Assembly: GCF_024706985.1 (NCBI RefSeq)
Contig: NZ_JAMCCX010000017.1
Location: forward strand, 248,001-312,000
Source: Alicyclobacillus sp. SP_1
GTDB taxonomy: Bacteria; Bacillota; Bacilli; Alicyclobacillales; Alicyclobacillaceae
Length of the DNA stretch: 64,000 nt
Direction of reading: 5' to 3'
The notes below the pieces were generated by a model. The model did no database searches. It was not told the origin of the DNA and saw only the letters and a list, made by a program, of their open reading frames with translations. The translations under genes and the position numbers were made by a program. Within the stretch, counting starts at the first letter, position 1. Each line of letters opens with the position of its first letter. Below, in pieces: positions 1 through 64,000 of the stretch.

Positions 1-364
1 TGTCGTAAGGGGCCAGACAGTTTGAACGCGTATTGATGGACGACAGCAGATGTCCCGTGCCGCGGGCCATGGGCCACCACTTGGTCGCAATCGTCACTTG
101 TCCGGGTTGAACTCGATTTTCGACCAAAGCGTGCGCGAGCGACTTTTCTGACTCTCCGCGTCCATAGAGCTCCGCAGTGTCAAACCAGTTGATGCCTCCC
201 TCCAAACTGGCTTGAACGATATCTTGAATCGTGGACAGTTCCAGAGTTGGCCAAAATCTCCCGGCCATCCCTTTGCCTAGACTGAACTGCCAACATCCCA
301 GTCCAATCGCGGAAATAGTTGGACCCGTTGGGCCAAGTGTTCTCGGTGCCAGTGGCGTGGACAT
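1..364 (-). CDS. Aldo/keto reductase, N-terminal part (runs off the window)
   Basis: On the minus strand, starting at 364, the sequence reads MSTPLAPRTLGPTGP, then AIGLGCWQFS, then GGINWFDTAELYGRGESE. The last stretch holds the Asp and Tyr (FDTAELYG) of the aldo/keto reductase catalytic tetrad, and ATKWWP follows. The family reduces carbonyls with NADPH in the cytoplasm. The start at 364 is preferred because AAAGGCGG lies about nine bases upstream; an in-frame ATG at 418 overlaps a TATAAT-like -10 box and is less likely. Only about 120 codons are in the window, so the substrate cannot be guessed. The gene is divergent from gerE. Confidence 0.85.
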   Translation of the reverse strand, partial: MSTPLAPRTLGPTGPTISAIGLGCWQFSLGKGMAGRFWPTLELSTIQDIVQASLEGGINWFDTAELYGRGESEKSLAHALVENRVQPGQVTIATKWWPMARGTGHLLSSINTRSNCLAPYD

Positions 365-416
365 GGATGAACCGCCTTTCTCAAGGAACGATGAGGTGCC
401 AAACGGTATTTTTATC

Positions 417-422
417 ATTATA
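417..422 (-). promoter_or_regulatory. Candidate -10 box for the aldo/keto reductase
   Basis: The minus strand reads TATAAT here, 53 bases upstream of the preferred reductase start. No convincing -35 box sits 16-18 bases further upstream, so only the -10 is supported. Confidence 0.35.
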
Positions 423-492
423 AAGCCTTATGAGCAGGAAGAGTGGAATTTGCACAGGGAATGTACCCTGCCCATAATCCAGGTCTTCTGAC

Positions 493-520
493 ACGCGGCA
501 GAACGTGCCATCATACTATA
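493..520 (+). promoter_or_regulatory. Sigma-K-type promoter of gerE
   Basis: CATACTATA at 512-520 fits the sigma-K -10 consensus CATANNNTA exactly. An AC dinucleotide at 493-494, 17 bases upstream, fits the loose sigma-K -35 (AC). The start of gerE is 54 bases downstream. In Bacillus subtilis gerE is transcribed by mother-cell sigma-K, so the match is to the expected factor. Confidence 0.6.
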
Positions 521-573
521 ACCCTGACTGTATCCCACTCTTGTACTGAATGCGGCAGGGAGGGATAAATGGG

Positions 574-747
574 ATGTCACCGGGTAATGACTTACATTCG
601 AAGTCACTATTGACGAACCGAGAGCGGGAAGTATTTGAATTGCTTGTGCAGGACAAAACGACCAAGGACATTGCGTCCCAATTGTTTGTCAGTGAGAAGA
701 CTGTTCGAAATCACATCTCTAATGTCATGTTGCCAGTGGTGGAGTGA
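574..747 (+). CDS. gerE: gerE, 5' portion of an interrupted gene (spore coat regulator)
   Basis: GerE is a small LuxR/FixJ-type helix-turn-helix protein, the last mother-cell transcription regulator, acting on coat genes after sigma-K. The frame reads MSPGNDLHSKSLLTNRERE, VFELLVQDKTTKDIASQL, FVSEKTVRNHISNVM. This matches B. subtilis GerE almost residue for residue as far as HISN(V/A)M, then runs into LPVVE and a stop. The missing part is the last helix (KKLNVKGRSQAVVELVRLGEL), which is present intact at 29945-30025. GGGAGGG at 558-564 supports the ATG at 574. Real gerE sequence ends at the CTAATGT word (719-725); bases 726-747 belong to the inserted element. The unexcised product would lack the C-terminal helix and is probably inactive. 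Confidence 0.9.
   Translation: MSPGNDLHSKSLLTNREREVFELLVQDKTTKDIASQLFVSEKTVRNHISNVMLPVVE
719..742 (+). other. Left attachment junction (attL) of the gerE element
   Basis: The core CTAATGT is at 719-725. To its right, inside the element, come CAT, GTTGC and CAGTGGTGG (734-742). Left of the core is gerE (ATCACATCT). In a circularised element this half-site would face the right-end half-site CCACTACTG-AACCG-ATGA at 29925-29942, forming an imperfect inverted repeat centred on TAAT. Confidence 0.75.
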
Positions 748-800
748 GCTGTTAGTCGCCACGAATAGACACTCTTCGACAAGTTGGGCCGGAGTGGGTG

Positions 801-828
801 TTGTGACGTATTACAGTCATGTTACAAT
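801..828 (+). promoter_or_regulatory. Sigma-A-like promoter of the penicillin-binding protein gene
   Basis: TTGTGA at 801-806 and TACAAT at 823-828 are separated by 16 bases. They sit about 100 bases upstream of the ATG at 927 and inside the element, about 75 bases from its left edge. Confidence 0.55.
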
Positions 829-926
829 GAGTGGCATAGCAGGTAAGCTTGGTGACGTTTGTCCTGAGCGCAGGGAACATTGGCCGCGTGCCGATGCATC
901 TGCATTGAGGGAGGTCAACAGATACC

Positions 927-3641
927 ATGCGGTTGGTATTAAGTTGGAAAAGGTTTGTTTTGACGATTGTCTTTGTTTTTGTCGCTATTGTGCTCCTAGT
1001 GGTGGGTGGGTCGTTACTGTTGGTTCGGTTTATGCCGTTTAAGCGACCACAGTTAGCTGCCATCGAGCAGCCCACCGAAGTATACGACCGATTCGGCAAG
1101 CCGTATCTCACGTTATCCAGTCAGAGAATGCCGAATTTGACGTACGCGCAAATTCCTAAAGTTCTTCAAAATGCGATTGTCTCCACTGAGGACCATAGTT
1201 TTTGGACCAGCAGTAGCATCGACGTCAAAGGCATTTTACGCTCCGCCGTCGTAGACATGACCACAGACAGTTATGCCGAAGGCGGAAGCACCATTCAAGA
1301 GCAGTTGGCGAAAATCTTGTATCTCACCGATAAAAAGACCTTGATTCGAAAGTTGAAACAAGTCCTTCTTGGGGTGGATTTAAGCCGCTACTATACCAAG
1401 CAAGAAATTCTAGCCATGTATGTCAACCATGTTTTTATGGGCGAGAATGCGGTTGGAATGAATGCAGCGGCATGGCGCTACTTTGGAATTAATTTGGCGA
1501 AAGACCCAAAGGCGTTGACGTTGGATGATGCGGCTCTGTTGGCGGGAATGCTGCAAGCCCCAAGCGGCTACAATCCACTCTTGCATCCAAAGGCAGCTTT
1601 GGCACGTCGCAACACGGTACTTGAAAACATGGTACGGTACGGCGGCCTGAGTCCCAAAGTAGCTGCGAAAGCGGCCAAACAGCCCATCCATGCCTCGTAC
1701 CATTCTCTTCCGGGAGACCCATGGACCGAGCATCCTCTATTTACCAACTTCTTATTCAGTTACGCCGCGAAGCAAGGTATCTCGGAAGCAGAATTGCTGC
1801 AAGGCGGGTTGAAAATTTACACGAGTATCAATCCAACAGTGCAACACGCGTTTCACATCGTCTTTTGGAGCACCAATTACGACCACTTGTGGCCGGGTCC
1901 GACGAAAGGGATTGTGCCAGAAGGTGGCGCTGTTGTGCTCGACCCCAAGACCGGGGGAGTTCTTGGCGCAGCAGGGTCGCGTAAGCAAGGATTCGTTCGC
2001 CTCGGGCTTGACCGAGTGTATTCCTATAGTCTACCGGGATCGACCATTAAACCCGTGATGGATTATGGCCCCGCTATTCAGACCGGTAAATGGGGACCGA
2101 CGTCCATTCTCGATGACCAGCCGCAGAATTTTGACGGAGACTATGACCCGCAAAACTGGAATTACAACGCTCCTCACTATGCCACCTTGCAGTATGGGCT
2201 GGAGGATTCCCAGAATGTGGCTTCGGTCTGGCTGTTGAATGCTATTGGCATTAAGACGGGTGCGGACTTTGCTATGCGCGATGGCATTCATTTGACGACG
2301 GCGGATCAACATCATCTGTCGATTGCCATTGGCGGAATTCAACACGGTGTGAATCCCTGGCAGATGGCGCGTGCCTATGAACCGTTTGACAACGGTGGGG
2401 TGCAGATGGCACCGCACCTGATTGATTCCATTGTCAACGACCGTGGTCAGGTCATCTATCAATTTCAGCGTTCGGCTAAAACCATCATGAGCCCGAGCAC
2501 TGCTCGGACGATGACGAGTTTGTTACAAGACGATGTGGATTATGGCATCGACGGAGTGATTGGCGTAAAGGGCTGGGGCACCGCCGGTAAGTCGGGGACA
2601 CAGCAGTATTCTTCCGTGGGCCATTCCACTTGGGTGAGTGACGGCTGGTTTTGCGGGTATTTGCCGAATATGGTTGGTGCGGCCTATGTGGGCTACGATA
2701 ATTCGGACGCTGCGCATCACTTGCTGTGGAACGCGACGCACGTAGATCCAGCCTGGAATGCTGGCATGATTTTGCATGAGGTCTTTAAGTTGTCGACGGA
2801 GCATATGCAGCCGGAGCACTTTGCGCAAGGGCCATTTCCGGAAAGCCAGGGAGAGCGGCTGGCGGCTTATCATTTGCCCACGCCGATTGCCCATCCGATG
2901 GCGGTATGGAGTTCTGCGACGAATGGTGTCGAGTTGTCTTGGACGTCGAAGTCTACCGTTCCAGTGGATTTTGTGGTGACGAGGAAGACGTTATTTTCAG
3001 GGACGACCTCGATTGCCCAAAACGTTCCGAGTAGTACTAGCACGGGCGGAGTGAGCAGCACAACTGGAGCGAGCAGCACGACAAGTTCCAATGCCACTGG
3101 TGCAGGAAACGGGTCGACTTCTTCGAGCGGATCGGCAAGTGCTGCTTCGCCTTCCAATGGGTCGGCGGCGCAATCTGGGGCGACGGTTCGATTAGGAAAG
3201 ACGGCGAAGACGTCGTTCTTCAACGCTGATGTGAGCGAGAATGGAGCATACGTCTATACCATCCAAGCCGTTGGCCCGGATACAGGATTCCCAATTGGGC
3301 CGGCGGTCACTGTGACTTATGGTGAGAGCAACATCCAGCCAGCGACGACGGGTCCGGGAACAGGAGCGGGAGCTACGGGAACGGAGCCTCCGGGCGGACC
3401 GGGACAGAATCCGACGAGCGGCGGAGCAGGTGGTACACAGAGCGCACCGGGTGCAACGAATCCTGCGAGTGGAGCCAATGGGTCCGGGGGCAGTAACGGA
3501 TCGACCAGCACGGGCGCACCCGCATCGACTCCGCCGAATCGTGGGAACGGCGCGCCACCCAGTTCTCCGCCGGCGACCGCGGGAGGAGCAAAAGGACCGG
3601 GCAATGCTGGCACAGGCACACTTCAGCCGTCTACTACCTAA
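927..3641 (+). CDS. Class A penicillin-binding protein (bifunctional peptidoglycan synthase)
   Basis: This enzyme polymerises lipid II and crosslinks peptidoglycan outside the membrane. Residues 8-35 form the single N-terminal membrane anchor. The GT51 glycosyltransferase domain shows EDHSFW (catalytic Glu 88) and GGSTIQEQLAK (from 119). The transpeptidase domain shows S372-T-I-K, S428-Q-N and K555-S-G-T. A fibronectin-like segment follows, interrupted and ended by long Gly/Ser/Thr/Pro/Ala-rich stretches (about 695-760 and 810-904) that probably form a flexible extracellular tail. GGGAGG about 12 bases upstream supports the start. It is the first cargo gene at the left end of the gerE element, and its 3' end overlaps the convergent recombinase gene by eight bases. 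Sporulating Bacillota carry several such paralogues, so a specific symbol is not assigned. Confidence 0.92.
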   Translation: MRLVLSWKRFVLTIVFVFVAIVLLVVGGSLLLVRFMPFKRPQLAAIEQPTEVYDRFGKPYLTLSSQRMPNLTYAQIPKVLQNAIVSTEDHSFWTSSSIDVKGILRSAVVDMTTDSYAEGGSTIQEQLAKILYLTDKKTLIRKLKQVLLGVDLSRYYTKQEILAMYVNHVFMGENAVGMNAAAWRYFGINLAKDPKALTLDDAALLAGMLQAPSGYNPLLHPKAALARRNTVLENMVRYGGLSPKVAAKAAKQPIHASYHSLPGDPWTEHPLFTNFLFSYAAKQGISEAELLQGGLKIYTSINPTVQHAFHIVFWSTNYDHLWPGPTKGIVPEGGAVVLDPKTGGVLGAAGSRKQGFVRLGLDRVYSYSLPGSTIKPVMDYGPAIQTGKWGPTSILDDQPQNFDGDYDPQNWNYNAPHYATLQYGLEDSQNVASVWLLNAIGIKTGADFAMRDGIHLTTADQHHLSIAIGGIQHGVNPWQMARAYEPFDNGGVQMAPHLIDSIVNDRGQVIYQFQRSAKTIMSPSTARTMTSLLQDDVDYGIDGVIGVKGWGTAGKSGTQQYSSVGHSTWVSDGWFCGYLPNMVGAAYVGYDNSDAAHHLLWNATHVDPAWNAGMILHEVFKLSTEHMQPEHFAQGPFPESQGERLAAYHLPTPIAHPMAVWSSATNGVELSWTSKSTVPVDFVVTRKTLFSGTTSIAQNVPSSTSTGGVSSTTGASSTTSSNATGAGNGSTSSSGSASAASPSNGSAAQSGATVRLGKTAKTSFFNADVSENGAYVYTIQAVGPDTGFPIGPAVTVTYGESNIQPATTGPGTGAGATGTEPPGGPGQNPTSGGAGGTQSAPGATNPASGANGSGGSNGSTSTGAPASTPPNRGNGAPPSSPPATAGGAKGPGNAGTGTLQPSTT

Positions 3642-5271
3642 CGGCAGGATGGTTCGCTCGCCATGTCCAGAGAACGTCGACGTTGGCGCCATGGTCGACC
3701 CAGAGGGCCGCGACGAATACATCGAGGAACCGTCGCTGACTTACCACAGTGTATTCGTGGAGATGGTCGGCCAGAGTAATGACCCTAGAGACGACTGTCT
3801 CTAGGGCTTTGTTTTGCTCGGCCTCAACGGCTGCCGTTTTGTCGATATCCTCGGTGGACAGGCGCTTCATTTCGGCACGCAAGTATGCCTCGGCCCGCCG
3901 CAACTCAGCTTGGCTGTTTTCGATGACAGCGGGCGAAAACAGACCCTGCTGCATCGCTTCTAGGTTGTTGCGCTGAGCCTTCAAGTTCCTTGCCAACTCT
4001 TGTTCCAGGGTGTAAAGACGCCGATTGGCAGCCTCTGCTCCGCTTGTGCCGGAGATGGCGCCACGCTCGGTTGCCTGTAAAAGAACGCTCACCAACGGGG
4101 CAATTTCATTCGCACAGGACAGCAATTGCGCTTGCAGTTGCTGCAAAACGGCGCCAATCACGTCCTCGTATCTCAACTTCGCGTGATTTTCACAAGCTTT
4201 TGGACCAAGACGTCGTACTCGAGAACAAACGATGTAGCGATAGGTCCGCGATTTTCGGGGACGACTGCTGACAATGACCATCTTGCTTTGGCATTCGCGG
4301 CAGTAGAGTTTGCCAGCCAACAGATTCGAGGTTTGTTTCAGCCCCTTGTTTTGGGATTTGTCGTCCATTAAAGACTGGACCGCTGAAAACAGCGGTAAGT
4401 CGACAATCGACGGATGTGCGTGTTCGACGGAAATCCATTCATCTTCGTCGCGGGTCTGCAAGCGCGTAATACGACTGTCCGCTTGTCTCGATTGCGTAAC
4501 ATCGGGCAGACTCGTGTAACGATGAGCGACAATCGTTCCGATGTAGACCGGATTGCGCAGCATGTTGCGGACAGTAGACGCCTGCCAGAGCGTCTCGCGG
4601 CGCGCAGCCAAGACGCTCGCCGTCGGCACGTGGCGGTCGTTTAAAATGCGGGCAATGGCCTGGCAGCCAAGACCCGACTGATACATTTGGAAAATGTCTA
4701 CGACAATCGGTGCCGTCATGGGGTCGAGACGCAAGCGTCCGTCTGATCCCTTTGCATAGCCAAAAGGGGCAATGTTACCCGTGTGCCGCCCACGCTTAGC
4801 GGATTGACGCAGCCCGCGCTGAATGGCTTTCGACATCTCTTGGCTCTTGTGCGCGGCGAGCATGGCATGAACGGTAAAGACCATTTCCGAGTTCCTGCCG
4901 TCGATGGCTGAGTCGTATCCTTCTTCAATGCTGACCATGCGAATGCCGTAGACGGTTTCGAGTCGCTTCTTCATCTGTAAGGCGTCACTTAAGTCGCGGC
5001 TAAATCGAGAAATTGCGACGAATAACACCACATCGAACCGGCCGCACCGGGCGTCGTGGAGAAGACGCTGGACCTCTCTGCGCTGCTCCATCTCCGTACC
5101 GGAGACGCCCGCATCGTTGTAGATAAACTCGGACGAGACGGTCATGTCATGTTCTTGTGCATATTCTTTGCAGGTCGCAATTTGATTGTCAGGAGAGTCT
5201 TTTTGGGCGTCACTGTCGGTCGACACGCGTACGTAGATGGCGGCTCGCTGACCCGGCGTGGAGAATGGCAT
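3634..5271 (-). CDS. Large serine recombinase, probable excisionase/integrase of the gerE element
   Basis: This 545-residue protein has the resolvase catalytic domain at the N-terminus: YVRVST (nucleophile Ser 17), then ISRFSRD. A recombinase domain follows (GNIAPFGYAKGSD ... GLGCQAIARILN), then a zinc ribbon (CRECQSKM ... C-x-RVRRLGPKAC) and a coiled-coil-rich C-terminus (about 400-510). The size and architecture are those of phage-type large serine integrases and of SpoIVCA, which excises skin from sigK. It is the only recombinase seen in the insert, so it is the obvious candidate to join attL and attR and rebuild gerE. The start lies seven bases after the stop of a 57-codon ORF with no strong ribosome site of its own, which suggests translational coupling. 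No mother-cell promoter was recognised with confidence. Confidence 0.92.
   Translation of the reverse strand: MPFSTPGQRAAIYVRVSTDSDAQKDSPDNQIATCKEYAQEHDMTVSSEFIYNDAGVSGTEMEQRREVQRLLHDARCGRFDVVLFVAISRFSRDLSDALQMKKRLETVYGIRMVSIEEGYDSAIDGRNSEMVFTVHAMLAAHKSQEMSKAIQRGLRQSAKRGRHTGNIAPFGYAKGSDGRLRLDPMTAPIVVDIFQMYQSGLGCQAIARILNDRHVPTASVLAARRETLWQASTVRNMLRNPVYIGTIVAHRYTSLPDVTQSRQADSRITRLQTRDEDEWISVEHAHPSIVDLPLFSAVQSLMDDKSQNKGLKQTSNLLAGKLYCRECQSKMVIVSSRPRKSRTYRYIVCSRVRRLGPKACENHAKLRYEDVIGAVLQQLQAQLLSCANEIAPLVSVLLQATERGAISGTSGAEAANRRLYTLEQELARNLKAQRNNLEAMQQGLFSPAVIENSQAELRRAEAYLRAEMKRLSTEDIDKTAAVEAEQNKALETVVSRVITLADHLHEYTVVSQRRFLDVFVAALWVDHGANVDVLWTWRANHPAVR
3783..3816 (+). terminator. Rho-independent-like terminator for the PBP gene, inside the antisense recombinase gene
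   Basis: CCCTAGAGAC (3783-3792), loop GACT and GTCTCTAGGG (3797-3806) make a perfect 10-bp hairpin followed by CTTTGTTTTG on the plus strand. It lies 142 bases past the PBP stop and within the recombinase coding region on the other strand. Confidence 0.6.
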
Positions 5272-5278
5272 GAGGCCG

Positions 5279-5452
5279 TCACCAGTCCGATTCGTTGCGG
5301 TCGACGTCGAGTATGAGATGGCACAGTTGCGACAAGACCTCCTGCCATGACGTTCCGTCGATCCGATGCCAATAGGTGATGGTCTGGCCGCTCGGCAAGC
5401 GCAACTGCTCTGTCGGCGTCCATTCTGCGGTCCACGATGTGCGCTCTAGCAT
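5279..5452 (-). CDS. Small 57-residue protein upstream of the recombinase; candidate directionality factor
   Basis: The minus-strand ORF starts at 5452 and reads MLERTSWTAEWTPTEQL, RLPSGQTITYWHRIDG, TSWQEVLSQLCHLIL, DVDRNESDW. A GGGGGGTG ribosome site lies nine bases upstream. The stop is seven bases before the recombinase ATG, so both are on one transcript. No family is recognised. The size and the linkage to a large serine recombinase recall SprB, the 58-residue factor that turns SprA toward excision in SPbeta, but there is no sequence evidence for that function. The ORF is tryptophan-rich and soluble. Confidence 0.7.
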   Translation of the reverse strand: MLERTSWTAEWTPTEQLRLPSGQTITYWHRIDGTSWQEVLSQLCHLILDVDRNESDW

Positions 5453-5464
5453 CTCGGTTACACC

Positions 5465-5496
5465 CCCCAGTCACTTCAATACATATGCGACTGGGG
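5465..5496 (-). promoter_or_regulatory. Inverted repeat overlapping the ribosome site of the small recombinase-linked ORF
   Basis: On the minus strand CCCCAGTC (5496-5489) pairs with GACTGGGG (5472-5465) across a 16-base loop that contains CATATGTATT. The 3' arm merges with the GGGGGGTG ribosome site, so the hairpin could hide it. There is no U-tract, so it does not look like a good terminator for mscS. The loop CATATGTATT is only a weak match to mother-cell sigma factor -10 boxes. Confidence 0.45.
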
Positions 5497-5504
5497 CTCG
5501 TCTG

Positions 5505-6389
5505 TCATTCTTTCGATTCTGATGGGGCTTCCTGCATCCAGATTTGCCGTTGAAACGGAACGGAGAGATTTTTTTCAGCGAATCGCTTCTGTAGCTTTTG
5601 ATAGGCGAGTCGCTCTGCGGAAAATTGATTGTAAGGCTTACATTGCAGCGTGGCTTTGACGGTATACGTCGAACTATTCAATTGGTTGACGCCGAGAATT
5701 TGAATATCGCCGATAGCATTTGGATCCTCTTGACGAACTTCCTGCAGCACCTCTTGGACAATGCCGAGGGCTTCTTTTGCGTCCGTGTCGTAACCGATGT
5801 CAAATTGCACGACCGCCAAATTGGTGTCTTTCGAGTAATTGGTCACTTGGAGGATGGTTCCGTTCGGAATGTAAACAATCTCTCCCGTCCAGACTTGGAT
5901 AGACGTCATGCGCAGACCCACCGCAATGACTTTACCTGTGACATTGTTCGCGCCCGACATATTGTCCACCATAACCCAATCGCCAATGCCATATTGGTCC
6001 TCAAAGAGAATGAAAATACCAGCAAAGAAGTCTTTGATAAGCGTCTGGGCACCAAAGCCAATGGCCAAACCAGCCACTCCGGCGCCAGCAATCAGTGCGG
6101 CGATGTTGACTCCAAACAAAGGAAGGATTGTGAGTAGAATGATGAAGTAGAGCGTGTACTTTAAAATGTTGCTGAACAGCGATTGCAGCGTCTGGCGTCG
6201 CCGGTCGTCCAATCGAGCTTGCAGGCGCAAAAAGTGGTGAATCATCCGTGTGCCAATCTTTAAGAACAATAATGCGGCGATGTAGATGAGAATGGCTAAG
6301 ATGATATGCCAGCCAATTTTCTCGAGCGTGGTCGCCTCGCGATTCGCGAGTTGCTGTAAATACACTCCAAAGTGATGCATCTGGGACAT
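5505..6389 (-). CDS. MscS-family mechanosensitive channel
   Basis: The 294-residue protein is predicted to open under membrane tension and release solutes on hypo-osmotic shock. Three membrane segments are visible (about 23-45, 70-92, 95-117). The third is the pore helix AALIAGAGVAGLAIGFGAQ, with the Gly/Ala packing typical of MscS. The beta domain follows (GIGDWVMVD ... GKVIAVGLRMTSI ... GEIVYIPNG). The short N-terminus resembles YkuT-type channels. GAGGAGG seven bases upstream supports the start. It is element cargo, divergent from the cox genes. An osmotic role fits with the kdp potassium genes in the same element. Confidence 0.93.
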   Translation of the reverse strand: MSQMHHFGVYLQQLANREATTLEKIGWHIILAILIYIAALLFLKIGTRMIHHFLRLQARLDDRRRQTLQSLFSNILKYTLYFIILLTILPLFGVNIAALIAGAGVAGLAIGFGAQTLIKDFFAGIFILFEDQYGIGDWVMVDNMSGANNVTGKVIAVGLRMTSIQVWTGEIVYIPNGTILQVTNYSKDTNLAVVQFDIGYDTDAKEALGIVQEVLQEVRQEDPNAIGDIQILGVNQLNSSTYTVKATLQCKPYNQFSAERLAYQKLQKRFAEKNLSVPFQRQIWMQEAPSESKE

Positions 6390-6573
6390 CCTCCTCTATG
6401 ACTCCTGTTCCAATACCGTACCATGGACGCCAGAAAGCAATCAAATGGGCGTACTCTCTCCAAATTCTGTGGAAAGCGTTATACTGATGAAGACGACGCG
6501 ACATCAGTCTGTGTCCTCTGAATTATTGAAAGATTTGGTTGACTTTCGGGAAGGCAGATGGAGGGGGACGCGT

Positions 6574-7026
6574 ATGCAGATATCGGGTTCGAAACACTTT
6601 CCGACGACGCCACAAAAGACGTATGCACTCTTGACCAACCGGGAGGTATTGATGCGCGCCATGCCCGGACTCAAGTCGCTGGAACCGAAGTCGGAGAGTT
6701 ATTACAACGCCGAGTTGGAAATTGGCGTCGCCGGCATTAAGGGCCGCTACAAAGGATATCTTGAATTGCAGGACGTTCGTCCAGGCGAAGGTTACAAGAT
6801 GGTCCTTCACGGTGAAGGGCCGATGGGTTTCATGGATTCCACCGTTCTTGTCTCGCTGGAACCAGCGAGTGATGGTGAAGGAACAGAATTGACTTACAGT
6901 GGCGAAGCAAAAGTCGGTGGAACCGTCGCGGGTGTAGGTCAGCGCATGCTCTCGGGCGTCGCGAAATTAATCATTGGGCAATTCTTCAACGGACTGCAAA
7001 AGGAAGCGAAGGCTGGTGGTGCGTAA
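6574..7026 (+). CDS. coxG: CoxG-like SRPBCC protein
   Basis: The 150-residue protein (MQISGSKHFPTTPQKTYALL ... MRAMPGLKSL ... GPMGFMDSTV ... TELTYSGEAKVGGTVAGVG) matches the CoxG/YndB family of small START-like proteins found with CO dehydrogenase-type molybdenum hydroxylases. CoxG has been linked to membrane attachment of CO dehydrogenase. The C-terminus has a hydrophobic stretch (LSGVAKLIIGQFF). The ATG at 6574 follows GGAGGGGG by seven bases, so an in-frame upstream ATG at 6445 is not needed. It is the first gene of the molybdenum hydroxylase block and its end overlaps the next gene. Confidence 0.85.
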   Translation: MQISGSKHFPTTPQKTYALLTNREVLMRAMPGLKSLEPKSESYYNAELEIGVAGIKGRYKGYLELQDVRPGEGYKMVLHGEGPMGFMDSTVLVSLEPASDGEGTELTYSGEAKVGGTVAGVGQRMLSGVAKLIIGQFFNGLQKEAKAGGA

Positions 7027-7879
7027 GCCGGGCGGATCGGACGTTGGTGTCGCGGTGGATTGGTATGGTCAATTGACGAAGGCGGGTTATGAGGCAGAGC
7101 CGGAATTGGTTCAGATGCTGGAGGTAAGCCAGCATCTACATCGTCCTCTGTTGCTCGAAGGCCCAGCCGGAGTTGGGAAGACTGCTTTGGCCGCGGCGCT
7201 CGCCACAGTGCTGCACAGACCCATGATTCGCCTCCAGTGCTATGAAGGACTGGAGGCATCGCAGGCACTCTACGACTGGAATTACCATCGGCAAATGGCC
7301 GCCTTGACTCGGCATTCGGACGAAGATGTGTTCACTCGCCCGTATTTGCTGTCACGGCCGTTGCTTCAGGCGTTGGAATGTCCTCAGGGTGCGGTCTTGT
7401 TACTGGATGAGGTTGACCGGGCGGACGAATCGTTTGAAGCACTCTTGCTCGAATTTCTGTCTGACTTTCACGTCACCATTCCCGAACTCGGAACGCTCTC
7501 TGCCAAGGTCGATCCGGTCGTTCTCCTCACCTCGAATCGCACCCGGCCGCTCAGTGATGCGTTGCGCCGCAGGTGTCTCTATCATTTTTTCGATTGGCCG
7601 AGCAAAGAGCGGGAGTGCGCTATCGTCCAGTTGCATTTCCCCGAGCTGTCCGACGTTATGTGCGGTCAGTTTGTGTCCGCCGTGCAGTTCTTGCGCTCTT
7701 TGAACCTCGTCAAAATTCCCGGAATGGCCGAGACGTTGGACTGGGTGGCGGCGTTTTTGTGTGGCGACCAAGAGTGGACGGTTGCTTGGATTGCGGGTAC
7801 GCTCGGATGCGTGTTGAAAGACCCGCTCGATTTAGCCAAGGTGCGGCCGCGACTCGAAGAGTTGTGGACGGCTACCTGA
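7019..7879 (+). CDS. MoxR-family AAA+ ATPase (CoxD-like), copy 1
   Basis: MoxR/CoxD ATPases work with VWA proteins (CoxE) in maturing the active site of CO dehydrogenase-type enzymes. Walker A is GPAGVGKT and Walker B is LLLDEVD; the sensor segment is VVLLTSNRTR. The GTG at 7019 overlaps the coxG stop by eight bases and follows AAAGGAAG, which makes it the likely start (286 residues). An in-frame ATG at 6974 lies deep inside coxG. The closest relative in the window is the frameshifted copy at 16342, which shares RLQCYEG, the WNY motif and FLSDF/VLSDF. The following coxE-like frame is in the same reading frame after the stop. Confidence 0.88.
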   Translation: MRKPGGSDVGVAVDWYGQLTKAGYEAEPELVQMLEVSQHLHRPLLLEGPAGVGKTALAAALATVLHRPMIRLQCYEGLEASQALYDWNYHRQMAALTRHSDEDVFTRPYLLSRPLLQALECPQGAVLLLDEVDRADESFEALLLEFLSDFHVTIPELGTLSAKVDPVVLLTSNRTRPLSDALRRRCLYHFFDWPSKERECAIVQLHFPELSDVMCGQFVSAVQFLRSLNLVKIPGMAETLDWVAAFLCGDQEWTVAWIAGTLGCVLKDPLDLAKVRPRLEELWTAT

Positions 7880-8002
7880 AGGTCCGTCGAAAGAGGAGAT
7901 GCCGCATCTGACAAACTGCGGGCGCCGAATACTTTCAGCGAACTCGGCAGGACGTCCAATTCAGAGGTCGATCCGTTCACGCACGTCGACCAACCGATCG
8001 CT

Positions 8003-8743
8003 GTGCGGGCGAGCCTAGCGGCGGGGGGCGAACTGTCCCATGGGATGTTTCTGATGCCGAACGAACGCTGGCACGACTTGCCGCCGCGCTTGCCGTTTTT
8101 GCGTACCGTTTACGGTCGGCCAGCTATCGTCGACGTCCGGGCCGCTTTCTTCGATGTTCGCCGTACGGTCAGGTTGTGGATGCGAACAGGACGCCTAGGA
8201 TGGCAGTGCGAACCGCAGACGCGACCGAAAGTGTGGGAGAGGCTCGTAGTGTTCTGGGATGTGTCGGGATCGATGAAAACATTTCTCGAGGATTATGGGC
8301 AACTCTGGTCCCGCCTGGCGTTGACGCACCCGCGCATGGGAATTTTCGCGGTGGGTACGGAGATGAAAGACGTCACGGCGACCTTTCGTGCCAACCAGGG
8401 TGGTCACCTGTACGAGCACTTGCGCCGTTTCAAGACGCTTTGGGAAGGCGGGACTAACCTCGGCGCCGTGCTCACGCAGTGGCTAGACGAGTATGGGGAT
8501 GTGTGGCTTCGAGGCAGTGTCGCCGTGTTGCTCGTCAGTGACGGTTGGGACCGGGGCAGCGAAGTCGAGTTGGAAACCGCGTTGGTGGCACTGGTGCGCC
8601 GCAGGGCGCGCCTCTACTGGCTCAATCCTTGGCAAGACAGCCTCGGCTTTGAGCCGCGAACACGGGCGCTGCAGGTGGCGCAGCCGTACTTGTCTGGCAT
8701 GGCCTCTGGACTCAGCGTGGCGAGCCTAATCTCTCTAAGCTAG
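8003..8743 (+). CDS. VWA-domain protein (CoxE-like), N-terminally shortened copy
   Basis: The frame carries a von Willebrand A domain with MIDAS motif DVSGSM, GGTNLG and VSDGWDRG, the partner of MoxR in CO dehydrogenase-type enzyme maturation. It has about 246 residues, against 413 in the second copy at 17291, and lacks most of the conserved N-terminal half. The reading frame is open back to the moxR stop at 7877, but no ATG, GTG or TTG with a ribosome site occurs there. The GTG at 8003 has no convincing ribosome site either. The start is therefore uncertain, and the gene may be a remnant after a deletion between moxR and coxE. Confidence 0.65.
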   Translation: MRASLAAGGELSHGMFLMPNERWHDLPPRLPFLRTVYGRPAIVDVRAAFFDVRRTVRLWMRTGRLGWQCEPQTRPKVWERLVVFWDVSGSMKTFLEDYGQLWSRLALTHPRMGIFAVGTEMKDVTATFRANQGGHLYEHLRRFKTLWEGGTNLGAVLTQWLDEYGDVWLRGSVAVLLVSDGWDRGSEVELETALVALVRRRARLYWLNPWQDSLGFEPRTRALQVAQPYLSGMASGLSVASLISLS

Positions 8744-8792
8744 TCACCGAAACGACGTGCCAGTCGATTTAACTTCAGCAAGTGAGGAAAGG

Positions 8793-9623
8793 ATGGGACG
8801 GTTGAAACCGAATTCTTTTGCTTACTATCGACCGAACTCGGTGGCGAGTGCGCTGCAGTGCTTGGCGACACAACCGGACGCGAAAATTCTGGCCGGAGGG
8901 CAAAGTCTTGTGCCAGCCATGAATTTTCGCCTCAGTCGCCCGGCCTGTCTGATTGATATTAATGGGATTGAGGCATTAGCTCATGTAGAAGTGTGCGCAG
9001 ACAAAGTAGTCCTTGGCGCACTCGTGCACCATCAACAAATCCACGAACATCCGTCCATCCGTCAGCACTTTCCGGTGCTTGCCGAGGCCGCAGGGGAAAT
9101 TGGGCACTTGGCGATTCGCAATCGCGGTACCCTCGGTGGTTCCTTGGTTCATGCCGATCCCGCTTCTGAACTTCCGGCCGCCATGGTCGCGCTGCGCGCG
9201 GTGATGGAGGTGGCTGGAGTCGACGGGACGCGCAGGATACCGGCCGCCGAATTCTTTGTGGGCTGGATGACGACGGCACTCGATACGGGGGAGATGCTCG
9301 TCTCCGTCCACGTGCCACTGTCCTCGTCCAGTGTCTACGGATTTGCCGAATTTGCGCGCAGACCTGGCGATTTTGCCTACGTCGGCGCATTTGTCGAACG
9401 CGCTGCCAACGAGTCGGGCGCTGTCACCTGGTTTGGTGTGTCCGATAAACCGGAGTATCGACCGATGTCCGCGTTACCGCGCGACGCAGCCGCTCGTCAA
9501 GCCGAGTGGCAACAGCTCGCCGCCAAGTTAGAGGTTCTGGATGAACCACGGATGCGTCGGAAGTTGGCGGTCGTTTTGGCCGAGCGCGCCTATCAGAAAG
9601 TGGAGGAGGCGAAGATTGGATGA
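8793..9623 (+). CDS. Molybdenum hydroxylase FAD-binding subunit (CoxM-like), copy 1
   Basis: This is the medium, flavin-binding subunit that passes electrons from the iron-sulfur subunit to an acceptor. The FAD motifs are AGGQSLVPAMNFRL (family AGGHSL-P-M--R) and TLGGSLVHADPASELP (family TIGG-hADPA-D-P). The start is either ATG 8793 (GAGGAAA five bases upstream) or TTG 8802, which gives the family-typical opening MKPNSFAYYRP. Length is about 277 residues. It overlaps the small-subunit gene by four bases (ATGA). The subunit order here is M-S-L. Confidence 0.9.
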   Translation: MGRLKPNSFAYYRPNSVASALQCLATQPDAKILAGGQSLVPAMNFRLSRPACLIDINGIEALAHVEVCADKVVLGALVHHQQIHEHPSIRQHFPVLAEAAGEIGHLAIRNRGTLGGSLVHADPASELPAAMVALRAVMEVAGVDGTRRIPAAEFFVGWMTTALDTGEMLVSVHVPLSSSSVYGFAEFARRPGDFAYVGAFVERAANESGAVTWFGVSDKPEYRPMSALPRDAAARQAEWQQLAAKLEVLDEPRMRRKLAVVLAERAYQKVEEAKIG

Positions 9624-10114
9624 GTGACGCGGTGATATCGGCCAGCGGAAGGACTCCAGTGCGGATGGAAGTCAACGGGGTGGCCGAGACGGTCTATGTG
9701 GAACCACGTTGGTTGCTGTCGGATGTGTTGCGCCACCAGCTCGGGCTCACGGGCACTCATGTGGGCTGTGAGCAAGGCGTCTGCGGCGTATGCACGGTCT
9801 TGCTCGACGGCGTGCTGGTTCGCAGTTGTCTCCTGTTTGCGGTGCAAGTGGATGGGCATCGCGTCACCACGATTGAAGGTGTGACCCCAGACGAGGGCCT
9901 CAGTCCGATACAAGCGTCCTTTCAACGTCATCACGGACTGCAGTGCGGGTTTTGCACACCCGCGATGGTGCTGACTGCAGAAGCACTCTTGCGGACCCAT
10001 CCTAATCCCAGCGAGGCGGACATTCGCGATGCGTTTTCCGGAAATATCTGCCGTTGCACGGGTTATCAATTCATTGTGGACGCCATTCGAGGATGCAGCG
10101 AGGAGGAGCGATGA
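9620..10114 (+). CDS. Molybdenum hydroxylase [2Fe-2S] subunit (CoxS-like), copy 1
   Basis: This 164-residue protein carries two [2Fe-2S] clusters. The N-terminal plant-ferredoxin-type cluster uses C50, C55, C58 and C70 (GCEQGVCGVC ... RSC). The C-terminal helical cluster uses C109, C112, C144 and C146 (QCGFCTP ... ICRCTGY). It relays electrons from the molybdenum site to the flavin subunit. Start and stop both overlap neighbours by four bases, consistent with a tightly coupled M-S-L operon. Confidence 0.94.
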   Translation: MSDAVISASGRTPVRMEVNGVAETVYVEPRWLLSDVLRHQLGLTGTHVGCEQGVCGVCTVLLDGVLVRSCLLFAVQVDGHRVTTIEGVTPDEGLSPIQASFQRHHGLQCGFCTPAMVLTAEALLRTHPNPSEADIRDAFSGNICRCTGYQFIVDAIRGCSEEER

Positions 10115-12480
10115 CGGTGCGCTTTGAACAGTCCAAACCACAATTCACCGGAGCGCGAGTCGAACGCGCGGAAGATGCGCGCCTCTTGACGGGCCGCGCC
10201 CGTTATTTGGACGATCTCGATTTTCCCGGCACACTCGAAGTGGCTTTTGTGCGGTCGACGCACGCGGCGGCTAAGCTGGTGTCGGTCCATGCCGAAGCGG
10301 CTTCGCGGATGCCCGGCGTGCGTATGGTATGGACCGCAGCGGACATCCATGTCACACTCGATAGTCCCGAGTTTGGGGTGAACCAACCCGTACTCGCGAA
10401 GGACGAGGTGCGCTACGTTGGCGAGCCCGTGGTCGCCATCTTTGCCGACTCTCGCTATGCTGCAGAGGATGCGGCGGATACCGTCGAAGTGACGTATGCA
10501 GATTTGCCTCCGGTTTTACATATTCGCGAAGCTTTGCAGGCAGAGACGCGGCGCGTCCATGCAGAGAGACCGAATGTCATGTATCACCAAGAGTATCAGA
10601 CGGATGGATTTGAGGAGGCGTTTGGAAACGCTTTGCACCATCTGTCGGCGACGTTCACACTGCATCGCCAAACCGCGGTTCCGATGGAGACGCGTGGCTG
10701 CATGGCTGCTCCGGACGGCGCAACAAATCGGCTTCATGTCTACGTTTCCCACCAGTCTCCGCATGGATTTCGCGCGGATTTGTGCAAGTTTCTCGGCGTT
10801 CCGGAACATGCGGTGCGGGTCATTGTGCCGGAAGTCGGCGGGGCGTTCGGCATCAAAGCGATGTTTTATCCGGAGTACGTCGTCGTGGCCTTGGCCGCGC
10901 TGCGGTTGCGGCGCCCTGTTAAGTGGATTGCCGACCGCAGCGAGTGTCTATTGGCCGATTGTCACGCGCGAGACGGCATTCACGATGTCGACGTCGCTTT
11001 TGACGGGGATGGGCGCATTCTCGCCCTTCGCGACCATCTGATGGGGGACAGTGGCGCATATCCGGCCGTGCCGTTCTGTGGCTCCATCGGAGAGACGAGT
11101 TTGGCCGCACGGATGCTGACAGGCCCCTACAAAATACCCCATCTCTCGTTCACCATTGACTGCACGTATTCCAACAAGGCGCCGCTTGGTGCATATCGAG
11201 GCGTTTGGGGTCCGCCCGCATCGTTTGTCCAGGAGGGCGTGGTGGACCGCGTGGCGCGCGCCCTGCACAAAGACCCGGTCGCTGTGCGGCGCATCAACTT
11301 GCTACAGCCGGAAGACTTTCCGTATCGAACGGCTTCTGGATTTGTGTACGATCCGGGTTCTTACGCCGAGTCCCTAGAGACTGCTTTGGAATTAGTGGAC
11401 TATGATGGTTTTCGCAAGCGGCAGCGGGAAGACCGGTCACGAGGCGTCTACCGGGGGATTGGCATTTCTGTCTTCGTAGAGCCGACGGCGATGGCTGCGT
11501 CTGAGGCGGGTGATATTCCATATGAAGCGGCGACCGTGCGCATGGAACCGACCGGAACCGTGACGGCAGCGCTCGGACTAGGCCCGAGCGGGCAAGGCCA
11601 CGAAACCACGATGGCCCAGTTGATTGCGGATGAATTGGGCGTGGACGTGCGAGACGTTGTCGTGTTGCATGGTGACACGGACAGTGCTCCCTATGGGGGT
11701 GGGACGGGCGGAAGTCGCTCGGGAACCATTGGTGGCGGAGCAGCGTTGACGGCAGGGCGCAAGTTGCGCGACAAGTTGCTTGCATTGGCGGCACACCTGT
11801 TGGAGGCGGACGTCGCGGACATCGAGTTGAAAGACGGGGCCGCGCACGTGGCGGGTGTGCCTGCCCAGCGCTTGACCGTTCAGCAACTGGCAACAGCAGC
11901 GTATACGGATGTCAATCGGCTGCCAGAAGGTATGAAACCAGGGCTTGAAGTGATGGCTCGTTACCAGCCAACCAGGCCTATCACGTTTTCGAACGGAACG
12001 CATATTGCGGTTGTCGACGTGGACGTGGCGACGGGGCAGATACAGACCGTGGACTATGTTGTGGCCAATGACTGCGGGGTGCTTATCAATCCGACCATCG
12101 TCGAAGGACAGATTCACGGAGGTGTGGCCCAAGGTATTGGCGAAGCGTTGCTTGAAGAATTGAAATACGACACTGAGGGACAACTGACGACGGTCTCACT
12201 GTCCGACTATCTGCTGCCGACAACGCACGACATTCCGAACATTCGCATTCGCCACCTGGTAACGCCGTCGGAGAGCAAAGGCGGGTTTAAAGGAATGGGT
12301 GAAGGTTCGCTGATTGCTGCACCCGCAGCAGTCGTGGCGGCAGTCTCGGATGCGCTTGAACCGTTTGGCGTGATGGTGTCGTCAATGCCTGTCACACCTG
12401 ACCAAGTGCTCGAATGGATTGACGCGGACCAAGAGAAAAAAGTGGATTCGGTTGACTCCAAAGTATATTTTGAGAATTGA
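10111..12480 (+). CDS. Molybdenum hydroxylase large subunit (CoxL/XdhB-like), copy 1 with AYRGVWG loop
   Basis: The 789-residue subunit binds the molybdopterin cofactor and substrate. Seen are PEVGGAFGIK, GAYRGVWGP (residues 361-367), GPSGQGHETT and KGMGEGSLIAAP, with the presumed catalytic Glu 731. Bona fide form I CO dehydrogenase has AYXCSFR at the loop, and form II has AYRGAGR. This copy has neither, so CO as substrate is not supported and another aromatic or heterocyclic hydroxylation is as likely. The ATG at 10111 follows GAGGAGGAG and overlaps coxS. It forms one enzyme with the preceding M and S subunits. Confidence 0.9.
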   Translation: MTVRFEQSKPQFTGARVERAEDARLLTGRARYLDDLDFPGTLEVAFVRSTHAAAKLVSVHAEAASRMPGVRMVWTAADIHVTLDSPEFGVNQPVLAKDEVRYVGEPVVAIFADSRYAAEDAADTVEVTYADLPPVLHIREALQAETRRVHAERPNVMYHQEYQTDGFEEAFGNALHHLSATFTLHRQTAVPMETRGCMAAPDGATNRLHVYVSHQSPHGFRADLCKFLGVPEHAVRVIVPEVGGAFGIKAMFYPEYVVVALAALRLRRPVKWIADRSECLLADCHARDGIHDVDVAFDGDGRILALRDHLMGDSGAYPAVPFCGSIGETSLAARMLTGPYKIPHLSFTIDCTYSNKAPLGAYRGVWGPPASFVQEGVVDRVARALHKDPVAVRRINLLQPEDFPYRTASGFVYDPGSYAESLETALELVDYDGFRKRQREDRSRGVYRGIGISVFVEPTAMAASEAGDIPYEAATVRMEPTGTVTAALGLGPSGQGHETTMAQLIADELGVDVRDVVVLHGDTDSAPYGGGTGGSRSGTIGGGAALTAGRKLRDKLLALAAHLLEADVADIELKDGAAHVAGVPAQRLTVQQLATAAYTDVNRLPEGMKPGLEVMARYQPTRPITFSNGTHIAVVDVDVATGQIQTVDYVVANDCGVLINPTIVEGQIHGGVAQGIGEALLEELKYDTEGQLTTVSLSDYLLPTTHDIPNIRIRHLVTPSESKGGFKGMGEGSLIAAPAAVVAAVSDALEPFGVMVSSMPVTPDQVLEWIDADQEKKVDSVDSKVYFEN

Positions 12481-12545
12481 GATTTTTTCATAGGAGGGGT
12501 AGACTGAAAGCGCATTCACACAGACACGTGCTGGAGGTGTAAGTA

Positions 12546-13082
12546 GTGGCGGGAAAGGCACTGAAACGGATGGTGAAGCTCGACGTCAACGGAACTTGTT
12601 ACGAACGAGAATTAGAGCCGCGCGACCTTTTGGTTCACGTACTCCGCGACGAACTGGGGTTGACGGGAACGCACATTGGCTGCGATACCAGCCAGTGTGG
12701 GGCGTGTACGGTGTTGGTCGATGGAGAGGCAGTGAAATCTTGTACGATGCTCGCGGTACAGGCTGAAGGGTGTTCGGTTACAACGGTGGAAGGTCTTGGG
12801 AAAATGGGTGCCCTCCACCCCATCCAAGAAGGGTTTTGGGAAGAGCACGGGTTGCAGTGCGGATTTTGCACCCCGGGAGTCATGATGGCAGCCGTTGGTC
12901 TGTTGGCGCAGTACCGAGAGCCCACGGAAGAGCAAATTCGTGAGGGGCTCGAAGGGGTTATGTGTCGATGCACGGGTTATCAAAATATCGTTCGGGCGGT
13001 CGCTAACGCAGCGGAACGCATCAAAGCCACAGAAAGTGCGGAGATTCAGGCAGCAGTGGCGCACGTCGGGGAGAGGAGCTAG
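12546..13082 (+). CDS. Molybdenum hydroxylase [2Fe-2S] subunit (CoxS-like), copy 2
   Basis: The 178-residue protein has the two cluster sites C46, C51, C54, C66 and C105, C108, C140, C142 (GCDTSQCGAC; QCGFCTPG; MCRCTGY). The GTG at 12546 follows GGAGGTG by about seven bases. It opens the second enzyme set, 65 bases after the first large-subunit gene, with order S-L-M instead of M-S-L. The C-terminus (after about 155) is longer than in copy 1. Confidence 0.94.
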   Translation: MAGKALKRMVKLDVNGTCYERELEPRDLLVHVLRDELGLTGTHIGCDTSQCGACTVLVDGEAVKSCTMLAVQAEGCSVTTVEGLGKMGALHPIQEGFWEEHGLQCGFCTPGVMMAAVGLLAQYREPTEEQIREGLEGVMCRCTGYQNIVRAVANAAERIKATESAEIQAAVAHVGERS

Positions 13083-13086
13083 GGCG

Positions 13087-15435
13087 ATGGCGACGGTACT
13101 CGGACAGAGGCTACGGCGCAAAGAAGACCCGCGTCTCATCACGGGCAAAGGCCAATATACGGACGATGTCCAATTGCCTGGATTGGTCTATGCTTCCATT
13201 TTACGAAGTCCGCACGCCCACGCCCGCATTCTCCGCGTGGATGCCTCCCTTGCGAGAGAGATGGATGGTGTGTTGGCCGTCTATACTGGCGAAGATTTGG
13301 AAGGCAAACTAGGGACCATTCCAACCGCATGGTTGCCACCGGATTCGGACATTCGGACGGTACCGCATTCCGCCCTCGCCGTCCATCGCGTCCGCTATGT
13401 CGGAGATGGAGTCGCTTTGGTCGTGGCGAGCAGCCGGTCCATTGCTGAGGACGCGCTCGACGTTATTTCGGTGGACTACGAGGTGTTGCCAGGCACAGCC
13501 GACCAAGAAATCGCCATGAAGCCGGATGCAGCCCAGCTTCATGAAGACGCGCCTGGCAATGTCGCTTTTCACTGGCAGGTTGGCCATGCGCCGGACGATG
13601 TCTTCGCTCATGCAGAGGTTACAGTGCGCCAGCGCATTCGCCAGCAGCGTCTGATTCCGAATCCCATGGAGCCGCGTTCGGCTGTCGCACAGTACAACGA
13701 GAGTACGGGTGACATGACCATCTGGGCGACTTCTCAAAATCCACACATTCACCGCTTCTTGCTGTCGGGCATTCTCGGCATTCCCGAACATAAAGTACGG
13801 ATTGTGGCGATTGACGTGGGTGGAGGTTTCGGTGCGAAGATTGCGTGCTATCCTGACGAGGCTTTGGTCGCTTTTGCGGCTCGCGAGCTGGGTCGTCCCG
13901 TCAAATGGACCGAAAGCCGGCGCGAGCACTTTTTGGTGACGACGCACGGGCGGGATCACATCGAAGATATTGAACTGGCAGGCAATCGCGATGGAACGTT
14001 GGTGGGGATTCGCGTCAAAGTGCTCGCTAATATGGGGGCGTATCTGTCCACCGCAGCACCGGGGGTACCAACCATTCTCTTTGCGTTGATTCTGCCCGGG
14101 CCGTACACCATTCCCTATGCGGCTGCGGACGTCTACGGAGTCTTTACCAACTCCACGCCGACCGACGCGTATCGTGGTGCCGGTCGTCCCGAAGCCACCT
14201 ATTTGTTGGAACGTATGGTGGATCTCTTTGCTCGTGAAATTGGGATGGACCCGGTCGAGGTGAGGCGGAAGAATCTCATTCCTCGGCACCAATTTCCATA
14301 TCATAACGCGATGGGACTCGAGTATGACAGCGGCAACTACCACTTGGCACTGGACAAAGCACTCGAGATGGCTGGCTATGAAGAGTTCCGACGGGAGCAG
14401 TCGCGACTACGTGAAGAAGGCAAACTCGTTGGTATTGGCTGCACCACCTATGTGGAGATTTGTGGGCTCGGCCCGTCTCAAGTGGCAGGTGCGGTCGGTT
14501 TTCAAGGAGGGCTGTGGGAAAGTAGTCAAGTGCGGGTGCATCCGACTGGGAAAGTGACGGTCTTTACCGGATCGTCCCCGCATGGACAAGGAGAGGAAAC
14601 CACCTTTGCCCAAATTGTTGCGGACCGACTGCATATACCGATGGCGGACGTAGAAATCGTCCATGGGGATACGGACCGCATCTCGATGGGGTGGGGGACT
14701 TACGGTTCTCGCTCTACACCCGTCGGCGGCAGTGCGCTCGCGGTGGCCACGGAGCGAGTGGTCGAAAAGGCGAAGAAAATAGCCGCGCACATGCTCGAAA
14801 TCGGCGAGTCCGATGTGGAGTTCGACGAAGGGCGCTTTCACGCTAAAGGGGCACCGGGGCGAAGTGTCAGCTTTCAAGACGTCACACTGCAAGCCTACCT
14901 CGCCTGGAACTTACCTGCGGGCGTGGAACCCGCGTTAGAAGGGCGCGCTTTTTACGATCCGGTCAATTTCACCTACTCTTTCGGCACGCACCTGGCTTTG
15001 GTGGAAGTGGACAAAGACACGGGAGAGGTAGAACTTAAGCGCTACATCGCAGTGGATGACTGCGGCCGTGTGCTCAACCCCCTGATTGCCGAAGGACAGG
15101 TGCACGGAGGTATTGTCCAAGGCGTGGGCCAGGCGCTCTATGAGGGAGCTATCTACGATGAAGATGGACAGCTGATGACCGGAACTTTCATGGACTATGC
15201 CATGCCCAAGGCGAGGTTTTTCCCAACTTTTGAAACGGCCTTTACGGAGACACCATCGCCTCACAATCCGCTCGGTGTCAAGGGGATTGGTGAAACGGGA
15301 ACTATCGCGTCCACTCCTACGGTGGTCAATGCGGTCATGGATGCATTGCAACCGTTCGGTGTTCGCGACATTCCCATGCCGCTGACGCCAGAGCGAGTTT
15401 GGGGTGCCATGCAGAAGGGAGGAATGGAAGCGTGA
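13087..15435 (+). CDS. coxL: Molybdenum hydroxylase large subunit, form II CoxL type (AYRGAGR)
   Basis: The 782-residue molybdopterin subunit shows DVGGGFGAK, DAYRGAGRPE (AYRGAGR at residues 361-367), SSPHGQGEETT and GVKGIGETGTIAS with presumed catalytic Glu 736. AYRGAGR defines form II (OMP/BMS) CoxL proteins. Members of this group are often annotated as CO dehydrogenase, but most have no proven CO activity. ATG 13087 follows GAGAGGAG; copy 2 coxS ends four bases before it. It should assemble with the S subunit before and the M subunit after it. Confidence 0.92.
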   Translation: MATVLGQRLRRKEDPRLITGKGQYTDDVQLPGLVYASILRSPHAHARILRVDASLAREMDGVLAVYTGEDLEGKLGTIPTAWLPPDSDIRTVPHSALAVHRVRYVGDGVALVVASSRSIAEDALDVISVDYEVLPGTADQEIAMKPDAAQLHEDAPGNVAFHWQVGHAPDDVFAHAEVTVRQRIRQQRLIPNPMEPRSAVAQYNESTGDMTIWATSQNPHIHRFLLSGILGIPEHKVRIVAIDVGGGFGAKIACYPDEALVAFAARELGRPVKWTESRREHFLVTTHGRDHIEDIELAGNRDGTLVGIRVKVLANMGAYLSTAAPGVPTILFALILPGPYTIPYAAADVYGVFTNSTPTDAYRGAGRPEATYLLERMVDLFAREIGMDPVEVRRKNLIPRHQFPYHNAMGLEYDSGNYHLALDKALEMAGYEEFRREQSRLREEGKLVGIGCTTYVEICGLGPSQVAGAVGFQGGLWESSQVRVHPTGKVTVFTGSSPHGQGEETTFAQIVADRLHIPMADVEIVHGDTDRISMGWGTYGSRSTPVGGSALAVATERVVEKAKKIAAHMLEIGESDVEFDEGRFHAKGAPGRSVSFQDVTLQAYLAWNLPAGVEPALEGRAFYDPVNFTYSFGTHLALVEVDKDTGEVELKRYIAVDDCGRVLNPLIAEGQVHGGIVQGVGQALYEGAIYDEDGQLMTGTFMDYAMPKARFFPTFETAFTETPSPHNPLGVKGIGETGTIASTPTVVNAVMDALQPFGVRDIPMPLTPERVWGAMQKGGMEA

Positions 15436-16295
15436 TTCCCAGTGCATTCGACTACCGCCGTGCTTCCAGTGTGGAAGAGGCACTCTCGTTGTTGCAGTCT
15501 ACAGAGGACGCCAAATTTGTCGCTGGTGGACACAGTTTATTGCCACTTATGAAGATGCGCTTCGCCAGTCCGGGAATGTTGATTGACATCCGTTCTATCC
15601 AGGAGTTGCAGTCGATTCGCCGCGACGGCAACCGAGTCGTGATTGGTGCGCTCTGCACGCATCGTCACATTGCGAACGACGAGACTATCGTACAGGCACT
15701 TCCCGCGCTGGCAGAGGCAGCTGGTCGTGTTGGTGACCTCCAGGTGCGAAATCGGGGCACGATTGGCGGCAATCTCGCGCATGCCGATCCCGCTTCCGAC
15801 TTGCCCGCTCTCGCTCTGCTCTACGGTGCCACGATTCATGCTGAGGGGCCGGACGGTCCGGAAGATTATCCGGTCGAGGAGTTCTTCTTGGGACCGATGA
15901 CGACTGCGCTACGACCAACTCAGTTGTTGCGTTCCGTGTCTTTTCCTGTCCCGGACAGGGGATCGGAAGTATACGAAAAATTCGCTCATCCAGCGTCTGG
16001 ATATGCGGTGGTCGGAGTGGCGGCGTGGGTCGCGACGGATGCAGGAGGCATCATTCAAGACATTCGTGTCGCGTTGAACGGCGTGGGCTATTGCGCCTAT
16101 CGGGCGACTTCGGTAGAGCAGGCTCTTTTTGGCCGCGAAGCGACGGAAGAGCTCTTAGAGAAAGCGTCTCATTTGGCTACGGAAGAGGTTGAGGTACTGG
16201 AAGATGTATTTGCGTCCGAGAACTATCGGCGCCACGTAGCCGCGGTGTTCACCAGGCGTGCTATCCGTCGAGCCCTGGATAAGGCAACTCGGTAG
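15432..16295 (+). CDS. Molybdenum hydroxylase FAD-binding subunit (CoxM-like), copy 2
   Basis: The protein reads MIPSAFDYRRASSVEEALSL, then AGGHSLLPLMKMRFASP and TIGGNLAHADPASDLPA, the two canonical FAD-contact motifs of CoxM. The GTG at 15432 overlaps the coxL stop by four bases and follows GGGAGG; this gives 287 residues. It completes the S-L-M set. The next gene, moxR, starts 46 bases later. Confidence 0.93.
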   Translation: MIPSAFDYRRASSVEEALSLLQSTEDAKFVAGGHSLLPLMKMRFASPGMLIDIRSIQELQSIRRDGNRVVIGALCTHRHIANDETIVQALPALAEAAGRVGDLQVRNRGTIGGNLAHADPASDLPALALLYGATIHAEGPDGPEDYPVEEFFLGPMTTALRPTQLLRSVSFPVPDRGSEVYEKFAHPASGYAVVGVAAWVATDAGGIIQDIRVALNGVGYCAYRATSVEQALFGREATEELLEKASHLATEEVEVLEDVFASENYRRHVAAVFTRRAIRRALDKATR

Positions 16296-16341
16296 ACGCG
16301 ACCGGCGGCGCTCGCGTACTGGCGAGGAAGGGGGAACTTTC

Positions 16342-17294
16342 TTGAAGTCACCGTGGTCCAGCAGTGAAGACGTACGCATCGCTTTGGCGGAACACGGGTA
16401 CATCGCCGAATCGTCTTTGGCGACCGTCCTCCATCTGGCGCTGGTATTGGAGCGCCCGCTGTTTTTGGAAGGCGAGGCGGGGGTGGGCAAGACTGAAGTG
16501 GCCAAGGTTTTGGCTTTGGCGCTGGGTCGTCCGCTCTTGCGCCTTCAATGTTACGAAGGCATCAATCGCGAGAGTGCCCTGTACGAATGGAATTACCCTC
16601 GACAACTGCTGCATCTACGCGTCGCTGAGGCGGCGCGGCAGGGTGTATCCCATGACGAGGTCAGGGATGAGAAGTGGCGCCGAGACATGGAAGAGGAACT
16701 GTTTCAGCCAGAGTTTCTGCTCAAAAGGCCGCTGCTCGCGGCCATCTTTGGGGACGGTCCGGCACCCGTTCTGCTACTCGACGAGGTAGACCGCAGTGAT
16801 GAGGAGTTTGAAGCTTTCCTGCTCGAAGTACTGTCGGATTTTCAAATTTCCATTCCGGAACTTGGCACGATTCGCGCAAAGGAACGCGCCCCATCGTGCT
16901 CTTGACGTCGAATCGCACTCGCGAGGTACACGATGCCTTGAAGCGGAGGTGCATGTATCACTGGTTGAACTACCCTGACTTTGCAAAAGAATACGCGATT
17001 GTCCGTCAAAAAGTTCCAGGCTTGTCCGAAACATTGACCGCCAAAGTATGCCTCTTTGTGCAACAGCTCCGAGAGGCACCGTTATTCAAACTGCCGGGAT
17101 TGGCAGAAACCATTCACTGGGCTGAGGCTCTGCATGTCTTGGCGACCACCGAATTAAGCCCGGAACGCGTCTGGGAGACGATGGGGTGTCTCATCAAATA
17201 CCGAGACGATTTGGATTATTTGCGCAGTCAAAGTGACACCGAAGGACGTTCAGTCCAGCGATTGTTAGTCGATATTGGAGTGACGATGGGATGA
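16342..17294 (+). pseudogene. MoxR-family AAA+ ATPase (CoxD-like), copy 2, frameshifted
   Basis: The first frame (TTG 16342, after AAGGGGG) reads through Walker A GEAGVGKTE and Walker B LLLDEVD to TIRAKER, then falls out of frame near 16885-16889. The second frame resumes as PIVLLTSNRTREVHD and continues to 17294. Compared with copy 1 (SAKVDPVVLLTSN), exactly two extra bases are present, an apparent CG duplication in GAACGCGCCCC. Corrected, the protein would have about 316 residues. Both halves are otherwise intact, so the lesion is either very recent or a sequencing error. The end overlaps coxE by four bases. Copy 1 might supply the function. Confidence 0.85.
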
Positions 17295-18532
17295 GCCGAG
17301 AGGAAGAATCGCATCGTCTCGCATCGCCGCTTCTCGCATCCATCGATGCCAATTTGCTTTCCTTTACTCGAAGTTTGCGCCGCCTCGGTATTCCCGTCAG
17401 TGTCGACGAGGAATGGCTGGCACTGTGCGCGTGGTCGCATCTTGCACTCGACCATCCGGATGACTGCTGCGCCGGGTTGTGTTCCATATTGGTGCACCGC
17501 AAAGAACACATTCCGCTCTTCGAAGCCGCATGGCATCAGTTCCTCCTTCTTCTCCGACATCGGCATCCAGCCATTGTGGCGGAGAATACGTTGACAGCTA
17601 ATATCGCACAGCTTCGTCAGAATCTCCATCGCCACCCGCAAGTGGTGTGGATGGGGGCAAAGAGGTACGATGAGAAAGCCGATTCAGCGGACGGCAACCG
17701 CGGTGCCGACCTTGCAGTGCACACGGGAGCGAGTCGACGCGCGCTGCTTCGTGATGCGGATTTTGCAAAACTGACCGAGGCAGAGCAACAGGAGATGACG
17801 TCCTTTGTCACGAAGGCAGGTTGGTGCGTGAAACCCAGTCGCCGCTTTCGAAGAAATGCGTATCGGGGTCAGTTGGACGGGCAACAGACCTTTGCACAAG
17901 CGTGTCAGCGCCAAGAGGTGTTGCGACTGTCGAGGCGGCTGCCGAGAATTCGGCAACGGCCAGTGGTGTGGATCATCGACGTCAGCGGATCGATGGAAGC
18001 ATACAGTCGTCTGTATCTTCGTTTCGCTCACGCCTTGAGACGGCTTGGCGTAGCTCTGGAAGTGTTTGTGTTCAGCACGCGTCTGACACGTGTGACGGGG
18101 CTCCTTAAAGTCGCCAATCCTGACCAAGCACTGTCCCATACGTATGCGTCGACGCCAGATTTCGCCGGAGGAACCCGATTGTCGGAAACGCTGACCACAT
18201 TTTACCGCGACTATGCGCGCCGTGTCCTCCGGCGGGGATCCGTTTTGCTTTTAGCGACGGACGGTTTTGAGATGGGTGACGTACGTCTCTTGGAAGATGC
18301 GTTGCACCGCTTGGCGAAACTAACGCCGCGTTTACTCTGGCTTAATCCACTGACGGTCGACCCGCGCTACACGCCGACAGCCGAAGCGGCCAAAGTGCTA
18401 CTCGAGTCTTCGGATGAGATGGTGAACGCGTATTGCTGGAGTGCGCTCGAACAACTGTGGACCAAGCTTTGTACGTCGCCCGTTCGCAAGCCTACTCGGC
18501 GGCAACGGACTCATGTGGGTGTACCCACGTGA
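17291..18532 (+). CDS. coxE: VWA-domain protein CoxE, copy 2 (full length)
   Basis: The 413-residue protein has an N-terminal helical region (about 1-150) and a C-terminal von Willebrand A domain with MIDAS residues in DVSGSM, GGTRLSE and ATDGFE. CoxE acts with the MoxR ATPase CoxD in producing the functional molybdenum/copper site of CO dehydrogenase in Afipia carboxidovorans; here it should serve one or both hydroxylases. Its ATG overlaps the frameshifted moxR stop. The full length shows how much is missing from the first coxE-like gene. Confidence 0.9.
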   Translation: MSREEESHRLASPLLASIDANLLSFTRSLRRLGIPVSVDEEWLALCAWSHLALDHPDDCCAGLCSILVHRKEHIPLFEAAWHQFLLLLRHRHPAIVAENTLTANIAQLRQNLHRHPQVVWMGAKRYDEKADSADGNRGADLAVHTGASRRALLRDADFAKLTEAEQQEMTSFVTKAGWCVKPSRRFRRNAYRGQLDGQQTFAQACQRQEVLRLSRRLPRIRQRPVVWIIDVSGSMEAYSRLYLRFAHALRRLGVALEVFVFSTRLTRVTGLLKVANPDQALSHTYASTPDFAGGTRLSETLTTFYRDYARRVLRRGSVLLLATDGFEMGDVRLLEDALHRLAKLTPRLLWLNPLTVDPRYTPTAEAAKVLLESSDEMVNAYCWSALEQLWTKLCTSPVRKPTRRQRTHVGVPT

Positions 18533-18604
18533 GGCAGAAGTTCTTGGTCGCTCTCCTTCTCAGGGACGTCCGTCGTGAATATCGGGGATTGCGAGGTGAG
18601 TCTC

Positions 18605-19693
18605 ATGCAGGATATCGTGGAGCACTTGAGGTCGTGTGTTCACGAGCGCAAAACGGTCGTTTTGGCGACGATAGTCGCCACGGATGGCTCGGTCTATCGG
18701 CGTGCGGGGGCTCGTTGTCTTCTTTACCCGGATGGACGAACGATTGGAATTGTCAGTGGCGGATGTGTCGAACAAGACCTGTTAGAGCACGCCGCAAGTG
18801 TCTTTGAGTCAGGGCGGCCCAAGTTGGTGGAATACGACTTTCGCGCAGACGACGGGCAGCCGTGGGGATTGGGCCTAGGCTGTAACGGAGCACTCACGCT
18901 CTGGATTCAGCGCGTTCAGCCGAGCGCTGGGGAGCCACTTGCAGAGAAGCTCTTGGACGCACTGGAAGAACGTCTGACCCGGACTGTCCCATCGCGGTGG
19001 GCGACCGTTCTCGAGTCAAGCGACGAGGCGAAGTATCCGCTCGGGACGTTGCTGGAGCTACCTCAAGAGATAGTGCCAAACGACTCTGAAACGTGCTCTC
19101 TACAGCGTGCAGAACTTGCAGGCGTGTCTGTCCTACTGTTTGTCGAGAATCTCTCTCCGCGTCCGCGACTCGTCGTCTATGGTGCTGGAGCGGATTCCGT
19201 GCCACTGCTCCACATCGGCAAATTCTTGGGTTGGCATGTGACCTTAGTGGACCATCGAGATGCGTGGTTGGACAGGGAGGCGAATTGTCTCGCGGATGAG
19301 CGCATCTTGGTTCGGCGTGATGGTTACGGAACCGTCGCTCCGCCTGCTTCGGCAGCCGCGGTCGTGATGACTCATCACTACGAATCGGACCGTCAGATAC
19401 TCGGCCATCTGCTACCACTGCAGATGCTCTATATAGGGCAACTCGGACCTCGTCACCGCACGGCACGGATGCTCTCGGAATTGGTGAGTTCCGGACAGCG
19501 ACTGCTGGACGATGATTTAGAGAAACTTCACGCACCGATTGGTTTGGACGTGGGGGCCGAAACACCGGAAGAAATTGCGCTCTGTGTCAGTGCGGAAATT
19601 TTGGCTCGAAGGAACCGTCGCGATGGAGGTCCTCTGCGTCATCGCTCTGGTCCTTGGAATATGTGTTCACCGATTTTGGGTAATCGCTCATGA
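18605..19693 (+). CDS. XdhC/CoxF-family molybdenum cofactor maturation protein
   Basis: XdhC binds molybdenum cofactor and directs its sulfuration and insertion into xanthine dehydrogenase-type enzymes. The N-terminal domain shows LATIVATDGSVYRRAG, GIVSGGCVEQDL and GLGLGCNG. A C-terminal Rossmann domain follows (VVYGAGADSVPLLHIGKFLGW), ending with PIGLDVGAETPEEIALCVSAE. ATG 18605 is chosen because GAGGTGAG lies five bases upstream; the open frame extends to 18575. Length is 362 residues. It overlaps mocA by four bases. Confidence 0.92.
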   Translation: MQDIVEHLRSCVHERKTVVLATIVATDGSVYRRAGARCLLYPDGRTIGIVSGGCVEQDLLEHAASVFESGRPKLVEYDFRADDGQPWGLGLGCNGALTLWIQRVQPSAGEPLAEKLLDALEERLTRTVPSRWATVLESSDEAKYPLGTLLELPQEIVPNDSETCSLQRAELAGVSVLLFVENLSPRPRLVVYGAGADSVPLLHIGKFLGWHVTLVDHRDAWLDREANCLADERILVRRDGYGTVAPPASAAAVVMTHHYESDRQILGHLLPLQMLYIGQLGPRHRTARMLSELVSSGQRLLDDDLEKLHAPIGLDVGAETPEEIALCVSAEILARRNRRDGGPLRHRSGPWNMCSPILGNRS

Positions 19694-20313
19694 AGGACTC
19701 AGTGCCCATCTGGGTGGTCGTTTTGGCCGCAGGGCGCTCTCTACGTATGGGCCGCACGAAGCTCACGCTTCCTCTCGAAGACGGAACACCGATGATTCGT
19801 CACGTGGTCCAGGTGGCTCTCGGTGTGACATCGGTGAGCGGGGTGGCTCTCGTCCATCGCCCAAGCCTATTGGAAGTATGGAATTCAGTGCAGGATTTAT
19901 CGGTCCACTCGGTTCCGACTGGCGAGGAAGACCCATCGATGGGCTATTCCATGCAGGAAGCTGTGCGGTTTTTACAGTCCGTGCGGGCGAGCGCGGCCGT
20001 CTTCTTGGTCGGCGACGAACCAGATGTTCAATCCGATTGGATAGAGCGAGTGGTGAGCGCGCATCGACAGACGGGAGCGAAGATGGTACAAACGCAATTT
20101 CTTGGCCGTAGAGGCCATCCCGTATTGTTTCATGCCGACTTCTTTCCTGCATTGTCGGCTGTGGTCGGGGACGAGGGTGGTCGCTCGGTACTGCGGCGGT
20201 ATGTTCATCTCGTGGAATATGTGCGGGTGGATGAGCAACCTCCAGTCGATTTAGACACCCCGGAAGATTATCAACGGTATTTGCTGAGGTCTACATCAAG
20301 TCAAAGACCCTAG
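19690..20313 (+). CDS. mocA: MocA/MobA-like molybdenum cofactor nucleotidyltransferase
   Basis: This 207-residue GT-A fold nucleotidyltransferase opens with VVVLAAGRSLRMGRTKLTLP, the NTP-binding signature. It also shows VFLVGDEPDV (metal-binding Asp), GRRGHPVLF and DLDTPEDYQR. MocA makes the cytosine dinucleotide form of molybdopterin used by CO dehydrogenase-type hydroxylases, so it completes the maturation set after xdhC. ATG 19690 overlaps the xdhC stop. A strong terminator follows. Confidence 0.9.
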   Translation: MKDSVPIWVVVLAAGRSLRMGRTKLTLPLEDGTPMIRHVVQVALGVTSVSGVALVHRPSLLEVWNSVQDLSVHSVPTGEEDPSMGYSMQEAVRFLQSVRASAAVFLVGDEPDVQSDWIERVVSAHRQTGAKMVQTQFLGRRGHPVLFHADFFPALSAVVGDEGGRSVLRRYVHLVEYVRVDEQPPVDLDTPEDYQRYLLRSTSSQRP

Positions 20314-20330
20314 CATGGAAGCAGAACTGG

Positions 20331-20378
20331 ACAGCCCGGCGATGAGCGTAGCGCTCATCGCCGGGCTGTCTCTTTTTT
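20331..20378 (+). terminator. Strong Rho-independent terminator of the molybdenum hydroxylase operon
   Basis: An 18-bp perfect stem (20331-20348 with 20352-20369, starting ACAGCCCGGC) closes on a TAG loop and is followed by TCTTTTTT. It separates the cox block from the kdp block. Confidence 0.92.
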
Positions 20379-20582
20379 GTTGGTCTTTGCAGACAGGATG
20401 ATTGAGTTTCGGCACAAAGTCATGATGTGTTTGAACAATCGGACAATATTAAGTGATAGCTTTGCAATTTCTAAACGGACTTTTGGTGTCTCTTCATACA
20501 TTTTCAACGTTCGCGAACTCTACAATGAAGGCGATACATCGGCGAGTGCCGGAGAGTTGCAGCAGAAAGGGAGTGAAGGTGC

Positions 20583-20666
20583 ATGGGGGATGTCCTGTCC
20601 GTGGTTTTGTTCGCTGCCGTCTTTGGCATTCTTGGATGGCTTGTTCGTGTTTTCGATAAAACTTGA
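20583..20666 (+). CDS. 27-residue single-span membrane peptide upstream of kdpF
   Basis: The ORF reads MGDVLSVVLFAAVFG then ILGWLVRVFDKT: one membrane span with a basic, charged C-terminus. GGGAGTG lies seven bases upstream. It precedes kdpF by 95 bases and is likely part of the same transcript. It is distinct from KdpF. No family is assigned; a small Kdp-associated subunit or regulator is a guess. Confidence 0.6.
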   Translation: MGDVLSVVLFAAVFGILGWLVRVFDKT

Positions 20667-20761
20667 GCCTCGTTGTTTACCGTATGTTTTGGTTTGGGTG
20701 TGACAAACGTCGCGCTAGGTAGGTCCTCTGTGTTTCTAATCACTTTCGGGAGGTATGTCGT

Positions 20762-20839
20762 GTGTGGGTGTTGGTCGTCGTTTCAGCACTGCTGGTCGCC
20801 TATCTGACGTACGTCATCTTTCATCCAGAAAAATTTTAG
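20762..20839 (+). CDS. kdpF: KdpF, small subunit of the K+-transporting ATPase
   Basis: The 25-residue peptide starts at GTG 20762 after GGGAGGT and reads MWVLVVVSALLVAYLTYVI then FHPEKF. One span ending in the characteristic (H/F)PE(K/R)F is the KdpF signature. KdpF stabilises the KdpABC complex in the membrane. The stop is 18 bases before kdpA. Confidence 0.88.
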   Translation: MWVLVVVSALLVAYLTYVIFHPEKF

Positions 20840-20857
20840 ACCATGGAACGGGGGTGA

Positions 20858-22570
20858 GTGTCTGTGACCATTCAAGGTTCTTTTCAGATTCTGTCCGTCA
20901 TGGCCATTCTGTTGGCGCTGGCGATTCCTTTGGGAGTTTATATCTATCGAGTCTTCACCGGTCGACGGAGCTGGTTTGAGCCCGCAGTAGCGCCAGTGGA
21001 GCGAGTTCTCTATCGGTTGATTGGTGTCGACCCAACGGTCGAAATGGATTGGAAAGCGTATATCAAGTCGCTGCTGCTGTTGAACTTCGTGATGTTGCTC
21101 TTTGCATTTCTGACATTGCGTATTATGGGACATTTACCGGTCAATCCAGACCACGTCCCCTCCATGCCGTGGGCGCTAGCCTTTAACACGGCGGCGAGTT
21201 TCACCACGAATACGGACTGGCAGAACTACGCAGGTGGCTCGCAAATGACGTATTTTGGACAGATGTTTCCGATTGTATTTCTGCAGTTCACCTCTGCGGC
21301 AACTGGTCTTGTGTCCGCTATCGCCTTTTTACGCGCATTGGCGAACAGTCGCTCAAAGAATCTCGGGAATTTCTGGGTGGATATCATTTTCGCGCTGACG
21401 AGAATTATGTTGCCCATCGCCTTTGTGTCCGCGATTGTCCTGATTGCACTTGGTGTGCCGGAAACGTTTCTTGGCTCACAGACCGCGCACACGCTTCAGG
21501 GTGCTACGCAAATCATTCACCGCGGACCCGTGGCTGCCTTGGAAGCCATCAAACAACTTGGAACCAACGGTGGTGGATTTTTTAACACGAATTCGGCGCA
21601 TCCGTTTGAGAATCCGAATGCGCTCAGCAATGTTATTGAAATTCTGTTGATGGGTTTAGTATCGACCGCGTTGGTGACTACGTTTGGCATGTTTTTGAAA
21701 AATCGCAAGATGGCGATTGTACTTTACGTATTCCTGACGTCGCTGCTGCTCATCGGAGCGTTCGTCGTGTATGGAAGCGAAGCAGCTGGAAATCCCATCT
21801 TGACTCATCTACTCGGCATTCGCGGACCGAACATGGAAGGCAAAGAAGTTGCCTATGGATTGCCGTTGACGAGTATGTTTGTCAGTTCAACAACCGCTTA
21901 TTCTACAGGCGCGGTCGATGCTATGCATGACAGCCTGACCCCACTCGGCAGCATGGTTCCATTCGCATTCATGATGTTCAACATGGTGTTTGGTGGGAAA
22001 GGTGTCGGTATTCTCAACATTATTTTGTTCCTTATCATCACCGTCTTTCTGTCTGGCCTGATGGTCGGGAGAACACCAGAGATTTTTGGGAAGAAGATTG
22101 AAGCGAAAGAAATTAAACTGGCAACGTTTGCGCTACTCGTGCATCCGTTCGTCATTTTGGTGCCCACTGCCATCGCCCTACTCACGAAAACTGGTGTCGC
22201 GTCTATGGGTAATCCGGGCTTTCAAGGATTTTCGGAAGTTCTGTACGCATTCACATCGGGTGCGGCGAACAACGGTTCTGCCTTTGCCGGACTCAACGGG
22301 GACACCACGTTTTACAACATCGCGATTGGTCTTGTCATGATGTTTGGTCGATATGTGTCAATCATCGCGATGCTCGCCATCGCGGGGTTGTTGACGATGA
22401 AGCCTATCATTCCGGCCAGCAGTGGAACACTCCGCACCGACACGTTTTCATTTGGCTGGGTGTTCATGGCTGTCGTGTTTATCGTAGGCGCTTTGACCTT
22501 TTTCCCGGCACTTTCGCTCGGGCCCATTGCAACACAAATTCAAATGTGGTCTCTACATTTAGCGCACTAG
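20858..22570 (+). CDS. kdpA: KdpA, K+-binding and translocating subunit
   Basis: KdpA is the channel-like subunit of the high-affinity potassium pump. The 570-residue polytopic protein contains the selectivity-filter-like loops NTAASFTTNTDWQNYAG, KQLGTNGGGFFNTNSAHPFENP, SLTPLGSMVPF and SGAANNGSAFAGL. GTG 20858 or GTG 20864 may start it; GGGGGTGAG is close upstream of both. It is followed by kdpB, and the operon order F-A-B-C is canonical. Confidence 0.97.
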   Translation: MSVTIQGSFQILSVMAILLALAIPLGVYIYRVFTGRRSWFEPAVAPVERVLYRLIGVDPTVEMDWKAYIKSLLLLNFVMLLFAFLTLRIMGHLPVNPDHVPSMPWALAFNTAASFTTNTDWQNYAGGSQMTYFGQMFPIVFLQFTSAATGLVSAIAFLRALANSRSKNLGNFWVDIIFALTRIMLPIAFVSAIVLIALGVPETFLGSQTAHTLQGATQIIHRGPVAALEAIKQLGTNGGGFFNTNSAHPFENPNALSNVIEILLMGLVSTALVTTFGMFLKNRKMAIVLYVFLTSLLLIGAFVVYGSEAAGNPILTHLLGIRGPNMEGKEVAYGLPLTSMFVSSTTAYSTGAVDAMHDSLTPLGSMVPFAFMMFNMVFGGKGVGILNIILFLIITVFLSGLMVGRTPEIFGKKIEAKEIKLATFALLVHPFVILVPTAIALLTKTGVASMGNPGFQGFSEVLYAFTSGAANNGSAFAGLNGDTTFYNIAIGLVMMFGRYVSIIAMLAIAGLLTMKPIIPASSGTLRTDTFSFGWVFMAVVFIVGALTFFPALSLGPIATQIQMWSLHLAH

Positions 22571-22635
22571 CGAAGCGCGTAGGGCATGGATACAGAACCT
22601 CATTTCGCAAAATTGTCTCTTGAGGAGCGTTGAAC

Positions 22636-24690
22636 ATGGGAAAAACGTCGACCAAGACCTTGTCTTCCGACATCGTCAATCGGGCATTGCTTGACTCGTT
22701 TGTCAAGCTCAATCCGAAAGTGATGTTCAAAAATCCTGTCATGTTTGTCGTCGAAGTGGGGTTTGTCATCACACTTTTGCTGTCGATGGACCCGAACATC
22801 TTTGGCGGGAACTACCACACTCGACAGCAGATGTTCAACCTCGCTGTTTGCATCATTCTGTTTTTGACGCTATTGTTCGCCAACTTTGCGGAGGCTATCG
22901 CTGAAGGCCGAGGCAAAGCTCAAGCAGAGTCGCTGCGCAAAACGAAAACAGACCTAATGGCCACAAAGAAAGGCGGCAATGGCTCCTGGGACCTAGTGCC
23001 TGCCAGTACGCTTCGCCAAGGCGACGTGGTTCGCGTGCAAGCGGGTGAATTAATTCCGACGGACGGTGAAGTCATTGCGGGCCTTGGTAGCGTGGATGAG
23101 TCGGCCATTACGGGTGAGTCTGCTCCAGTCATCCGCGGTGCGGGCGGCGACTTTAGTTCCGTCACGGGCGGCACAAAGTTGCTCTCTGACGAACTACAAA
23201 TTCGGGTCACAGTCAATCCGGGCGAATCGTTTCTGGACAAGATGATAGCGCTCGTCGAAGGTGCAAGTCGGCAAAAGACGCCAAATGAGCTGGCATTATC
23301 CGTGTTGTTAGCCGGATTGACGCTGATTTTCTTGATTGTCGTGGTCACGCTAGACCCGATGGCCGGGTATGCTGGACGACTGATTAACATTGCCACTCTC
23401 ATCGCGCTACTCGTCTGTCTCATTCCCACAACGATTGGCGCACTGCTGTCCGCCATCGGCATTGCCGGCATGGACCGGGTCATTCGCTTCAACATTGTCG
23501 CGAAATCCGGAAAAGCAGTCGAAGCGGCAGGGGATGTCAATACACTCATCCTCGACAAAACAGGAACAATCACCATCGGCAATCGGATGGCCAGCGAATT
23601 CGTGCCAGTGGGGCAGCATTCGCAACAAGATTTAATGAAAATAGCCGTTTTATCGTCGTTGTTTGATGAAACTCCTGAAGGAAGATCTGTTCTCCAACTA
23701 GCGCATGAGAATGGACTGGACGTGAAGCGCGAGGCATATTCAGACGCGGAGAATGTTGAATTCAGCGCGGATACACGGATGAGCGGACTTAATCTGACAG
23801 ACGGTACCACCTATCGGAAAGGCGCTGTGGACGCCATCAAGACGTATGTGCAGTCGCTTGCCGGGCATATTCCTTCAGACTTGGATGCGAAGACGGAGCG
23901 CATTGCAAAAGAAGGCGGTACGCCTCTGGCGGTGGTTCACGGAAATGAGATCTACGGACTACTCTACCTCAAGGATATCGTCAAACCAGGCATGCGCGAG
24001 CGGTTTGCGGAACTTCGGAAAATGGGCATCAAAACTGTCATGTGTACGGGGGACAATCCATTGACTGCCGCCACTATTGCGTTGGAAGCGGGCGTTGATG
24101 ACTATATTGCGGAAGCGAAACCGGAAGACAAAATGAGACTCATCATGGAAGAGCAGCAGCAAGGCAAACTCGTGGCCATGTCTGGCGATGGAACAAACGA
24201 TGCGCCTGCGCTCGCGCAAGCGGATGTCGGTCTAGCCATGAATACAGGAACCACAGCAGCCAAAGAAGCCGGCAACATGGTTGACCTCGACTCAGACCCC
24301 ACTAAATTGATTGAAGTGGTGGCTATTGGTAAACAACTTCTCATCACCCGAGGCGCCATTACGACGTTTTCCATCGCGAATGACGTGGCTAAATATTTCG
24401 CCATCATTCCGGCCATCTTTGTCGCGTTCGTACCGGAATTGAAGGTCTTGAACATTATGGACCTGAGTACGCCGCAGAGCGCCATTTTGTCAGCGCTGAT
24501 TTTTAACGCGGTGATCATTCCCGCGCTCATCCCGCTCGCCATGCGCGGCGTCAAGTACCGCCCAGTCACCGCGACGACCATGTTGATTAGGAATATTCTT
24601 CTTTACGGCGTGGGCGGAGTCATTGTTCCGTTCATCGGCATTAAGCTCATCGACATGCTGATTACAGCACTCGGTATGGCACACATTTAA
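22636..24690 (+). CDS. kdpB: KdpB, P-type ATPase subunit
   Basis: KdpB hydrolyses ATP to drive potassium uptake by KdpA. Seen are [11 protein letters not shown] (actuator loop), DKTGTIT with the phosphorylated Asp 307, KGAVDAIK (nucleotide domain) and [20 protein letters not shown] (hinge). Length is 684 residues from ATG 22636, which follows GAGGAG by eight bases; TTG 22630 is an alternative. The N-terminus is cytoplasmic, and six to seven membrane spans follow the usual P-type pattern. Confidence 0.97.
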
Positions 24691-24734
24691 AATGCCCTCT
24701 GTATGAGAGGATGAACAATTTAGGAGGGAATAAA

Positions 24735-25301
24735 GTGGCGAACGTATGGAGGTCCATTCGCTTCACCGTGATTTTGGGTATTTTACTCAGTGTCATTTAT
24801 CCGCTCTTTGTCACGTTGATTGGAAATCTGGTCTTTCCCTTTCAAGCCAAGGGGAGTATGGTACGGCTCCATGGACACATTGTTGGGTCTCAGTTGATTG
24901 CCCAAAAAGTGACGAATCCAGGCCTGTTTTGGCCGCGGCCGTCTTTTGTGCACTATGCTGCCAACGGGTCGGGCGCTTCCAATTACGGACCGACCAATCC
25001 GCTGTTGGTCAAGTCGGTGGCGGCCAATCTTAAGCACGATGGTGTCTCTCCGAGCGTTCCGGTCTCCGAGATTCCACCGAGCATGGTTGAGTCGTCCGGA
25101 TCCGGCCTTGACCCGGATATTACAATTACGGATGCTTTGTTGCAGATTCCCCGTATCTCCAAAGCAACCGGAATCCGTGAAGAGAGTTTAAAACAGCTCG
25201 TCGCCAAAAAGGAAACGGGTTTATACTGGGGACTGTGGGGTACCCCGATGGTCAACGTGATGGAATTAAATTTGGCCCTAGAACGTCGCTTGTCTCAATG
25301 A
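24735..25301 (+). CDS. kdpC: KdpC, K+-transporting ATPase subunit
   Basis: The protein has one N-terminal membrane span (FTVILGILLSVIYPLFVTLIG) and a periplasm-side domain with GSQLIAQKVTNPGLFWPRPS, ASNYGPTNP, SGSGLDPDIT and VNVMELNLAL, all typical of KdpC. GTG 24735 follows TAGGAGGG by six bases; the in-frame ATG at 24711 is upstream of that site. Length is 188 residues. Confidence 0.96.
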   Translation: MANVWRSIRFTVILGILLSVIYPLFVTLIGNLVFPFQAKGSMVRLHGHIVGSQLIAQKVTNPGLFWPRPSFVHYAANGSGASNYGPTNPLLVKSVAANLKHDGVSPSVPVSEIPPSMVESSGSGLDPDITITDALLQIPRISKATGIREESLKQLVAKKETGLYWGLWGTPMVNVMELNLALERRLSQ

Positions 25302-25344
25302 GCGAGAGGCAGGGCCGGAAGTCGTCAGGAAGGGGGGAGGACGG

Positions 25345-26487
25345 ATGGAGGAATCCTATCCTTCCCACGCGTCGATGGGAGCTTTCCATGCAAGTCCGGC
25401 AAGAGCGCAAGGTCGATTGAAAATTTTTATTGGAGCAGCTCCTGGAGTTGGTAAAAGCTACACCATGTTGCGTGAGGCGAAAACCTTGCGCGAACGTGGT
25501 GTGGATGTCGTCGTTGGGTATATGGATGACCATCACCGCTCCGATACAAGAGCGCAGATGGAAGGTCTCGAAGTCATTCCGCTGGCTGAAGTGGCGTACC
25601 AAGGACGCCTCTTCGAAGAGATGAACGTCCCGGCCATCGTTGACAGACGTCCCGGCTTGGTGGTCATTGACGAACTGGCACACAGCAACGTGCCTGGTTC
25701 TGAGCGAGCCAAACGGTACGAAGATGTCGAGTATTTGCTGGCACTTGGCATCGATGTGATGACTGCTGTCAATGTTCAGCACCTCGAACATGTGCGTAAG
25801 GAAGTCGAAGATAAAATTGGCATTCGTGTCCGCGAAGTGATTCCTCAATCGTTTTTAAAGAAAGCGGCAGAGATACAGGTCATTGACGTCACACCGGAAA
25901 CGCTGCGCCAACGTCTGCGCGACGGTAGCATTTATCCGCCCGACAAGGTGGAGCGGGCGCTGAGTCATTTTTTTCGGAAAACGAATCTATCCTTGCTGCG
26001 CGAGATTGCGCTTAGAGAGGTCGCAGACGATGTCGACGAACGTCTTCAAAATTCGGTCGATCGCGCTAAAATTCCTGGCCCGATTGGAGCCAAAGAGACT
26101 ATCATGGTGTGTGTAAGCTATGTCGACCGCTCTTCAAAGTTACTGGAAAAGGGTGCGCGGATGGCTTGGCGAATGAATGCCGAGTTGCTCCTATTGACCA
26201 TCACGGACAGCGACGGAGCTTCTGCGTCGCCCAAAGAGACGACGCGATTGCAGAAGTTCCGACAGTTGGCGGACCAGTATGAGGCAGAATTAGTCGTGGA
26301 GAAAAGAGAAGACAGGCACACAGGCGAGGTCATTCTGGCAGTAGCCGAGCGTTTGAACGTAACGCAGATTGTGATTGGCCAGCCGCGCGGGATGGCGCGC
26401 TGGCAAATATGGCGCCATAACCCAGTGCGCTTTTTGATGCAGCGTATGCGTTACGTTGACTTGCGGATTGTCGGGTGGAAGGAATAA
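25345..26487 (+). CDS. kdpD: KdpD N-terminal sensor module, copy 1 (KdpD plus UspA domains, no kinase)
   Basis: This 380-residue soluble protein equals the N-terminal input half of KdpD. The KdpD domain has Walker A GAAPGVGKSYTM, DELAHSNVPGS and TAVNVQHLEH. A UspA-like domain (about 250-370) ends in MRYVDLRIVGWKE. It lacks membrane spans and the kinase core, which are encoded separately at 27655. KdpD senses potassium and, in several Bacillota, binds cyclic di-AMP through the UspA domain. GGGGGAGG precedes the start. A paralogue follows 13 bases later. Confidence 0.93.
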   Translation: MEESYPSHASMGAFHASPARAQGRLKIFIGAAPGVGKSYTMLREAKTLRERGVDVVVGYMDDHHRSDTRAQMEGLEVIPLAEVAYQGRLFEEMNVPAIVDRRPGLVVIDELAHSNVPGSERAKRYEDVEYLLALGIDVMTAVNVQHLEHVRKEVEDKIGIRVREVIPQSFLKKAAEIQVIDVTPETLRQRLRDGSIYPPDKVERALSHFFRKTNLSLLREIALREVADDVDERLQNSVDRAKIPGPIGAKETIMVCVSYVDRSSKLLEKGARMAWRMNAELLLLTITDSDGASASPKETTRLQKFRQLADQYEAELVVEKREDRHTGEVILAVAERLNVTQIVIGQPRGMARWQIWRHNPVRFLMQRMRYVDLRIVGWKE

Positions 26488-26500
26488 CTCGAGGAATGTC

Positions 26501-27670
26501 ATGAGAAGGTGGGGATCGGGGATGGCGAGACGTTCCACGAACTATACGTCTGTGGCTTACAAAGCACTTCGTCCGGGACGGCTCATCATTTATGTTGGCG
26601 CGGCACCGGGTGTGGGGAAAACCTACAAGATGCTGCAAGATGCGAATGATTGGAAAATGAAAGGTATCGATGTCGTCATTGGCTGGCTCGAAACGCATGG
26701 CCGCACCGGTACGGCGGAACAAGTGCAAGACCTTGAAATCATTCCCCGGAAGGTCATTCGCACGGGGAATCGAGTCTACGAGGAATTGGATACAGAAGCC
26801 ATCATGGCGCGCCAGCCTCGCATTGTTCTAATTGACGAACTAGCGCATACGAATGCGCCGGGAAGTGCTCGCGAAAAGCGCTACCAAGACATTGAATATC
26901 TGCTCTCCCATGGAATTCATGTCGTGACCACGGTCAACATTCAACACTTGGAGAGCCTTCATGACAAAGTCGAGCATATCACGGGAGTGCAGGTCCGGGA
27001 GCGTATTCCAGACTGGTTTATCGATCTCGCCAATGAGGTCAAAATGGTTGACGTAAGCCCGGAGACCTTGCAGCAGCGCCTCATCGATGGTCAAATTTAC
27101 TCATCTGACAAAATTGACCAAGCTTTGAATCATTTCTTTCGCCTCTCGAATTTGTCGGCTTTGCGTGAAATTGCGCTGCTCGAGGTGGCAGACGACGTCG
27201 AGCAGCGCTTGCATGACCAGATTTCCCGGGAGAAGGGCACGGCCGAGGCGGAAACGGTAGAGAGCACACTCGTGTGCGTCAACTCTCGGCCGCATTCCGC
27301 AAAGTTGATTCGGCGAGGCTGGCGCATAGCGGATCGGCATCACTCCATTTTATACGTCCTGGTAGTGGTCAATTCCCGAGAGATGACGGAGCGGGAGAGG
27401 CAGGAGTTGAAGCGCATCGAACGACTGTGTGAACAGTTTGACGCAATTTTCATGACGCGCGAGGTTCATGAACAAGGGGTCGGTCGAACCATCGTTGAGG
27501 TTGCGGAAGAGTTGCATGTAGCTCAGTTGGTGATTGGTCAACCCATGCCTGGTCGCACCTGGTGGGAACGGCTGCGCGGCAACCCCGTGGACTATGTGCT
27601 TCAGCACGCAGAGTTCGTCGACTTGCACGTGGTGTCCAATGAGCGCGGCGCGCGGTGCCAGACATCATGA
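26501..27670 (+). CDS. kdpD: KdpD N-terminal sensor module, copy 2
   Basis: A second KdpD/UspA input module of 389 residues: Walker A GAAPGVGKTYKM, DELAHTNAPGS, TTVNIQHLESLHD, then a UspA-like domain with VIGQPMPGRTWWERLRGNP. It is clearly homologous to the preceding gene but diverged over its length, so this is an old tandem duplication. ATG 26501 follows GAGGAATGTC. It overlaps the kinase-half gene by 16 bases, which suggests that this copy is the direct N-terminal partner of the kinase. Confidence 0.92.
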   Translation: MRRWGSGMARRSTNYTSVAYKALRPGRLIIYVGAAPGVGKTYKMLQDANDWKMKGIDVVIGWLETHGRTGTAEQVQDLEIIPRKVIRTGNRVYEELDTEAIMARQPRIVLIDELAHTNAPGSAREKRYQDIEYLLSHGIHVVTTVNIQHLESLHDKVEHITGVQVRERIPDWFIDLANEVKMVDVSPETLQQRLIDGQIYSSDKIDQALNHFFRLSNLSALREIALLEVADDVEQRLHDQISREKGTAEAETVESTLVCVNSRPHSAKLIRRGWRIADRHHSILYVLVVVNSREMTERERQELKRIERLCEQFDAIFMTREVHEQGVGRTIVEVAEELHVAQLVIGQPMPGRTWWERLRGNPVDYVLQHAEFVDLHVVSNERGARCQTS

Positions 27671-29193
27671 TTCCCTATGTCAAAGTGGCGGTTCTGTTGG
27701 CCATCCTGACGGTTGTCCTGCACTTTACTGGGATGTCGCTCGATCCGGTCAATATGGCCATGCTCTATCTGCTTCCGGTACTGCTCAGCTCGGTGCGCTT
27801 TGGCCTTGGTCCCTCTTTGTTTGCGGCGACGATGGGCGTCGGTTTGTTTGACTTCTTTTTTGTCCCGCCTTATGACAGTTTTGCGGTAAGCGACTTGAGA
27901 TTTTTGATTTCTTTTGCGGTTTTCCTGACAATCGCTATTTTAACGGCGACTCTGTCTGCGCGTCTGCGAAGCCAATTGAACCAGGCCAAACGGCAAGAGC
28001 GGTTTACGGCGGAGCTCTACGAAGTCAGCCAAGGGATGGTCGGTGCTAATGACCTAGCATCGCTCCTGACCATCCTCGCTGAACGGATGTCAGCGATTCT
28101 CGGGGCGGAGGTAGCTTTTTATTCGGTCGACAGCTCGGAGCAACTCGTGTATCAAGACAAGTTGGCGTCATCAGAGAGCGGAGCTTTAGCTGAGGACCGG
28201 CAGTCGATGTTGACCATTGCCAGGTGGGTCTATCAAAATCAGGTAGCGGTGGGTCGCGGCACTGAAACCCTGAGTGAATCGAATAAAACGTTTCTCCCAC
28301 TGACGAGTCGCGGCAAAGCGTACGGGGTCATGGTCTTGGAAAGTGGCCATGAAGCGTCTATGAAAGGCGTGCAGGAGAAACGGTCGCTGGTCAATGCGAT
28401 GTGCGCTTTGGCAGCGGTCGCGGTTGAAAAGATGAAACTGCAGCAAGAAGCGAAAATGGTTCACTTGACCGCCGAGTCTGAACGCATTCGAACTGCCGTC
28501 CTGGATTCTATTTCTCATGAGTTGCGCACGCCACTCGCGACCATCACCGCTGCGGTGAGTGGTCTGTTGGAGGAGGATGGCGCGTATGACGAGCGGGATC
28601 GTCAAGATTTGTTGCTCGCCATTCGCGAAGGAGCAGGGCGGATGAATCGTTTGGTTGCGAATCTCTTGAACATGGTTCGGCTGGAGAGTGGGATGTTGAC
28701 GCTCAATCGGCAGTGGTGCGTCTTGGAAGACATTCTCGGAGTCGCTTTGACACGCACTCGCGAGGCGGTGCACGGACATCAGGTTGAGGTGCGGGTAGAC
28801 TCGGGCTTTCCACCAGTCTACGTCGATGAGGTATTAATGGAGCAACTCTGCGTTAATTTGCTGAGCAACGCGTTGAAGTATTCGCCCTCTGGAACTAAGG
28901 TCTCCGTGGATGCTGAATGGATGGGACAAACTGCACGCATGTCTATATCGGATGAGGGACCAGGTGTGGTTGAGAGCGACTTGCAGCACATCTTCACCAA
29001 GTTCTATCGCGCCCTTCCGACTCGACATATTCCCGGCACAGGTCTAGGTCTAGCCATCTGCAAAGGCATTATTGAGGCGCACGGGGGAGCTGTTTATGCG
29101 GTCAATCGCCAGCCGCGCGGTCTCACTATCTGCGTGGAATGGCCCATTCCGGAGACCGTGGCGCTGGAAGGAGAACAGATATGCAGTCTGTGA
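27655..29193 (+). CDS. kdpD: KdpD C-terminal sensor kinase half
   Basis: The 512-residue protein has four membrane spans in the first 105 residues (DUF4118), a GAF-like region (about 120-265), the HisKA box SISHELRTPLATI with phosphoacceptor His 288, an N box (NLLSNALKYSP) and G boxes (DEGPGV, GTGLGLAI). It is what remains of KdpD once the cytoplasmic input half is encoded separately. It should phosphorylate KdpE, whose gene overlaps its 3' end by 13 bases. Confidence 0.94.
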   Translation: MPDIMIPYVKVAVLLAILTVVLHFTGMSLDPVNMAMLYLLPVLLSSVRFGLGPSLFAATMGVGLFDFFFVPPYDSFAVSDLRFLISFAVFLTIAILTATLSARLRSQLNQAKRQERFTAELYEVSQGMVGANDLASLLTILAERMSAILGAEVAFYSVDSSEQLVYQDKLASSESGALAEDRQSMLTIARWVYQNQVAVGRGTETLSESNKTFLPLTSRGKAYGVMVLESGHEASMKGVQEKRSLVNAMCALAAVAVEKMKLQQEAKMVHLTAESERIRTAVLDSISHELRTPLATITAAVSGLLEEDGAYDERDRQDLLLAIREGAGRMNRLVANLLNMVRLESGMLTLNRQWCVLEDILGVALTRTREAVHGHQVEVRVDSGFPPVYVDEVLMEQLCVNLLSNALKYSPSGTKVSVDAEWMGQTARMSISDEGPGVVESDLQHIFTKFYRALPTRHIPGTGLGLAICKGIIEAHGGAVYAVNRQPRGLTICVEWPIPETVALEGEQICSL

Positions 29194-29915
29194 TGGAAGG
29201 GCGTCGGCGCATTCTCGTCATTGACGACGAACTAGCCATTCGTCGCTTGTTGCGCGTCATCCTGGCAGCGCACGGATATGAGTTGTTGGAGGCGAGTACC
29301 GGGAGCGAAGGGTTGATGTTGGCATCATCCGCCAATCCGGAGCTGATTTTGTTGGATCTCGGTCTTCCTGACACAGATGGTCTCGAACTGTTGGAGAGAT
29401 TGCGTGAGTTTTTGGCTACACCGATTGTCGTCCTGAGCGTCAAGGAGCATGAGGCGGTGAAAATCCGGTCTCTGGACTTGGGAGCAGACGACTACGTCAC
29501 GAAGCCGTTCAGTTCCGGTGAATTGATGGCCAGGATACGGGTAGCACTTCGGCATCGGCAGCCACTTCCAGACGCGGATAACCCATGCCTTCAATTTGGG
29601 CGCCTCATGGTCAATCTTGCGCTTCGCACAGTCGAGGTCAATGGGCAGCCGATTCACTTGACGCCACTTGAGTATGACCTCTTGCGGACACTCGTGCTTC
29701 ACGCTGGACGAGTATTGACGCATCGCCAATTGATTCAAGCGGTATGGGGGAGTTCCTATTCTCAGACAGACGGGCAATACCTTCGTGTACACATTGCAAA
29801 TTTGCGCAAAAAGATTGAAGAAGACGTGACTCGACCGACTTTGTTGATGACCGAACCAGGCATCGGTTATCGATTTGCAGCGCTCGACGAGTTGCCAAGT
29901 AAAGATTTTTCTTGA
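29181..29915 (+). CDS. kdpE: KdpE, OmpR-family response regulator
   Basis: The receiver domain has acidic pair DDE (15-17), phosphoacceptor Asp 59 (LLDLGLPDTDG), the switch Ser in VVLSVKEHE and Lys in YVTKPF. The winged-helix domain follows (LTPLEYDLLRTLV ... HIANLRKKIE ... TEPGIGYRF). Length is 244 residues. ATG 29181 follows AAGGAG. It should activate the kdp promoter. It is the last cargo gene: its stop is 27 bases before the right crossover word of the gerE element, so readthrough would enter the gerE 3' half. Confidence 0.95.
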   Translation: MQSVMEGRRRILVIDDELAIRRLLRVILAAHGYELLEASTGSEGLMLASSANPELILLDLGLPDTDGLELLERLREFLATPIVVLSVKEHEAVKIRSLDLGADDYVTKPFSSGELMARIRVALRHRQPLPDADNPCLQFGRLMVNLALRTVEVNGQPIHLTPLEYDLLRTLVLHAGRVLTHRQLIQAVWGSSYSQTDGQYLRVHIANLRKKIEEDVTRPTLLMTEPGIGYRFAALDELPSKDFS

Positions 29916-29924
29916 AAAGTATCG

Positions 29925-29949
29925 CCACTACTGAACCGATGACTAATGT
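29925..29949 (+). other. Right attachment junction (attR) of the gerE element
   Basis: CCACTACTG (29925-29933), AACCG and ATGA lead into the core CTAATGT (29943-29949); gerE 3' sequence follows. CCACTACTG matches the reverse complement of the left-end CAGTGGTGG at eight of nine positions. The junction ATGA|CTAATGT|CAT formed on circularisation contains the perfect repeat ATGAC-TAAT-GTCAT. Confidence 0.75.
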
Positions 29950-30025
29950 GATGAAAAAACTTAACGTCAAAGGTCGTTCGCAAGCGGTGGTGGAACTGGT
30001 GCGCTTGGGAGAATTGGCGATATGA
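29939..30025 (+). CDS. gerE: gerE, 3' portion of the interrupted gene
   Basis: The frame reads (MT)NVMKKLNVKGRSQ then AVVELVRLGELAI and stop. B. subtilis GerE ends NAMQKLGVKGRSQAVVELLRMGELEL, so this is its recognition/dimerisation C-terminus beginning where the 5' half stops. No ribosome site precedes it, so it is not an independent gene. Fusing 574-725 to 29950-30025 gives 228 bases encoding 75 residues and a stop. The neighbours downstream (MarR-type regulator, racE) match those of gerE in B. subtilis, so this is the ancestral locus. Confidence 0.9.
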   Translation: MTNVMKKLNVKGRSQAVVELVRLGELAI

Positions 30026-30032
30026 CGACAGG

Positions 30033-30058
30033 ACCCCTACACACGCCTGCGTAGGGGT
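30033..30058 (+). terminator. Terminator-like hairpin after gerE
   Basis: ACCCCTAC (30033-30040) pairs with GTAGGGGT (30051-30058) across a 10-base loop, with AGTTTGCTTC after it. The U-tract is weak. It would end gerE and any kdp readthrough. Confidence 0.5.
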
Positions 30059-30138
30059 AGTTTGCTTCTCAGCTGCTGCGGATAAACGGCCTGTCGTCGA
30101 CGGTCATCAGCCAGCCTTGACACGTGAGGAATGTTTCA

Positions 30139-30167
30139 TTGACCCGTGTCGACTCGGGTGATACAAT
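30139..30167 (+). promoter_or_regulatory. Sigma-A promoter of the MarR-type gene
   Basis: TTGACC (30139-30144) and TACAAT (30162-30167) are separated by 17 bases. The predicted start of transcription near 30174 excludes the upstream in-frame GTG at 30146 as a start. Confidence 0.75.
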
Positions 30168-30205
30168 TTCGTCATTCTTCGAAGGACAGTTGGGGTGCGA
30201 AATCC

Positions 30206-30643
30206 GTGGATGTTTCATTTTCTGAGAATGTGGTGGACATTGAACTACGACTGCGCCAAATTTCCAGTATTGTTCGGCGTAGGGGTCGAATTATTCTTGA
30301 AAATTACGGAATTACGCCTCCTCAGTTTGATGCACTGGTCATTCTCAATCGCGATGGCGACTTGACGATTGGAGATTTGAGTAATCGCCTTTTTTTGGCA
30401 TACAGTACGACGACCGACTTAGTGGACCGGTTGGAACGCGCTCATTTTGTCGCACGACAGCGTGATACGGGAGACCGCCGCGTGGTGCGCGTGCAACTGT
30501 TGACGTATGGTGCGGATTTGATTGAAAGAGTGTTAGATGCTCGCCGTGCCTATTTAGCGTCTGTTTTGGAGACAGTTTCTTCTGAAGAAAAGTCACGAAT
30601 ATCCCAAGTGTTAGAGTTACTTAATGCGAAAATGGCGGACTAG
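30206..30643 (+). CDS. MarR-family transcriptional regulator (YsmB-like)
   Basis: The winged-helix DNA-binding protein shows ITPPQFDALVILNRDGDLTI, LSNRLFLAYSTTTDLVDRLE (recognition helix) and RQRDTGDRRVVRVQLT (wing). The GTG at 30206 is preferred because it follows GGGGTG and lies downstream of the promoter; this gives 145 residues, the usual MarR size. The ligand is unknown. In B. subtilis the MarR-type ysmB sits between gerE and racE, the same order as here. Confidence 0.85.
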   Translation: MDVSFSENVVDIELRLRQISSIVRRRGRIILENYGITPPQFDALVILNRDGDLTIGDLSNRLFLAYSTTTDLVDRLERAHFVARQRDTGDRRVVRVQLLTYGADLIERVLDARRAYLASVLETVSSEEKSRISQVLELLNAKMAD

Positions 30644-30676
30644 AGTTTTTCTGGTCGATAGGGAGAGATACATACG

Positions 30677-31585
30677 GTGTCTTCAGACGCGCCGATTGGA
30701 GTGTTTGATTCGGGAATTGGCGGTCTGACCGTCGTCGGAGAAATGATTCGGCTTATGCCTTTTGAGAATATGGTCTATGTAGGAGACCACGCTAGATGTC
30801 CCTACGGAGACAAGGACGCATCTCAAGTGCGTCAGTATGCTCGCGAGATTTGCGATTTTTTTATGTCTCTGCACGTCAAGTTGATGGTCGTCGCCTGTAA
30901 TACTGCGACGGCCGTAGCATTGGACGATTTGCGTGCACGTTATGACGTTCCCGTCCTCGGAGTGGTGGTACCGGGAGCGGAGGCTGCGGTTCAATCGACT
31001 CACAATCGCAAAATCGGCGTGATTGCAACCCAATTGACCACAGAGAGCGGCGTTTACAAAGACGCGATTCACGAGCGCATGAAGGATGCCACCATAATTG
31101 GACAAGCCTGTCCCACGTTTGTGCCGATGGTCGAACGGGGAGAGTGGAGCGGTCCGTCGGTCGAAGCGGAAGTGCGGCGGTCTCTCGAGCCGCTCCTCAC
31201 ACACGGCTTAGATACACTGATTCTCGGTTGCACTCACTATCCAATGTTAGAATCCGTCATCCGCAGCCAGATTCCCAATTCAATGAAGATAGTGTCTTCT
31301 GCGACGGCGATGGCCGAGTCCGTGCATCGGTTCCTGACATCGGCTGGCCTGCTTCGAGACTGTCCGCAGGTAGGTGGGGTTCAGCACGACTTTTACACCA
31401 CGGGAAATCCAGCGTCTATGAGCCACGCTCTCGAAACGTGGTTGTCGCGCCGGCCTGAAGAAGCACGTGTCATCACTTTAAGAACAGTACAGGATGGTCT
31501 GACAACTTTGGGGACGGAGGTTGAAACGTCTCATGATGGAAGTGTGTATTGCGTCTCAAAATCGCCACAAAGTCCGAGAGTTTGA
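30677..31585 (+). CDS. racE: Glutamate racemase
   Basis: The enzyme interconverts L- and D-glutamate for peptidoglycan precursors. Seen are FDSGIGGLTV, the catalytic cysteines C74 (VACNTAT) and C185 (GCTHYP), and RCPYGDK. The core family length is about 265-275; the 302 residues here include a C-terminal extension (from about 272) that overlaps the rdgB start by 53 bases. GTG 30677 follows GGGAGAG. Confidence 0.95.
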   Translation: MSSDAPIGVFDSGIGGLTVVGEMIRLMPFENMVYVGDHARCPYGDKDASQVRQYAREICDFFMSLHVKLMVVACNTATAVALDDLRARYDVPVLGVVVPGAEAAVQSTHNRKIGVIATQLTTESGVYKDAIHERMKDATIIGQACPTFVPMVERGEWSGPSVEAEVRRSLEPLLTHGLDTLILGCTHYPMLESVIRSQIPNSMKIVSSATAMAESVHRFLTSAGLLRDCPQVGGVQHDFYTTGNPASMSHALETWLSRRPEEARVITLRTVQDGLTTLGTEVETSHDGSVYCVSKSPQSPRV

Positions 31586-32132
31586 AGAGATGCTCCACGG
31601 ACAGTTGCTCGTGCGGTCCCTTCCGGATGGTTTGCCGGAGGCTCCTGAGGATGGGACGACGTTTGCCGAAAATGCTTTACAAAAAGCGCGGTTCTATGCG
31701 GCACTCGTGCAGATGCCAGTGTTGGCGGACGATTCTGGGCTGTGTGTCGCGAGTCTCCATGGAGAACCGGGCGTGCTGTCTGCGCGCTATGCTGGTGTAC
31801 ACGGCGACGATGAGGCCAACAACGCCAAATTGTTGCGTAGGCTGGCAGAGCATGCGGAGGACCGCTCCGCCGAATTTGTTTGTGCACTTGCGCTCGTCTC
31901 CGCAGCAGGTCAGACACTGTGTTCGGCCATCGGAACGATGTCTGGTGAGATTGCCCTTGAGCCTCGCGGCGCGCATGGCTTTGGGTACGATCCGCTGTTT
32001 ATTCTCCCTCATCTTGGAAGGACATTTGCGGAACTGTCGCCGCCAGAAAAGCAAGCACATTCACATCGCAAAGCTGCTTTAGATGCTCTCCTCGCCAAGT
32101 TACCGGTTCTCGATTGGGGTGACATGGAGTGA
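31533..32132 (+). CDS. rdgB: dITP/XTP pyrophosphatase (RdgB/HAM1)
   Basis: The enzyme removes non-canonical purine NTPs. Seen are IASQNRHKVREFEEML, LADDSGLCV, GVLSARYAG and GAHGFGYDPLFI, plus the terminal SHRKAAL. About 199 residues from ATG 31533 or 31536; GGAGG is 12 bases upstream. The start lies inside the 3' end of racE. Confidence 0.95.
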   Translation: MMEVCIASQNRHKVREFEEMLHGQLLVRSLPDGLPEAPEDGTTFAENALQKARFYAALVQMPVLADDSGLCVASLHGEPGVLSARYAGVHGDDEANNAKLLRRLAEHAEDRSAEFVCALALVSAAGQTLCSAIGTMSGEIALEPRGAHGFGYDPLFILPHLGRTFAELSPPEKQAHSHRKAALDALLAKLPVLDWGDME

Positions 32133-32235
32133 AGTAGCGGCAGCTTTTCAGGGAACTTTGCAGCCTTCCTCTGCCCCTTGCAATTCAACCGTCGATTTCT
32201 TACACTGATATGTAGCCAAATCGGCGCACCGTCAT

Positions 32236-32312
32236 GTCTCAGTAGCTCAGCAGGATAGAGCAACAGCCTTCTAAGCTGTGGGTCGGGGGTTCGAATCCCT
32301 CCTGAGACGCCA
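32236..32312 (+). tRNA. tRNA-Arg (anticodon TCT)
   Basis: A complete cloverleaf is visible: acceptor GTCTCAG/CTGAGAC, D-arm GCTC...GAGC, anticodon stem ACAGC/GCTGT with loop CTTCTAA (anticodon TCT, reads AGA), T-arm with GGTTCGAATCC, discriminator G and encoded CCA at 32310-32312. Confidence 0.96.
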
Positions 32313-32330
32313 CAATCCAAAATATGATGC

Positions 32331-32378
32331 AGCCTTGTCGAAACGGCCATCCAATCGGGTGGCCGTTTCGACAAGGCT
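32331..32378. repeat. Long perfect inverted repeat downstream of tRNA-Arg
   Basis: AGCCTTGTCGAAACGGCCA (32331-32349) and its exact reverse complement (32360-32378) form a 19-bp stem that can extend three more pairs, with loop AATC. No U-tract follows on either strand. It may end tRNA transcription or be processed. The rest of 32379-32560 holds no gene I can support. Confidence 0.7.
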
Positions 32379-32560
32379 CTGTGGGTATAGTGCTATAGTG
32401 CGCCCGGACATGTAAAGAGGGGTTGGTGACGACGAGCACATTCTCCAAGGTGTGCATATCCTATCCAACGATGAGTCATGCGGAGTACGGGTATGTTTGA
32501 CGTCCTTCTAGGATTTCGATGCTCTGGAACATATCGAATCGTCCATCTGTCCTGTTGCGG

Positions 32561-32590
32561 TTGCCTTGTTTGCAATATGCGTGGTAGAAT
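32561..32590 (+). promoter_or_regulatory. Sigma-A-like promoter of tig
   Basis: TTGCCT (32561-32566) and TAGAAT (32585-32590) with an 18-base spacer, about 90 bases upstream of the trigger factor ATG. Confidence 0.5.
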
Positions 32591-32679
32591 GGCATCCGTA
32601 TCTTGTTGAGAATAATCGGGACGGGTTCTATTGGTTCGTCCAATTCGGATTGCATTGGGCTGTAGGGAGGATATATGGA

Positions 32680-33972
32680 ATGACAGCGAAGTGGGAAAAA
32701 ACCGGCAATAACGTAGGCGTCCTGGAAGTGGAACTGCCTAGTGAGGATTTTGGCTCGGCTTTGGACGAAGCATTTAAATCTGTGGTGAAGCGCGTCAATG
32801 TTCCTGGATTTCGTAAGGGAAAGGTTCCGCGCAAAGTTTTTGAGTCAAAGTTCGGGGTAGAGTCTCTGTATCAGGAAGCCGTAGACTATCTCTTGCCGCG
32901 GGCCTATGACGCTGCCATTCGGGAGACAGGCATTGAACCGGTCGACCGTCCTTCCGTCGATTTGCTACAAGCCGAGCGCGGAAAAGCGTTTCATTTTAAG
33001 GCGCAGGTCACGGTGAAACCTGAAGTGAAGCTTGGCCAGTATAAAGGTTTAGAGATTGAAGACAAAAAGTTCGAAGTCACGGATGAGTCTCTCGAAGAGG
33101 AACTGGACCGCATTCGCTTGAGTCACGCTCAAATCGAGGTCGTGGAAGACGGGACCGTAGAACAGGGAGACACCGTCAGCATTGATTTTGAAGGAATGGT
33201 CAATGGTGAGCCGTTTGAAGGTGGAGAGGCGGAAAACTTCGAACTGGAAATTGGCTCAGGAATGTTCATCGCTGGTTTTGAAGACCAACTGATTGGCATG
33301 GCGCCTATGGAAACACGGAAAGTCAATGTGACTTTTCCGGAGGAATATCATGTCAAGTCTTTGAGTGGACAGCCAGCGGAGTTTACCGTCGTATTGCACG
33401 ACATCAAACGAAAAGTGATGCGCGAGTTGGATGACGAGTTTGTTCAGGAAATCAGTGACTTTCAGACCGTCGAGGAATTCAAAGCGGATGTCAGCAAGTC
33501 TTTGGAACAGCGTCTCGAAGCGGAGCATCGTCGATACTTGGAAGACGCTTGTGTCGCTTTGGCAGTCGCCAATTCAGAGATTGACTTGCCGCGTGTCATG
33601 ATTGAGCATGAAATCGACGTACAGGTGGATAACTTTGCGCGTCAGTTGCAATATCAACAAATCCCGCTCGATGCTTACTTGGAGTTTACGGGTACGACGA
33701 TGGAAGAGTTGAGGTCGCAGTTTGAAGCCGGAGCGGAAGAGCGCGTTCGGACGGAACTTGTGATAGAGGCGATTGCCAAAGCGGAGAACTTGAATCCGAC
33801 CGAAGAAGACATAACGGCAGAAGTGGAGAGAATTGCAAATCAGGCTCAAATGGAAACAGACCGTGCTATGCAGCTCTTGATGATGCGTGACCCCGGTCTC
33901 CGCCAAATGATGCTCGAAATGCGCAATAGTAAAACGGCTGAGTTCCTCGTTGCAAATAGCATCATTGCTTGA
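32680..33972 (+). CDS. tig: Trigger factor (ribosome-associated chaperone and prolyl isomerase)
   Basis: The ribosome-binding N-domain carries the signature VPGFRKGKVPRKVFESKFG. The FKBP-type isomerase domain follows (VEQGDTVSIDFEGMVNG ... FIAGFEDQLIGM), then the helical C-domain. Length is 430 residues, the family norm. ATG 32680 follows AGGGAGG by nine bases. The downstream neighbours clpP, clpX and lon make a protein quality-control block. Confidence 0.97.
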   Translation: MTAKWEKTGNNVGVLEVELPSEDFGSALDEAFKSVVKRVNVPGFRKGKVPRKVFESKFGVESLYQEAVDYLLPRAYDAAIRETGIEPVDRPSVDLLQAERGKAFHFKAQVTVKPEVKLGQYKGLEIEDKKFEVTDESLEEELDRIRLSHAQIEVVEDGTVEQGDTVSIDFEGMVNGEPFEGGEAENFELEIGSGMFIAGFEDQLIGMAPMETRKVNVTFPEEYHVKSLSGQPAEFTVVLHDIKRKVMRELDDEFVQEISDFQTVEEFKADVSKSLEQRLEAEHRRYLEDACVALAVANSEIDLPRVMIEHEIDVQVDNFARQLQYQQIPLDAYLEFTGTTMEELRSQFEAGAEERVRTELVIEAIAKAENLNPTEEDITAEVERIANQAQMETDRAMQLLMMRDPGLRQMMLEMRNSKTAEFLVANSIIA

Positions 33973-34026
33973 TTTCAGGTACAATGTTCTCGTGAGAATG
34001 AAGCGTCGCTTCTCCGATAGATGGAC

Positions 34027-34060
34027 ACAAGACAAGGCACGGCATCGTGCCTTGTCTTGT
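34027..34060. repeat. 14-bp hairpin between tig and clpP
   Basis: ACAAGACAAGGCAC (34027-34040) and GTGCCTTGTCTTGT (34047-34060) form a perfect stem with loop GGCATC. There is no U-tract. It may be a weak terminator of tig or part of the clpP leader. Confidence 0.6.
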
Positions 34061-34101
34061 CACAGCCGACTTCGTGGGCGCGCAAAGGAGGTTTTCGGTG
34101 C

Positions 34102-34689
34102 ATGAGCTTGACACCGATTGTCATCGAGCAAACCAGTCGGGGCGAACGGTCGTACGACATATATTCGCGACTGTTGCGGGACCGTATCATTCTGTTAGGC
34201 ACGCCCATTGACGACTATGTTGCGAATTCTATTGTCGCGCAGTTGTTGTTTCTTGCTGCAGACGACCCAGAGCGAGACATACAGCTATACATCAACAGCC
34301 CGGGTGGTTCCGTGACGGCTGGCATGGCCATCTTTGACACCATGCAGCACATTAAGCCGGCAGTGTCCACGATGTGCGTTGGGATGGCGGCCAGTATGGG
34401 TGCATTTTTACTTGCTGCCGGGGAAAAAGGAAAGCGCTTTGCCTTGCCGAATTCGGAAATTATGATTCACCAGCCGCTTGGCGGCGTACAAGGACAGGCG
34501 TCCGACATTAAAATTCACGCTGATTGGATTTTGAAGACGAAAGACAAACTAAATACCATCTTGTCCGAACGCACAGGCCAGCCTTTGGCAAAAGTCGAAC
34601 AGGACACAGACCGAGATAACTTTCTTTCTGCGGAAGAAGCCAAGGAATATGGGTTGATTGACGACGTGATTCAATACGGGGCCAAGTGA
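34102..34689 (+). CDS. clpP: ATP-dependent Clp protease proteolytic subunit
   Basis: ClpP forms the 14-subunit serine protease chamber. The catalytic triad is visible: S98 (GMAASMG), H123 (MIHQP) and D172. The oxyanion strand is [12 protein letters not shown]. Length is 195 residues. ATG 34102 follows a full AAAGGAGG. clpX, its unfoldase partner, follows after 53 bases. Confidence 0.98.
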
Positions 34690-34742
34690 CGTTGTGGCAG
34701 GGAAGATTCCCAGAGGCGCGACTGTAGGGGAGGGAATGCGTC

Positions 34743-36020
34743 GTGTTTAAATTTAACGAGGAAAAGGGTCAGTTAAAGTGCTCTTTTTGTGGGAAGACGC
34801 AAGAGCAAGTTCGTAAGTTGGTTGCAGGGCCGGGCGTGTATATCTGCGATGAATGCATTGAGCTGTGCAATGAAATTGTTGAAGAGCAGCTTGGCGAAGA
34901 CGATGAATTTGAACTCAAAGATGTGCCAAAGCCGACGGAAATCAAGGCCATTCTAGACCAGTATGTGATTGGTCAAGAGACGGCCAAGCGCTCTCTGTCG
35001 GTGGCTGTATATAATCACTACAAGCGCATCAACATGGGAACTGGCAAGGGGGATGACGTCGAACTCTCTAAGTCCAACATCATGTTGCTGGGTCCAACTG
35101 GTAGCGGCAAGACGCTTTTGGCGCAGACTTTAGCGAGAATTCTGAATGTGCCTTTTGCCATTGCCGATGCTACGTCTTTGACAGAAGCTGGGTATGTCGG
35201 CGAAGATGTCGAGAATATTTTGCTAAAGCTGATTCAAGCGGCAGACTACGATGTAGAGAAGGCGGAGAGAGGCATTATCTACATCGATGAGATTGATAAA
35301 ATCGCCAGAAAGTCGGAAAATCCATCAATCACCAGGGATGTTTCTGGAGAAGGGGTTCAGCAAGCCCTTTTAAAAATACTCGAGGGAACCGTGGCGAGTG
35401 TTCCACCGCAGGGAGGGCGAAAACATCCTCATCAGGAATTCATCCAGATTGACACGACGAATATTTTGTTCGTGTGTGGCGGTGCTTTTGATGGGATTGA
35501 ACCCATCATCAAGCGGCGCTTGGGTCGCAAGGTGATTGGTTTTGGAGCAGCGGCTACGGCTGCTGGACCAGTTGACAACGGAGATTTGATGACGAGGGTC
35601 TTACCAGAGGACCTATTGAAGTTTGGCTTGATTCCCGAGTTTGTAGGCCGATTGCCGGTGGTTACCACATTGGAAGCACTGGATGAAACGGCTTTGAAGC
35701 GTATTTTGACAGAACCAAAGAACGCGTTGGTTCGTCAGTTCCAAAAGTTACTTGACTTGGATGGAGTCACTCTTGAATTTCAGGAAGATGCACTCAGTGT
35801 CATCGCCAAAGAGGCTATTAAGCGAGGCACTGGCGCCAGAGGGTTGCGGGCGATTATTGAATCCATCATGCTTGATGTGATGTACGAACTGCCCTCTCGG
35901 GAGGATGTACAACGTTGTATCATTACTCGAGAAGCTGCGACCCACGAGGAGTTGCCCATTTTGATGGGCAAGGACGGGAAATCCATGAAAGTGTTTCGCA
36001 AATCTGAAGAGACTGCATAA
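34743..36020 (+). CDS. clpX: ClpX, AAA+ unfoldase of ClpXP
   Basis: The N-terminal zinc-binding domain has CSFCGKTQ and CDECIELC. The AAA+ core has Walker A GPTGSGKT, Walker [10 protein letters not shown] and the pore loop GYVGEDVE. The IGF loop that docks on ClpP is KVIGFGA. Length is 425 residues. GTG 34743 follows GGGGAGGG. A terminator lies downstream. Confidence 0.98.
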
Positions 36021-36065
36021 TTCCCGCGGGCATGGTTTGGGCATTACCTGTTGAGGATTTGTCAT

Positions 36066-36106
36066 GAGCGCACTTCGAGAAGAGATTCTCGGGTGCGCTT
36101 TTGTTT
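36066..36106 (+). terminator. Rho-independent terminator after clpX
   Basis: GCGCAC (36068-36073) pairs with GTGCGC (36093-36098), with inner CGAGAA/TTCTCG pairing, followed by TTTTGTTT. Confidence 0.8.
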
Positions 36107-36171
36107 ACGTCCTGTCCGAGTCGGCAATACTGCTTCTAATGTCCATTGGTGCCATATGGGAGGGAGCAGAG

Positions 36172-37854
36172 ATGAATCTTAGTATACTGGCCGTGATTCA
36201 GGTGTTTTTCGCCATCATCATCGGTCTCTATTTTTGGAATCTATTAAAGACACAGAACCAAAACCGACACGCCATTGAACGTGAGTCGAAAAAGGAGTTA
36301 GAGCGGCTCCATCGTCTGCGGAGTATTTCGCTATCCGAACCCCTGTCGGAGCGCACAAGGCCGAGTTCCATGGCTGATATTGTTGGACAGGAGGAAGGTC
36401 TGCGCGCGCTTCGAGCCGCACTCTGCGGTCCAAACCCGCAGCATGTACTGATTTACGGACCCCCGGGGGTCGGGAAAACCGCAGCGGCCAGAGTCATTTT
36501 AGCGGAAGCGAGAAAGTCCGTGTCCTCTCCTTTCGCGGAGGACGCGAAGTTCATCGAGTTGGACGCTACAACGGCACGGTTTGATGAGCGAGGTATTGCC
36601 GATCCACTCATCGGATCGGTCCATGACCCAATCTATCAAGGAGCGGGTGCCATGGGTGTCGCGGGCATTCCTCAACCGAAGCCGGGGGCAGTCACGAAAG
36701 CACATGGCGGAGTCTTGTTTATCGATGAAATCGGCGAATTGCATCCGATTCAAATGAACAAATTGCTGAAAGTTTTAGAAGACCGAAAAGTTTTTTTGGA
36801 GAGTGCTTATTACAGCAGCGAAGACCATGCCATTCCGGGTCACATTCACGACATTTTTCAAAATGGCTTACCTGCCGACTTTCGGCTGGTGGGTGCGACA
36901 ACTCGCTCTCCGGAAGAAATTCCACCAGCGATTCGATCTCGCTGCATGGAAGTGTTTTTCCGTTCCTTGAGTCGTCAGGAAATTGAATCCGTGGCGCGTG
37001 GCGCGTTCGCAAAATTGAACATGGAGGTGGACAAAGCTGTCATCTCGGAAGTTGCCAATTATGCCACGAACGGTCGCGATGCTGTCAACATTGTACAAAT
37101 TGCAGGTGGCATTGCATTAACAGAAGGACGAGAGACCGTTCGCTTGGAAGATATCCAATGGGTCATTCGATTTACACACATCTCGCCGAGACCGGAGAGA
37201 CAAATTTCCGACCTTCCGCAGGTTGGTGTGGTTAATGGGTTGGCGGTCTACGGTCCGTCTTCCGGTCTTTTGTTAGAGGTCGAAGTGGTGGCTGAGCGAG
37301 CGGTTGCCGGGCATGGGCGAGTTACCATTGGCGGATTGGTGGAGGAAGAAACCATCAACGGACGGGACCGAAGCATGCGCCGCAAGTCCATGGCGAAAGG
37401 GTCGCTTGACAATGTTTTAACCGCATTGCACCGCCTCGGCGGCATCCATCCGTTTGCGTATGACTTGCACATTAATTTTCCGGGTGGAATTCCGGTCGAC
37501 GGCCCGAGTGCTGGAGTCACCATGGCAGTTGGTGTCTTTTCCGCCATTACGGGCAGGCCTGTGTTGAATACGGTGGCCATGACTGGGGAACTCTCCATCC
37601 GTGGACTCGTTCGGCCGGTCGGCGGAGTACCGGCAAAAATAGAGGCTGCTCGGGACGCGGGCGCAACGACTGTACTGATTCCGAGGGAGAACTGGCAAGA
37701 GACCTTTCGCGACATTCCAGGAGTGAAAGTCGTGCCTGTGGAAAAACTGGTGGACGTACTGCGACTGAGTGTCGTCGGTAGCGGTGAACAGCTTCCGGGA
37801 GACATAGCGGCCATTCCCGTAGCAGAACCTTCCTCTTGGACTGCCTCAGTGTAA
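36172..37854 (+). CDS. lonB: LonB, membrane-anchored Lon-type protease
   Basis: LonB is the Lon paralogue of spore-formers; in B. subtilis it is made in the forespore. One N-terminal membrane span (ILAVIQVFFAIIIGLYFW) precedes the AAA+ domain with Walker A GPPGVGKT and Walker B LFIDEIGEL. The Lon protease domain has S446 (DGPSAGVT) and K489 as the catalytic dyad. ATG 36172 follows GGGAGGG and gives 560 residues, close to the B. subtilis protein. An upstream in-frame ATG at 36064 lies in the clpX terminator. Confidence 0.95.
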   Translation: MNLSILAVIQVFFAIIIGLYFWNLLKTQNQNRHAIERESKKELERLHRLRSISLSEPLSERTRPSSMADIVGQEEGLRALRAALCGPNPQHVLIYGPPGVGKTAAARVILAEARKSVSSPFAEDAKFIELDATTARFDERGIADPLIGSVHDPIYQGAGAMGVAGIPQPKPGAVTKAHGGVLFIDEIGELHPIQMNKLLKVLEDRKVFLESAYYSSEDHAIPGHIHDIFQNGLPADFRLVGATTRSPEEIPPAIRSRCMEVFFRSLSRQEIESVARGAFAKLNMEVDKAVISEVANYATNGRDAVNIVQIAGGIALTEGRETVRLEDIQWVIRFTHISPRPERQISDLPQVGVVNGLAVYGPSSGLLLEVEVVAERAVAGHGRVTIGGLVEEETINGRDRSMRRKSMAKGSLDNVLTALHRLGGIHPFAYDLHINFPGGIPVDGPSAGVTMAVGVFSAITGRPVLNTVAMTGELSIRGLVRPVGGVPAKIEAARDAGATTVLIPRENWQETFRDIPGVKVVPVEKLVDVLRLSVVGSGEQLPGDIAAIPVAEPSSWTASV

Positions 37855-37931
37855 TTGTACGCACACGGGAGACTCCGGGTCAGCACTGCGGTCGAATAGG
37901 TTCGTGGTTGTGGGGTGAAGGACCGGACAAG

Positions 37932-37960
37932 TTGGACTTGTCATGCCGAATCTGTACAAT
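37932..37960 (+). promoter_or_regulatory. Sigma-A promoter of lonA
   Basis: TTGGAC (37932-37937) and TACAAT (37955-37960), spacer 17 bases, 56 bases upstream of the lonA ATG. Confidence 0.75.
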
Positions 37961-38015
37961 GGAGTGGTAAGGAAGCAGACATCTGGGAGAGAAGTTCATT
38001 CGGGGGTGGAACAGC

Positions 38016-40442
38016 ATGGCAACAGACACACCCAAAGAGGCAAATACTTATCCACTCTTGCCTTTGAGAGGCCTGTTGGTTTTTCCGTCCATGGTCCTTC
38101 ATTTTGACGTGGGGCGCGAAAAGTCGATACGGGCATTAGAGCGAGCAGTGGTTGCAAATAATCTGATTGTCCTGTCCTCACAAGAAGACGGTCAGGTGGA
38201 TGACCCTTCTGTGGACGATTTGTATGAGGTTGGGACACTGGCCAAAGTCAAGCAGATGATGAAGTTGCCTAACAGCACCATTCGCGTCTTGGTCGAGGGT
38301 GTGGCGCGTGTGCGTATTGTCGAATACACACGCATCGAGGATTGGTTTGAGGTCGAGGTGGACATGCCGGAGCAACCGGTAAGTGACCATAACGACCCTC
38401 ACGTTCAGGCGCTTATTCGCTCAGTTTTGCAACAATTTGAGCAGTATTCCAAGCTCTCCAAAAAGGTCGATCAAGAGACGTATGCGAGCGTGGTGGATAT
38501 TGATAACCCAGACCGATTTGCGGATGCGGTAGCGGCGCATCTTCCTCTCAAGGTACGCGAGAAGCAAGATTTGCTCGAAGAGTTTGAAGTGGTTCCACGC
38601 TTGGAGCGGCTCCTTCAAATTCTTTCAGATGAACGCGAAATTTTAGAGTTGGAGCGAAATATTCACCAAAGAGTCCGAAAGCAGATGGAACGCACTCAAA
38701 AAGAGTACTATTTGCGAGAACAAATGAAAGCTATTCAACGGGAATTGGGTGAGCGGGAAGGACGCAGCGGCGAGGTCGAAGAGTTGCGCGAGGAGATGGC
38801 GGGTAAACCCCTTCCCGAGTCGGTGAGAGAGCGTCTTGAGCGCGAACTGGAGCGCCTGGAAAGAATCCCGCAAGCGTCGGCAGAGGGCACGGTTGCCCGC
38901 ACGTACATTGAATGGCTCTTGGCGCTTCCATGGCTGGAACAGGCGAAGACGCGCCTTGATTTGCGCCGTGCCGAGCGTATTTTGAACGATGAGCATTATG
39001 GCCTCGAGAAAGTCAAGGAGAGAATTCTCGAATTTTTGGCTGTGCAAAAATTGGCGAATCGGGTCACGGGACCCATCATTTGTCTCGCAGGACCTCCAGG
39101 CGTAGGCAAAACGTCGCTCGCTCGGTCCATCGCCACCTCGCTGGGACGGCCGTTTGTGCGCGCTTCCCTTGGCGGTGTGCGAGACGAGGCAGAGATTCGC
39201 GGCCATCGTCGCACATACATCGGGGCTCTTCCTGGCCGCGTCTTGCAAGGATTAAAGACAGCCGGGGTGCGCAATCCAGTGTTTCTCTTGGACGAAATCG
39301 ATAAAATGGCGAGTGACTTTCGCGGAGATCCTGGTTCTGCGCTGCTCGAGGTGCTCGACCCGGAGCAGAATGCCACGTTCTCGGACCACTATATCGAGAT
39401 TCCGTTTGACTTGTCGAATGTTCTCTTTATCACGACGGCGAACAACATCTATGAAATCCCAGCACCACTTCGCGACCGAATGGAAGTCATTCAGCTGAGC
39501 GGATACACAGAGCTAGAGAAGTTGAACATCGCCAAGCGTCATTTGTTGCCGCGGCAGAAAGAGAAACATGCGTTGAAGCGGGATCAACTAAAAATCCCAG
39601 ACTCCGTTATCCTCGAGTTGATTCGCTACTACACGCGTGAGGCTGGAGTGCGGCAGTTGGAGCGTCTGTTGGCGAGCGTATGCCGGAAAGTTGCGCGCAA
39701 AATTGCCACGGATGAACAAACTAAAATGAACATCACCGCGGCTCTCTTGAAAGAGTTTCTGGGTCCCCATATCTTCCATTTTGGGGAGATTGATCTCGTC
39801 GATGAAGCGGGAGTCGTCAACGGACTGGCTTGGACGGAAGCTGGTGGTGACTTGCTCAATGTGGAAGTATCAGCGGTGCCGGGCAATGGGAAAATGGTAA
39901 TTACGGGACAACTTGGCGAAGTCATGAAGGAGAGCGCGCAAACGGCGTTATCGTACGTGCGTTCGCGAGTGCACGATTTGGGTATTCCACCAGATTTTTA
40001 TGAACGCGTGGACTTGCATGTTCACGTCCCGGAAGGTGCCATACCGAAGGATGGGCCGTCCGCTGGTATCACGATGGCAACGGCCATCGCTTCAGCGCTG
40101 ACCGGGCGCAAAGTTCGACACGACGTCGCAATGACCGGAGAAATCACGCTTCGAGGTCGAGTTTTAGCCATCGGAGGATTGCGGGAAAAGGCGATGGCGG
40201 CTCATCGAGCGAACATTCGCATGCTGATTCATCCGGAGGCCAACGTGAAAGATTTGCGTGACATTCCGGATGTTGTCAAAGAGGACATCGAGTTTCGCGC
40301 CGTGAAGCATATGGATGATGTTCTTGAGCTAGCGTTGGTAGATGGCCCACCGTTTGGCGTCAATGAGACCCTCTTTGCTTCGCCGGACATGCCCGGTCTG
40401 TTGCATGATAGCTCGTATCAAGGTGGAGGAGCTCATCAATGA
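38016..40442 (+). CDS. lonA: LonA, ATP-dependent protease La
   Basis: The 808-residue cytosolic protease has the N-terminal LON substrate domain ([15 protein letters not shown]), coiled-coil linker, AAA+ core (Walker A GPPGVGKT, Walker [11 protein letters not shown]) and the protease domain with S682 (DGPSAGIT) and K725 (REKAMA). GGGGGTGG precedes ATG 38016. ysxC overlaps its stop by four bases. Confidence 0.98.
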
Positions 40443-41041
40443 TAGTCAAGCAGGTGTCGTTTGAACTTGGTGCTGTGCGCCCATCCCAGTGGCCCAGGGA
40501 TGGGCTTCCTGAGTTTGCCTTCATCGGCCGTAGCAACGTAGGCAAGTCCTCGCTACTCAATCGTTTATTGCAGAGAAAGTCGATTGCTAGAGTTTCTCAA
40601 CATCCTGGTAAGACGCAACAAATTAATTTTTATCGAATTAATGATGCGTTTCGATTTGCAGACCTACCGGGATATGGGTATGCGACCGTCTCCAAACTTC
40701 AGCGGGCGGCTTTTCAGCGCTGGATTAAAGGGTATATTGAACTGCGCGAGCCGTTGGCGAGAGTTCTTCACTTAGTGGACATTCGGCACGAGCCATCGAA
40801 GGAGGATGTACAGTATCATCAACTTCTGCAGGAGGTCGGTTGCCCGATGCTCGTCATAGCCACGAAGCAGGACAAGATATCGAAGTCCGCGATTCAACCG
40901 TCCATTCAGCGGATTGCATCTTGTCTTCAAACGGGTGTGACAATCGTACCTGTCTCTGCTACCAATGCTCAAAATATAGATTCTGTGTGGAGTGTCTTGG
41001 ATGCAGATATTCTCTCCTTCTCTTCGGATGCGAGCGATTGA
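40439..41041 (+). CDS. ysxC: YsxC/EngB ribosome-assembly GTPase
   Basis: The essential 50S-assembly GTPase shows G1 [10 protein letters not shown]3 DLPGYGYA, G4 ATKQDK and G5 VSATNA in 200 residues. The ATGA overlap with lonA indicates co-translation. Lon-ysxC-hemA order is the same in B. subtilis. Confidence 0.96.
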
Positions 41042-41138
41042 CACGGTACCGACACAACTGAGATAGCTCGACCAGCCTTGTTTTTGTTATACTTTGACTT
41101 GGAGAAGCTGGAATTGTATTTTTGGGGGTGCCTGCACC

Positions 41139-42566
41139 ATGCAGATCATCGTCATCGGCGCAAATCATACGACGGCTTCCGTCGATGTTCGGGAGAAGCT
41201 GAGCTACCGTGAGGATGAAGCACGGGAAGCATTGCGTAAATTTAAGGACTCCCGTTCGATGTTTGAGACGATTTTGGTCTCTACGTGCAATCGTACGGAA
41301 GTGTATACGTTGACCACGTCCCGCAAAGCAGCGGTCGATTATATTTGTCATGTCTTTGCGTCACGAGCGGGTTTGTCCGTGTCCGAGATGCAGACGCATC
41401 TCTATGTACATGAAGGTCAGGCTGCAGCCCGCCACGCGATGAAAGTAGCAGCTGGACTGGACTCCATCGTGGTTGGAGAGACGCAAATTCTCGGTCAAAT
41501 GAAACAAGCATTTGCACTTGCGCAGGAATGCGGTACGGTTGGTTCCATGTTGCAAAAGCTGTTTCAGCAAGTGGTGGAAGTTGGAAAGCGTGTGCATACG
41601 GAGACGTCCATCAGCAAGACACCCGTATCTGTGGCTTACGCCGCTGTTCAACTGGCGAAAAAAATATACGGGTCAAGCAAGGCTCGTTCTGCCTTGGTTC
41701 TCGGCGCGGGGAGTATGGCGAAATTGGCCGCTGAACATTTGGCCAGTCAGTTTGAGGGTCCATTGTGGATAGCGAACCGCACGTTCGGTCGAGCGGTTGA
41801 GTTGGCAGAGGCGGTCGGAGGCAAAGCAATTCCGTGGGAAGATGTTGAAACCATTTTGTCGAAAGTGGACATTGTCTTGACTGCAACGGGTGCCAAAGAC
41901 CCGGTGTTGTCCTTGGCCCAAGTTCAGAGAGCGCAAAAGCAGCGCCGGGGTCAGCCTCAATTTATTGTCGACATTGGTTTGCCGCGCAATGTCGAGATGT
42001 CCGTTTCGCAAGTCAAAGATGTCTTCTTGTTTGATGTCGATGACCTGCGTGGGGTCATTCAGGCAAATTTTGAAGAGCGCGCACGTGAAGCCGTTGTGGC
42101 GAGCGAGTTGATTGAACAGAGTCTCACCTCGTTTGAAAACTGGGTGACGTCGCTCAGGATGGTACCCGTTATTTCGGCGGTGCGAGCTAAAGGGGCTAAC
42201 ATCCAGCGCGATGTGATGCACAGCTTGGAAAATAAATTGCCGGATTTGAATGATAGGGAAAAGAAGTTGATAGCCAAGCACATGATGAGTATTGTCAACC
42301 AGCTCTTGAAAGACCCGATTGAACAAATGAAAGAAATGGGAACCATGAAAAAACCATCGATTTCTCCCGAGGGCATGGCGAGTCTCTTCGGGGTGGAGGC
42401 AGAGTTGTCTGCAGTGGACACGTTTTCTGATGTCCTGCCGACCCATTCTATGCTGGAAGATTTTTTGTCCATGTGGCGTGGTGGCGAGAGTGCACCATCG
42501 ACTCCCGCTGAAGAATTGGTAGCGGTTGCTGGTATGGGGTCGGTTCGCACTCGCCGCGAATGCTGA
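41139..42566 (+). CDS. hemA: Glutamyl-tRNA reductase
   Basis: First step of the C5 haem pathway: glutamyl-tRNA to glutamate-1-semialdehyde. The catalytic Cys 50 is in STCNRTE, GLDSIVVGETQILGQ follows, and the NADPH domain begins LVLGAGSMAKLAAEHL. Length is 475 residues from ATG 41139. GGGGGTG lies upstream. It leads the hemAXCDBL operon. Confidence 0.97.
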   Translation: MQIIVIGANHTTASVDVREKLSYREDEAREALRKFKDSRSMFETILVSTCNRTEVYTLTTSRKAAVDYICHVFASRAGLSVSEMQTHLYVHEGQAAARHAMKVAAGLDSIVVGETQILGQMKQAFALAQECGTVGSMLQKLFQQVVEVGKRVHTETSISKTPVSVAYAAVQLAKKIYGSSKARSALVLGAGSMAKLAAEHLASQFEGPLWIANRTFGRAVELAEAVGGKAIPWEDVETILSKVDIVLTATGAKDPVLSLAQVQRAQKQRRGQPQFIVDIGLPRNVEMSVSQVKDVFLFDVDDLRGVIQANFEERAREAVVASELIEQSLTSFENWVTSLRMVPVISAVRAKGANIQRDVMHSLENKLPDLNDREKKLIAKHMMSIVNQLLKDPIEQMKEMGTMKKPSISPEGMASLFGVEAELSAVDTFSDVLPTHSMLEDFLSMWRGGESAPSTPAEELVAVAGMGSVRTRREC

Positions 42567-43396
42567 CCGGTAATCGCCTTCTATTAGACTTTACCATTTT
42601 CATCTACGCAAGTAGTTTGACGCTCTTCTTTTGGGATACGGTAGCTCCAAAACGCGGAATGAACCGAGCTGCACTACTCCTTTTATTCCTAGTCTTTAGC
42701 GGTGAGACCGCGTTCCTCCTGAAGCGGCTGTTTGCGTTCCACGCGGCTCCACTCTACACGCGATTTGACACGTTGCTGCTCGTCTCTTGGCTTGTGCTTC
42801 TGGTAACGTTGGTGGTCGACGCGTTTTTTCGTGTCGGCCTGCTTGTCTTCTTCGCCAACGTCATCGCGTTTGGATTCGTTGTGTTCGACAGCTTTGCCCC
42901 GCTCGAGGTGGGCGAGACGGTACATGAACAGGCGGATTTACTGCTCTTGCACGTGGGTTTCGCTGTTCTGGGATATGTTTGCTTCACGTTAGCTTTCGCG
43001 TTTGCAGGTATGTACCTTCTGCAGAATATGCTACTGTTGCAGAAGAGGTGGAACCGTTGGTACCTTGGGTTACCGAGTCTGGCCGACTTGGAGCGGTTTA
43101 GCCACCGCAGTACGCTGATTGGCTTTCCGCTGTTGATGGTGTCGATGGTGCTCGGTTTTGTTTGGGGTCGACTGGTTTATCATCATTGGATTTGGCTTGA
43201 CGTCAAGCCCATCCTCACCTTTTTGAACTGGGTATGCTATGGCGTGTACTTGTGGCTGTATCACTCATCGTCCTGGTCGCGTTCAAACCTCATGAAGTGG
43301 AACGTCGCGTGCTTCGTATTTTTGTTGGTCAATTTTTTTGTCGGTAGCGATTTCAGTACATATCATCCATGGACATCCACAGGTATTTTGGGTTGA
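42560..43396 (+). CDS. hemX: HemX-like cytochrome c assembly-type membrane protein
   Basis: This 278-residue protein has about eight membrane spans and resembles the CcsA/CcmC family (HVGFAVLGYVCFTLAFAFAGMY; WGRLVYHHWIWLDVKP). In B. subtilis HemX lowers HemA abundance. The ATG overlaps the hemA stop by seven bases. Confidence 0.9.
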   Translation: MLTGNRLLLDFTIFIYASSLTLFFWDTVAPKRGMNRAALLLLFLVFSGETAFLLKRLFAFHAAPLYTRFDTLLLVSWLVLLVTLVVDAFFRVGLLVFFANVIAFGFVVFDSFAPLEVGETVHEQADLLLLHVGFAVLGYVCFTLAFAFAGMYLLQNMLLLQKRWNRWYLGLPSLADLERFSHRSTLIGFPLLMVSMVLGFVWGRLVYHHWIWLDVKPILTFLNWVCYGVYLWLYHSSSWSRSNLMKWNVACFVFLLVNFFVGSDFSTYHPWTSTGILG

Positions 43397-43420
43397 TGGG
43401 TGGAGGGGAGCGGTGGCAAG

Positions 43421-44332
43421 ATGACAACGGTCCGAGTAGCTTCGCGGAAAAGCGAGTTGGCGATGACTCAGACAAAGAGCATGATTGCAGCCATGCAAAA
43501 GATTCGACCCGACTTTCTGTTTGAAATTGTGCCCGTGGTAACTCGAGGTGATGAAATTGTCCATGTACCCCTTTCTGAGGTCGGCGGCAAAGGACTCTTT
43601 GTCTCTGAAATTGAGCAGCTTTTGTTGAAGGGTCATGCAGATCTTGCTGTCCACAGCATGAAAGATGTCCCAGCAGAGCTCGCTGAGGGTTTGACGATTG
43701 GCTGTGTGCCCGTGCGGGAAGACCCTCGCGATGCTCTGTTGACCCGACATGGCGAGCAGCTTCGTGATTTGCCAATGGGAGGAGTCGTCGGCACGTCCTC
43801 GTTGCGCCGGGCCGCCCAAATTCATCACTTGCGGCCTGATTTGGTCATTCAGCCTCTGCGCGGCAATATTGACACGCGCGTCAAACGGTTGCAGCAGGGC
43901 GACTTTGACGCCATCGTGTTAGCATCCGCCGGGTTATCGCGGATGGGCTGGAGCCATCTGATATCGGAGCGGATCGACCCACACGATATTCTCCCCGCGA
44001 TTGGCCAAGGGGCACTTGCTATCGAGTGCGTCGACGAGGAAGGCGAGGTTCGCGCGATGCTCCGCGAATTAACTCACGAGCCTACCCTTCAGTGCGTTCA
44101 AGCGGAGAGAACGCTGTTGAAGTTGCTTGGCGGGAGCTGCCAAGTGCCGATTGCGGGACACGCAGAGCAGGTGGATGCGTGTATTCGCCTGACGGGATTG
44201 GTTGCGACGACGGACGGAAAGACCGTCTGTAAGGCGACCTCCGTTGGCGGGGCGTCGGCAGAGCTCGGTCAAGCCGTTGCGCGGCAGTTACAAGAACAAG
44301 GGGCCAGTGACATTTTGGCGGCTTATGTCTGA
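43421..44332 (+). CDS. hemC: Hydroxymethylbilane synthase (porphobilinogen deaminase)
   Basis: Polymerises four porphobilinogens. Seen are RVASRKSELAMTQT, VHSMKDVPAEL, GTSSLRRAAQ, LRGNIDTRV and the dipyrromethane cofactor Cys 240 (LGGSCQVPI). ATG 43421 follows GGAGGGGAG and gives 303 residues. Confidence 0.97.
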   Translation: MTTVRVASRKSELAMTQTKSMIAAMQKIRPDFLFEIVPVVTRGDEIVHVPLSEVGGKGLFVSEIEQLLLKGHADLAVHSMKDVPAELAEGLTIGCVPVREDPRDALLTRHGEQLRDLPMGGVVGTSSLRRAAQIHHLRPDLVIQPLRGNIDTRVKRLQQGDFDAIVLASAGLSRMGWSHLISERIDPHDILPAIGQGALAIECVDEEGEVRAMLRELTHEPTLQCVQAERTLLKLLGGSCQVPIAGHAEQVDACIRLTGLVATTDGKTVCKATSVGGASAELGQAVARQLQEQGASDILAAYV

Positions 44333-45137
44333 CATGTTTCGACTTGATACGCGCACTGCGGCAAAATCGAGTGTACCGCGCGTGGTGGTGACAAGGTCGC
44401 AGCCTGGCGCAGAAGCGTTGGCCGAAGAGCTCGCGGCGCACGGCATGGACGTACTGACGTCGCCACTCTTGGCCCCCCATTACGAAGCAGACCCACAGAT
44501 ATTGGACTATGCGCTTCATGCATATGTCGGCATTTTGGCTACGTCGGCGAATGGTCTGTTTGGCCTCCATCGTGCGTGTGGAGACGAGGCACAAGATGTC
44601 CAACCACGTTGCTACTGTGTAGGCGAGGGCACCCAGCGGGTGGCTGAGTCACTCGGATGGCCTGCCTTCCATCCGCCGTCGGTGCATGATGGTCACAGTT
44701 TGGCTCGCTGGATTGATGCTGAGCCGTCCATCGCGAAAGGGCCGTGGCTGTATCCATGCGGAGCGGAGACGCTCGACGTAGTCCCAAACTATCTTCGGCA
44801 GCGGGGCCATGAGGTCACTTCCTGGAAGGTTTATTCCATGCGTCGCCTACCACTGTCCATAGATGATTGGCAATCTTTCTTGGTTCATCCGGCGTTGGTC
44901 CTGTTTTACAGTCCTTCGGCGGTGCGTGCGTGCCGGGAGCAATTGCAGAGTATTCCGGGGCTAAGACGTCGCGTACAAGAAGTGGCAGGCGTTGTTGCTA
45001 TTGGAAATACCACGAGTGAAGCATGTCGGCAAGACGACTGGACAGTCGTCGCAAAAGCTGAGAAGCCAACGACGGATGCGGTCGTCGCAGCGATTCGGTC
45101 CGCATGGCCAGAATGGCTTAGTGCCTCATCTCAATAG
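44325..45137 (+). CDS. hemD: Uroporphyrinogen-III synthase
   Basis: Cyclises hydroxymethylbilane to uroporphyrinogen III. The 270-residue protein has the two-lobe HemD pattern (VVVTRSQPGAEALAEEL ... SPLL ... YPCGAETLDVVPNYLRQRGH ... YSPSAVRAC ... GNTTSEA ... KPTTDAVVAAI). HemD is poorly conserved, so position between hemC and hemB adds weight. It overlaps hemC by eight bases. Confidence 0.93.
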   Translation: MSDMFRLDTRTAAKSSVPRVVVTRSQPGAEALAEELAAHGMDVLTSPLLAPHYEADPQILDYALHAYVGILATSANGLFGLHRACGDEAQDVQPRCYCVGEGTQRVAESLGWPAFHPPSVHDGHSLARWIDAEPSIAKGPWLYPCGAETLDVVPNYLRQRGHEVTSWKVYSMRRLPLSIDDWQSFLVHPALVLFYSPSAVRACREQLQSIPGLRRRVQEVAGVVAIGNTTSEACRQDDWTVVAKAEKPTTDAVVAAIRSAWPEWLSASSQ

Positions 45138-45170
45138 ATTAATAAAACGGAAGCTATGGGAGGAATCTAC

Positions 45171-46157
45171 ATGAATACATTTCGAAGAAATCGCCGGTTG
45201 CGGCGCACTGAGAAGCTTCGGCAGTTGACGAGAGAGTCTGTGGTTCACGTTGAGGATTTTATTTATCCAATGTTTGTTCAAGAAAATCTCCACGGAAAAG
45301 AAGAAATCGCAGCCATGCCCGGGCAATATCATTACGGATTAGACGAGTTTCGCCGCACGGTCGTAGACATTGCAGAACTCGGCATCCCGGGCATTTTGCT
45401 GTTCGGATTGCCGAGCGAAAAAGACGAGCAGAGCTCTGGAGCCTACGCTGAGCGTGGTATTGTGCAGGAGGCTATCCGCGTCGCCAAGGCGGAAGCTCCG
45501 GACTTGGTGGTGATGACGGACGTGTGTCTGTGCCAGTACAACCCCGCAGGTCATTGTGGGTTGGTTCGGGGGAGCGAGATCGTCAATGATGAAAGTTTGA
45601 AGCTGATTGCCGCAACAGCCCTCTCGCATGCGGTTGCAGGCGCAGATGTGGTAGCGCCATCGGACATGATGGACGGTCGCGTATCGGCTATTCGCGAGAC
45701 GCTGGATGAGGCGGGGTTTGCGAACACGGCGATTTTGTCGTACGCGGTCAAATATGCGTCTGCATTTTACGGGCCATTTCGTGAAGCGGCGCATTCTACA
45801 CCGCAGTTTGGTGACCGCAAAACGTATCAGATGGATCCCGCCAATGTTCGCGAAGCCTTGCGTGAGGCGGCGGATGATGAGCAAGAAGGGGCCGACATGT
45901 TGATGGTTAAGCCGGCTCTCAGCTATCTTGACGTGACCAGGGCCGTCCGCAATCAAACGACGCTGCCGGTTGCGACGTACAATGTCTCGGCTGAGTACAG
46001 TATGGTCAAAGCGGCAGCCATGCGCGGCTGGATTGATGAAAGAGCCATGGTGATGGAAATTCTGACGTCGTTCAAGCGCGCTGGTGCCGACTTTGTTTTG
46101 ACGTATCATGCCCTCGACGCCACGCGTTGGCTACGGGCTGAAGGGGGAGGGCGATAA
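45171..46157 (+). CDS. hemB: Delta-aminolevulinic acid dehydratase (porphobilinogen synthase)
   Basis: Condenses two 5-aminolevulinates. Seen are the metal-site cysteines in DVCLCQYNPAGHCG, the Schiff-base lysines in YAVKYASAFYGPFREA and MVKPALSYLD, and APSDMMDGRV. Length is 328 residues. ATG 45171 follows GGGAGGA. Confidence 0.97.
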   Translation: MNTFRRNRRLRRTEKLRQLTRESVVHVEDFIYPMFVQENLHGKEEIAAMPGQYHYGLDEFRRTVVDIAELGIPGILLFGLPSEKDEQSSGAYAERGIVQEAIRVAKAEAPDLVVMTDVCLCQYNPAGHCGLVRGSEIVNDESLKLIAATALSHAVAGADVVAPSDMMDGRVSAIRETLDEAGFANTAILSYAVKYASAFYGPFREAAHSTPQFGDRKTYQMDPANVREALREAADDEQEGADMLMVKPALSYLDVTRAVRNQTTLPVATYNVSAEYSMVKAAAMRGWIDERAMVMEILTSFKRAGADFVLTYHALDATRWLRAEGGGR

Positions 46158-46161
46158 CAGC

Positions 46162-47472
46162 ATGACGAAAAACATCAGAACTAGAGAAAAATCCCAAAGT
46201 GCTTTCGACAAAGCGGTTCGCCTGATGCCGGGGGGAGTCAATTCGCCAGTTCGTGCGTTTCGTTCTGTAGGACAGCATCCCGTCTTCGCCAAGTCCGGGC
46301 GCGGCGCGTATCTCACGGACATCGACGGTAACGAGTACATTGACTATCTTCTTTCCTGGGGTCCGTTGTTGTTTGGACACGCCAGCAAAGAGGTGCAAGC
46401 AGCGGTTCAAGAGGCTCTCGTTTCTGGCACATCTTTCGGACTACCGACCGAGCGGGAATCAGAGATGGCTGAACTCGTGCAACAGTTGGTGCCGTCCATG
46501 GAAGTCGTGCGCATGGTCAATAGTGGGACGGAAGCGACCATGAGCGCGTTGCGTTTGGCTCGCGCATTCACGTCGCGCCGCTACATCGTCAAATTTGAAG
46601 GCGGCTACCATGGGCACGCAGATGCGTTGCTTGTCAAAGCGGGATCGGGCGTTGCTACGCTCGGCTTGCCGGACAGTCCAGGGGTCAACGAAGATACGGC
46701 CAAAGCCACGCTGACGGTACCGTATAACGACTTGGATGCGTGTCGCCGCTTGTTTGCCGAATATGGCGAGCAGATAGCTGCCGTCATTGTCGAACCGGTT
46801 GCCGGAAACATGGGGTGCATACCGCCCGTTGCTGGTTTTCTCCAAGGTCTGCGGGACTGTACCTTACAATCTGGGGCTCTATTGATTTTTGATGAAGTTA
46901 TGACCGGATTTCGCGTGGCTAAAGGAGGCGGTCAGGAGCGCTTTCAAGTGCGACCTGACTTAACGACATTAGGGAAAGTCATTGGCGGCGGGTTACCCGT
47001 CGGCGCTTATGGTGGAAGGGCCGACATTATGCAGATGGTTGCGCCTTCGGGAGCAGTTTACCAGGCAGGGACGCTGTCTGGAAATCCTCTCGCGATGGCC
47101 GCCGGTTATGCGGCCCTGACGCGGATTCAACAAGAGGCTTCCCTAGGGCTCTATGAGCGGCTTGAGCAGTACGGCCAAAGTCTCGTTCAAGCGTTCGTCG
47201 AAAGTGGTCAGCGGCGAGGTATCGAAGTCTCCGGTACAGCGGTCGGAGGGATGTTCGGATTTTTCTTCCACGAGGGTCCCGTGTCGAATTACCAGCAAGC
47301 CGCCAGCAGCCATCGCGAGCGCTATTCAGAGTTTTTTGCTGGTATGTTGCAACGGGGAGTGCTGTTGCCACCATCCCCCTTGGAGTCCTTTTTCCTGTCG
47401 TCCGAGCACGGTCCGAGGGAACTGGAGGAGACAGTGGAAGCTATCCGCGGCGCATTCGAAAGTCTCCGGTAA
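46162..47472 (+). CDS. hemL: Glutamate-1-semialdehyde 2,1-aminomutase
   Basis: PLP enzyme giving 5-aminolevulinate. Seen are MPGGVNSPVRAF, NSGTEATMSALRLAR, GGYHGHAD, FDEVMTGFR and the PLP lysine K272 (TTLGKVIGGG). Length is 436 residues. ATG 46162 follows AAGGGGGAGG. It ends the haem operon. Confidence 0.97.
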   Translation: MTKNIRTREKSQSAFDKAVRLMPGGVNSPVRAFRSVGQHPVFAKSGRGAYLTDIDGNEYIDYLLSWGPLLFGHASKEVQAAVQEALVSGTSFGLPTERESEMAELVQQLVPSMEVVRMVNSGTEATMSALRLARAFTSRRYIVKFEGGYHGHADALLVKAGSGVATLGLPDSPGVNEDTAKATLTVPYNDLDACRRLFAEYGEQIAAVIVEPVAGNMGCIPPVAGFLQGLRDCTLQSGALLIFDEVMTGFRVAKGGGQERFQVRPDLTTLGKVIGGGLPVGAYGGRADIMQMVAPSGAVYQAGTLSGNPLAMAAGYAALTRIQQEASLGLYERLEQYGQSLVQAFVESGQRRGIEVSGTAVGGMFGFFFHEGPVSNYQQAASSHRERYSEFFAGMLQRGVLLPPSPLESFFLSSEHGPRELEETVEAIRGAFESLR

Positions 47473-47624
47473 CGGCTTGTGCCACGTGATGATCCTACTT
47501 AGAAGACGGTCAGCACGCTCTGCAGAGACATCGCCACTGGCCGTCCTTTCTAAGAACATATTCGCGCAAACCTCCTCATACACTGTCGGTGCAGACATGC
47601 GGCAGTTTGAAGGAGGGTTTCCAA

Positions 47625-49115
47625 ATGCCGAATGCAGAGCATAGTCCGATGATTCGCGTCAGCATTGAACAGGAAATTTTTATGGATAGTGTTCGTGAGC
47701 ATGACCAGGTAGCAGATGCCACGGTTGCTACCGAAGTGATTTCGTTCGATCGCGCTGGAGACGCCTACGTTTTAGAGGGGGCGATTGTCTTCTCTGGATT
47801 TTTGACGCGGCCGGATGAAGAAAAAGGACAAACGGAGGAGAAGGCTGTCGCCATCTTGCTCGATGAAGATCCGGTAGTTCATGTTCACCACCGTCTGCCG
47901 TTTGTCATGCGCGTGCCAGTCGAAGCTCAGCCACGCGGGGTGATTAATGTCAAAAGTCGACTATCCGGCTGGCGTTTGACGGTCTCTGGCGCGTCGTGGC
48001 TCAAAGTATCCGGGGAATTGGAAATTGCCGGCCTGAGTGGTTCTAAAGGTTACCACTTTCAATGTGGCTCACAAGAAATGGGCGACATCTTTTTCATGTT
48101 GCCGCCGGACGACTTCTCATCGCAACCGAGTGCTAGGCAGGAGCCTACAGTTGAGCATGTCGAGTCGCCGCTTCAGGCTGATGCTGCGTCCGACGCCACT
48201 GTTGACCAGACCGACATCTTAAGCGCACCTGCAAATTCAGCTCATGAGACGCAATCCACGCTGGATTCGCAACAAGACCAGGCGACCGAAGCGGACGAGT
48301 CGATGTTCGCCATGGAGTTCCGTGGAGAGCTGACGGACGAGGGGGATGAGGAAACGCGCGGTCTAAAAGAAGTGCCGGACCACGACTCCTCCGAACGAGC
48401 CGACGTCACGGCTTACCAAACGGAGCTTCTTAGTGAAGCGCGCTCTGGCCATGGGCAGGGGCAGGGGCAGGGGCAGGGGCAGGACAGTGGTGGCGTGGAG
48501 ATTGCGCGCGAACTGAGCGAGCTCGACCGATTTGTCCCCGATGTCAGTCATGATGTCAGTCACGATTTTCGCCAGCAAGAAACGATTGAAACCAGTTCTG
48601 ACGTGAAACCAGCCAAAGAAATGGCAGACGCCATGAAAACCGAAGAAGTGGCGCAATATTCGTTCGAAAATCAGGTGAGCGATCCGTTCGATCCGCCTCA
48701 CCTCGCGCCGCGCAGGGCGCGTGACGAGTCCGACTTTTCGATTGCTCGTGCTTTTTCGCATGCGTCCCCAACATCCATTGAAGGTTCGTCCGCACCATCG
48801 GCGTCAATAGAACAGGATGGTGTTCGGGGTATGACGACGGACAGTTTGTCCGTGGTCGACGAGGACCAAGAAGTTCAGTCTATGAAGACGAATGCAAGCT
48901 TATGGTCGTTCGTTGATTTTAATGTGCCCGACACGAGGTACACGCTGCGCTTTGTGGTCGTCATGGAAGAAGACACGTTAGAATCGATTGCAGACAGAGT
49001 AGGGGTTTCCAAACGGGAATTGATGACATACAATCATCTTCACGAGGAAGTTGTGTTGCCTGGGCAGACGCTGCAGGTGCCGAGTTCGACGGTCGCTCAA
49101 TTGGCTACTCGATGA
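47625..49115 (+). CDS. spoVID: SpoVID-like spore coat morphogenetic protein with C-terminal LysM
   Basis: SpoVID drives encasement of the forespore by the coat. The N-terminal third (about 1-165) is a folded domain (HHRLPFVMRVPVEAQPRG; FQCGSQEMGDIFFMLPPDDF). A long acidic, low-complexity middle follows (about 170-430), with GQ repeats and a DVSH repeat. A LysM domain ends the protein (FVVVMEEDTLESIADRVGVS ... VVLPGQTLQVP). The place after hemL is the same as spoVID in B. subtilis. AAGGAGGG seven bases upstream supports ATG 47625. Length is 496 residues. Confidence 0.88.
   Translation: MPNAEHSPMIRVSIEQEIFMDSVREHDQVADATVATEVISFDRAGDAYVLEGAIVFSGFLTRPDEEKGQTEEKAVAILLDEDPVVHVHHRLPFVMRVPVEAQPRGVINVKSRLSGWRLTVSGASWLKVSGELEIAGLSGSKGYHFQCGSQEMGDIFFMLPPDDFSSQPSARQEPTVEHVESPLQADAASDATVDQTDILSAPANSAHETQSTLDSQQDQATEADESMFAMEFRGELTDEGDEETRGLKEVPDHDSSERADVTAYQTELLSEARSGHGQGQGQGQGQDSGGVEIARELSELDRFVPDVSHDVSHDFRQQETIETSSDVKPAKEMADAMKTEEVAQYSFENQVSDPFDPPHLAPRRARDESDFSIARAFSHASPTSIEGSSAPSASIEQDGVRGMTTDSLSVVDEDQEVQSMKTNASLWSFVDFNVPDTRYTLRFVVVMEEDTLESIADRVGVSKRELMTYNHLHEEVVLPGQTLQVPSSTVAQLATR
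48453..48482 (+). repeat. Hexanucleotide tandem repeat (GGGCAG x5) in spoVID
   Basis: Five exact GGGCAG units encode a Gly-Gln run in the disordered middle of SpoVID. Gain or loss of a unit keeps the frame. Confidence 0.9.
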
Positions 49116-49153
49116 AAGGCGGCACAAGCGTTAGAAGGACTGAGGTGTGAATG

Positions 49154-49200
49154 GTAGCAAACAGAGAGGGGGGATGGTTCCATCCCACCCTTTTTGCTAC
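49154..49200. terminator. Terminator between spoVID and a convergent small gene
   Basis: GGGATGG (49171-49177) and CCATCCC (49180-49186) followed by ACCCTTTTT on the plus strand end spoVID. Outer arms GTAGCAAA (49154-49161) and TTTGCTAC (49193-49200) extend the stem, so it may work in both directions. Confidence 0.75.
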
Positions 49201-49358
49201 GGTGCCCCGAAGAAAGTCGCAGCAAATACTACGAAGAGAATCATGAGAATGAGTAAGTCGAGCGTGTTGGGCCAAATTAACGCGCGAAGGAACAGCAACA
49301 TGATGGCGATTGCCAGCAGGAGCTTGACAAATCGCGCGAGGGCAATGAATAAGCCCAT
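49197..49358 (-). CDS. 53-residue hydrophobic membrane protein
   Basis: The minus-strand ORF reads MGLFIALARFVKLLLAIAIM, LLLFLRALIWPNTLDLLIL, MILFVVFAATFFGAP: two membrane helices joined by RALIWPN. A near-perfect ribosome site (AGGAGGTGAG) ends five bases before the ATG at 49358. It converges on spoVID and shares its terminator. No family is recognised. Confidence 0.75.
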   Translation of the reverse strand: MGLFIALARFVKLLLAIAIMLLFLRALIWPNTLDLLILMILFVVFAATFFGAP

Positions 49359-49487
49359 GGCCCTCACCTCCTCTGAGTGTCCACCTGATTATATGCAGAC
49401 ATTCTTCTGGCAAGCCCTGTTCACCGAGAAAATGGGACAAACATTTGTTAAAATGAGTGGGAGAATGGGAAAGAGTGAGGGATGCTC

Positions 49488-50009
49488 ATGGCAAATCCGC
49501 TAATTAGTGGAGGCAGTTGGAACGGATGGTACATCCGCTATTTGACACTCCTCGTATTGATGCTGGGCGCGCTACAGACTGTGGCGTTTTACACCATTCA
49601 CTATCCTTTGATGTACAGCAGCGAGTTTGCCATGATTGTCGTCATGTGGTTGGTCATACCGAGAGTGCAGGAACGACGTCTGGCGAACACCATCGCTGGG
49701 GTGTGTGGTGCTTTTGTCATCGGCGTCCTTCTCCAATTGACGGTTGGTGCCGCTACTACCAAGAGCACTGGCATTTTGGAGATGTTGGGGCAGAATGCGC
49801 TGATTCTCGTCATTGCGCTAGCTCTCAGTTATCTCTATTTGCGAGTCACCATTTGGAGCGACCGCAAAAAAGTTCAACTGGAAAACAAGAGAAAAGAAAA
49901 GGAACGAGCCAAACAACAGCAGACGGTTTCGCGCGTTCAAGTGACTCCTGGAGGTCGCGTTCATCGCGTCAAAAAGAAGAAGCATCCGCAGCGTCGAAGT
50001 GGTCACTGA
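49488..50009 (+). CDS. Membrane protein of unknown function with basic C-terminal tail
   Basis: The 173-residue protein has four predicted spans (about 15-35, 42-60, 68-90, 100-120) and a highly basic, Lys/Arg/Gln-rich cytoplasmic tail (RKKVQLENKRKEKERAKQQQ ... HRVKKKKHPQRR). The ATG at 49488 is preferred over 49482 because GAGGG then has normal spacing. It is not recognised. It lies between spoVID and valS. Confidence 0.75.
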   Translation: MANPLISGGSWNGWYIRYLTLLVLMLGALQTVAFYTIHYPLMYSSEFAMIVVMWLVIPRVQERRLANTIAGVCGAFVIGVLLQLTVGAATTKSTGILEMLGQNALILVIALALSYLYLRVTIWSDRKKVQLENKRKEKERAKQQQTVSRVQVTPGGRVHRVKKKKHPQRRSGH

Positions 50010-50020
50010 CCAAACGCCAG

Positions 50021-50050
50021 TTGACAGTGCGCCTGCAAGCAAGCTATGCT
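50021..50050 (+). promoter_or_regulatory. Sigma-A promoter of the valS T-box transcript
   Basis: TTGACA (50021-50026) and TATGCT (50045-50050) with an 18-base spacer, just upstream of the T-box leader. Confidence 0.6.
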
Positions 50051-50059
50051 TGCAATAAT

Positions 50060-50287
50060 TGAATTCGGAGTCGCGCGATGATAAGAAGGAGTACAGGTAT
50101 TCCCTTGCACAGAGAGAACAGCGCAGTGGTGGAAGCTGTTTCAAGGTAGCCTCGAAAGTCGTCTTGGAGCAGCACCGGGTCATGCCGTTATCCATGAGAA
50201 GTGTGTCGTCCGTTATCATCTGGCGGCAAATTCAGGTGGTACCGCGGAAGAGGTTCTTTCGTCCTGAGGGGCGAGAACCTCTTTTTT
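50060..50287 (+). ncRNA. T-box leader (tRNA-sensing riboswitch) of valS
   Basis: The T-box word AGGTGGTACCGCGG is at 50234-50247. The competing terminator is AGAGGTTCT (50249-50257) with AGAACCTCT (50274-50282) followed by a T-run. A stem I-like region with AGAAGGAGTAC and GCAGTGGTGGAAGCTG lies upstream. Uncharged tRNA-Val should stabilise the antiterminator and raise valS transcription. I did not assign the specifier codon with certainty. Confidence 0.93.
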
Positions 50288-50354
50288 GTCGTCGGACGCC
50301 TATGGTAAACGCATCGCGCCAGCGCATCTGTCCACTAACCGAGGAGGAATTGAA

Positions 50355-53036
50355 ATGTCCGAAAGGCCTCAAGTGTCTGCAGGCAACGACCGTGGAATGA
50401 GTCCATTGTACGACGCTGCTTCCGTCGAGCAGCGCATCTACACGAACTGGGAGTCCGCCGGGGTTTTTCGAGCCCAGCCAAAATCTCCGCGGCGGCCATA
50501 CGCTTTGGTGATTCCGCCGCCGAATGTCACCGGCGTCTTGCACCTCGGCCACGCCTGGGACCAGACCTTGCAGGATATTTTAGCCCGCTATCACCGACTG
50601 CGTGGAGACGATGTTTTGTGGTTACCCGGAACGGATCACGCTGGAATCGCTACTCAAACCCGTGTTGAACGAACGCTGTTGGAAGAAGAAGGTTTGCGAC
50701 GCCATGACATTGGCCGCGAGGCATTCGTTGCCAAGGTGTGGGATTGGAAGGCAAAGTATGGTGACACGATTACTTCGCAAATTCGGCGTCTTGGCGGCTC
50801 CGTGGACTGGTCGCGCGAGCGATTCACGATGGATGAGGGCTTGTCGAAAGCCGTTCGGACGGTTTTCGTTCGCTTGTATGAAAAAGGACTCATCTATCGC
50901 GGTAACCGCATCATCAACTGGTGCGCGCGGTGCGGTACCGCCCTCTCCGACATTGAAGTGGAACACGTGGAGACGGAAGGACATCTGTATTACGTTGATT
51001 ACCCGACGGTGGACGGCCAAGAGACGGTGACCATCGCGACGACGCGTCCGGAAACCATGTTTGGCGATGTCGCGGTCGCCGTTCATCCAGACGATGCGCG
51101 TTACGCGGGGCTTATCGGCAAGTCTCTGCGACTGCCCCTCGCCCATCGCGAGATTCCAGTGATTGCGGACGAATATGTCGATCCCGCTTACGGCACAGGC
51201 TGTGTCAAAATTACTCCGGCGCACGACCCGAACGACTTTGAAGTGGGCGAACGCCACGACTTGTTGCAACTGCAATGTATGAATGCGGATGGCAGGATGA
51301 CGGAGTTGGCCGGTGATTTGCAAGGCCTCGATGCTGTCACGGCGCGGACCAAGACGGTCGAATCTCTCGAAAAACAAGGATTTCTCCGCCGAGTGGAGAA
51401 AATTACACATTCAGTAGGGCACTGCAGCCGCTGTTCGACGGTGGTGAATCCGCTCTTGTCCCTGCAATGGTTCGTTCGCATGGAGGAGTTGGCTCGCCCC
51501 GCATTGAAGGCAGCTGAAGACAGAGAACTCAAGTTCATTCCTGATCGTTTTTCTAAAATTTTTTCGCATTGGCTTGAGGATGTTCGGGATTGGTGTATTT
51601 CTCGCCAGCTCTGGTGGGGTCACCGAATACCTGCCTGGTTTTGTTCTGACTGCGAGCATGTCACTGTGTCTATCGAGTCCCCGACAGCTTGTGAGCATTG
51701 CGGTGGGCTCTGCTTGAGTCAGGACGAAGACGTGCTCGATACATGGTTCTCTTCCGCTCTGTGGCCGTTTTCGACCATGGGCTGGCCAGACACGGCGAAT
51801 GAGGATTTTGCTCGTTATTATCCGACTTCGGTCATGGTCACGGGGTACGACATTCTGTTCTTCTGGGTTGCTCGAATGGTCTTTATGGGCTTGGAGTTCA
51901 CCGGGACGCTTCCCTTTTCGGATGTCGTGTTGCATGGATTGATACGAGACTCTGAGGGTCGAAAGATGTCAAAGAGTCTTGGCAATGGAATCAATCCAGT
52001 GGATGTCATCGAAGAAGTTGGTGCAGACGCCCTTCGGTTCACGTTAGCCACCGGTACGGCGCCAGGGAACGACCAGCGCTATAGCATCGAAAAGTTAGAG
52101 GGCAGCCGCAACTTCGTGAATAAGCTGTGGAATGCGTCTCGCTTCGTCTTGATGAATGTCACGCAGCGTGCAGAGAAAGAGGCACTCGCTGTCGACCGAC
52201 TTGCGATGACCGACCGCTGGATACTTGACCGCCTCCAGGAAACCATCCTGTCTGTCACGCGCCTGCTCGACAGCTACGAATTTGGGGAAGCGGCGAGAAC
52301 CCTCTACGATTTTGCGTGGGATGACTTTTGTGATTGGTATATCGAGATCGCCAAGATAGATTTGTACGGAACCAACAGTTCGCGAAAAGAGACGGTTCAG
52401 TCTGTGTTGACGACCGTTCTGACTCACTTGGTGCAGCTCTTGCATCCCTTCATTCCGTTCGTTACGGAGGAAATCTGGAGCTTTATTCCGGGAACGTCAG
52501 GCTGGATTGCAGCATCCGCTTGGCCCACAGGTTCGACCGAGTGGCGAGACGAGGAGGCGACGGCGTCGACGCGCCTGCTCCAAGACGTCATCCGGGCCAT
52601 TCGCAACTTTCGGTCCGCTCAAAACATTCCTCCATCGAAACAGATGCCTATTTTTGTCCGGGTGCGCCAAGAGCACCTGTTGCCGTCGTTTCAAGAAGGA
52701 GAGGGCATGATGCGGCGTCTGTGTAACGGCAGTGAGTTGCACATTGCGTCGCAGATGGAGATTCCGGATGGAGCAGCGACCATCGTGACGGAGGGCGCGG
52801 ACGTGTACGTTCCCCTTCAAGGTGTGATTGACTTTGCCGCTGAACGTCAGCGCCTAGCTGAGGAGGAGAAGCGGTTGGTCGAAGAAATCACGCGACTGCA
52901 GACAAAACTTGGCAACGTCCAATTTGTGTCCCGCGCTCCAGCTCAGGTGGTGGATGGCGAACGGAGGAAATTAGCGGACTACGAGGAGCGCCGTCAAGCA
53001 GTTCAAGAACGCATTGGTCAATTGGCCAAGATGTGA
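50355..53036 (+). CDS. valS: Valyl-tRNA synthetase
   Basis: Class I synthetase of 893 residues. HIGH is in PNVTGVLHLGHAWD, KMSKS in GRKMSKSLGNG, and the editing domain has ATTRPETMFGDVAVAV. The C-terminal coiled coil (about 830-893) is typical of ValRS. ATG 50355 follows GAGGAGGAA; an in-frame ATG at 50286 lies in the T-box terminator. It is controlled by the T-box upstream. Confidence 0.98.
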   Translation: MSERPQVSAGNDRGMSPLYDAASVEQRIYTNWESAGVFRAQPKSPRRPYALVIPPPNVTGVLHLGHAWDQTLQDILARYHRLRGDDVLWLPGTDHAGIATQTRVERTLLEEEGLRRHDIGREAFVAKVWDWKAKYGDTITSQIRRLGGSVDWSRERFTMDEGLSKAVRTVFVRLYEKGLIYRGNRIINWCARCGTALSDIEVEHVETEGHLYYVDYPTVDGQETVTIATTRPETMFGDVAVAVHPDDARYAGLIGKSLRLPLAHREIPVIADEYVDPAYGTGCVKITPAHDPNDFEVGERHDLLQLQCMNADGRMTELAGDLQGLDAVTARTKTVESLEKQGFLRRVEKITHSVGHCSRCSTVVNPLLSLQWFVRMEELARPALKAAEDRELKFIPDRFSKIFSHWLEDVRDWCISRQLWWGHRIPAWFCSDCEHVTVSIESPTACEHCGGLCLSQDEDVLDTWFSSALWPFSTMGWPDTANEDFARYYPTSVMVTGYDILFFWVARMVFMGLEFTGTLPFSDVVLHGLIRDSEGRKMSKSLGNGINPVDVIEEVGADALRFTLATGTAPGNDQRYSIEKLEGSRNFVNKLWNASRFVLMNVTQRAEKEALAVDRLAMTDRWILDRLQETILSVTRLLDSYEFGEAARTLYDFAWDDFCDWYIEIAKIDLYGTNSSRKETVQSVLTTVLTHLVQLLHPFIPFVTEEIWSFIPGTSGWIAASAWPTGSTEWRDEEATASTRLLQDVIRAIRNFRSAQNIPPSKQMPIFVRVRQEHLLPSFQEGEGMMRRLCNGSELHIASQMEIPDGAATIVTEGADVYVPLQGVIDFAAERQRLAEEEKRLVEEITRLQTKLGNVQFVSRAPAQVVDGERRKLADYEERRQAVQERIGQLAKM

Positions 53037-53066
53037 GGTCGCGTACGCAAAAGGAGGGGCGTTGAT

Positions 53067-54395
53067 GTGCTGAGCGGTCAACGGTGGATTCGCGACAGGC
53101 AAACGTTTGGCGTGCGCCTCGGCTTGCATCGCATGGAGGCGATGCTCACAGTTCTCGGACACCCGGAACGAAGGCTTTCTTTTTGGCACATTGCCGGCAC
53201 CAACGGCAAAGGGTCTGTCGCGGCGGTGTTGACAGCCGTCCTTCGCCTGCACTACCGCGTTGGCACGTTTGTCTCTCCTGCCTTTGATGGCTATCGTGGG
53301 CGATTCACCGTTCAAGGTAGAGCGGTCGACGCACCGACGTTCGAGCGCCTCGCTGGCGTGGTGCGGGTGGCGTCGGAAACGCTCGATAGGTCCGATCCGC
53401 TGACCGAATTTGAAGCTCTGACGCTGATGGCTTTACTGCATTTTGTCGAGCAAGGGGTTCAACAGGTCGTGTGGGAAACCGGGCTTGGGGGCAAATATGA
53501 TTCCACCAACCTGGTGCGTCCTTTGGTCACCGGCATCACGAACGTGGGCCATGACCATCTCGAGGTGCTCGGACCCACGCAGAGAGACGTTGCCGAACAA
53601 AAGGCCGGGATTATCAAAGAGTCGGTGCCGATAGTAACAGGAGCGGAAGGTATTGCGTACGGTGTGATAGAACGTGTTGCAAGGGAGCAACGAGCGCCAC
53701 TGTGGACCGTCAGGCGAGATGTTGCGGTCTCGATGGAAGCGATGGAGCGGCATGGTCAAAGATTCTGGTATCGTGGACGGCGACAGGATGTTGGGGGATT
53801 GTTTTTGCCACTCCACGGTCGTCATCAAGCGGACAACTTGGCTGTTGCACTCGGTATGTTGGAAGCGGCGGATTACCTTCCCGCCCCGGCACTTCTTCGG
53901 CTAAGTCTGGCACAAGTGGTATGGCCGTTGCGCTTTGAAGTGCTCCGTTGCGGTTCACAGACGGTCATTCTGGATGGTGCGCACAATCCGGAAGGAGTCG
54001 CTGCACTGGCCATGAGCTATCGGTCGTTTGCTCGTCGCTTTTTGCCGCCAAACGCACGACCAGTCATCGTGCTCGGCGTTTTGGCAGGAAAGCCCATAGA
54101 CGACATGCTGGTTCATTTAGCGGCAATTTCCAACCGCATCGTCGTTGTTGCGCCAGATGTTCACCGAGCTCTGCCCGTCGAAGCGATGCTTTCAATGCTC
54201 GACCATGGTCGCTGGCAGGTGGATAGCGCTGCTTCGGTCGCACAAGGATTGGAACGTGCGCGGACCATGTCGAATCTCGTCGTGGTTTGCGGCTCACTGT
54301 ATACTGTAGATGAAGCGAGGAAGGCTATGGAACAGCACATGGATAGTTGGAAACTAATTGGGGATGAGGATGGTGATGCGCGTGCAGCGCTATAA
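53067..54395 (+). CDS. folC: Folylpolyglutamate/dihydrofolate synthase
   Basis: Mur-ligase-family enzyme that adds glutamates to folates. Seen are the P-loop IAGTNGKGSVAAVL, WETGLGGKYDSTN, GITNVGHDHLEVLG and LDGAHNPEG. Length is 442 residues. GTG 53067 follows AAGGAGGGG. It overlaps murC. Confidence 0.95.
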   Translation: MLSGQRWIRDRQTFGVRLGLHRMEAMLTVLGHPERRLSFWHIAGTNGKGSVAAVLTAVLRLHYRVGTFVSPAFDGYRGRFTVQGRAVDAPTFERLAGVVRVASETLDRSDPLTEFEALTLMALLHFVEQGVQQVVWETGLGGKYDSTNLVRPLVTGITNVGHDHLEVLGPTQRDVAEQKAGIIKESVPIVTGAEGIAYGVIERVAREQRAPLWTVRRDVAVSMEAMERHGQRFWYRGRRQDVGGLFLPLHGRHQADNLAVALGMLEAADYLPAPALLRLSLAQVVWPLRFEVLRCGSQTVILDGAHNPEGVAALAMSYRSFARRFLPPNARPVIVLGVLAGKPIDDMLVHLAAISNRIVVVAPDVHRALPVEAMLSMLDHGRWQVDSAASVAQGLERARTMSNLVVVCGSLYTVDEARKAMEQHMDSWKLIGDEDGDARAAL

Positions 54396-55779
54396 CCACG
54401 TGCATTTTGTCGGTATTGGTGGCTATGGAATGAGTGCTATTGCTCGAGTCTTGTTAGATTTAGGGTATACGGTCTCTGGTTCTGATGTCAGCCAACAAGA
54501 ATTGACAGAGAAACTTGCGACGCGAGGCGCGAATGTGTTTCTGGGGCACGTTCGCACTCAGGTGGAAGGGGCAGACGCAGTCGTCTACAACACGATGATT
54601 GCACAGGACAATGTGGAACTCGTGGAAGCGCGTGCGCGCGGGATTCCCGTTCTCCACCGGTCGGAGATGCTTGCGCAACTCATGGATAATCGGCAGGGCG
54701 TTGCCATTACGGGAGCCCATGGAAAAACCACCACTTCGTCGATGATAGCTTATGTCATGGAGCGGTCTGGGCTTGACCCAACGTTTGTCATTGGTGGCGT
54801 CGTCAGCAACTTGGGCGACAATGCGAAAGCCGGAAATGGGCAGTATGTCGTCGCGGAAGCCGATGAAAGCGACGCCTCGTTCTTGCACTATCGACCCAAA
54901 ATCGCGGTGGTTACAAACGTCGAAGCGGATCACTTAGAACATTATGACGGCAAGTTTTCCAATTTATTGACGGCCTATCGTACGTTTATCAAGCAAATTC
55001 CATCCGACGGTTTACTCGTGACTTCTGCCGAGGATGGCAATGTAGGGAGCCTTTTGGAGGAGGCACAATGTCCCGTGGTTACCTTTGCAACGGTGCCTGG
55101 CGTGTCCGCAGACTATACGGCTACGGGGATTCAATTGGTCGATCGCGGCAGTATCTGCGACGTTTATGAACACGGCGTTCGCCTCGGTTCGTTGCAGCTT
55201 TCTCTTCCCGGAGTTCATAATATCATGAATGCTTTGGCAGCCATTGCAGTCGCTCGGCACGCCGGTGTGGATTTTGATTCCATTGCACTCGCTCTGTCTG
55301 AGTTTCACGGGGCGAAACGTAGATTTCAAGTGATAGCCGATGCGGCTGGTGTCTTGGTGATTGATGATTATGCGCATCATCCAACAGAAATTCGGGCGAC
55401 CATTGCGGCGGCAAGAGCAGCAGAACGGCGGATAGTGGCCGTTTTTCAACCGCAGCGTTACACGCGAACCTACTTTCTCTTTGACGCCTTTGCCAAGGCG
55501 TTTCATGGTGCGGATGAGGTCATCATCGTGGACATTTTTTCGCCAGCGGGAGAAAAGCAGATTGAGGGTGTGTCTGCAGAACGGCTGGTTGAGAGAATTC
55601 GCGAAGATAGTAATCCCCGGACTCAATTTATTCGGACCAAGGAAGAAGTTTTGGAATATCTTTTAGAGACGGTGCATGAAGGAGACTTAGTGCTCACCAT
55701 GGGTGCAGGTGACATTTGGAAAGTGGCATATCGGCTGGGCGACGCTCTGCGTGGAGAACCCATGCGAGCTCTGGTCTGA
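54376..55779 (+). CDS. murC: UDP-N-acetylmuramate--L-alanine ligase
   Basis: Adds the first residue of the peptidoglycan stem peptide. Seen are the N-terminal HFVGIGGYGMSAIARVL, the ATP site ITGAHGKTTTSSM, VAEADESDASF, NVEADHLEHY, DDYAHHPTEI and FQPQRYTRT. ATG 54376 has GAGGA five bases upstream; other in-frame starts at 54358, 54364 and 54370 are close. It overlaps folC by 20 bases. Confidence 0.97.
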   Translation: MRVQRYNHVHFVGIGGYGMSAIARVLLDLGYTVSGSDVSQQELTEKLATRGANVFLGHVRTQVEGADAVVYNTMIAQDNVELVEARARGIPVLHRSEMLAQLMDNRQGVAITGAHGKTTTSSMIAYVMERSGLDPTFVIGGVVSNLGDNAKAGNGQYVVAEADESDASFLHYRPKIAVVTNVEADHLEHYDGKFSNLLTAYRTFIKQIPSDGLLVTSAEDGNVGSLLEEAQCPVVTFATVPGVSADYTATGIQLVDRGSICDVYEHGVRLGSLQLSLPGVHNIMNALAAIAVARHAGVDFDSIALALSEFHGAKRRFQVIADAAGVLVIDDYAHHPTEIRATIAAARAAERRIVAVFQPQRYTRTYFLFDAFAKAFHGADEVIIVDIFSPAGEKQIEGVSAERLVERIREDSNPRTQFIRTKEEVLEYLLETVHEGDLVLTMGAGDIWKVAYRLGDALRGEPMRALV

Positions 55780-55861
55780 CGTTTAGGGCCGCTTCTATGC
55801 CTGGTGTACTTGTTTCTTGCGCTTTGTTCGTTCAATTTGTTCGTCCAATAGCAATGGTCGA

Positions 55862-55904
55862 AAGCCCCTGTATGGGTGGAATCTCTCCACTCGTACAGGG
55901 GCTT
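55862..55904 (+). terminator. Hairpin terminator-like structure after murC
   Basis: AAGCCCCTGTA (55862-55872) pairs with TACAGGGGCTT (55894-55904), with inner GTGGA/TCCAC pairing. The T-run is poor. Confidence 0.6.
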
Positions 55905-55983
55905 CTGAATCCGGCACGCTCACGCCAGCCCTAGAGATTCACGCCCGTCTTGCCGATGCGGCAGGCTTGTCCATCGACAAAGA

Positions 55984-56166
55984 CTATCTCCATTTTCTGT
56001 GGGCCGTCCTCGACTTCCATCCGAGAGCTCGTTTGAGCCAGTAAAATGCAAATGCCAGAAGTGCCAAGAGAATCGCGAGTTTAATAGCAAACGTCAGAAA
56101 GACGGACAGGACAACCAAAGCCACGATAGCGATTGCAATCCAAACTAGATAGTAGAAGACATTCAT
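55984..56166 (-). CDS. 60-residue membrane protein
   Basis: The minus-strand ORF reads MNVFYYLVWIAIAIVALVVL, SVFLTFAIKLAILLALLAF, AFYWLKRALGWKSRTAHRKWR: two spans and a basic C-terminus. GAGGAGA lies eight bases upstream. It is not assigned to a family. It is convergent with murC. Confidence 0.7.
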   Translation of the reverse strand: MNVFYYLVWIAIAIVALVVLSVFLTFAIKLAILLALLAFAFYWLKRALGWKSRTAHRKWR

Positions 56167-56336
56167 GTCTTCATCTCCTCATAACTCATTTGATTCCAGT
56201 GTATCACACCTTCGTACGCACGGCGATCACGATGTCCTATCTCTTTGGACATGGATGAAGGAATTGTGAACATCGACGCAGAAGAGTATCTTTCATCGGA
56301 ACACCATTTATAGAATTACTAAGGGAGATATATTGG

Positions 56337-57023
56337 ATGTTTGGAAATGGGAGTGTACGACTGTGGACCCTTCTCTTCGTCTCTATGATAGGAATTTTGG
56401 CAACCGCCGGAGGTGTTCTTAGGAGCAATCGACGACTCTCATTGATGGCACCTTACGCCTGCCGTGATAGAACGTCGATGGGATACCTGAGCGCCCTTGC
56501 TTTGGTCGGCGGATGCGTTGACGCAGTTCTCTACACACTCAGTCACACGGCATGCCAGTTTGTTGGACAAGCGTTGCTTTGGGCGGTTCTGCTCACGTGC
56601 TTGAATACGGATGTTCAGGAATGGACGGTATTGGATGAAGTGACGATACCGGGGGCACTGTGTGTGGCAGAATGGGACTTGGCAACGGGTGTAAACTCTG
56701 CAGAGTTCATCGTGTCTGGTATGCTCATCGGTGCCGCGCTCATTCTCGTCATTTACTTCAGCACTCGCGGAAAGATTGGACTTGGAGACGCCAAGTTATT
56801 TTTGTCTATAGGAGCTATGCTAGGACCTGCGGGCGATGTAGGAGTACTGGTGCTCGCCTCTACCTTCGGAGTTCTTCTCTTCTCACCGAGCTTTTTCTCT
56901 CGCAGCGGTCGTGATGATTCCATGCCGATTCCGTTTGTACCCCTATTGTCGGCGGCCTGTCTTGCTTGGCAATTATATGGGGGGGATTTGGTCTCGTGGT
57001 ATGGCGGTCTTGTGCAAGTCTAA
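56337..57023 (+). CDS. Type IV prepilin peptidase-like protein (A24 family, ComC-like)
   Basis: The 228-residue polytopic protein has the GxGD aspartyl protease motif in KIGLGDAKLFLSIGAMLGP and an upstream Asp in DVQEWTVLDEVTIPG, a degenerate form of the D-xxx-IP signature. The N-terminal methylase domain with its zinc cysteines is absent. Downstream is pilT, and comC occupies this position in B. subtilis, so processing of pilin-like proteins is likely. AGGGAGA precedes the ATG. Confidence 0.8.
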   Translation: MFGNGSVRLWTLLFVSMIGILATAGGVLRSNRRLSLMAPYACRDRTSMGYLSALALVGGCVDAVLYTLSHTACQFVGQALLWAVLLTCLNTDVQEWTVLDEVTIPGALCVAEWDLATGVNSAEFIVSGMLIGAALILVIYFSTRGKIGLGDAKLFLSIGAMLGPAGDVGVLVLASTFGVLLFSPSFFSRSGRDDSMPIPFVPLLSAACLAWQLYGGDLVSWYGGLVQV

Positions 57024-57078
57024 GTAGGGTGAGTTGGCGAGCATCGTTCTCAACAGATTCGAATTTGGAGGCGGAACA

Positions 57079-58125
57079 ATGCGGGTCCATGAAATATTTC
57101 GGAAAGCGTACGAAGTAGGTGCGTCTGACATTCATCTCTGTGTGAATATGACACCCGCTTTTCGTGTTTTTGGCGGACTGTCTTTTCAAGAGGGGGAGAA
57201 GTTGACTCCTGAGGGTACGCTCGCAATGGTCAAGGAACTGACGACCGAAGCGCAGTGGTCTTTGCTCTCAGAAACTGGTGACATCGACTTTTCGATGAGT
57301 ATCCCCGGTGTCTCTAGGTATCGTGTCAATATCTTTTTGCAGCGGGGATGTTTTAGCATAGCTGCACGCATCATTCCTAAAGATGTTCCAAGTTTGGAAG
57401 CGCTACAACTGCCGGCCGTGGTTCGCTGGCTCGCAAATCAGCAGAGCGGACTGGTTCTCGTCACGGGACCAACGGGTAGCGGGAAATCGACCACGCTGGC
57501 AGCGATGATAGAGCACATCAATCAACAGTTTTCGCGCCACATTATCACGCTTGAAGACCCTATTGAATATCTTCATGAACATGGGCGGTCCGTCATTCAA
57601 CAACGAGAAATTCGTGCCGACACAAAAGACTTTTCATCCGGTCTGCGAGCAGCCTTGCGTCAAAACCCAGACATCATTCTAATTGGTGAATTGAGAGACT
57701 TAGAAACCATTCATACGGCACTGACCGCCGCCGAGACCGGGCACTTGGTCCTGTCCACCCTGCATACCGGAGACGCCATCCAAACCATCAATCGCATGGT
57801 TGATGTGTTCCCTGCAGACCAACAGGGACAGATTCGCGTCCAACTTGCTTCAGTTCTGCAGGGCGTTGTTTCGCAGCGACTCTGGCTAAACCGAGAGCGC
57901 AGTGAACGGGTCGCGGTCGTGGAAGTCCTCGTCAATACGCCAGCCGTCGCAAATCTTATACGGACAGACAAGACCCACCAAATTCGGTCGGTTATGCAAA
58001 CGGGTGGTACCTATGGCATGCAAACAATGGACGCGCACGTACGTCAATTGGTAAAGGCAGAGAGGCTTCCGGAGTCTGCGTTGTCATCCGTCATCCGGTG
58101 GCCGGAAAATTCTGATATCTTGTAG
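57079..58125 (+). CDS. pilT: PilT-like type IV pilus retraction ATPase
   Basis: The hexameric secretion ATPase has GASDIHL at the N-terminus, Walker A GPTGSGKST, the Asp box ITLEDPIEYLH, Walker B-like DIILIGELRD and a His box TGHLVLSTLHTGDA. A C-terminal segment PAVANLIRTDKTHQI resembles the PilT AIRNLIRE motif. Length is 348 residues. GGAGGCG precedes ATG 57079. It is paired with the prepilin peptidase gene. Confidence 0.93.
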   Translation: MRVHEIFRKAYEVGASDIHLCVNMTPAFRVFGGLSFQEGEKLTPEGTLAMVKELTTEAQWSLLSETGDIDFSMSIPGVSRYRVNIFLQRGCFSIAARIIPKDVPSLEALQLPAVVRWLANQQSGLVLVTGPTGSGKSTTLAAMIEHINQQFSRHIITLEDPIEYLHEHGRSVIQQREIRADTKDFSSGLRAALRQNPDIILIGELRDLETIHTALTAAETGHLVLSTLHTGDAIQTINRMVDVFPADQQGQIRVQLASVLQGVVSQRLWLNRERSERVAVVEVLVNTPAVANLIRTDKTHQIRSVMQTGGTYGMQTMDAHVRQLVKAERLPESALSSVIRWPENSDIL

Positions 58126-58239
58126 ACGTGGTCGACACGTTTCGTGCGATTTTGCACTTTGCCCGCTCTATACTCGACTGGCAGGATACATTCATTTTGC
58201 GGCGAGTCGTTGGGAGCGAGACGAACATCCATCAATTTC

Positions 58240-58269
58240 CTTGCAAACGCACGAATGTCTCGATATACT
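58240..58269 (+). promoter_or_regulatory. Sigma-A promoter of the YabE-like gene
   Basis: TTGCAA (58240-58245) and TATACT (58264-58269), spacer 18 bases, 63 bases upstream of the start. Confidence 0.6.
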
Positions 58270-58331
58270 AGCCCTCGATATGGCTCAGTATTGCCTCCCT
58301 TTTCTTGATAGTCGCGAGAAGAGGTGATGGA

Positions 58332-59306
58332 GTGCGTATCCCAAAGTCAAAAACACTGTACGTTTTGTTATCGCTCTTGATGGTCTTATTCGTGGGTGGA
58401 TGGACCACGGCTCAGGCGGCATTCAAAACGGTGACAGTGCAAGACAATGGTAAACGCAAAGTGCTTCAGGGATACACATTCGGTACACTTGGAGACTTCC
58501 TGAAAGAACACAGTGTTGCGGTGCCCAAACGAGCCTATGTTTATCCTTCGCTGAACACACCCGTGAGCAATGGAATGCAAGTGTCGATTGTGTCACCGGA
58601 TTGGATTACACTCGAGGTAGAAGGGCACATGCGTCAGGAATGGACATTCGCGCATACTGTGTCTGAAGTTCTTCAACTGTCGGGGGTTCGTCTGAACAAG
58701 GAGGACCATGTCTCGGAGCCGATGAATTCGCCCATTGTGAACGACGAGACAATAGACATTGTGGAATCGTATCGCCGGGTCATCACAAAGACGCAGGTGA
58801 TACCATTTCAGACCATACAACGGCTCAGCCAGAATTTATTCAGCGGTCAGAGACAAGTGCTGTCGTACGGTGTGAAAGGGTTACTTCAAGAGAAGACGAC
58901 AAGCTATTTTGTGAATGGCTCGAAAGTAAAGCAAACAATACAGCGCAAACTGTTGCGCAAAGTGAGAAATGAGATAGTCTTGGAAGGCACGGCTCCGAGA
59001 ACGTTTGAGGTCTCGAGTCGTAGTTATTCGCCCGGCTTGTTTGCGGGGCAGATTACCGTGTTGGCAACCGCCTATGTTGAAGGTGGCATCACGTCAACAG
59101 GATGGGTTGCCAAGCCTGGTATTATCGCCGTCGACCCACAGGTGATTCCGTATGGGACAAAGCTATTTATTCCAGACGTTGGCGTTGTTCGAGCGGAAGA
59201 TAGTGGTGCGGATATCATCGGGTACCATATCGATATCTGCATGTCGTCGTATCAGTTGGCGGAAGAGTGGGGAGCAAGAACGATCACCGCGTACATTTTG
59301 CGCTGA
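58332..59306 (+). CDS. YabE-like cell-wall protein (DUF348, G5 and 3D domains)
   Basis: This exported protein has a signal-type N-terminal span (TLYVLLSLLMVLFVGGWTT) and two ubiquitin-like DUF348 segments (VTVQDNGKRKVLQGYTFGTL; QEWTFAHTVSEVLQLSGV). A G5-type segment follows (about 140-220), and a C-terminal 3D lytic domain with ATAYVEGG, IAVDPQVIPYGT, AEDSGADI and HIDICM. The three aspartates define the 3D domain, which resembles MltA-type lytic enzymes. GTG 58332 follows GAGGTGAT. Confidence 0.9.
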   Translation: MRIPKSKTLYVLLSLLMVLFVGGWTTAQAAFKTVTVQDNGKRKVLQGYTFGTLGDFLKEHSVAVPKRAYVYPSLNTPVSNGMQVSIVSPDWITLEVEGHMRQEWTFAHTVSEVLQLSGVRLNKEDHVSEPMNSPIVNDETIDIVESYRRVITKTQVIPFQTIQRLSQNLFSGQRQVLSYGVKGLLQEKTTSYFVNGSKVKQTIQRKLLRKVRNEIVLEGTAPRTFEVSSRSYSPGLFAGQITVLATAYVEGGITSTGWVAKPGIIAVDPQVIPYGTKLFIPDVGVVRAEDSGADIIGYHIDICMSSYQLAEEWGARTITAYILR

Positions 59307-59530
59307 TGCGTTTGATGCGACCAGCGAGACAGCGGCGATGGATTCTTTGTGATGAAAGACCGTGTCGTATGGACCTTCAAGTTATGGTTGACGACGCAAT
59401 TTCTCGAGAAGAGTGAGGCCAGAGCGAGCCATCTATCAAATATTTGGGCGATGATTGGCGAATGCCGGATTCCGGTCAGTATTATCGCCGCTATGATTAA
59501 AATAACACCCACTCGAAATAGGTGGTGGAG
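59307..59530. other. Intergenic stretch with no supported gene
   Basis: Overlapping open frames occur on both strands (plus 59349-59591, minus 59252-59611). Neither has a ribosome site or family signature, and each runs through the terminator that follows. I see no gene I can support. Confidence 0.5.
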
Positions 59531-59578
59531 CAAACGAACAGGCCACGTCCACAAGACGACGGCCTGTTCGTTTGTTAT
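59531..59578 (+). terminator. Rho-independent terminator after the YabE-like gene
   Basis: CAAACGAACAGGCC (59531-59544) and GGCCTGTTCGTTTG (59561-59574) form a perfect 14-bp stem followed by TTATT. The region 59579-59748 holds no gene I can support. Confidence 0.8.
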
Positions 59579-59760
59579 TGAGAAGGCATGATGCCAGTCC
59601 TGATGATCCACGGTATCGTGCAGTACAAGATTCTAATCTATCGAGTCCGCTCATAGATTAACAGCAAGAATTCTTCTTTTCGATAGGCAATTTTGAGAAG
59701 GTTCGTCTTACAGAAAATCATCTGCTGGTCGCACGGTAGCACGAAAGGGTGTGGCATGAC

Positions 59761-60879
59761 GTGGCGAACAACGTCAAAGAAACGATTGACGCTAGGCCCT
59801 ACGGAACTCTCATTCGCGTGGGTGGAGAAGAGTGGATGGTGGGCGTGAGCAACGGACCGACCGCCGTGCCTTCAGATAAAATGTCCAGTACGTCGGATAG
59901 AAGCGGATCGAATGTGTCAAAAGTCGATTTCGAACCTATCGACAAAGATACCAAGAAAGCAGATTCTGATGTGCGTTCCAACACCGGACAAGCGTCCGCA
60001 CATCAACGTATGGCGATGGCTTCATCGCTGCATCAGTCATGGCCGAACCGGATGGAGAAAGTGTGGGAATCGGTTGTCCATCACTTCGTGACCTCCATTC
60101 GGAGTCATGCGCAATTTGCATCCGACTATCTCCAATGGGGCGTGACGGTCGGACTCATCATCGGTTGTTTGGTGCTGGTGTTGTTCGAACAAGTATCACC
60201 CTTCAGCCCCTTCGCCGAGAAGCCCACTGTAAGCTCGGCCACGGTCACGGCGAATGTCCCTACCATGCCTTCATTGACGTATCAAGACACGCATCGCCTC
60301 GGGTTATTCATTCCCAAAACAGAGATTTGGGGCGTTGAAGTCGGAGAATATGTAAAGTCCGCTACCGCTCTCGCGAAAATGTATGCTTTGAGAAAAGAAA
60401 ACGTACCAGCTTACTTGCAATTTGATAAAAAGTGGATGGTTGTGGATGACCTAGCGTTGTTTCCGACCGACTTGAATCAAGGTTTAGCGATTGCGAAACA
60501 GCATCATCTGACCGTACATAGGGGCGAACTAACAGTAGGGGAGCGCCGCTTGCTCCTGTTACCACAAGCAACAGCAAGTAATGTGCAGGACTTGCAAAAG
60601 TTGTTCGACGCCGAACAGAGTGTACTGCTGGCTTTCGCAGCGGTCGCTTGTGATGGCGCGAATCCAGCCAATGCCAATCTCGATTTCCGAAACGAACAAT
60701 CCTTATACTCCCATGCGATTCACGTTATCGGTCAAACGGGGTTGCAATCGCCGTTGGTTGCGCTGCAGGCGACGCTCCTGACTGCACAGACGGATCTCCG
60801 CACGCATCGTTTAGTGAGCGCTCGCGCGGAGGTAGCAGATGGCTTTTTGCGCCTCGAAACAATGACGGGTGTGAGTTGA
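59761..60879 (+). CDS. SpoIIB-like sporulation protein (cytoplasmic tail, one span, SPOR-like domain)
   Basis: The protein has a hydrophilic N-terminal region of about 120 residues, one membrane span (VTVGLIIGCLVLVLFEQV) and an extracellular domain. EIWGVEVGEYVKSATALAKM ... LQFDKKWMVVDDLALFP looks like a SPOR peptidoglycan-binding fold. SpoIIB has this layout, and spoIIB sits between comC and radC in B. subtilis. SpoIIB helps septal membrane migration during engulfment. Similarity is by architecture and position, not strong sequence identity. GTG 59761 follows AAAGGGTG; GTG 59749 is an alternative. Confidence 0.65.
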   Translation: MANNVKETIDARPYGTLIRVGGEEWMVGVSNGPTAVPSDKMSSTSDRSGSNVSKVDFEPIDKDTKKADSDVRSNTGQASAHQRMAMASSLHQSWPNRMEKVWESVVHHFVTSIRSHAQFASDYLQWGVTVGLIIGCLVLVLFEQVSPFSPFAEKPTVSSATVTANVPTMPSLTYQDTHRLGLFIPKTEIWGVEVGEYVKSATALAKMYALRKENVPAYLQFDKKWMVVDDLALFPTDLNQGLAIAKQHHLTVHRGELTVGERRLLLLPQATASNVQDLQKLFDAEQSVLLAFAAVACDGANPANANLDFRNEQSLYSHAIHVIGQTGLQSPLVALQATLLTAQTDLRTHRLVSARAEVADGFLRLETMTGVS

Positions 60880-61017
60880 TACAGTTTTTTTGGAGAATAG
60901 CTCGATGCTTTTCGTCCACGCTGCACGCGTTGACATTAATTTGTTTACGCCAAGAAGGAGGATTGATGGCGTCGATGTCGAAACGTCATAACCGGAGTAT
61001 GTTGGTGAAGGGGACGG

Positions 61018-61263
61018 ATGCGCGTGAAGAAGAGTTTTGGACGCGGCCTCCTATACATACTTGTTGGTGCTTTATTGGGAACTGTTGCTGGGCAACTTTT
61101 GTCGAACAACGTCACCTTCTTTCGCAGCAGAGTCTTATTGACATGGCAGCCCAGAGTGGACTTGTTGTTCCTTGCCTGGTCGATGAACCTTCAGGTCTAT
61201 GTAAATTGGATGACATTCATTGGGGTACTGGTTGCGGTATATCTGCTGATGAAGAAAAAATAA
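61018..61263 (+). CDS. DUF4321 small membrane protein
   Basis: The 81-residue protein reads FGRGLLYILVGALLGTVAGQLLS and ends NWMTFIGVLVAVYLLMKKK: two spans with a short extracellular loop, the DUF4321 pattern. This family often precedes maf or radC in Bacillota. GAAGGGG precedes ATG 61018. A strong AAGGAGG also lies upstream at about 60955 but serves a different frame. Confidence 0.8.
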   Translation: MRVKKSFGRGLLYILVGALLGTVAGQLLSNNVTFFRSRVLLTWQPRVDLLFLAWSMNLQVYVNWMTFIGVLVAVYLLMKKK

Positions 61264-61426
61264 ATTTCAGCGTCCGTGCACTCGGTGTCCATGGGCCGAG
61301 TCTTGCAGGTATGCGAGATATTTTTTCTCAAATTCTCCTGCAAAATCGTTGCATATCTCATCGCGCTTGTCCCTCTATATTAGGCCGCTTACCCTGAAAC
61401 CTAGTAGTTATCAGGGAGGCGGTATC

Positions 61427-62125
61427 ATGGAGGAACATGCGTTACAACATCTGTCACAAGTCATTCGTCAGGCCGAAGATGCGCCGAGAGAGCGTCTTTT
61501 GTCAAAAGGACCGTCTGCACTCCGCGGAGACGAGCTCTTGGCTATCATTTTGCAGACGGGCTCGCGAAATTTGACGGTGTTTGAGCTGGCCGTTCGCGTT
61601 GTGGATGCGGTCGGAGGAATCTACGGTCTGCTCGATGCCCGCGTCGAAGAACTGATGCGCATCCCAGGCATTGGGCGGGGACGGGCCTTGCAATTAAGCG
61701 CAGCCGTCGAACTTGGGAGGCGCATTGCGAGTGGCCCAGTCGGCACGCGGCCCGTCATTCATTCCGCAGACGACGCCGCTGCGCTGGTGATGGATAGAAT
61801 GAGGTATTTGAAGAAAGAGCACTTTGTCACATTCTACTTGGACACCAAACACCGCATTCTCGGCGAAGAAACTTCGTCTGTCGGGAGTTTGGACTCATCC
61901 ATCGTCCATCCTCGGGAAATTTTTATGCCTGCGGTCCGCAGAAGTGCGGCTGCAATTTTATGCATTCATAACCATCCAAGTGGAGACCCTACACCCAGTC
62001 CGGAAGATGTTTCAGTCACAAGAAGATTATGTGAGGCTGGACGTATATTGGGAATTGATGTCCTCGACCACTTGGTCATTGGGGACGGACAGTTTCGGAG
62101 CTTGAAGGCTCTAAATTTCATGTAG
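61427..62125 (+). CDS. radC: RadC/YsxA JAMM-domain protein
   Basis: The N-terminal helix-hairpin-helix ([21 protein letters not shown]) precedes a JAMM metalloprotease-like domain with [14 protein letters not shown]. Length is 232 residues. Its biochemical role is unsettled; a DNA repair role is no longer favoured. GGGAGG precedes ATG 61427. It is directly before mreB, as in B. subtilis. Confidence 0.95.
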
Positions 62126-62190
62126 TCGCCGGATGCACTATCTTTGATGGCGACAAGGGTTCAAGTGAATATCGAGGGGAGTTTTGTCGA

Positions 62191-63225
62191 ATGTTTTCTG
62201 TTCGTGACATGGGTGTCGACTTGGGCACTGCCAATACTTTGGTGTACATTAAGGGGAAGGGGATTGTACTTCGCGAACCGTCCGTCGTAGCCCTGCGCAC
62301 GGACACCGGAGGTATTGAAGCGGTTGGAACAGAAGCCAAGGAAATGATTGGTCGTACTCCAGGGAACATTGTTGCGGTTCGGCCACTCAAGGATGGTGTC
62401 ATTGCCGACTTTCAGACGACATCGACCATGTTACGCCACTTTATTCGGCAAGCGATGAAGACAAAGTCCAACTGGTCGAGTAAGCCCCGTGTGATGGTCA
62501 GCGTGCCGTCCGGAATTACGGCAGTGGAAAAACGCGCAGTAGAAGACGCTGCGATTGAAGCCGGAGCCAAAGATGCACAAACTATTGAGGAGCCCATGGC
62601 AGCAGCGATTGGCGCTGGCTTGCCAGTCGGAGACCCAACCGGATCGATGGTTGTAGATATTGGTGGGGGAACGACAGAGGTGGCCATCATCTCCCTCGGG
62701 GGTATCGTGACCAGCCGTTCCATTCGTGTCGCCGGGGATGAATTGGATGAAAGCATCATTCAATATATCAAGAAGGCATATAACTTGATGATTGGAGATC
62801 GGACGGCCGAGAACTTGAAGGTGACCATCGGAACGGCACTTCCTGGACTAGATGCGGGAACCATGGAAATTCGTGGACGGGACCTCGTCAGCGGGCTGCC
62901 GAAGACGTTTACAGTGAGTTCTGCGGAAATTGGCGAAGCCATCTCTGACACGATTACCTCCATTGTTGAGGCGGTCAAGGCCACTCTTGAAAAATCGCCT
63001 CCGGAGTTGGCGGCAGACATTATGGATAGAGGCATTGTCCTAACGGGCGGCGGGGCGCTTCTCAGGCACTTAGACCGACATCTTTCGGAAGAAACGGGAA
63101 TGCCCGTTGTCGTCGCTGATTCGCCGCTTGACTGCGTCGCCATTGGAACGGGGCGGGCTCTCGACAACTACGACATTTATCGGCGTCGCAACTCTATGGT
63201 TCGGAAATCGCAAAATCGCGCTTAA
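62191..63225 (+). CDS. mreB: MreB, actin-like rod-shape protein
   Basis: Organises lateral cell-wall synthesis. Seen are the phosphate loop [32 protein letters not shown], the second phosphate loop [20 protein letters not shown] and [13 protein letters not shown]. Length is 344 residues. GGGGAG precedes the ATG. mreC follows. Confidence 0.98.
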
Positions 63226-63250
63226 TTTAACGATAGGATGTGGGATTCGG

Positions 63251-64000
63251 GTGTCCCGTATGTTTTCAGGTCGGCGTCTATTTGCACTGCTGGTGAGTGT
63301 GGTTTTGCTTATCTTGCTTGCCGGAGTGACTTTGGGCAATGCGGGCCGCATCGCGAATTGGCCGGAACAAATTGTCATGAACACAGAAAGCACCGTCTCT
63401 GGATGGATATATCAACCCGTCAGCAAGATGGCGTCCTTTTTTGCGGGAATCCGCACCCTTCGCCAAGTTTATAGGCAAAATGCTTTGTTGAAACAAGAGT
63501 TGCAGAACTACGAGTCGTTGCGCGCTCAACTTAGTGACAAAGAGGTTCAGATAGCGCAACTTCAAAACATGCTTGGCTACAAGAACTCCGCTCCTTCTGA
63601 TTTAAAGCTGTTGCCAGCTGCAGTGACCGGGCGGGCGCCATCCACTTGGAATTCCGAGTTGACCATTGGTGAGGGAACCAGCGCAGGGGTCCGGCCGAAT
63701 ATGGCTGTCGTCGCACCGGACGGCAGCTTGGTGGGGCGCGTCGCTGTAGTGGCTTCGAACAGTGCTAAAGTGGTCTTGATTACGGACACTCGCCTAGGCG
63801 ACGGTGTCTCAGCGTTGGTGCAAAATGGGTCTACTCACGAGCCGTTTGGAATTGTCGTTGGGTCCGTCCGACTTGCTGGTAAATTGCAGATGAGTTTTTG
63901 GGCTCCACTAATTCAAGTTCAAGTAGGTCAAGAAGTCGTGACTTCCGGTTTGAGTGATATTTATCCAAAGGGCATTGTCATTGGAAGCATCCAGGCTGTT
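63251..64000 (+). CDS. mreC: MreC, rod-shape-determining protein (cut by the window end)
   Basis: An N-terminal span (RRLFALLVSVVLLILLAGVT) and a coiled coil (about 80-115, QNALLKQELQNYESLRAQLS) lead into the MreC beta-domain (VTGRAPSTWNSELTIGEG ... VSALVQNG ... VTSGLSDIYPKGIVIG). The start is GTG 63251 or ATG 63260. It scaffolds the elongasome with MreB and MreD. No stop is reached by 64000. Confidence 0.95.
   Translation, partial: MSRMFSGRRLFALLVSVVLLILLAGVTLGNAGRIANWPEQIVMNTESTVSGWIYQPVSKMASFFAGIRTLRQVYRQNALLKQELQNYESLRAQLSDKEVQIAQLQNMLGYKNSAPSDLKLLPAAVTGRAPSTWNSELTIGEGTSAGVRPNMAVVAPDGSLVGRVAVVASNSAKVVLITDTRLGDGVSALVQNGSTHEPFGIVVGSVRLAGKLQMSFWAPLIQVQVGQEVVTSGLSDIYPKGIVIGSIQAV

Follow-up and report, generated by a model that had tools for sequence, protein, structure and literature searches.

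In Bacillus cereus, the gin element is excised from gerE by GirC and GirX, the latter a protein of 42 amino acids (Abe 2017, PMC5595907). As described there, GirC alone suffices for integration, which GirX blocks, and the GirC crossover is predicted at the AA of an Asn codon (PMC5595907). Skr is the 64-amino-acid recombination directionality factor (RDF) of skin, encoded directly upstream of spoIVCA (PMC6957869). The RDF of prophage SPbeta is SprB, with 58 amino acids (PMC4191935), and that of the Clostridioides difficile skin element is CD1234, with 72 (PMC5025042); an RDF has also been predicted in a yabG element (PMC10747680). Serine-integrase RDFs are hard to find because they have little sequence in common.

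The gene gerE is a sporulation regulator gene, and in the window, by which we mean the whole 64,000-nucleotide stretch of DNA analysed here, it is split by a large element (Table 1). The initial annotation had proposed that a small ORF gives an adjacent recombinase directional control. That idea gains support, and the element splitting gerE, which the annotation did not mention, supplies its setting: the recombinase lies inside this element, which explains the ORF beside it.

Table 1. Features of the split gerE locus (positions are those of the window).
Feature	Positions	Strand	Basis
gerE promoter AC-N17-CATACTATA	493..520	+	sequence match
gerE 5' half to crossover AA (721-722); the frame continues in the element up to a stop at 747	574..722	+	
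attL region; crossover dinucleotide AA at 721-722	699..744	+	
gerE-intervening element, 29,224 bp	721..29944	.	gerE halves, att comparison, Pfam scan
Large serine recombinase, 545 aa; Resolvase, Recombinase and zinc-ribbon domains	3634..5271	-	Pfam, NCBIfam and PHROGs scans
57-aa ORF, candidate RDF	5279..5452	-	sequence, conservation, profiles, substitution pattern
Shine-Dalgarno GGGGGGTG of the 57-aa ORF	5461..5468	-	8 nt before ATG, read from sequence
Inverted repeat; 3' arm holds most of the Shine-Dalgarno, loop region holds the CATA box	5465..5496	-	RNA folding prediction
Site AC-N16-CATATGTAT ahead of the ORF, resembling a mother-cell-type promoter; match weak in the window	5479..5505	-	
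attR region; crossover dinucleotide AA at 29945-29946	29923..29968	+	
gerE 3' half	29945..30025	+	

When the two halves of the window gerE are joined by script, they give an in-frame GerE of 75 amino acids, and those of Alicyclobacillus mengziensis, joined likewise, do so too. The element is skin-like: it splits a sporulation gene whose halves rejoin in frame at a short common core. For the att comparison, both ends were read in 12 elements, those of G041 lying on two contigs. The AA formed by the first two bases of the Asn49 codon is the sole dinucleotide within six bases that is identical at both ends in all 12. The reconstructed attP is symmetric about this AA alone, with a mean of 13.3 of 22 positions matched over the 12 elements, versus 6.6 or fewer at twelve other centres. 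As read from these ends, gerE is split at one dinucleotide, and its halves rejoin to GerE. A chromosomal inversion was considered as another source of the split gene and is unlikely, as the cumulative GC skew climbs steadily and the junction is common to the 12 elements.

For elements whose two ends were obtained within a single locus, the lengths are 29,224 (window), 1,978, 4,378, 10,507, 4,138, 10,716, 12,717 and 3,650 bp. Among the cargo of the window element are a PBP1A-like gene and mscS. It also includes a CO-dehydrogenase/xanthine-dehydrogenase-like cluster, in which genes of the CoxE and AAA types occur, and a kdp potassium-transport cluster that comprises two sensors of the KdpD/Usp type together with a kinase and a response regulator. 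Of its 26 ORFs, 20 were scanned in Pfam and yielded no phage genes, and a search of its own genome found no second relative of the recombinase within it at E ≤ 1e-20.

The state of gerE was read row by row in 61 genomes: it is full-length or nearly so in 40, its 5' half is the best match in 14, and 7 have no clear gerE. None of the 36 members of the order among the 40 genomes with a (near) full-length gene has a strong match to the small ORF, which is present in 12 of the 14 with a split one. In the other two, G045 and G058, neither the ORF nor a close recombinase was found; the G045 contig ends 723 bases past the gerE 5' half, and G058 is 60% complete. Arms resembling attP follow the gerE 5' half in both genomes (loci L114 of G045 and L113 of G058). 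Two further genomes have the ORF, G039 with a split gerE and G057 with only the gerE 3' half found.

The recombinase was searched for in 101 genomes, its own and 100 relatives. Besides the window copy there are 13 full-length relatives, with 45-51% identity, and a partial one with 63% identity over 244 amino acids. These close relatives make up 14 loci (L033-L045 and L067), six of them in named records from Alicyclobacillus, Sulfoacidibacillus and a Bacillota MAG. A search of viral contigs gave no match to the recombinase, and tblastn against phages and plasmids gave distant relatives only, with at most 34.8% identity among the matches listed (25 of 552 and 15 of 377 records, respectively). 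When the 57-aa ORF was compared with phages, 25 records were returned, and the 10 matches listed had E values of 1-4.

The initial annotation had described a 57-codon ORF, a ribosome site before it and seven bases between its end and the recombinase start, and each of these is found in the sequence, where the ORF lies on the minus strand. The start codon ATG occupies positions 5452-5450 and the stop codon 5281-5279, the Shine-Dalgarno lies 8 nt ahead of the ATG, and 7 nt (5272-5278) separate the stop from the recombinase ATG. This spacing and the shared strand suggest that the ORF and the recombinase are co-transcribed. The length of the ORF alone is unremarkable because the first 16 kb of the window are overlapped by 142 ORFs of at least 40 amino acids; it is conservation that lifts it above chance. 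A homologous small ORF lies just upstream of the recombinase, on the same strand, in 14 of 14 close relatives. With the window, the ORF thus accompanies all 15 copies, a result opposite to the lack of conservation that, according to the initial annotation, would have told against it.

The family was aligned from 14 sequences, the window and 13 others, leaving out the near-identical L045. Its members share the loose pattern L..G..I.FYC...GPT..E......LA..A..RK; their identity to the window protein is low, at 12-26%. In leave-one-out profiles, where each member was omitted together with its closest partner for three pairs, all 14 ranked first among the frames of their own locus, 13 of them at E ≤ 3.3e-5; L043 is a marginal member (E 0.042). 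With a profile lacking the window sequence, the window ORF came out on top (E 6e-8) among the 1486 stop-to-stop frames of the 64 kb, ahead of a frame with E 1.2. The search for homologues beside serine recombinases that had been called for was carried out in 59 genomes of the order and yielded 19 rows. Fifteen are strong (E ≤ 4.8e-12), come from 14 genomes and all lie beside the recombinase. Since the profile includes 14 of these 15 sequences, the informative part is that there are no other strong matches. The remaining four rows are weak (E 0.005-0.036), lie away from the recombinase and look like chance. The ORF alone as a query returned mostly noise from the genomes, with true relatives beside the recombinase only in the rows of G044 and G053. 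ORF and recombinase identities are correlated (r 0.70; 13 loci, 78 pairs; 0 of 5000 permutations), in a statistic that ignores species relatedness. The MAG JA2.bin28 has two distinct ORF-recombinase pairs (L064 and L067), possibly reflecting a strain mixture.

Nonsynonymous change is below synonymous change (pN < pS) in all 12 pairs of ORFs compared, and each of the four pairs tested for purifying selection was significant (Fisher p 0.0013, 5e-9, 0.0038 and 8e-6). The conserved stretch might instead be an untranslated leader or DNA near the attachment site, as the low identity of members to the window protein would allow and as L037 and L040, which have no obvious ATG with a good ribosome site in the aligned stretch, could indicate. 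The bias at synonymous sites and the protein profiles that match across the family argue in the other direction, and we regard an untranslated stretch as highly improbable. At the level of sequence, then, the ORF is protein-coding, conserved with the recombinase and under purifying selection. It had been said to match no known family, and this holds in Pfam, NCBIfam and PHROGs: the window protein has no family match there, and no family matched more than one of the 14 aligned members at E ≤ 0.5.

We consider it quite probable, from these comparisons, that the ORF encodes the RDF of the adjacent large serine recombinase and that the pair forms the excision module of the element splitting gerE. 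A small protein encoded in the recombinase's own element is one mark of an RDF, and here it is found directly upstream every time. The strongest argument for this role is the smallest element, that of A. mengziensis, whose 1,978 bp are filled by the small ORF and the recombinase. The small ORF has 82 codons if read from its first possible start and 54 with the start chosen for the alignment. The remaining ORFs of at least 30 codons all overlap it or the recombinase, the longest (148 codons) being antisense to the recombinase. The ORF is therefore the only clear candidate for an element-encoded RDF. A different role would be regulation: the small protein could control the expression or stability of the recombinase as an autorepressor, translational coupler or chaperone, the true RDF being a host protein or unneeded. 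The operon-like position directly upstream suits a regulator equally well. However, the 1,978-bp element retains the ORF and is too short for another separate gene; gin, SPbeta and the B. subtilis and C. difficile skin elements, as far as they are described in the papers cited above, each encode a small RDF; and neither a helix-turn-helix nor any other regulator family was detected in the small protein, whether in the window or in the aligned members (Pfam, NCBIfam, PHROGs). A regulator thus seems unlikely to us. The proposal of a candidate RDF draws support from the conservation with the recombinase, the gerE setting and the two-gene element, from which we infer a role in excision.

The 57-aa protein is predicted to fold as a beta-hairpin (residues 11-18 and 24-30) followed by a helix (36-55). 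This arrangement is common to the AlphaFold models of two members of the family, which have pLDDT values of 76.9 and 82.5 and a pTM of about 0.4. A search of PDB sequences with the family profile gave designed proteins, antibody fragments and a GCN4 fusion (best E 0.024), and Foldseek found nothing at E ≤ 0.001 for the models in PDB or BFVD. A partner similar to SprB had been suggested; the small ORF directly upstream fits this suggestion. No sequence relation to SprB was found, hhalign giving probabilities of 0.3% with a single SprB and 0.4% with four SprB sequences. SprB is present in entry 9dxd, the SPbeta integrase-RDF complex (described in PMC12191101). Its chain 9dxd_B matches model 1 weakly (Z 2.4, rmsd 4.6, 53 residues aligned), and is among four entries with Z ≥ 2 when this model is re-aligned to 173 PDB chains; with model 2, to which 59 chains were aligned, it does not appear. 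The predicted structural match to SprB is suggestive only.

CATA is the -10 core of sigma-E and sigma-K promoters. Of the 15 loci, 14 have it ahead of the ORF (6.4 expected), a count attained by none of 200 shuffle sets. Strict sigma-E or sigma-K patterns were found upstream of the ORF in none of the 15 loci, and a looser sigma-K-like pattern in three, including the window (0.46 expected). Across 14 loci, a motif finder returned an 18-nt motif around AAGCC-N6-GCATAC with 240 bits, compared with 174-186 bits in 8 sets of shuffled letters run with fewer restarts. For the window, L041 and L043, this run placed the site elsewhere, and only a 24-nt motif run put the window site on CATA. With a matrix from 11 relatives, the window promoter-like site ranks about 220th in the 64 kb, and the case for a promoter is accordingly weak in the window. 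An AAGCC-like box is conserved about 9 nt before CATA in L033-L040, L042, L044 and L067; to our knowledge, it matches no known promoter element. The window gerE has its own promoter, which we take to match the sigma-K consensus, and the strict form AC-N16/17-CATANNNTA is found in all 28 intact gerE loci that the script could place (30 given). The inverted repeat over the Shine-Dalgarno of the window ORF has a predicted minimum free energy of -26 kcal/mol (z -2.5). Predicted accessibility of the Shine-Dalgarno is 0.01 in RNA reading through from mscS versus 0.67 if the RNA begins downstream of the CATA box. The stem may thus be a translational lock against mscS read-through; among the ten loci tested, such masking is not general.

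The weak promoter match and the large metabolic cargo, with its CO-dehydrogenase-like and kdp clusters, would also suit a fossil, that is, a window element that no longer excises and whose 29-kb cargo has become fixed. Such a state is compatible with an RDF encoded by the ORF. Yet the Resolvase, Recombinase and zinc-ribbon domains are all complete, the ORF is open, both att sites retain the AA core and the window attP is symmetric at 14 of 22 positions. The joined gerE is also intact, and excision confined to the mother cell would leave the lineage its cargo. We therefore think a fossil quite unlikely.

If the ORF does encode the RDF, a model of gerE repair can be proposed, in which we infer the binding to the recombinase, the reversal of direction and the mother-cell timing. 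During vegetative growth, the recombinase alone would only integrate, so that the element stays in place. In the mother cell, a CATA-type (sigma-E/sigma-K-like) promoter would drive the ORF-recombinase operon. The small protein would then bind the recombinase and redirect it towards recombination of attL with attR. The element would leave, and gerE would be rebuilt under its own sigma-K-type promoter, allowing the late coat genes to be expressed. Since the element would be lost only in the terminal mother cell, the spore would keep it.

A wider survey covered 31 more distant recombinase loci, with 30-37% identity. The gerE 3' half lies within the same locus of about 4 kb in 10 of these 31 (gerE context was displayed for 16 of them), which makes gerE look like a recurrent integration target in Bacilli. 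The loci with this 3' half are L046, L136, L139, L140, L143 and L145-L149. A small ORF with a ribosome site lies just upstream of 13 of the 31 distant recombinases, versus 73 of 620 random positions, and several of these ORFs read as a strand followed by a helix. Different small upstream ORFs that read as strand-plus-helix, possibly from other RDF families, are seen at L048, L050, L051, L055, L057, L060, L136-L139 and L141. The chances seem to us evenly balanced that we are dealing with a new RDF family and a new gerE-intervening lineage in the order of the window (Alicyclobacillus, Sulfoacidibacillus and kin), with a self-contained RDF and serine recombinase unit of about 2 kb as its smallest form, and that small strand-helix proteins encoded immediately before large serine recombinases could, more broadly, form a general RDF class in Bacilli that has been overlooked.

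In open PubMed Central papers, we found no description of gerE elements from Alicyclobacillus or its relatives. Developmentally programmed gerE repair, demonstrated before only for B. cereus gin in the open papers, would thus extend to acidophilic spore-formers, and the 1,978-bp element is almost minimal for intervening in gerE. Since 15 recombinase copies each have a candidate RDF at a constant place and both att ends are mapped for 12 elements, the pairing can be directly tested. The ORF-recombinase pairs could also supply new reversible integrase tools.

As far as the published descriptions go, the window element resembles gin of B. cereus ATCC10987 in several ways. In both, gerE is split in its ISN codons, with the crossover AA at the place predicted for gin, the cargo is non-phage and similar in size (28.6 kb in gin), and a small RDF, or a candidate for one, is encoded along with a serine integrase. 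In contrast, GirX, which is compared here by description, has 42 amino acids and was mapped to a deletion interval separate from girC, and where gin has three recombinases (girA, girB and girC), there is one in the 1,978-bp element and no second relative in that of the window. CD1234 is likewise a small, sporulation-controlled RDF of a gene-intervening element, which differs in its 72 amino acids and its target sigK, and which is also set beside the window ORF by description. SprB comes close in size with 58 amino acids, its sequence reads by eye as strand-turn-strand-helix, and it partners a serine integrase during sporulation; its mother-cell promoter has a good -10 and an imperfect -35 (PMC4191935), as may be the case here. 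Unlike the pair in the window, however, sprB and sprA are described at opposite ends of the prophage, the SPbeta target is spsM, and no sequence relation to SprB was detected. In B. subtilis skin, the target is sigK and skr overlaps spoIVCA by 101 nt, and Skr too is compared by description; but the Skr gene is directly upstream of the SpoIVCA gene, behind a mother-cell (sigma-E) promoter. Skr is thus a closer precedent for the window ORF than SprB.
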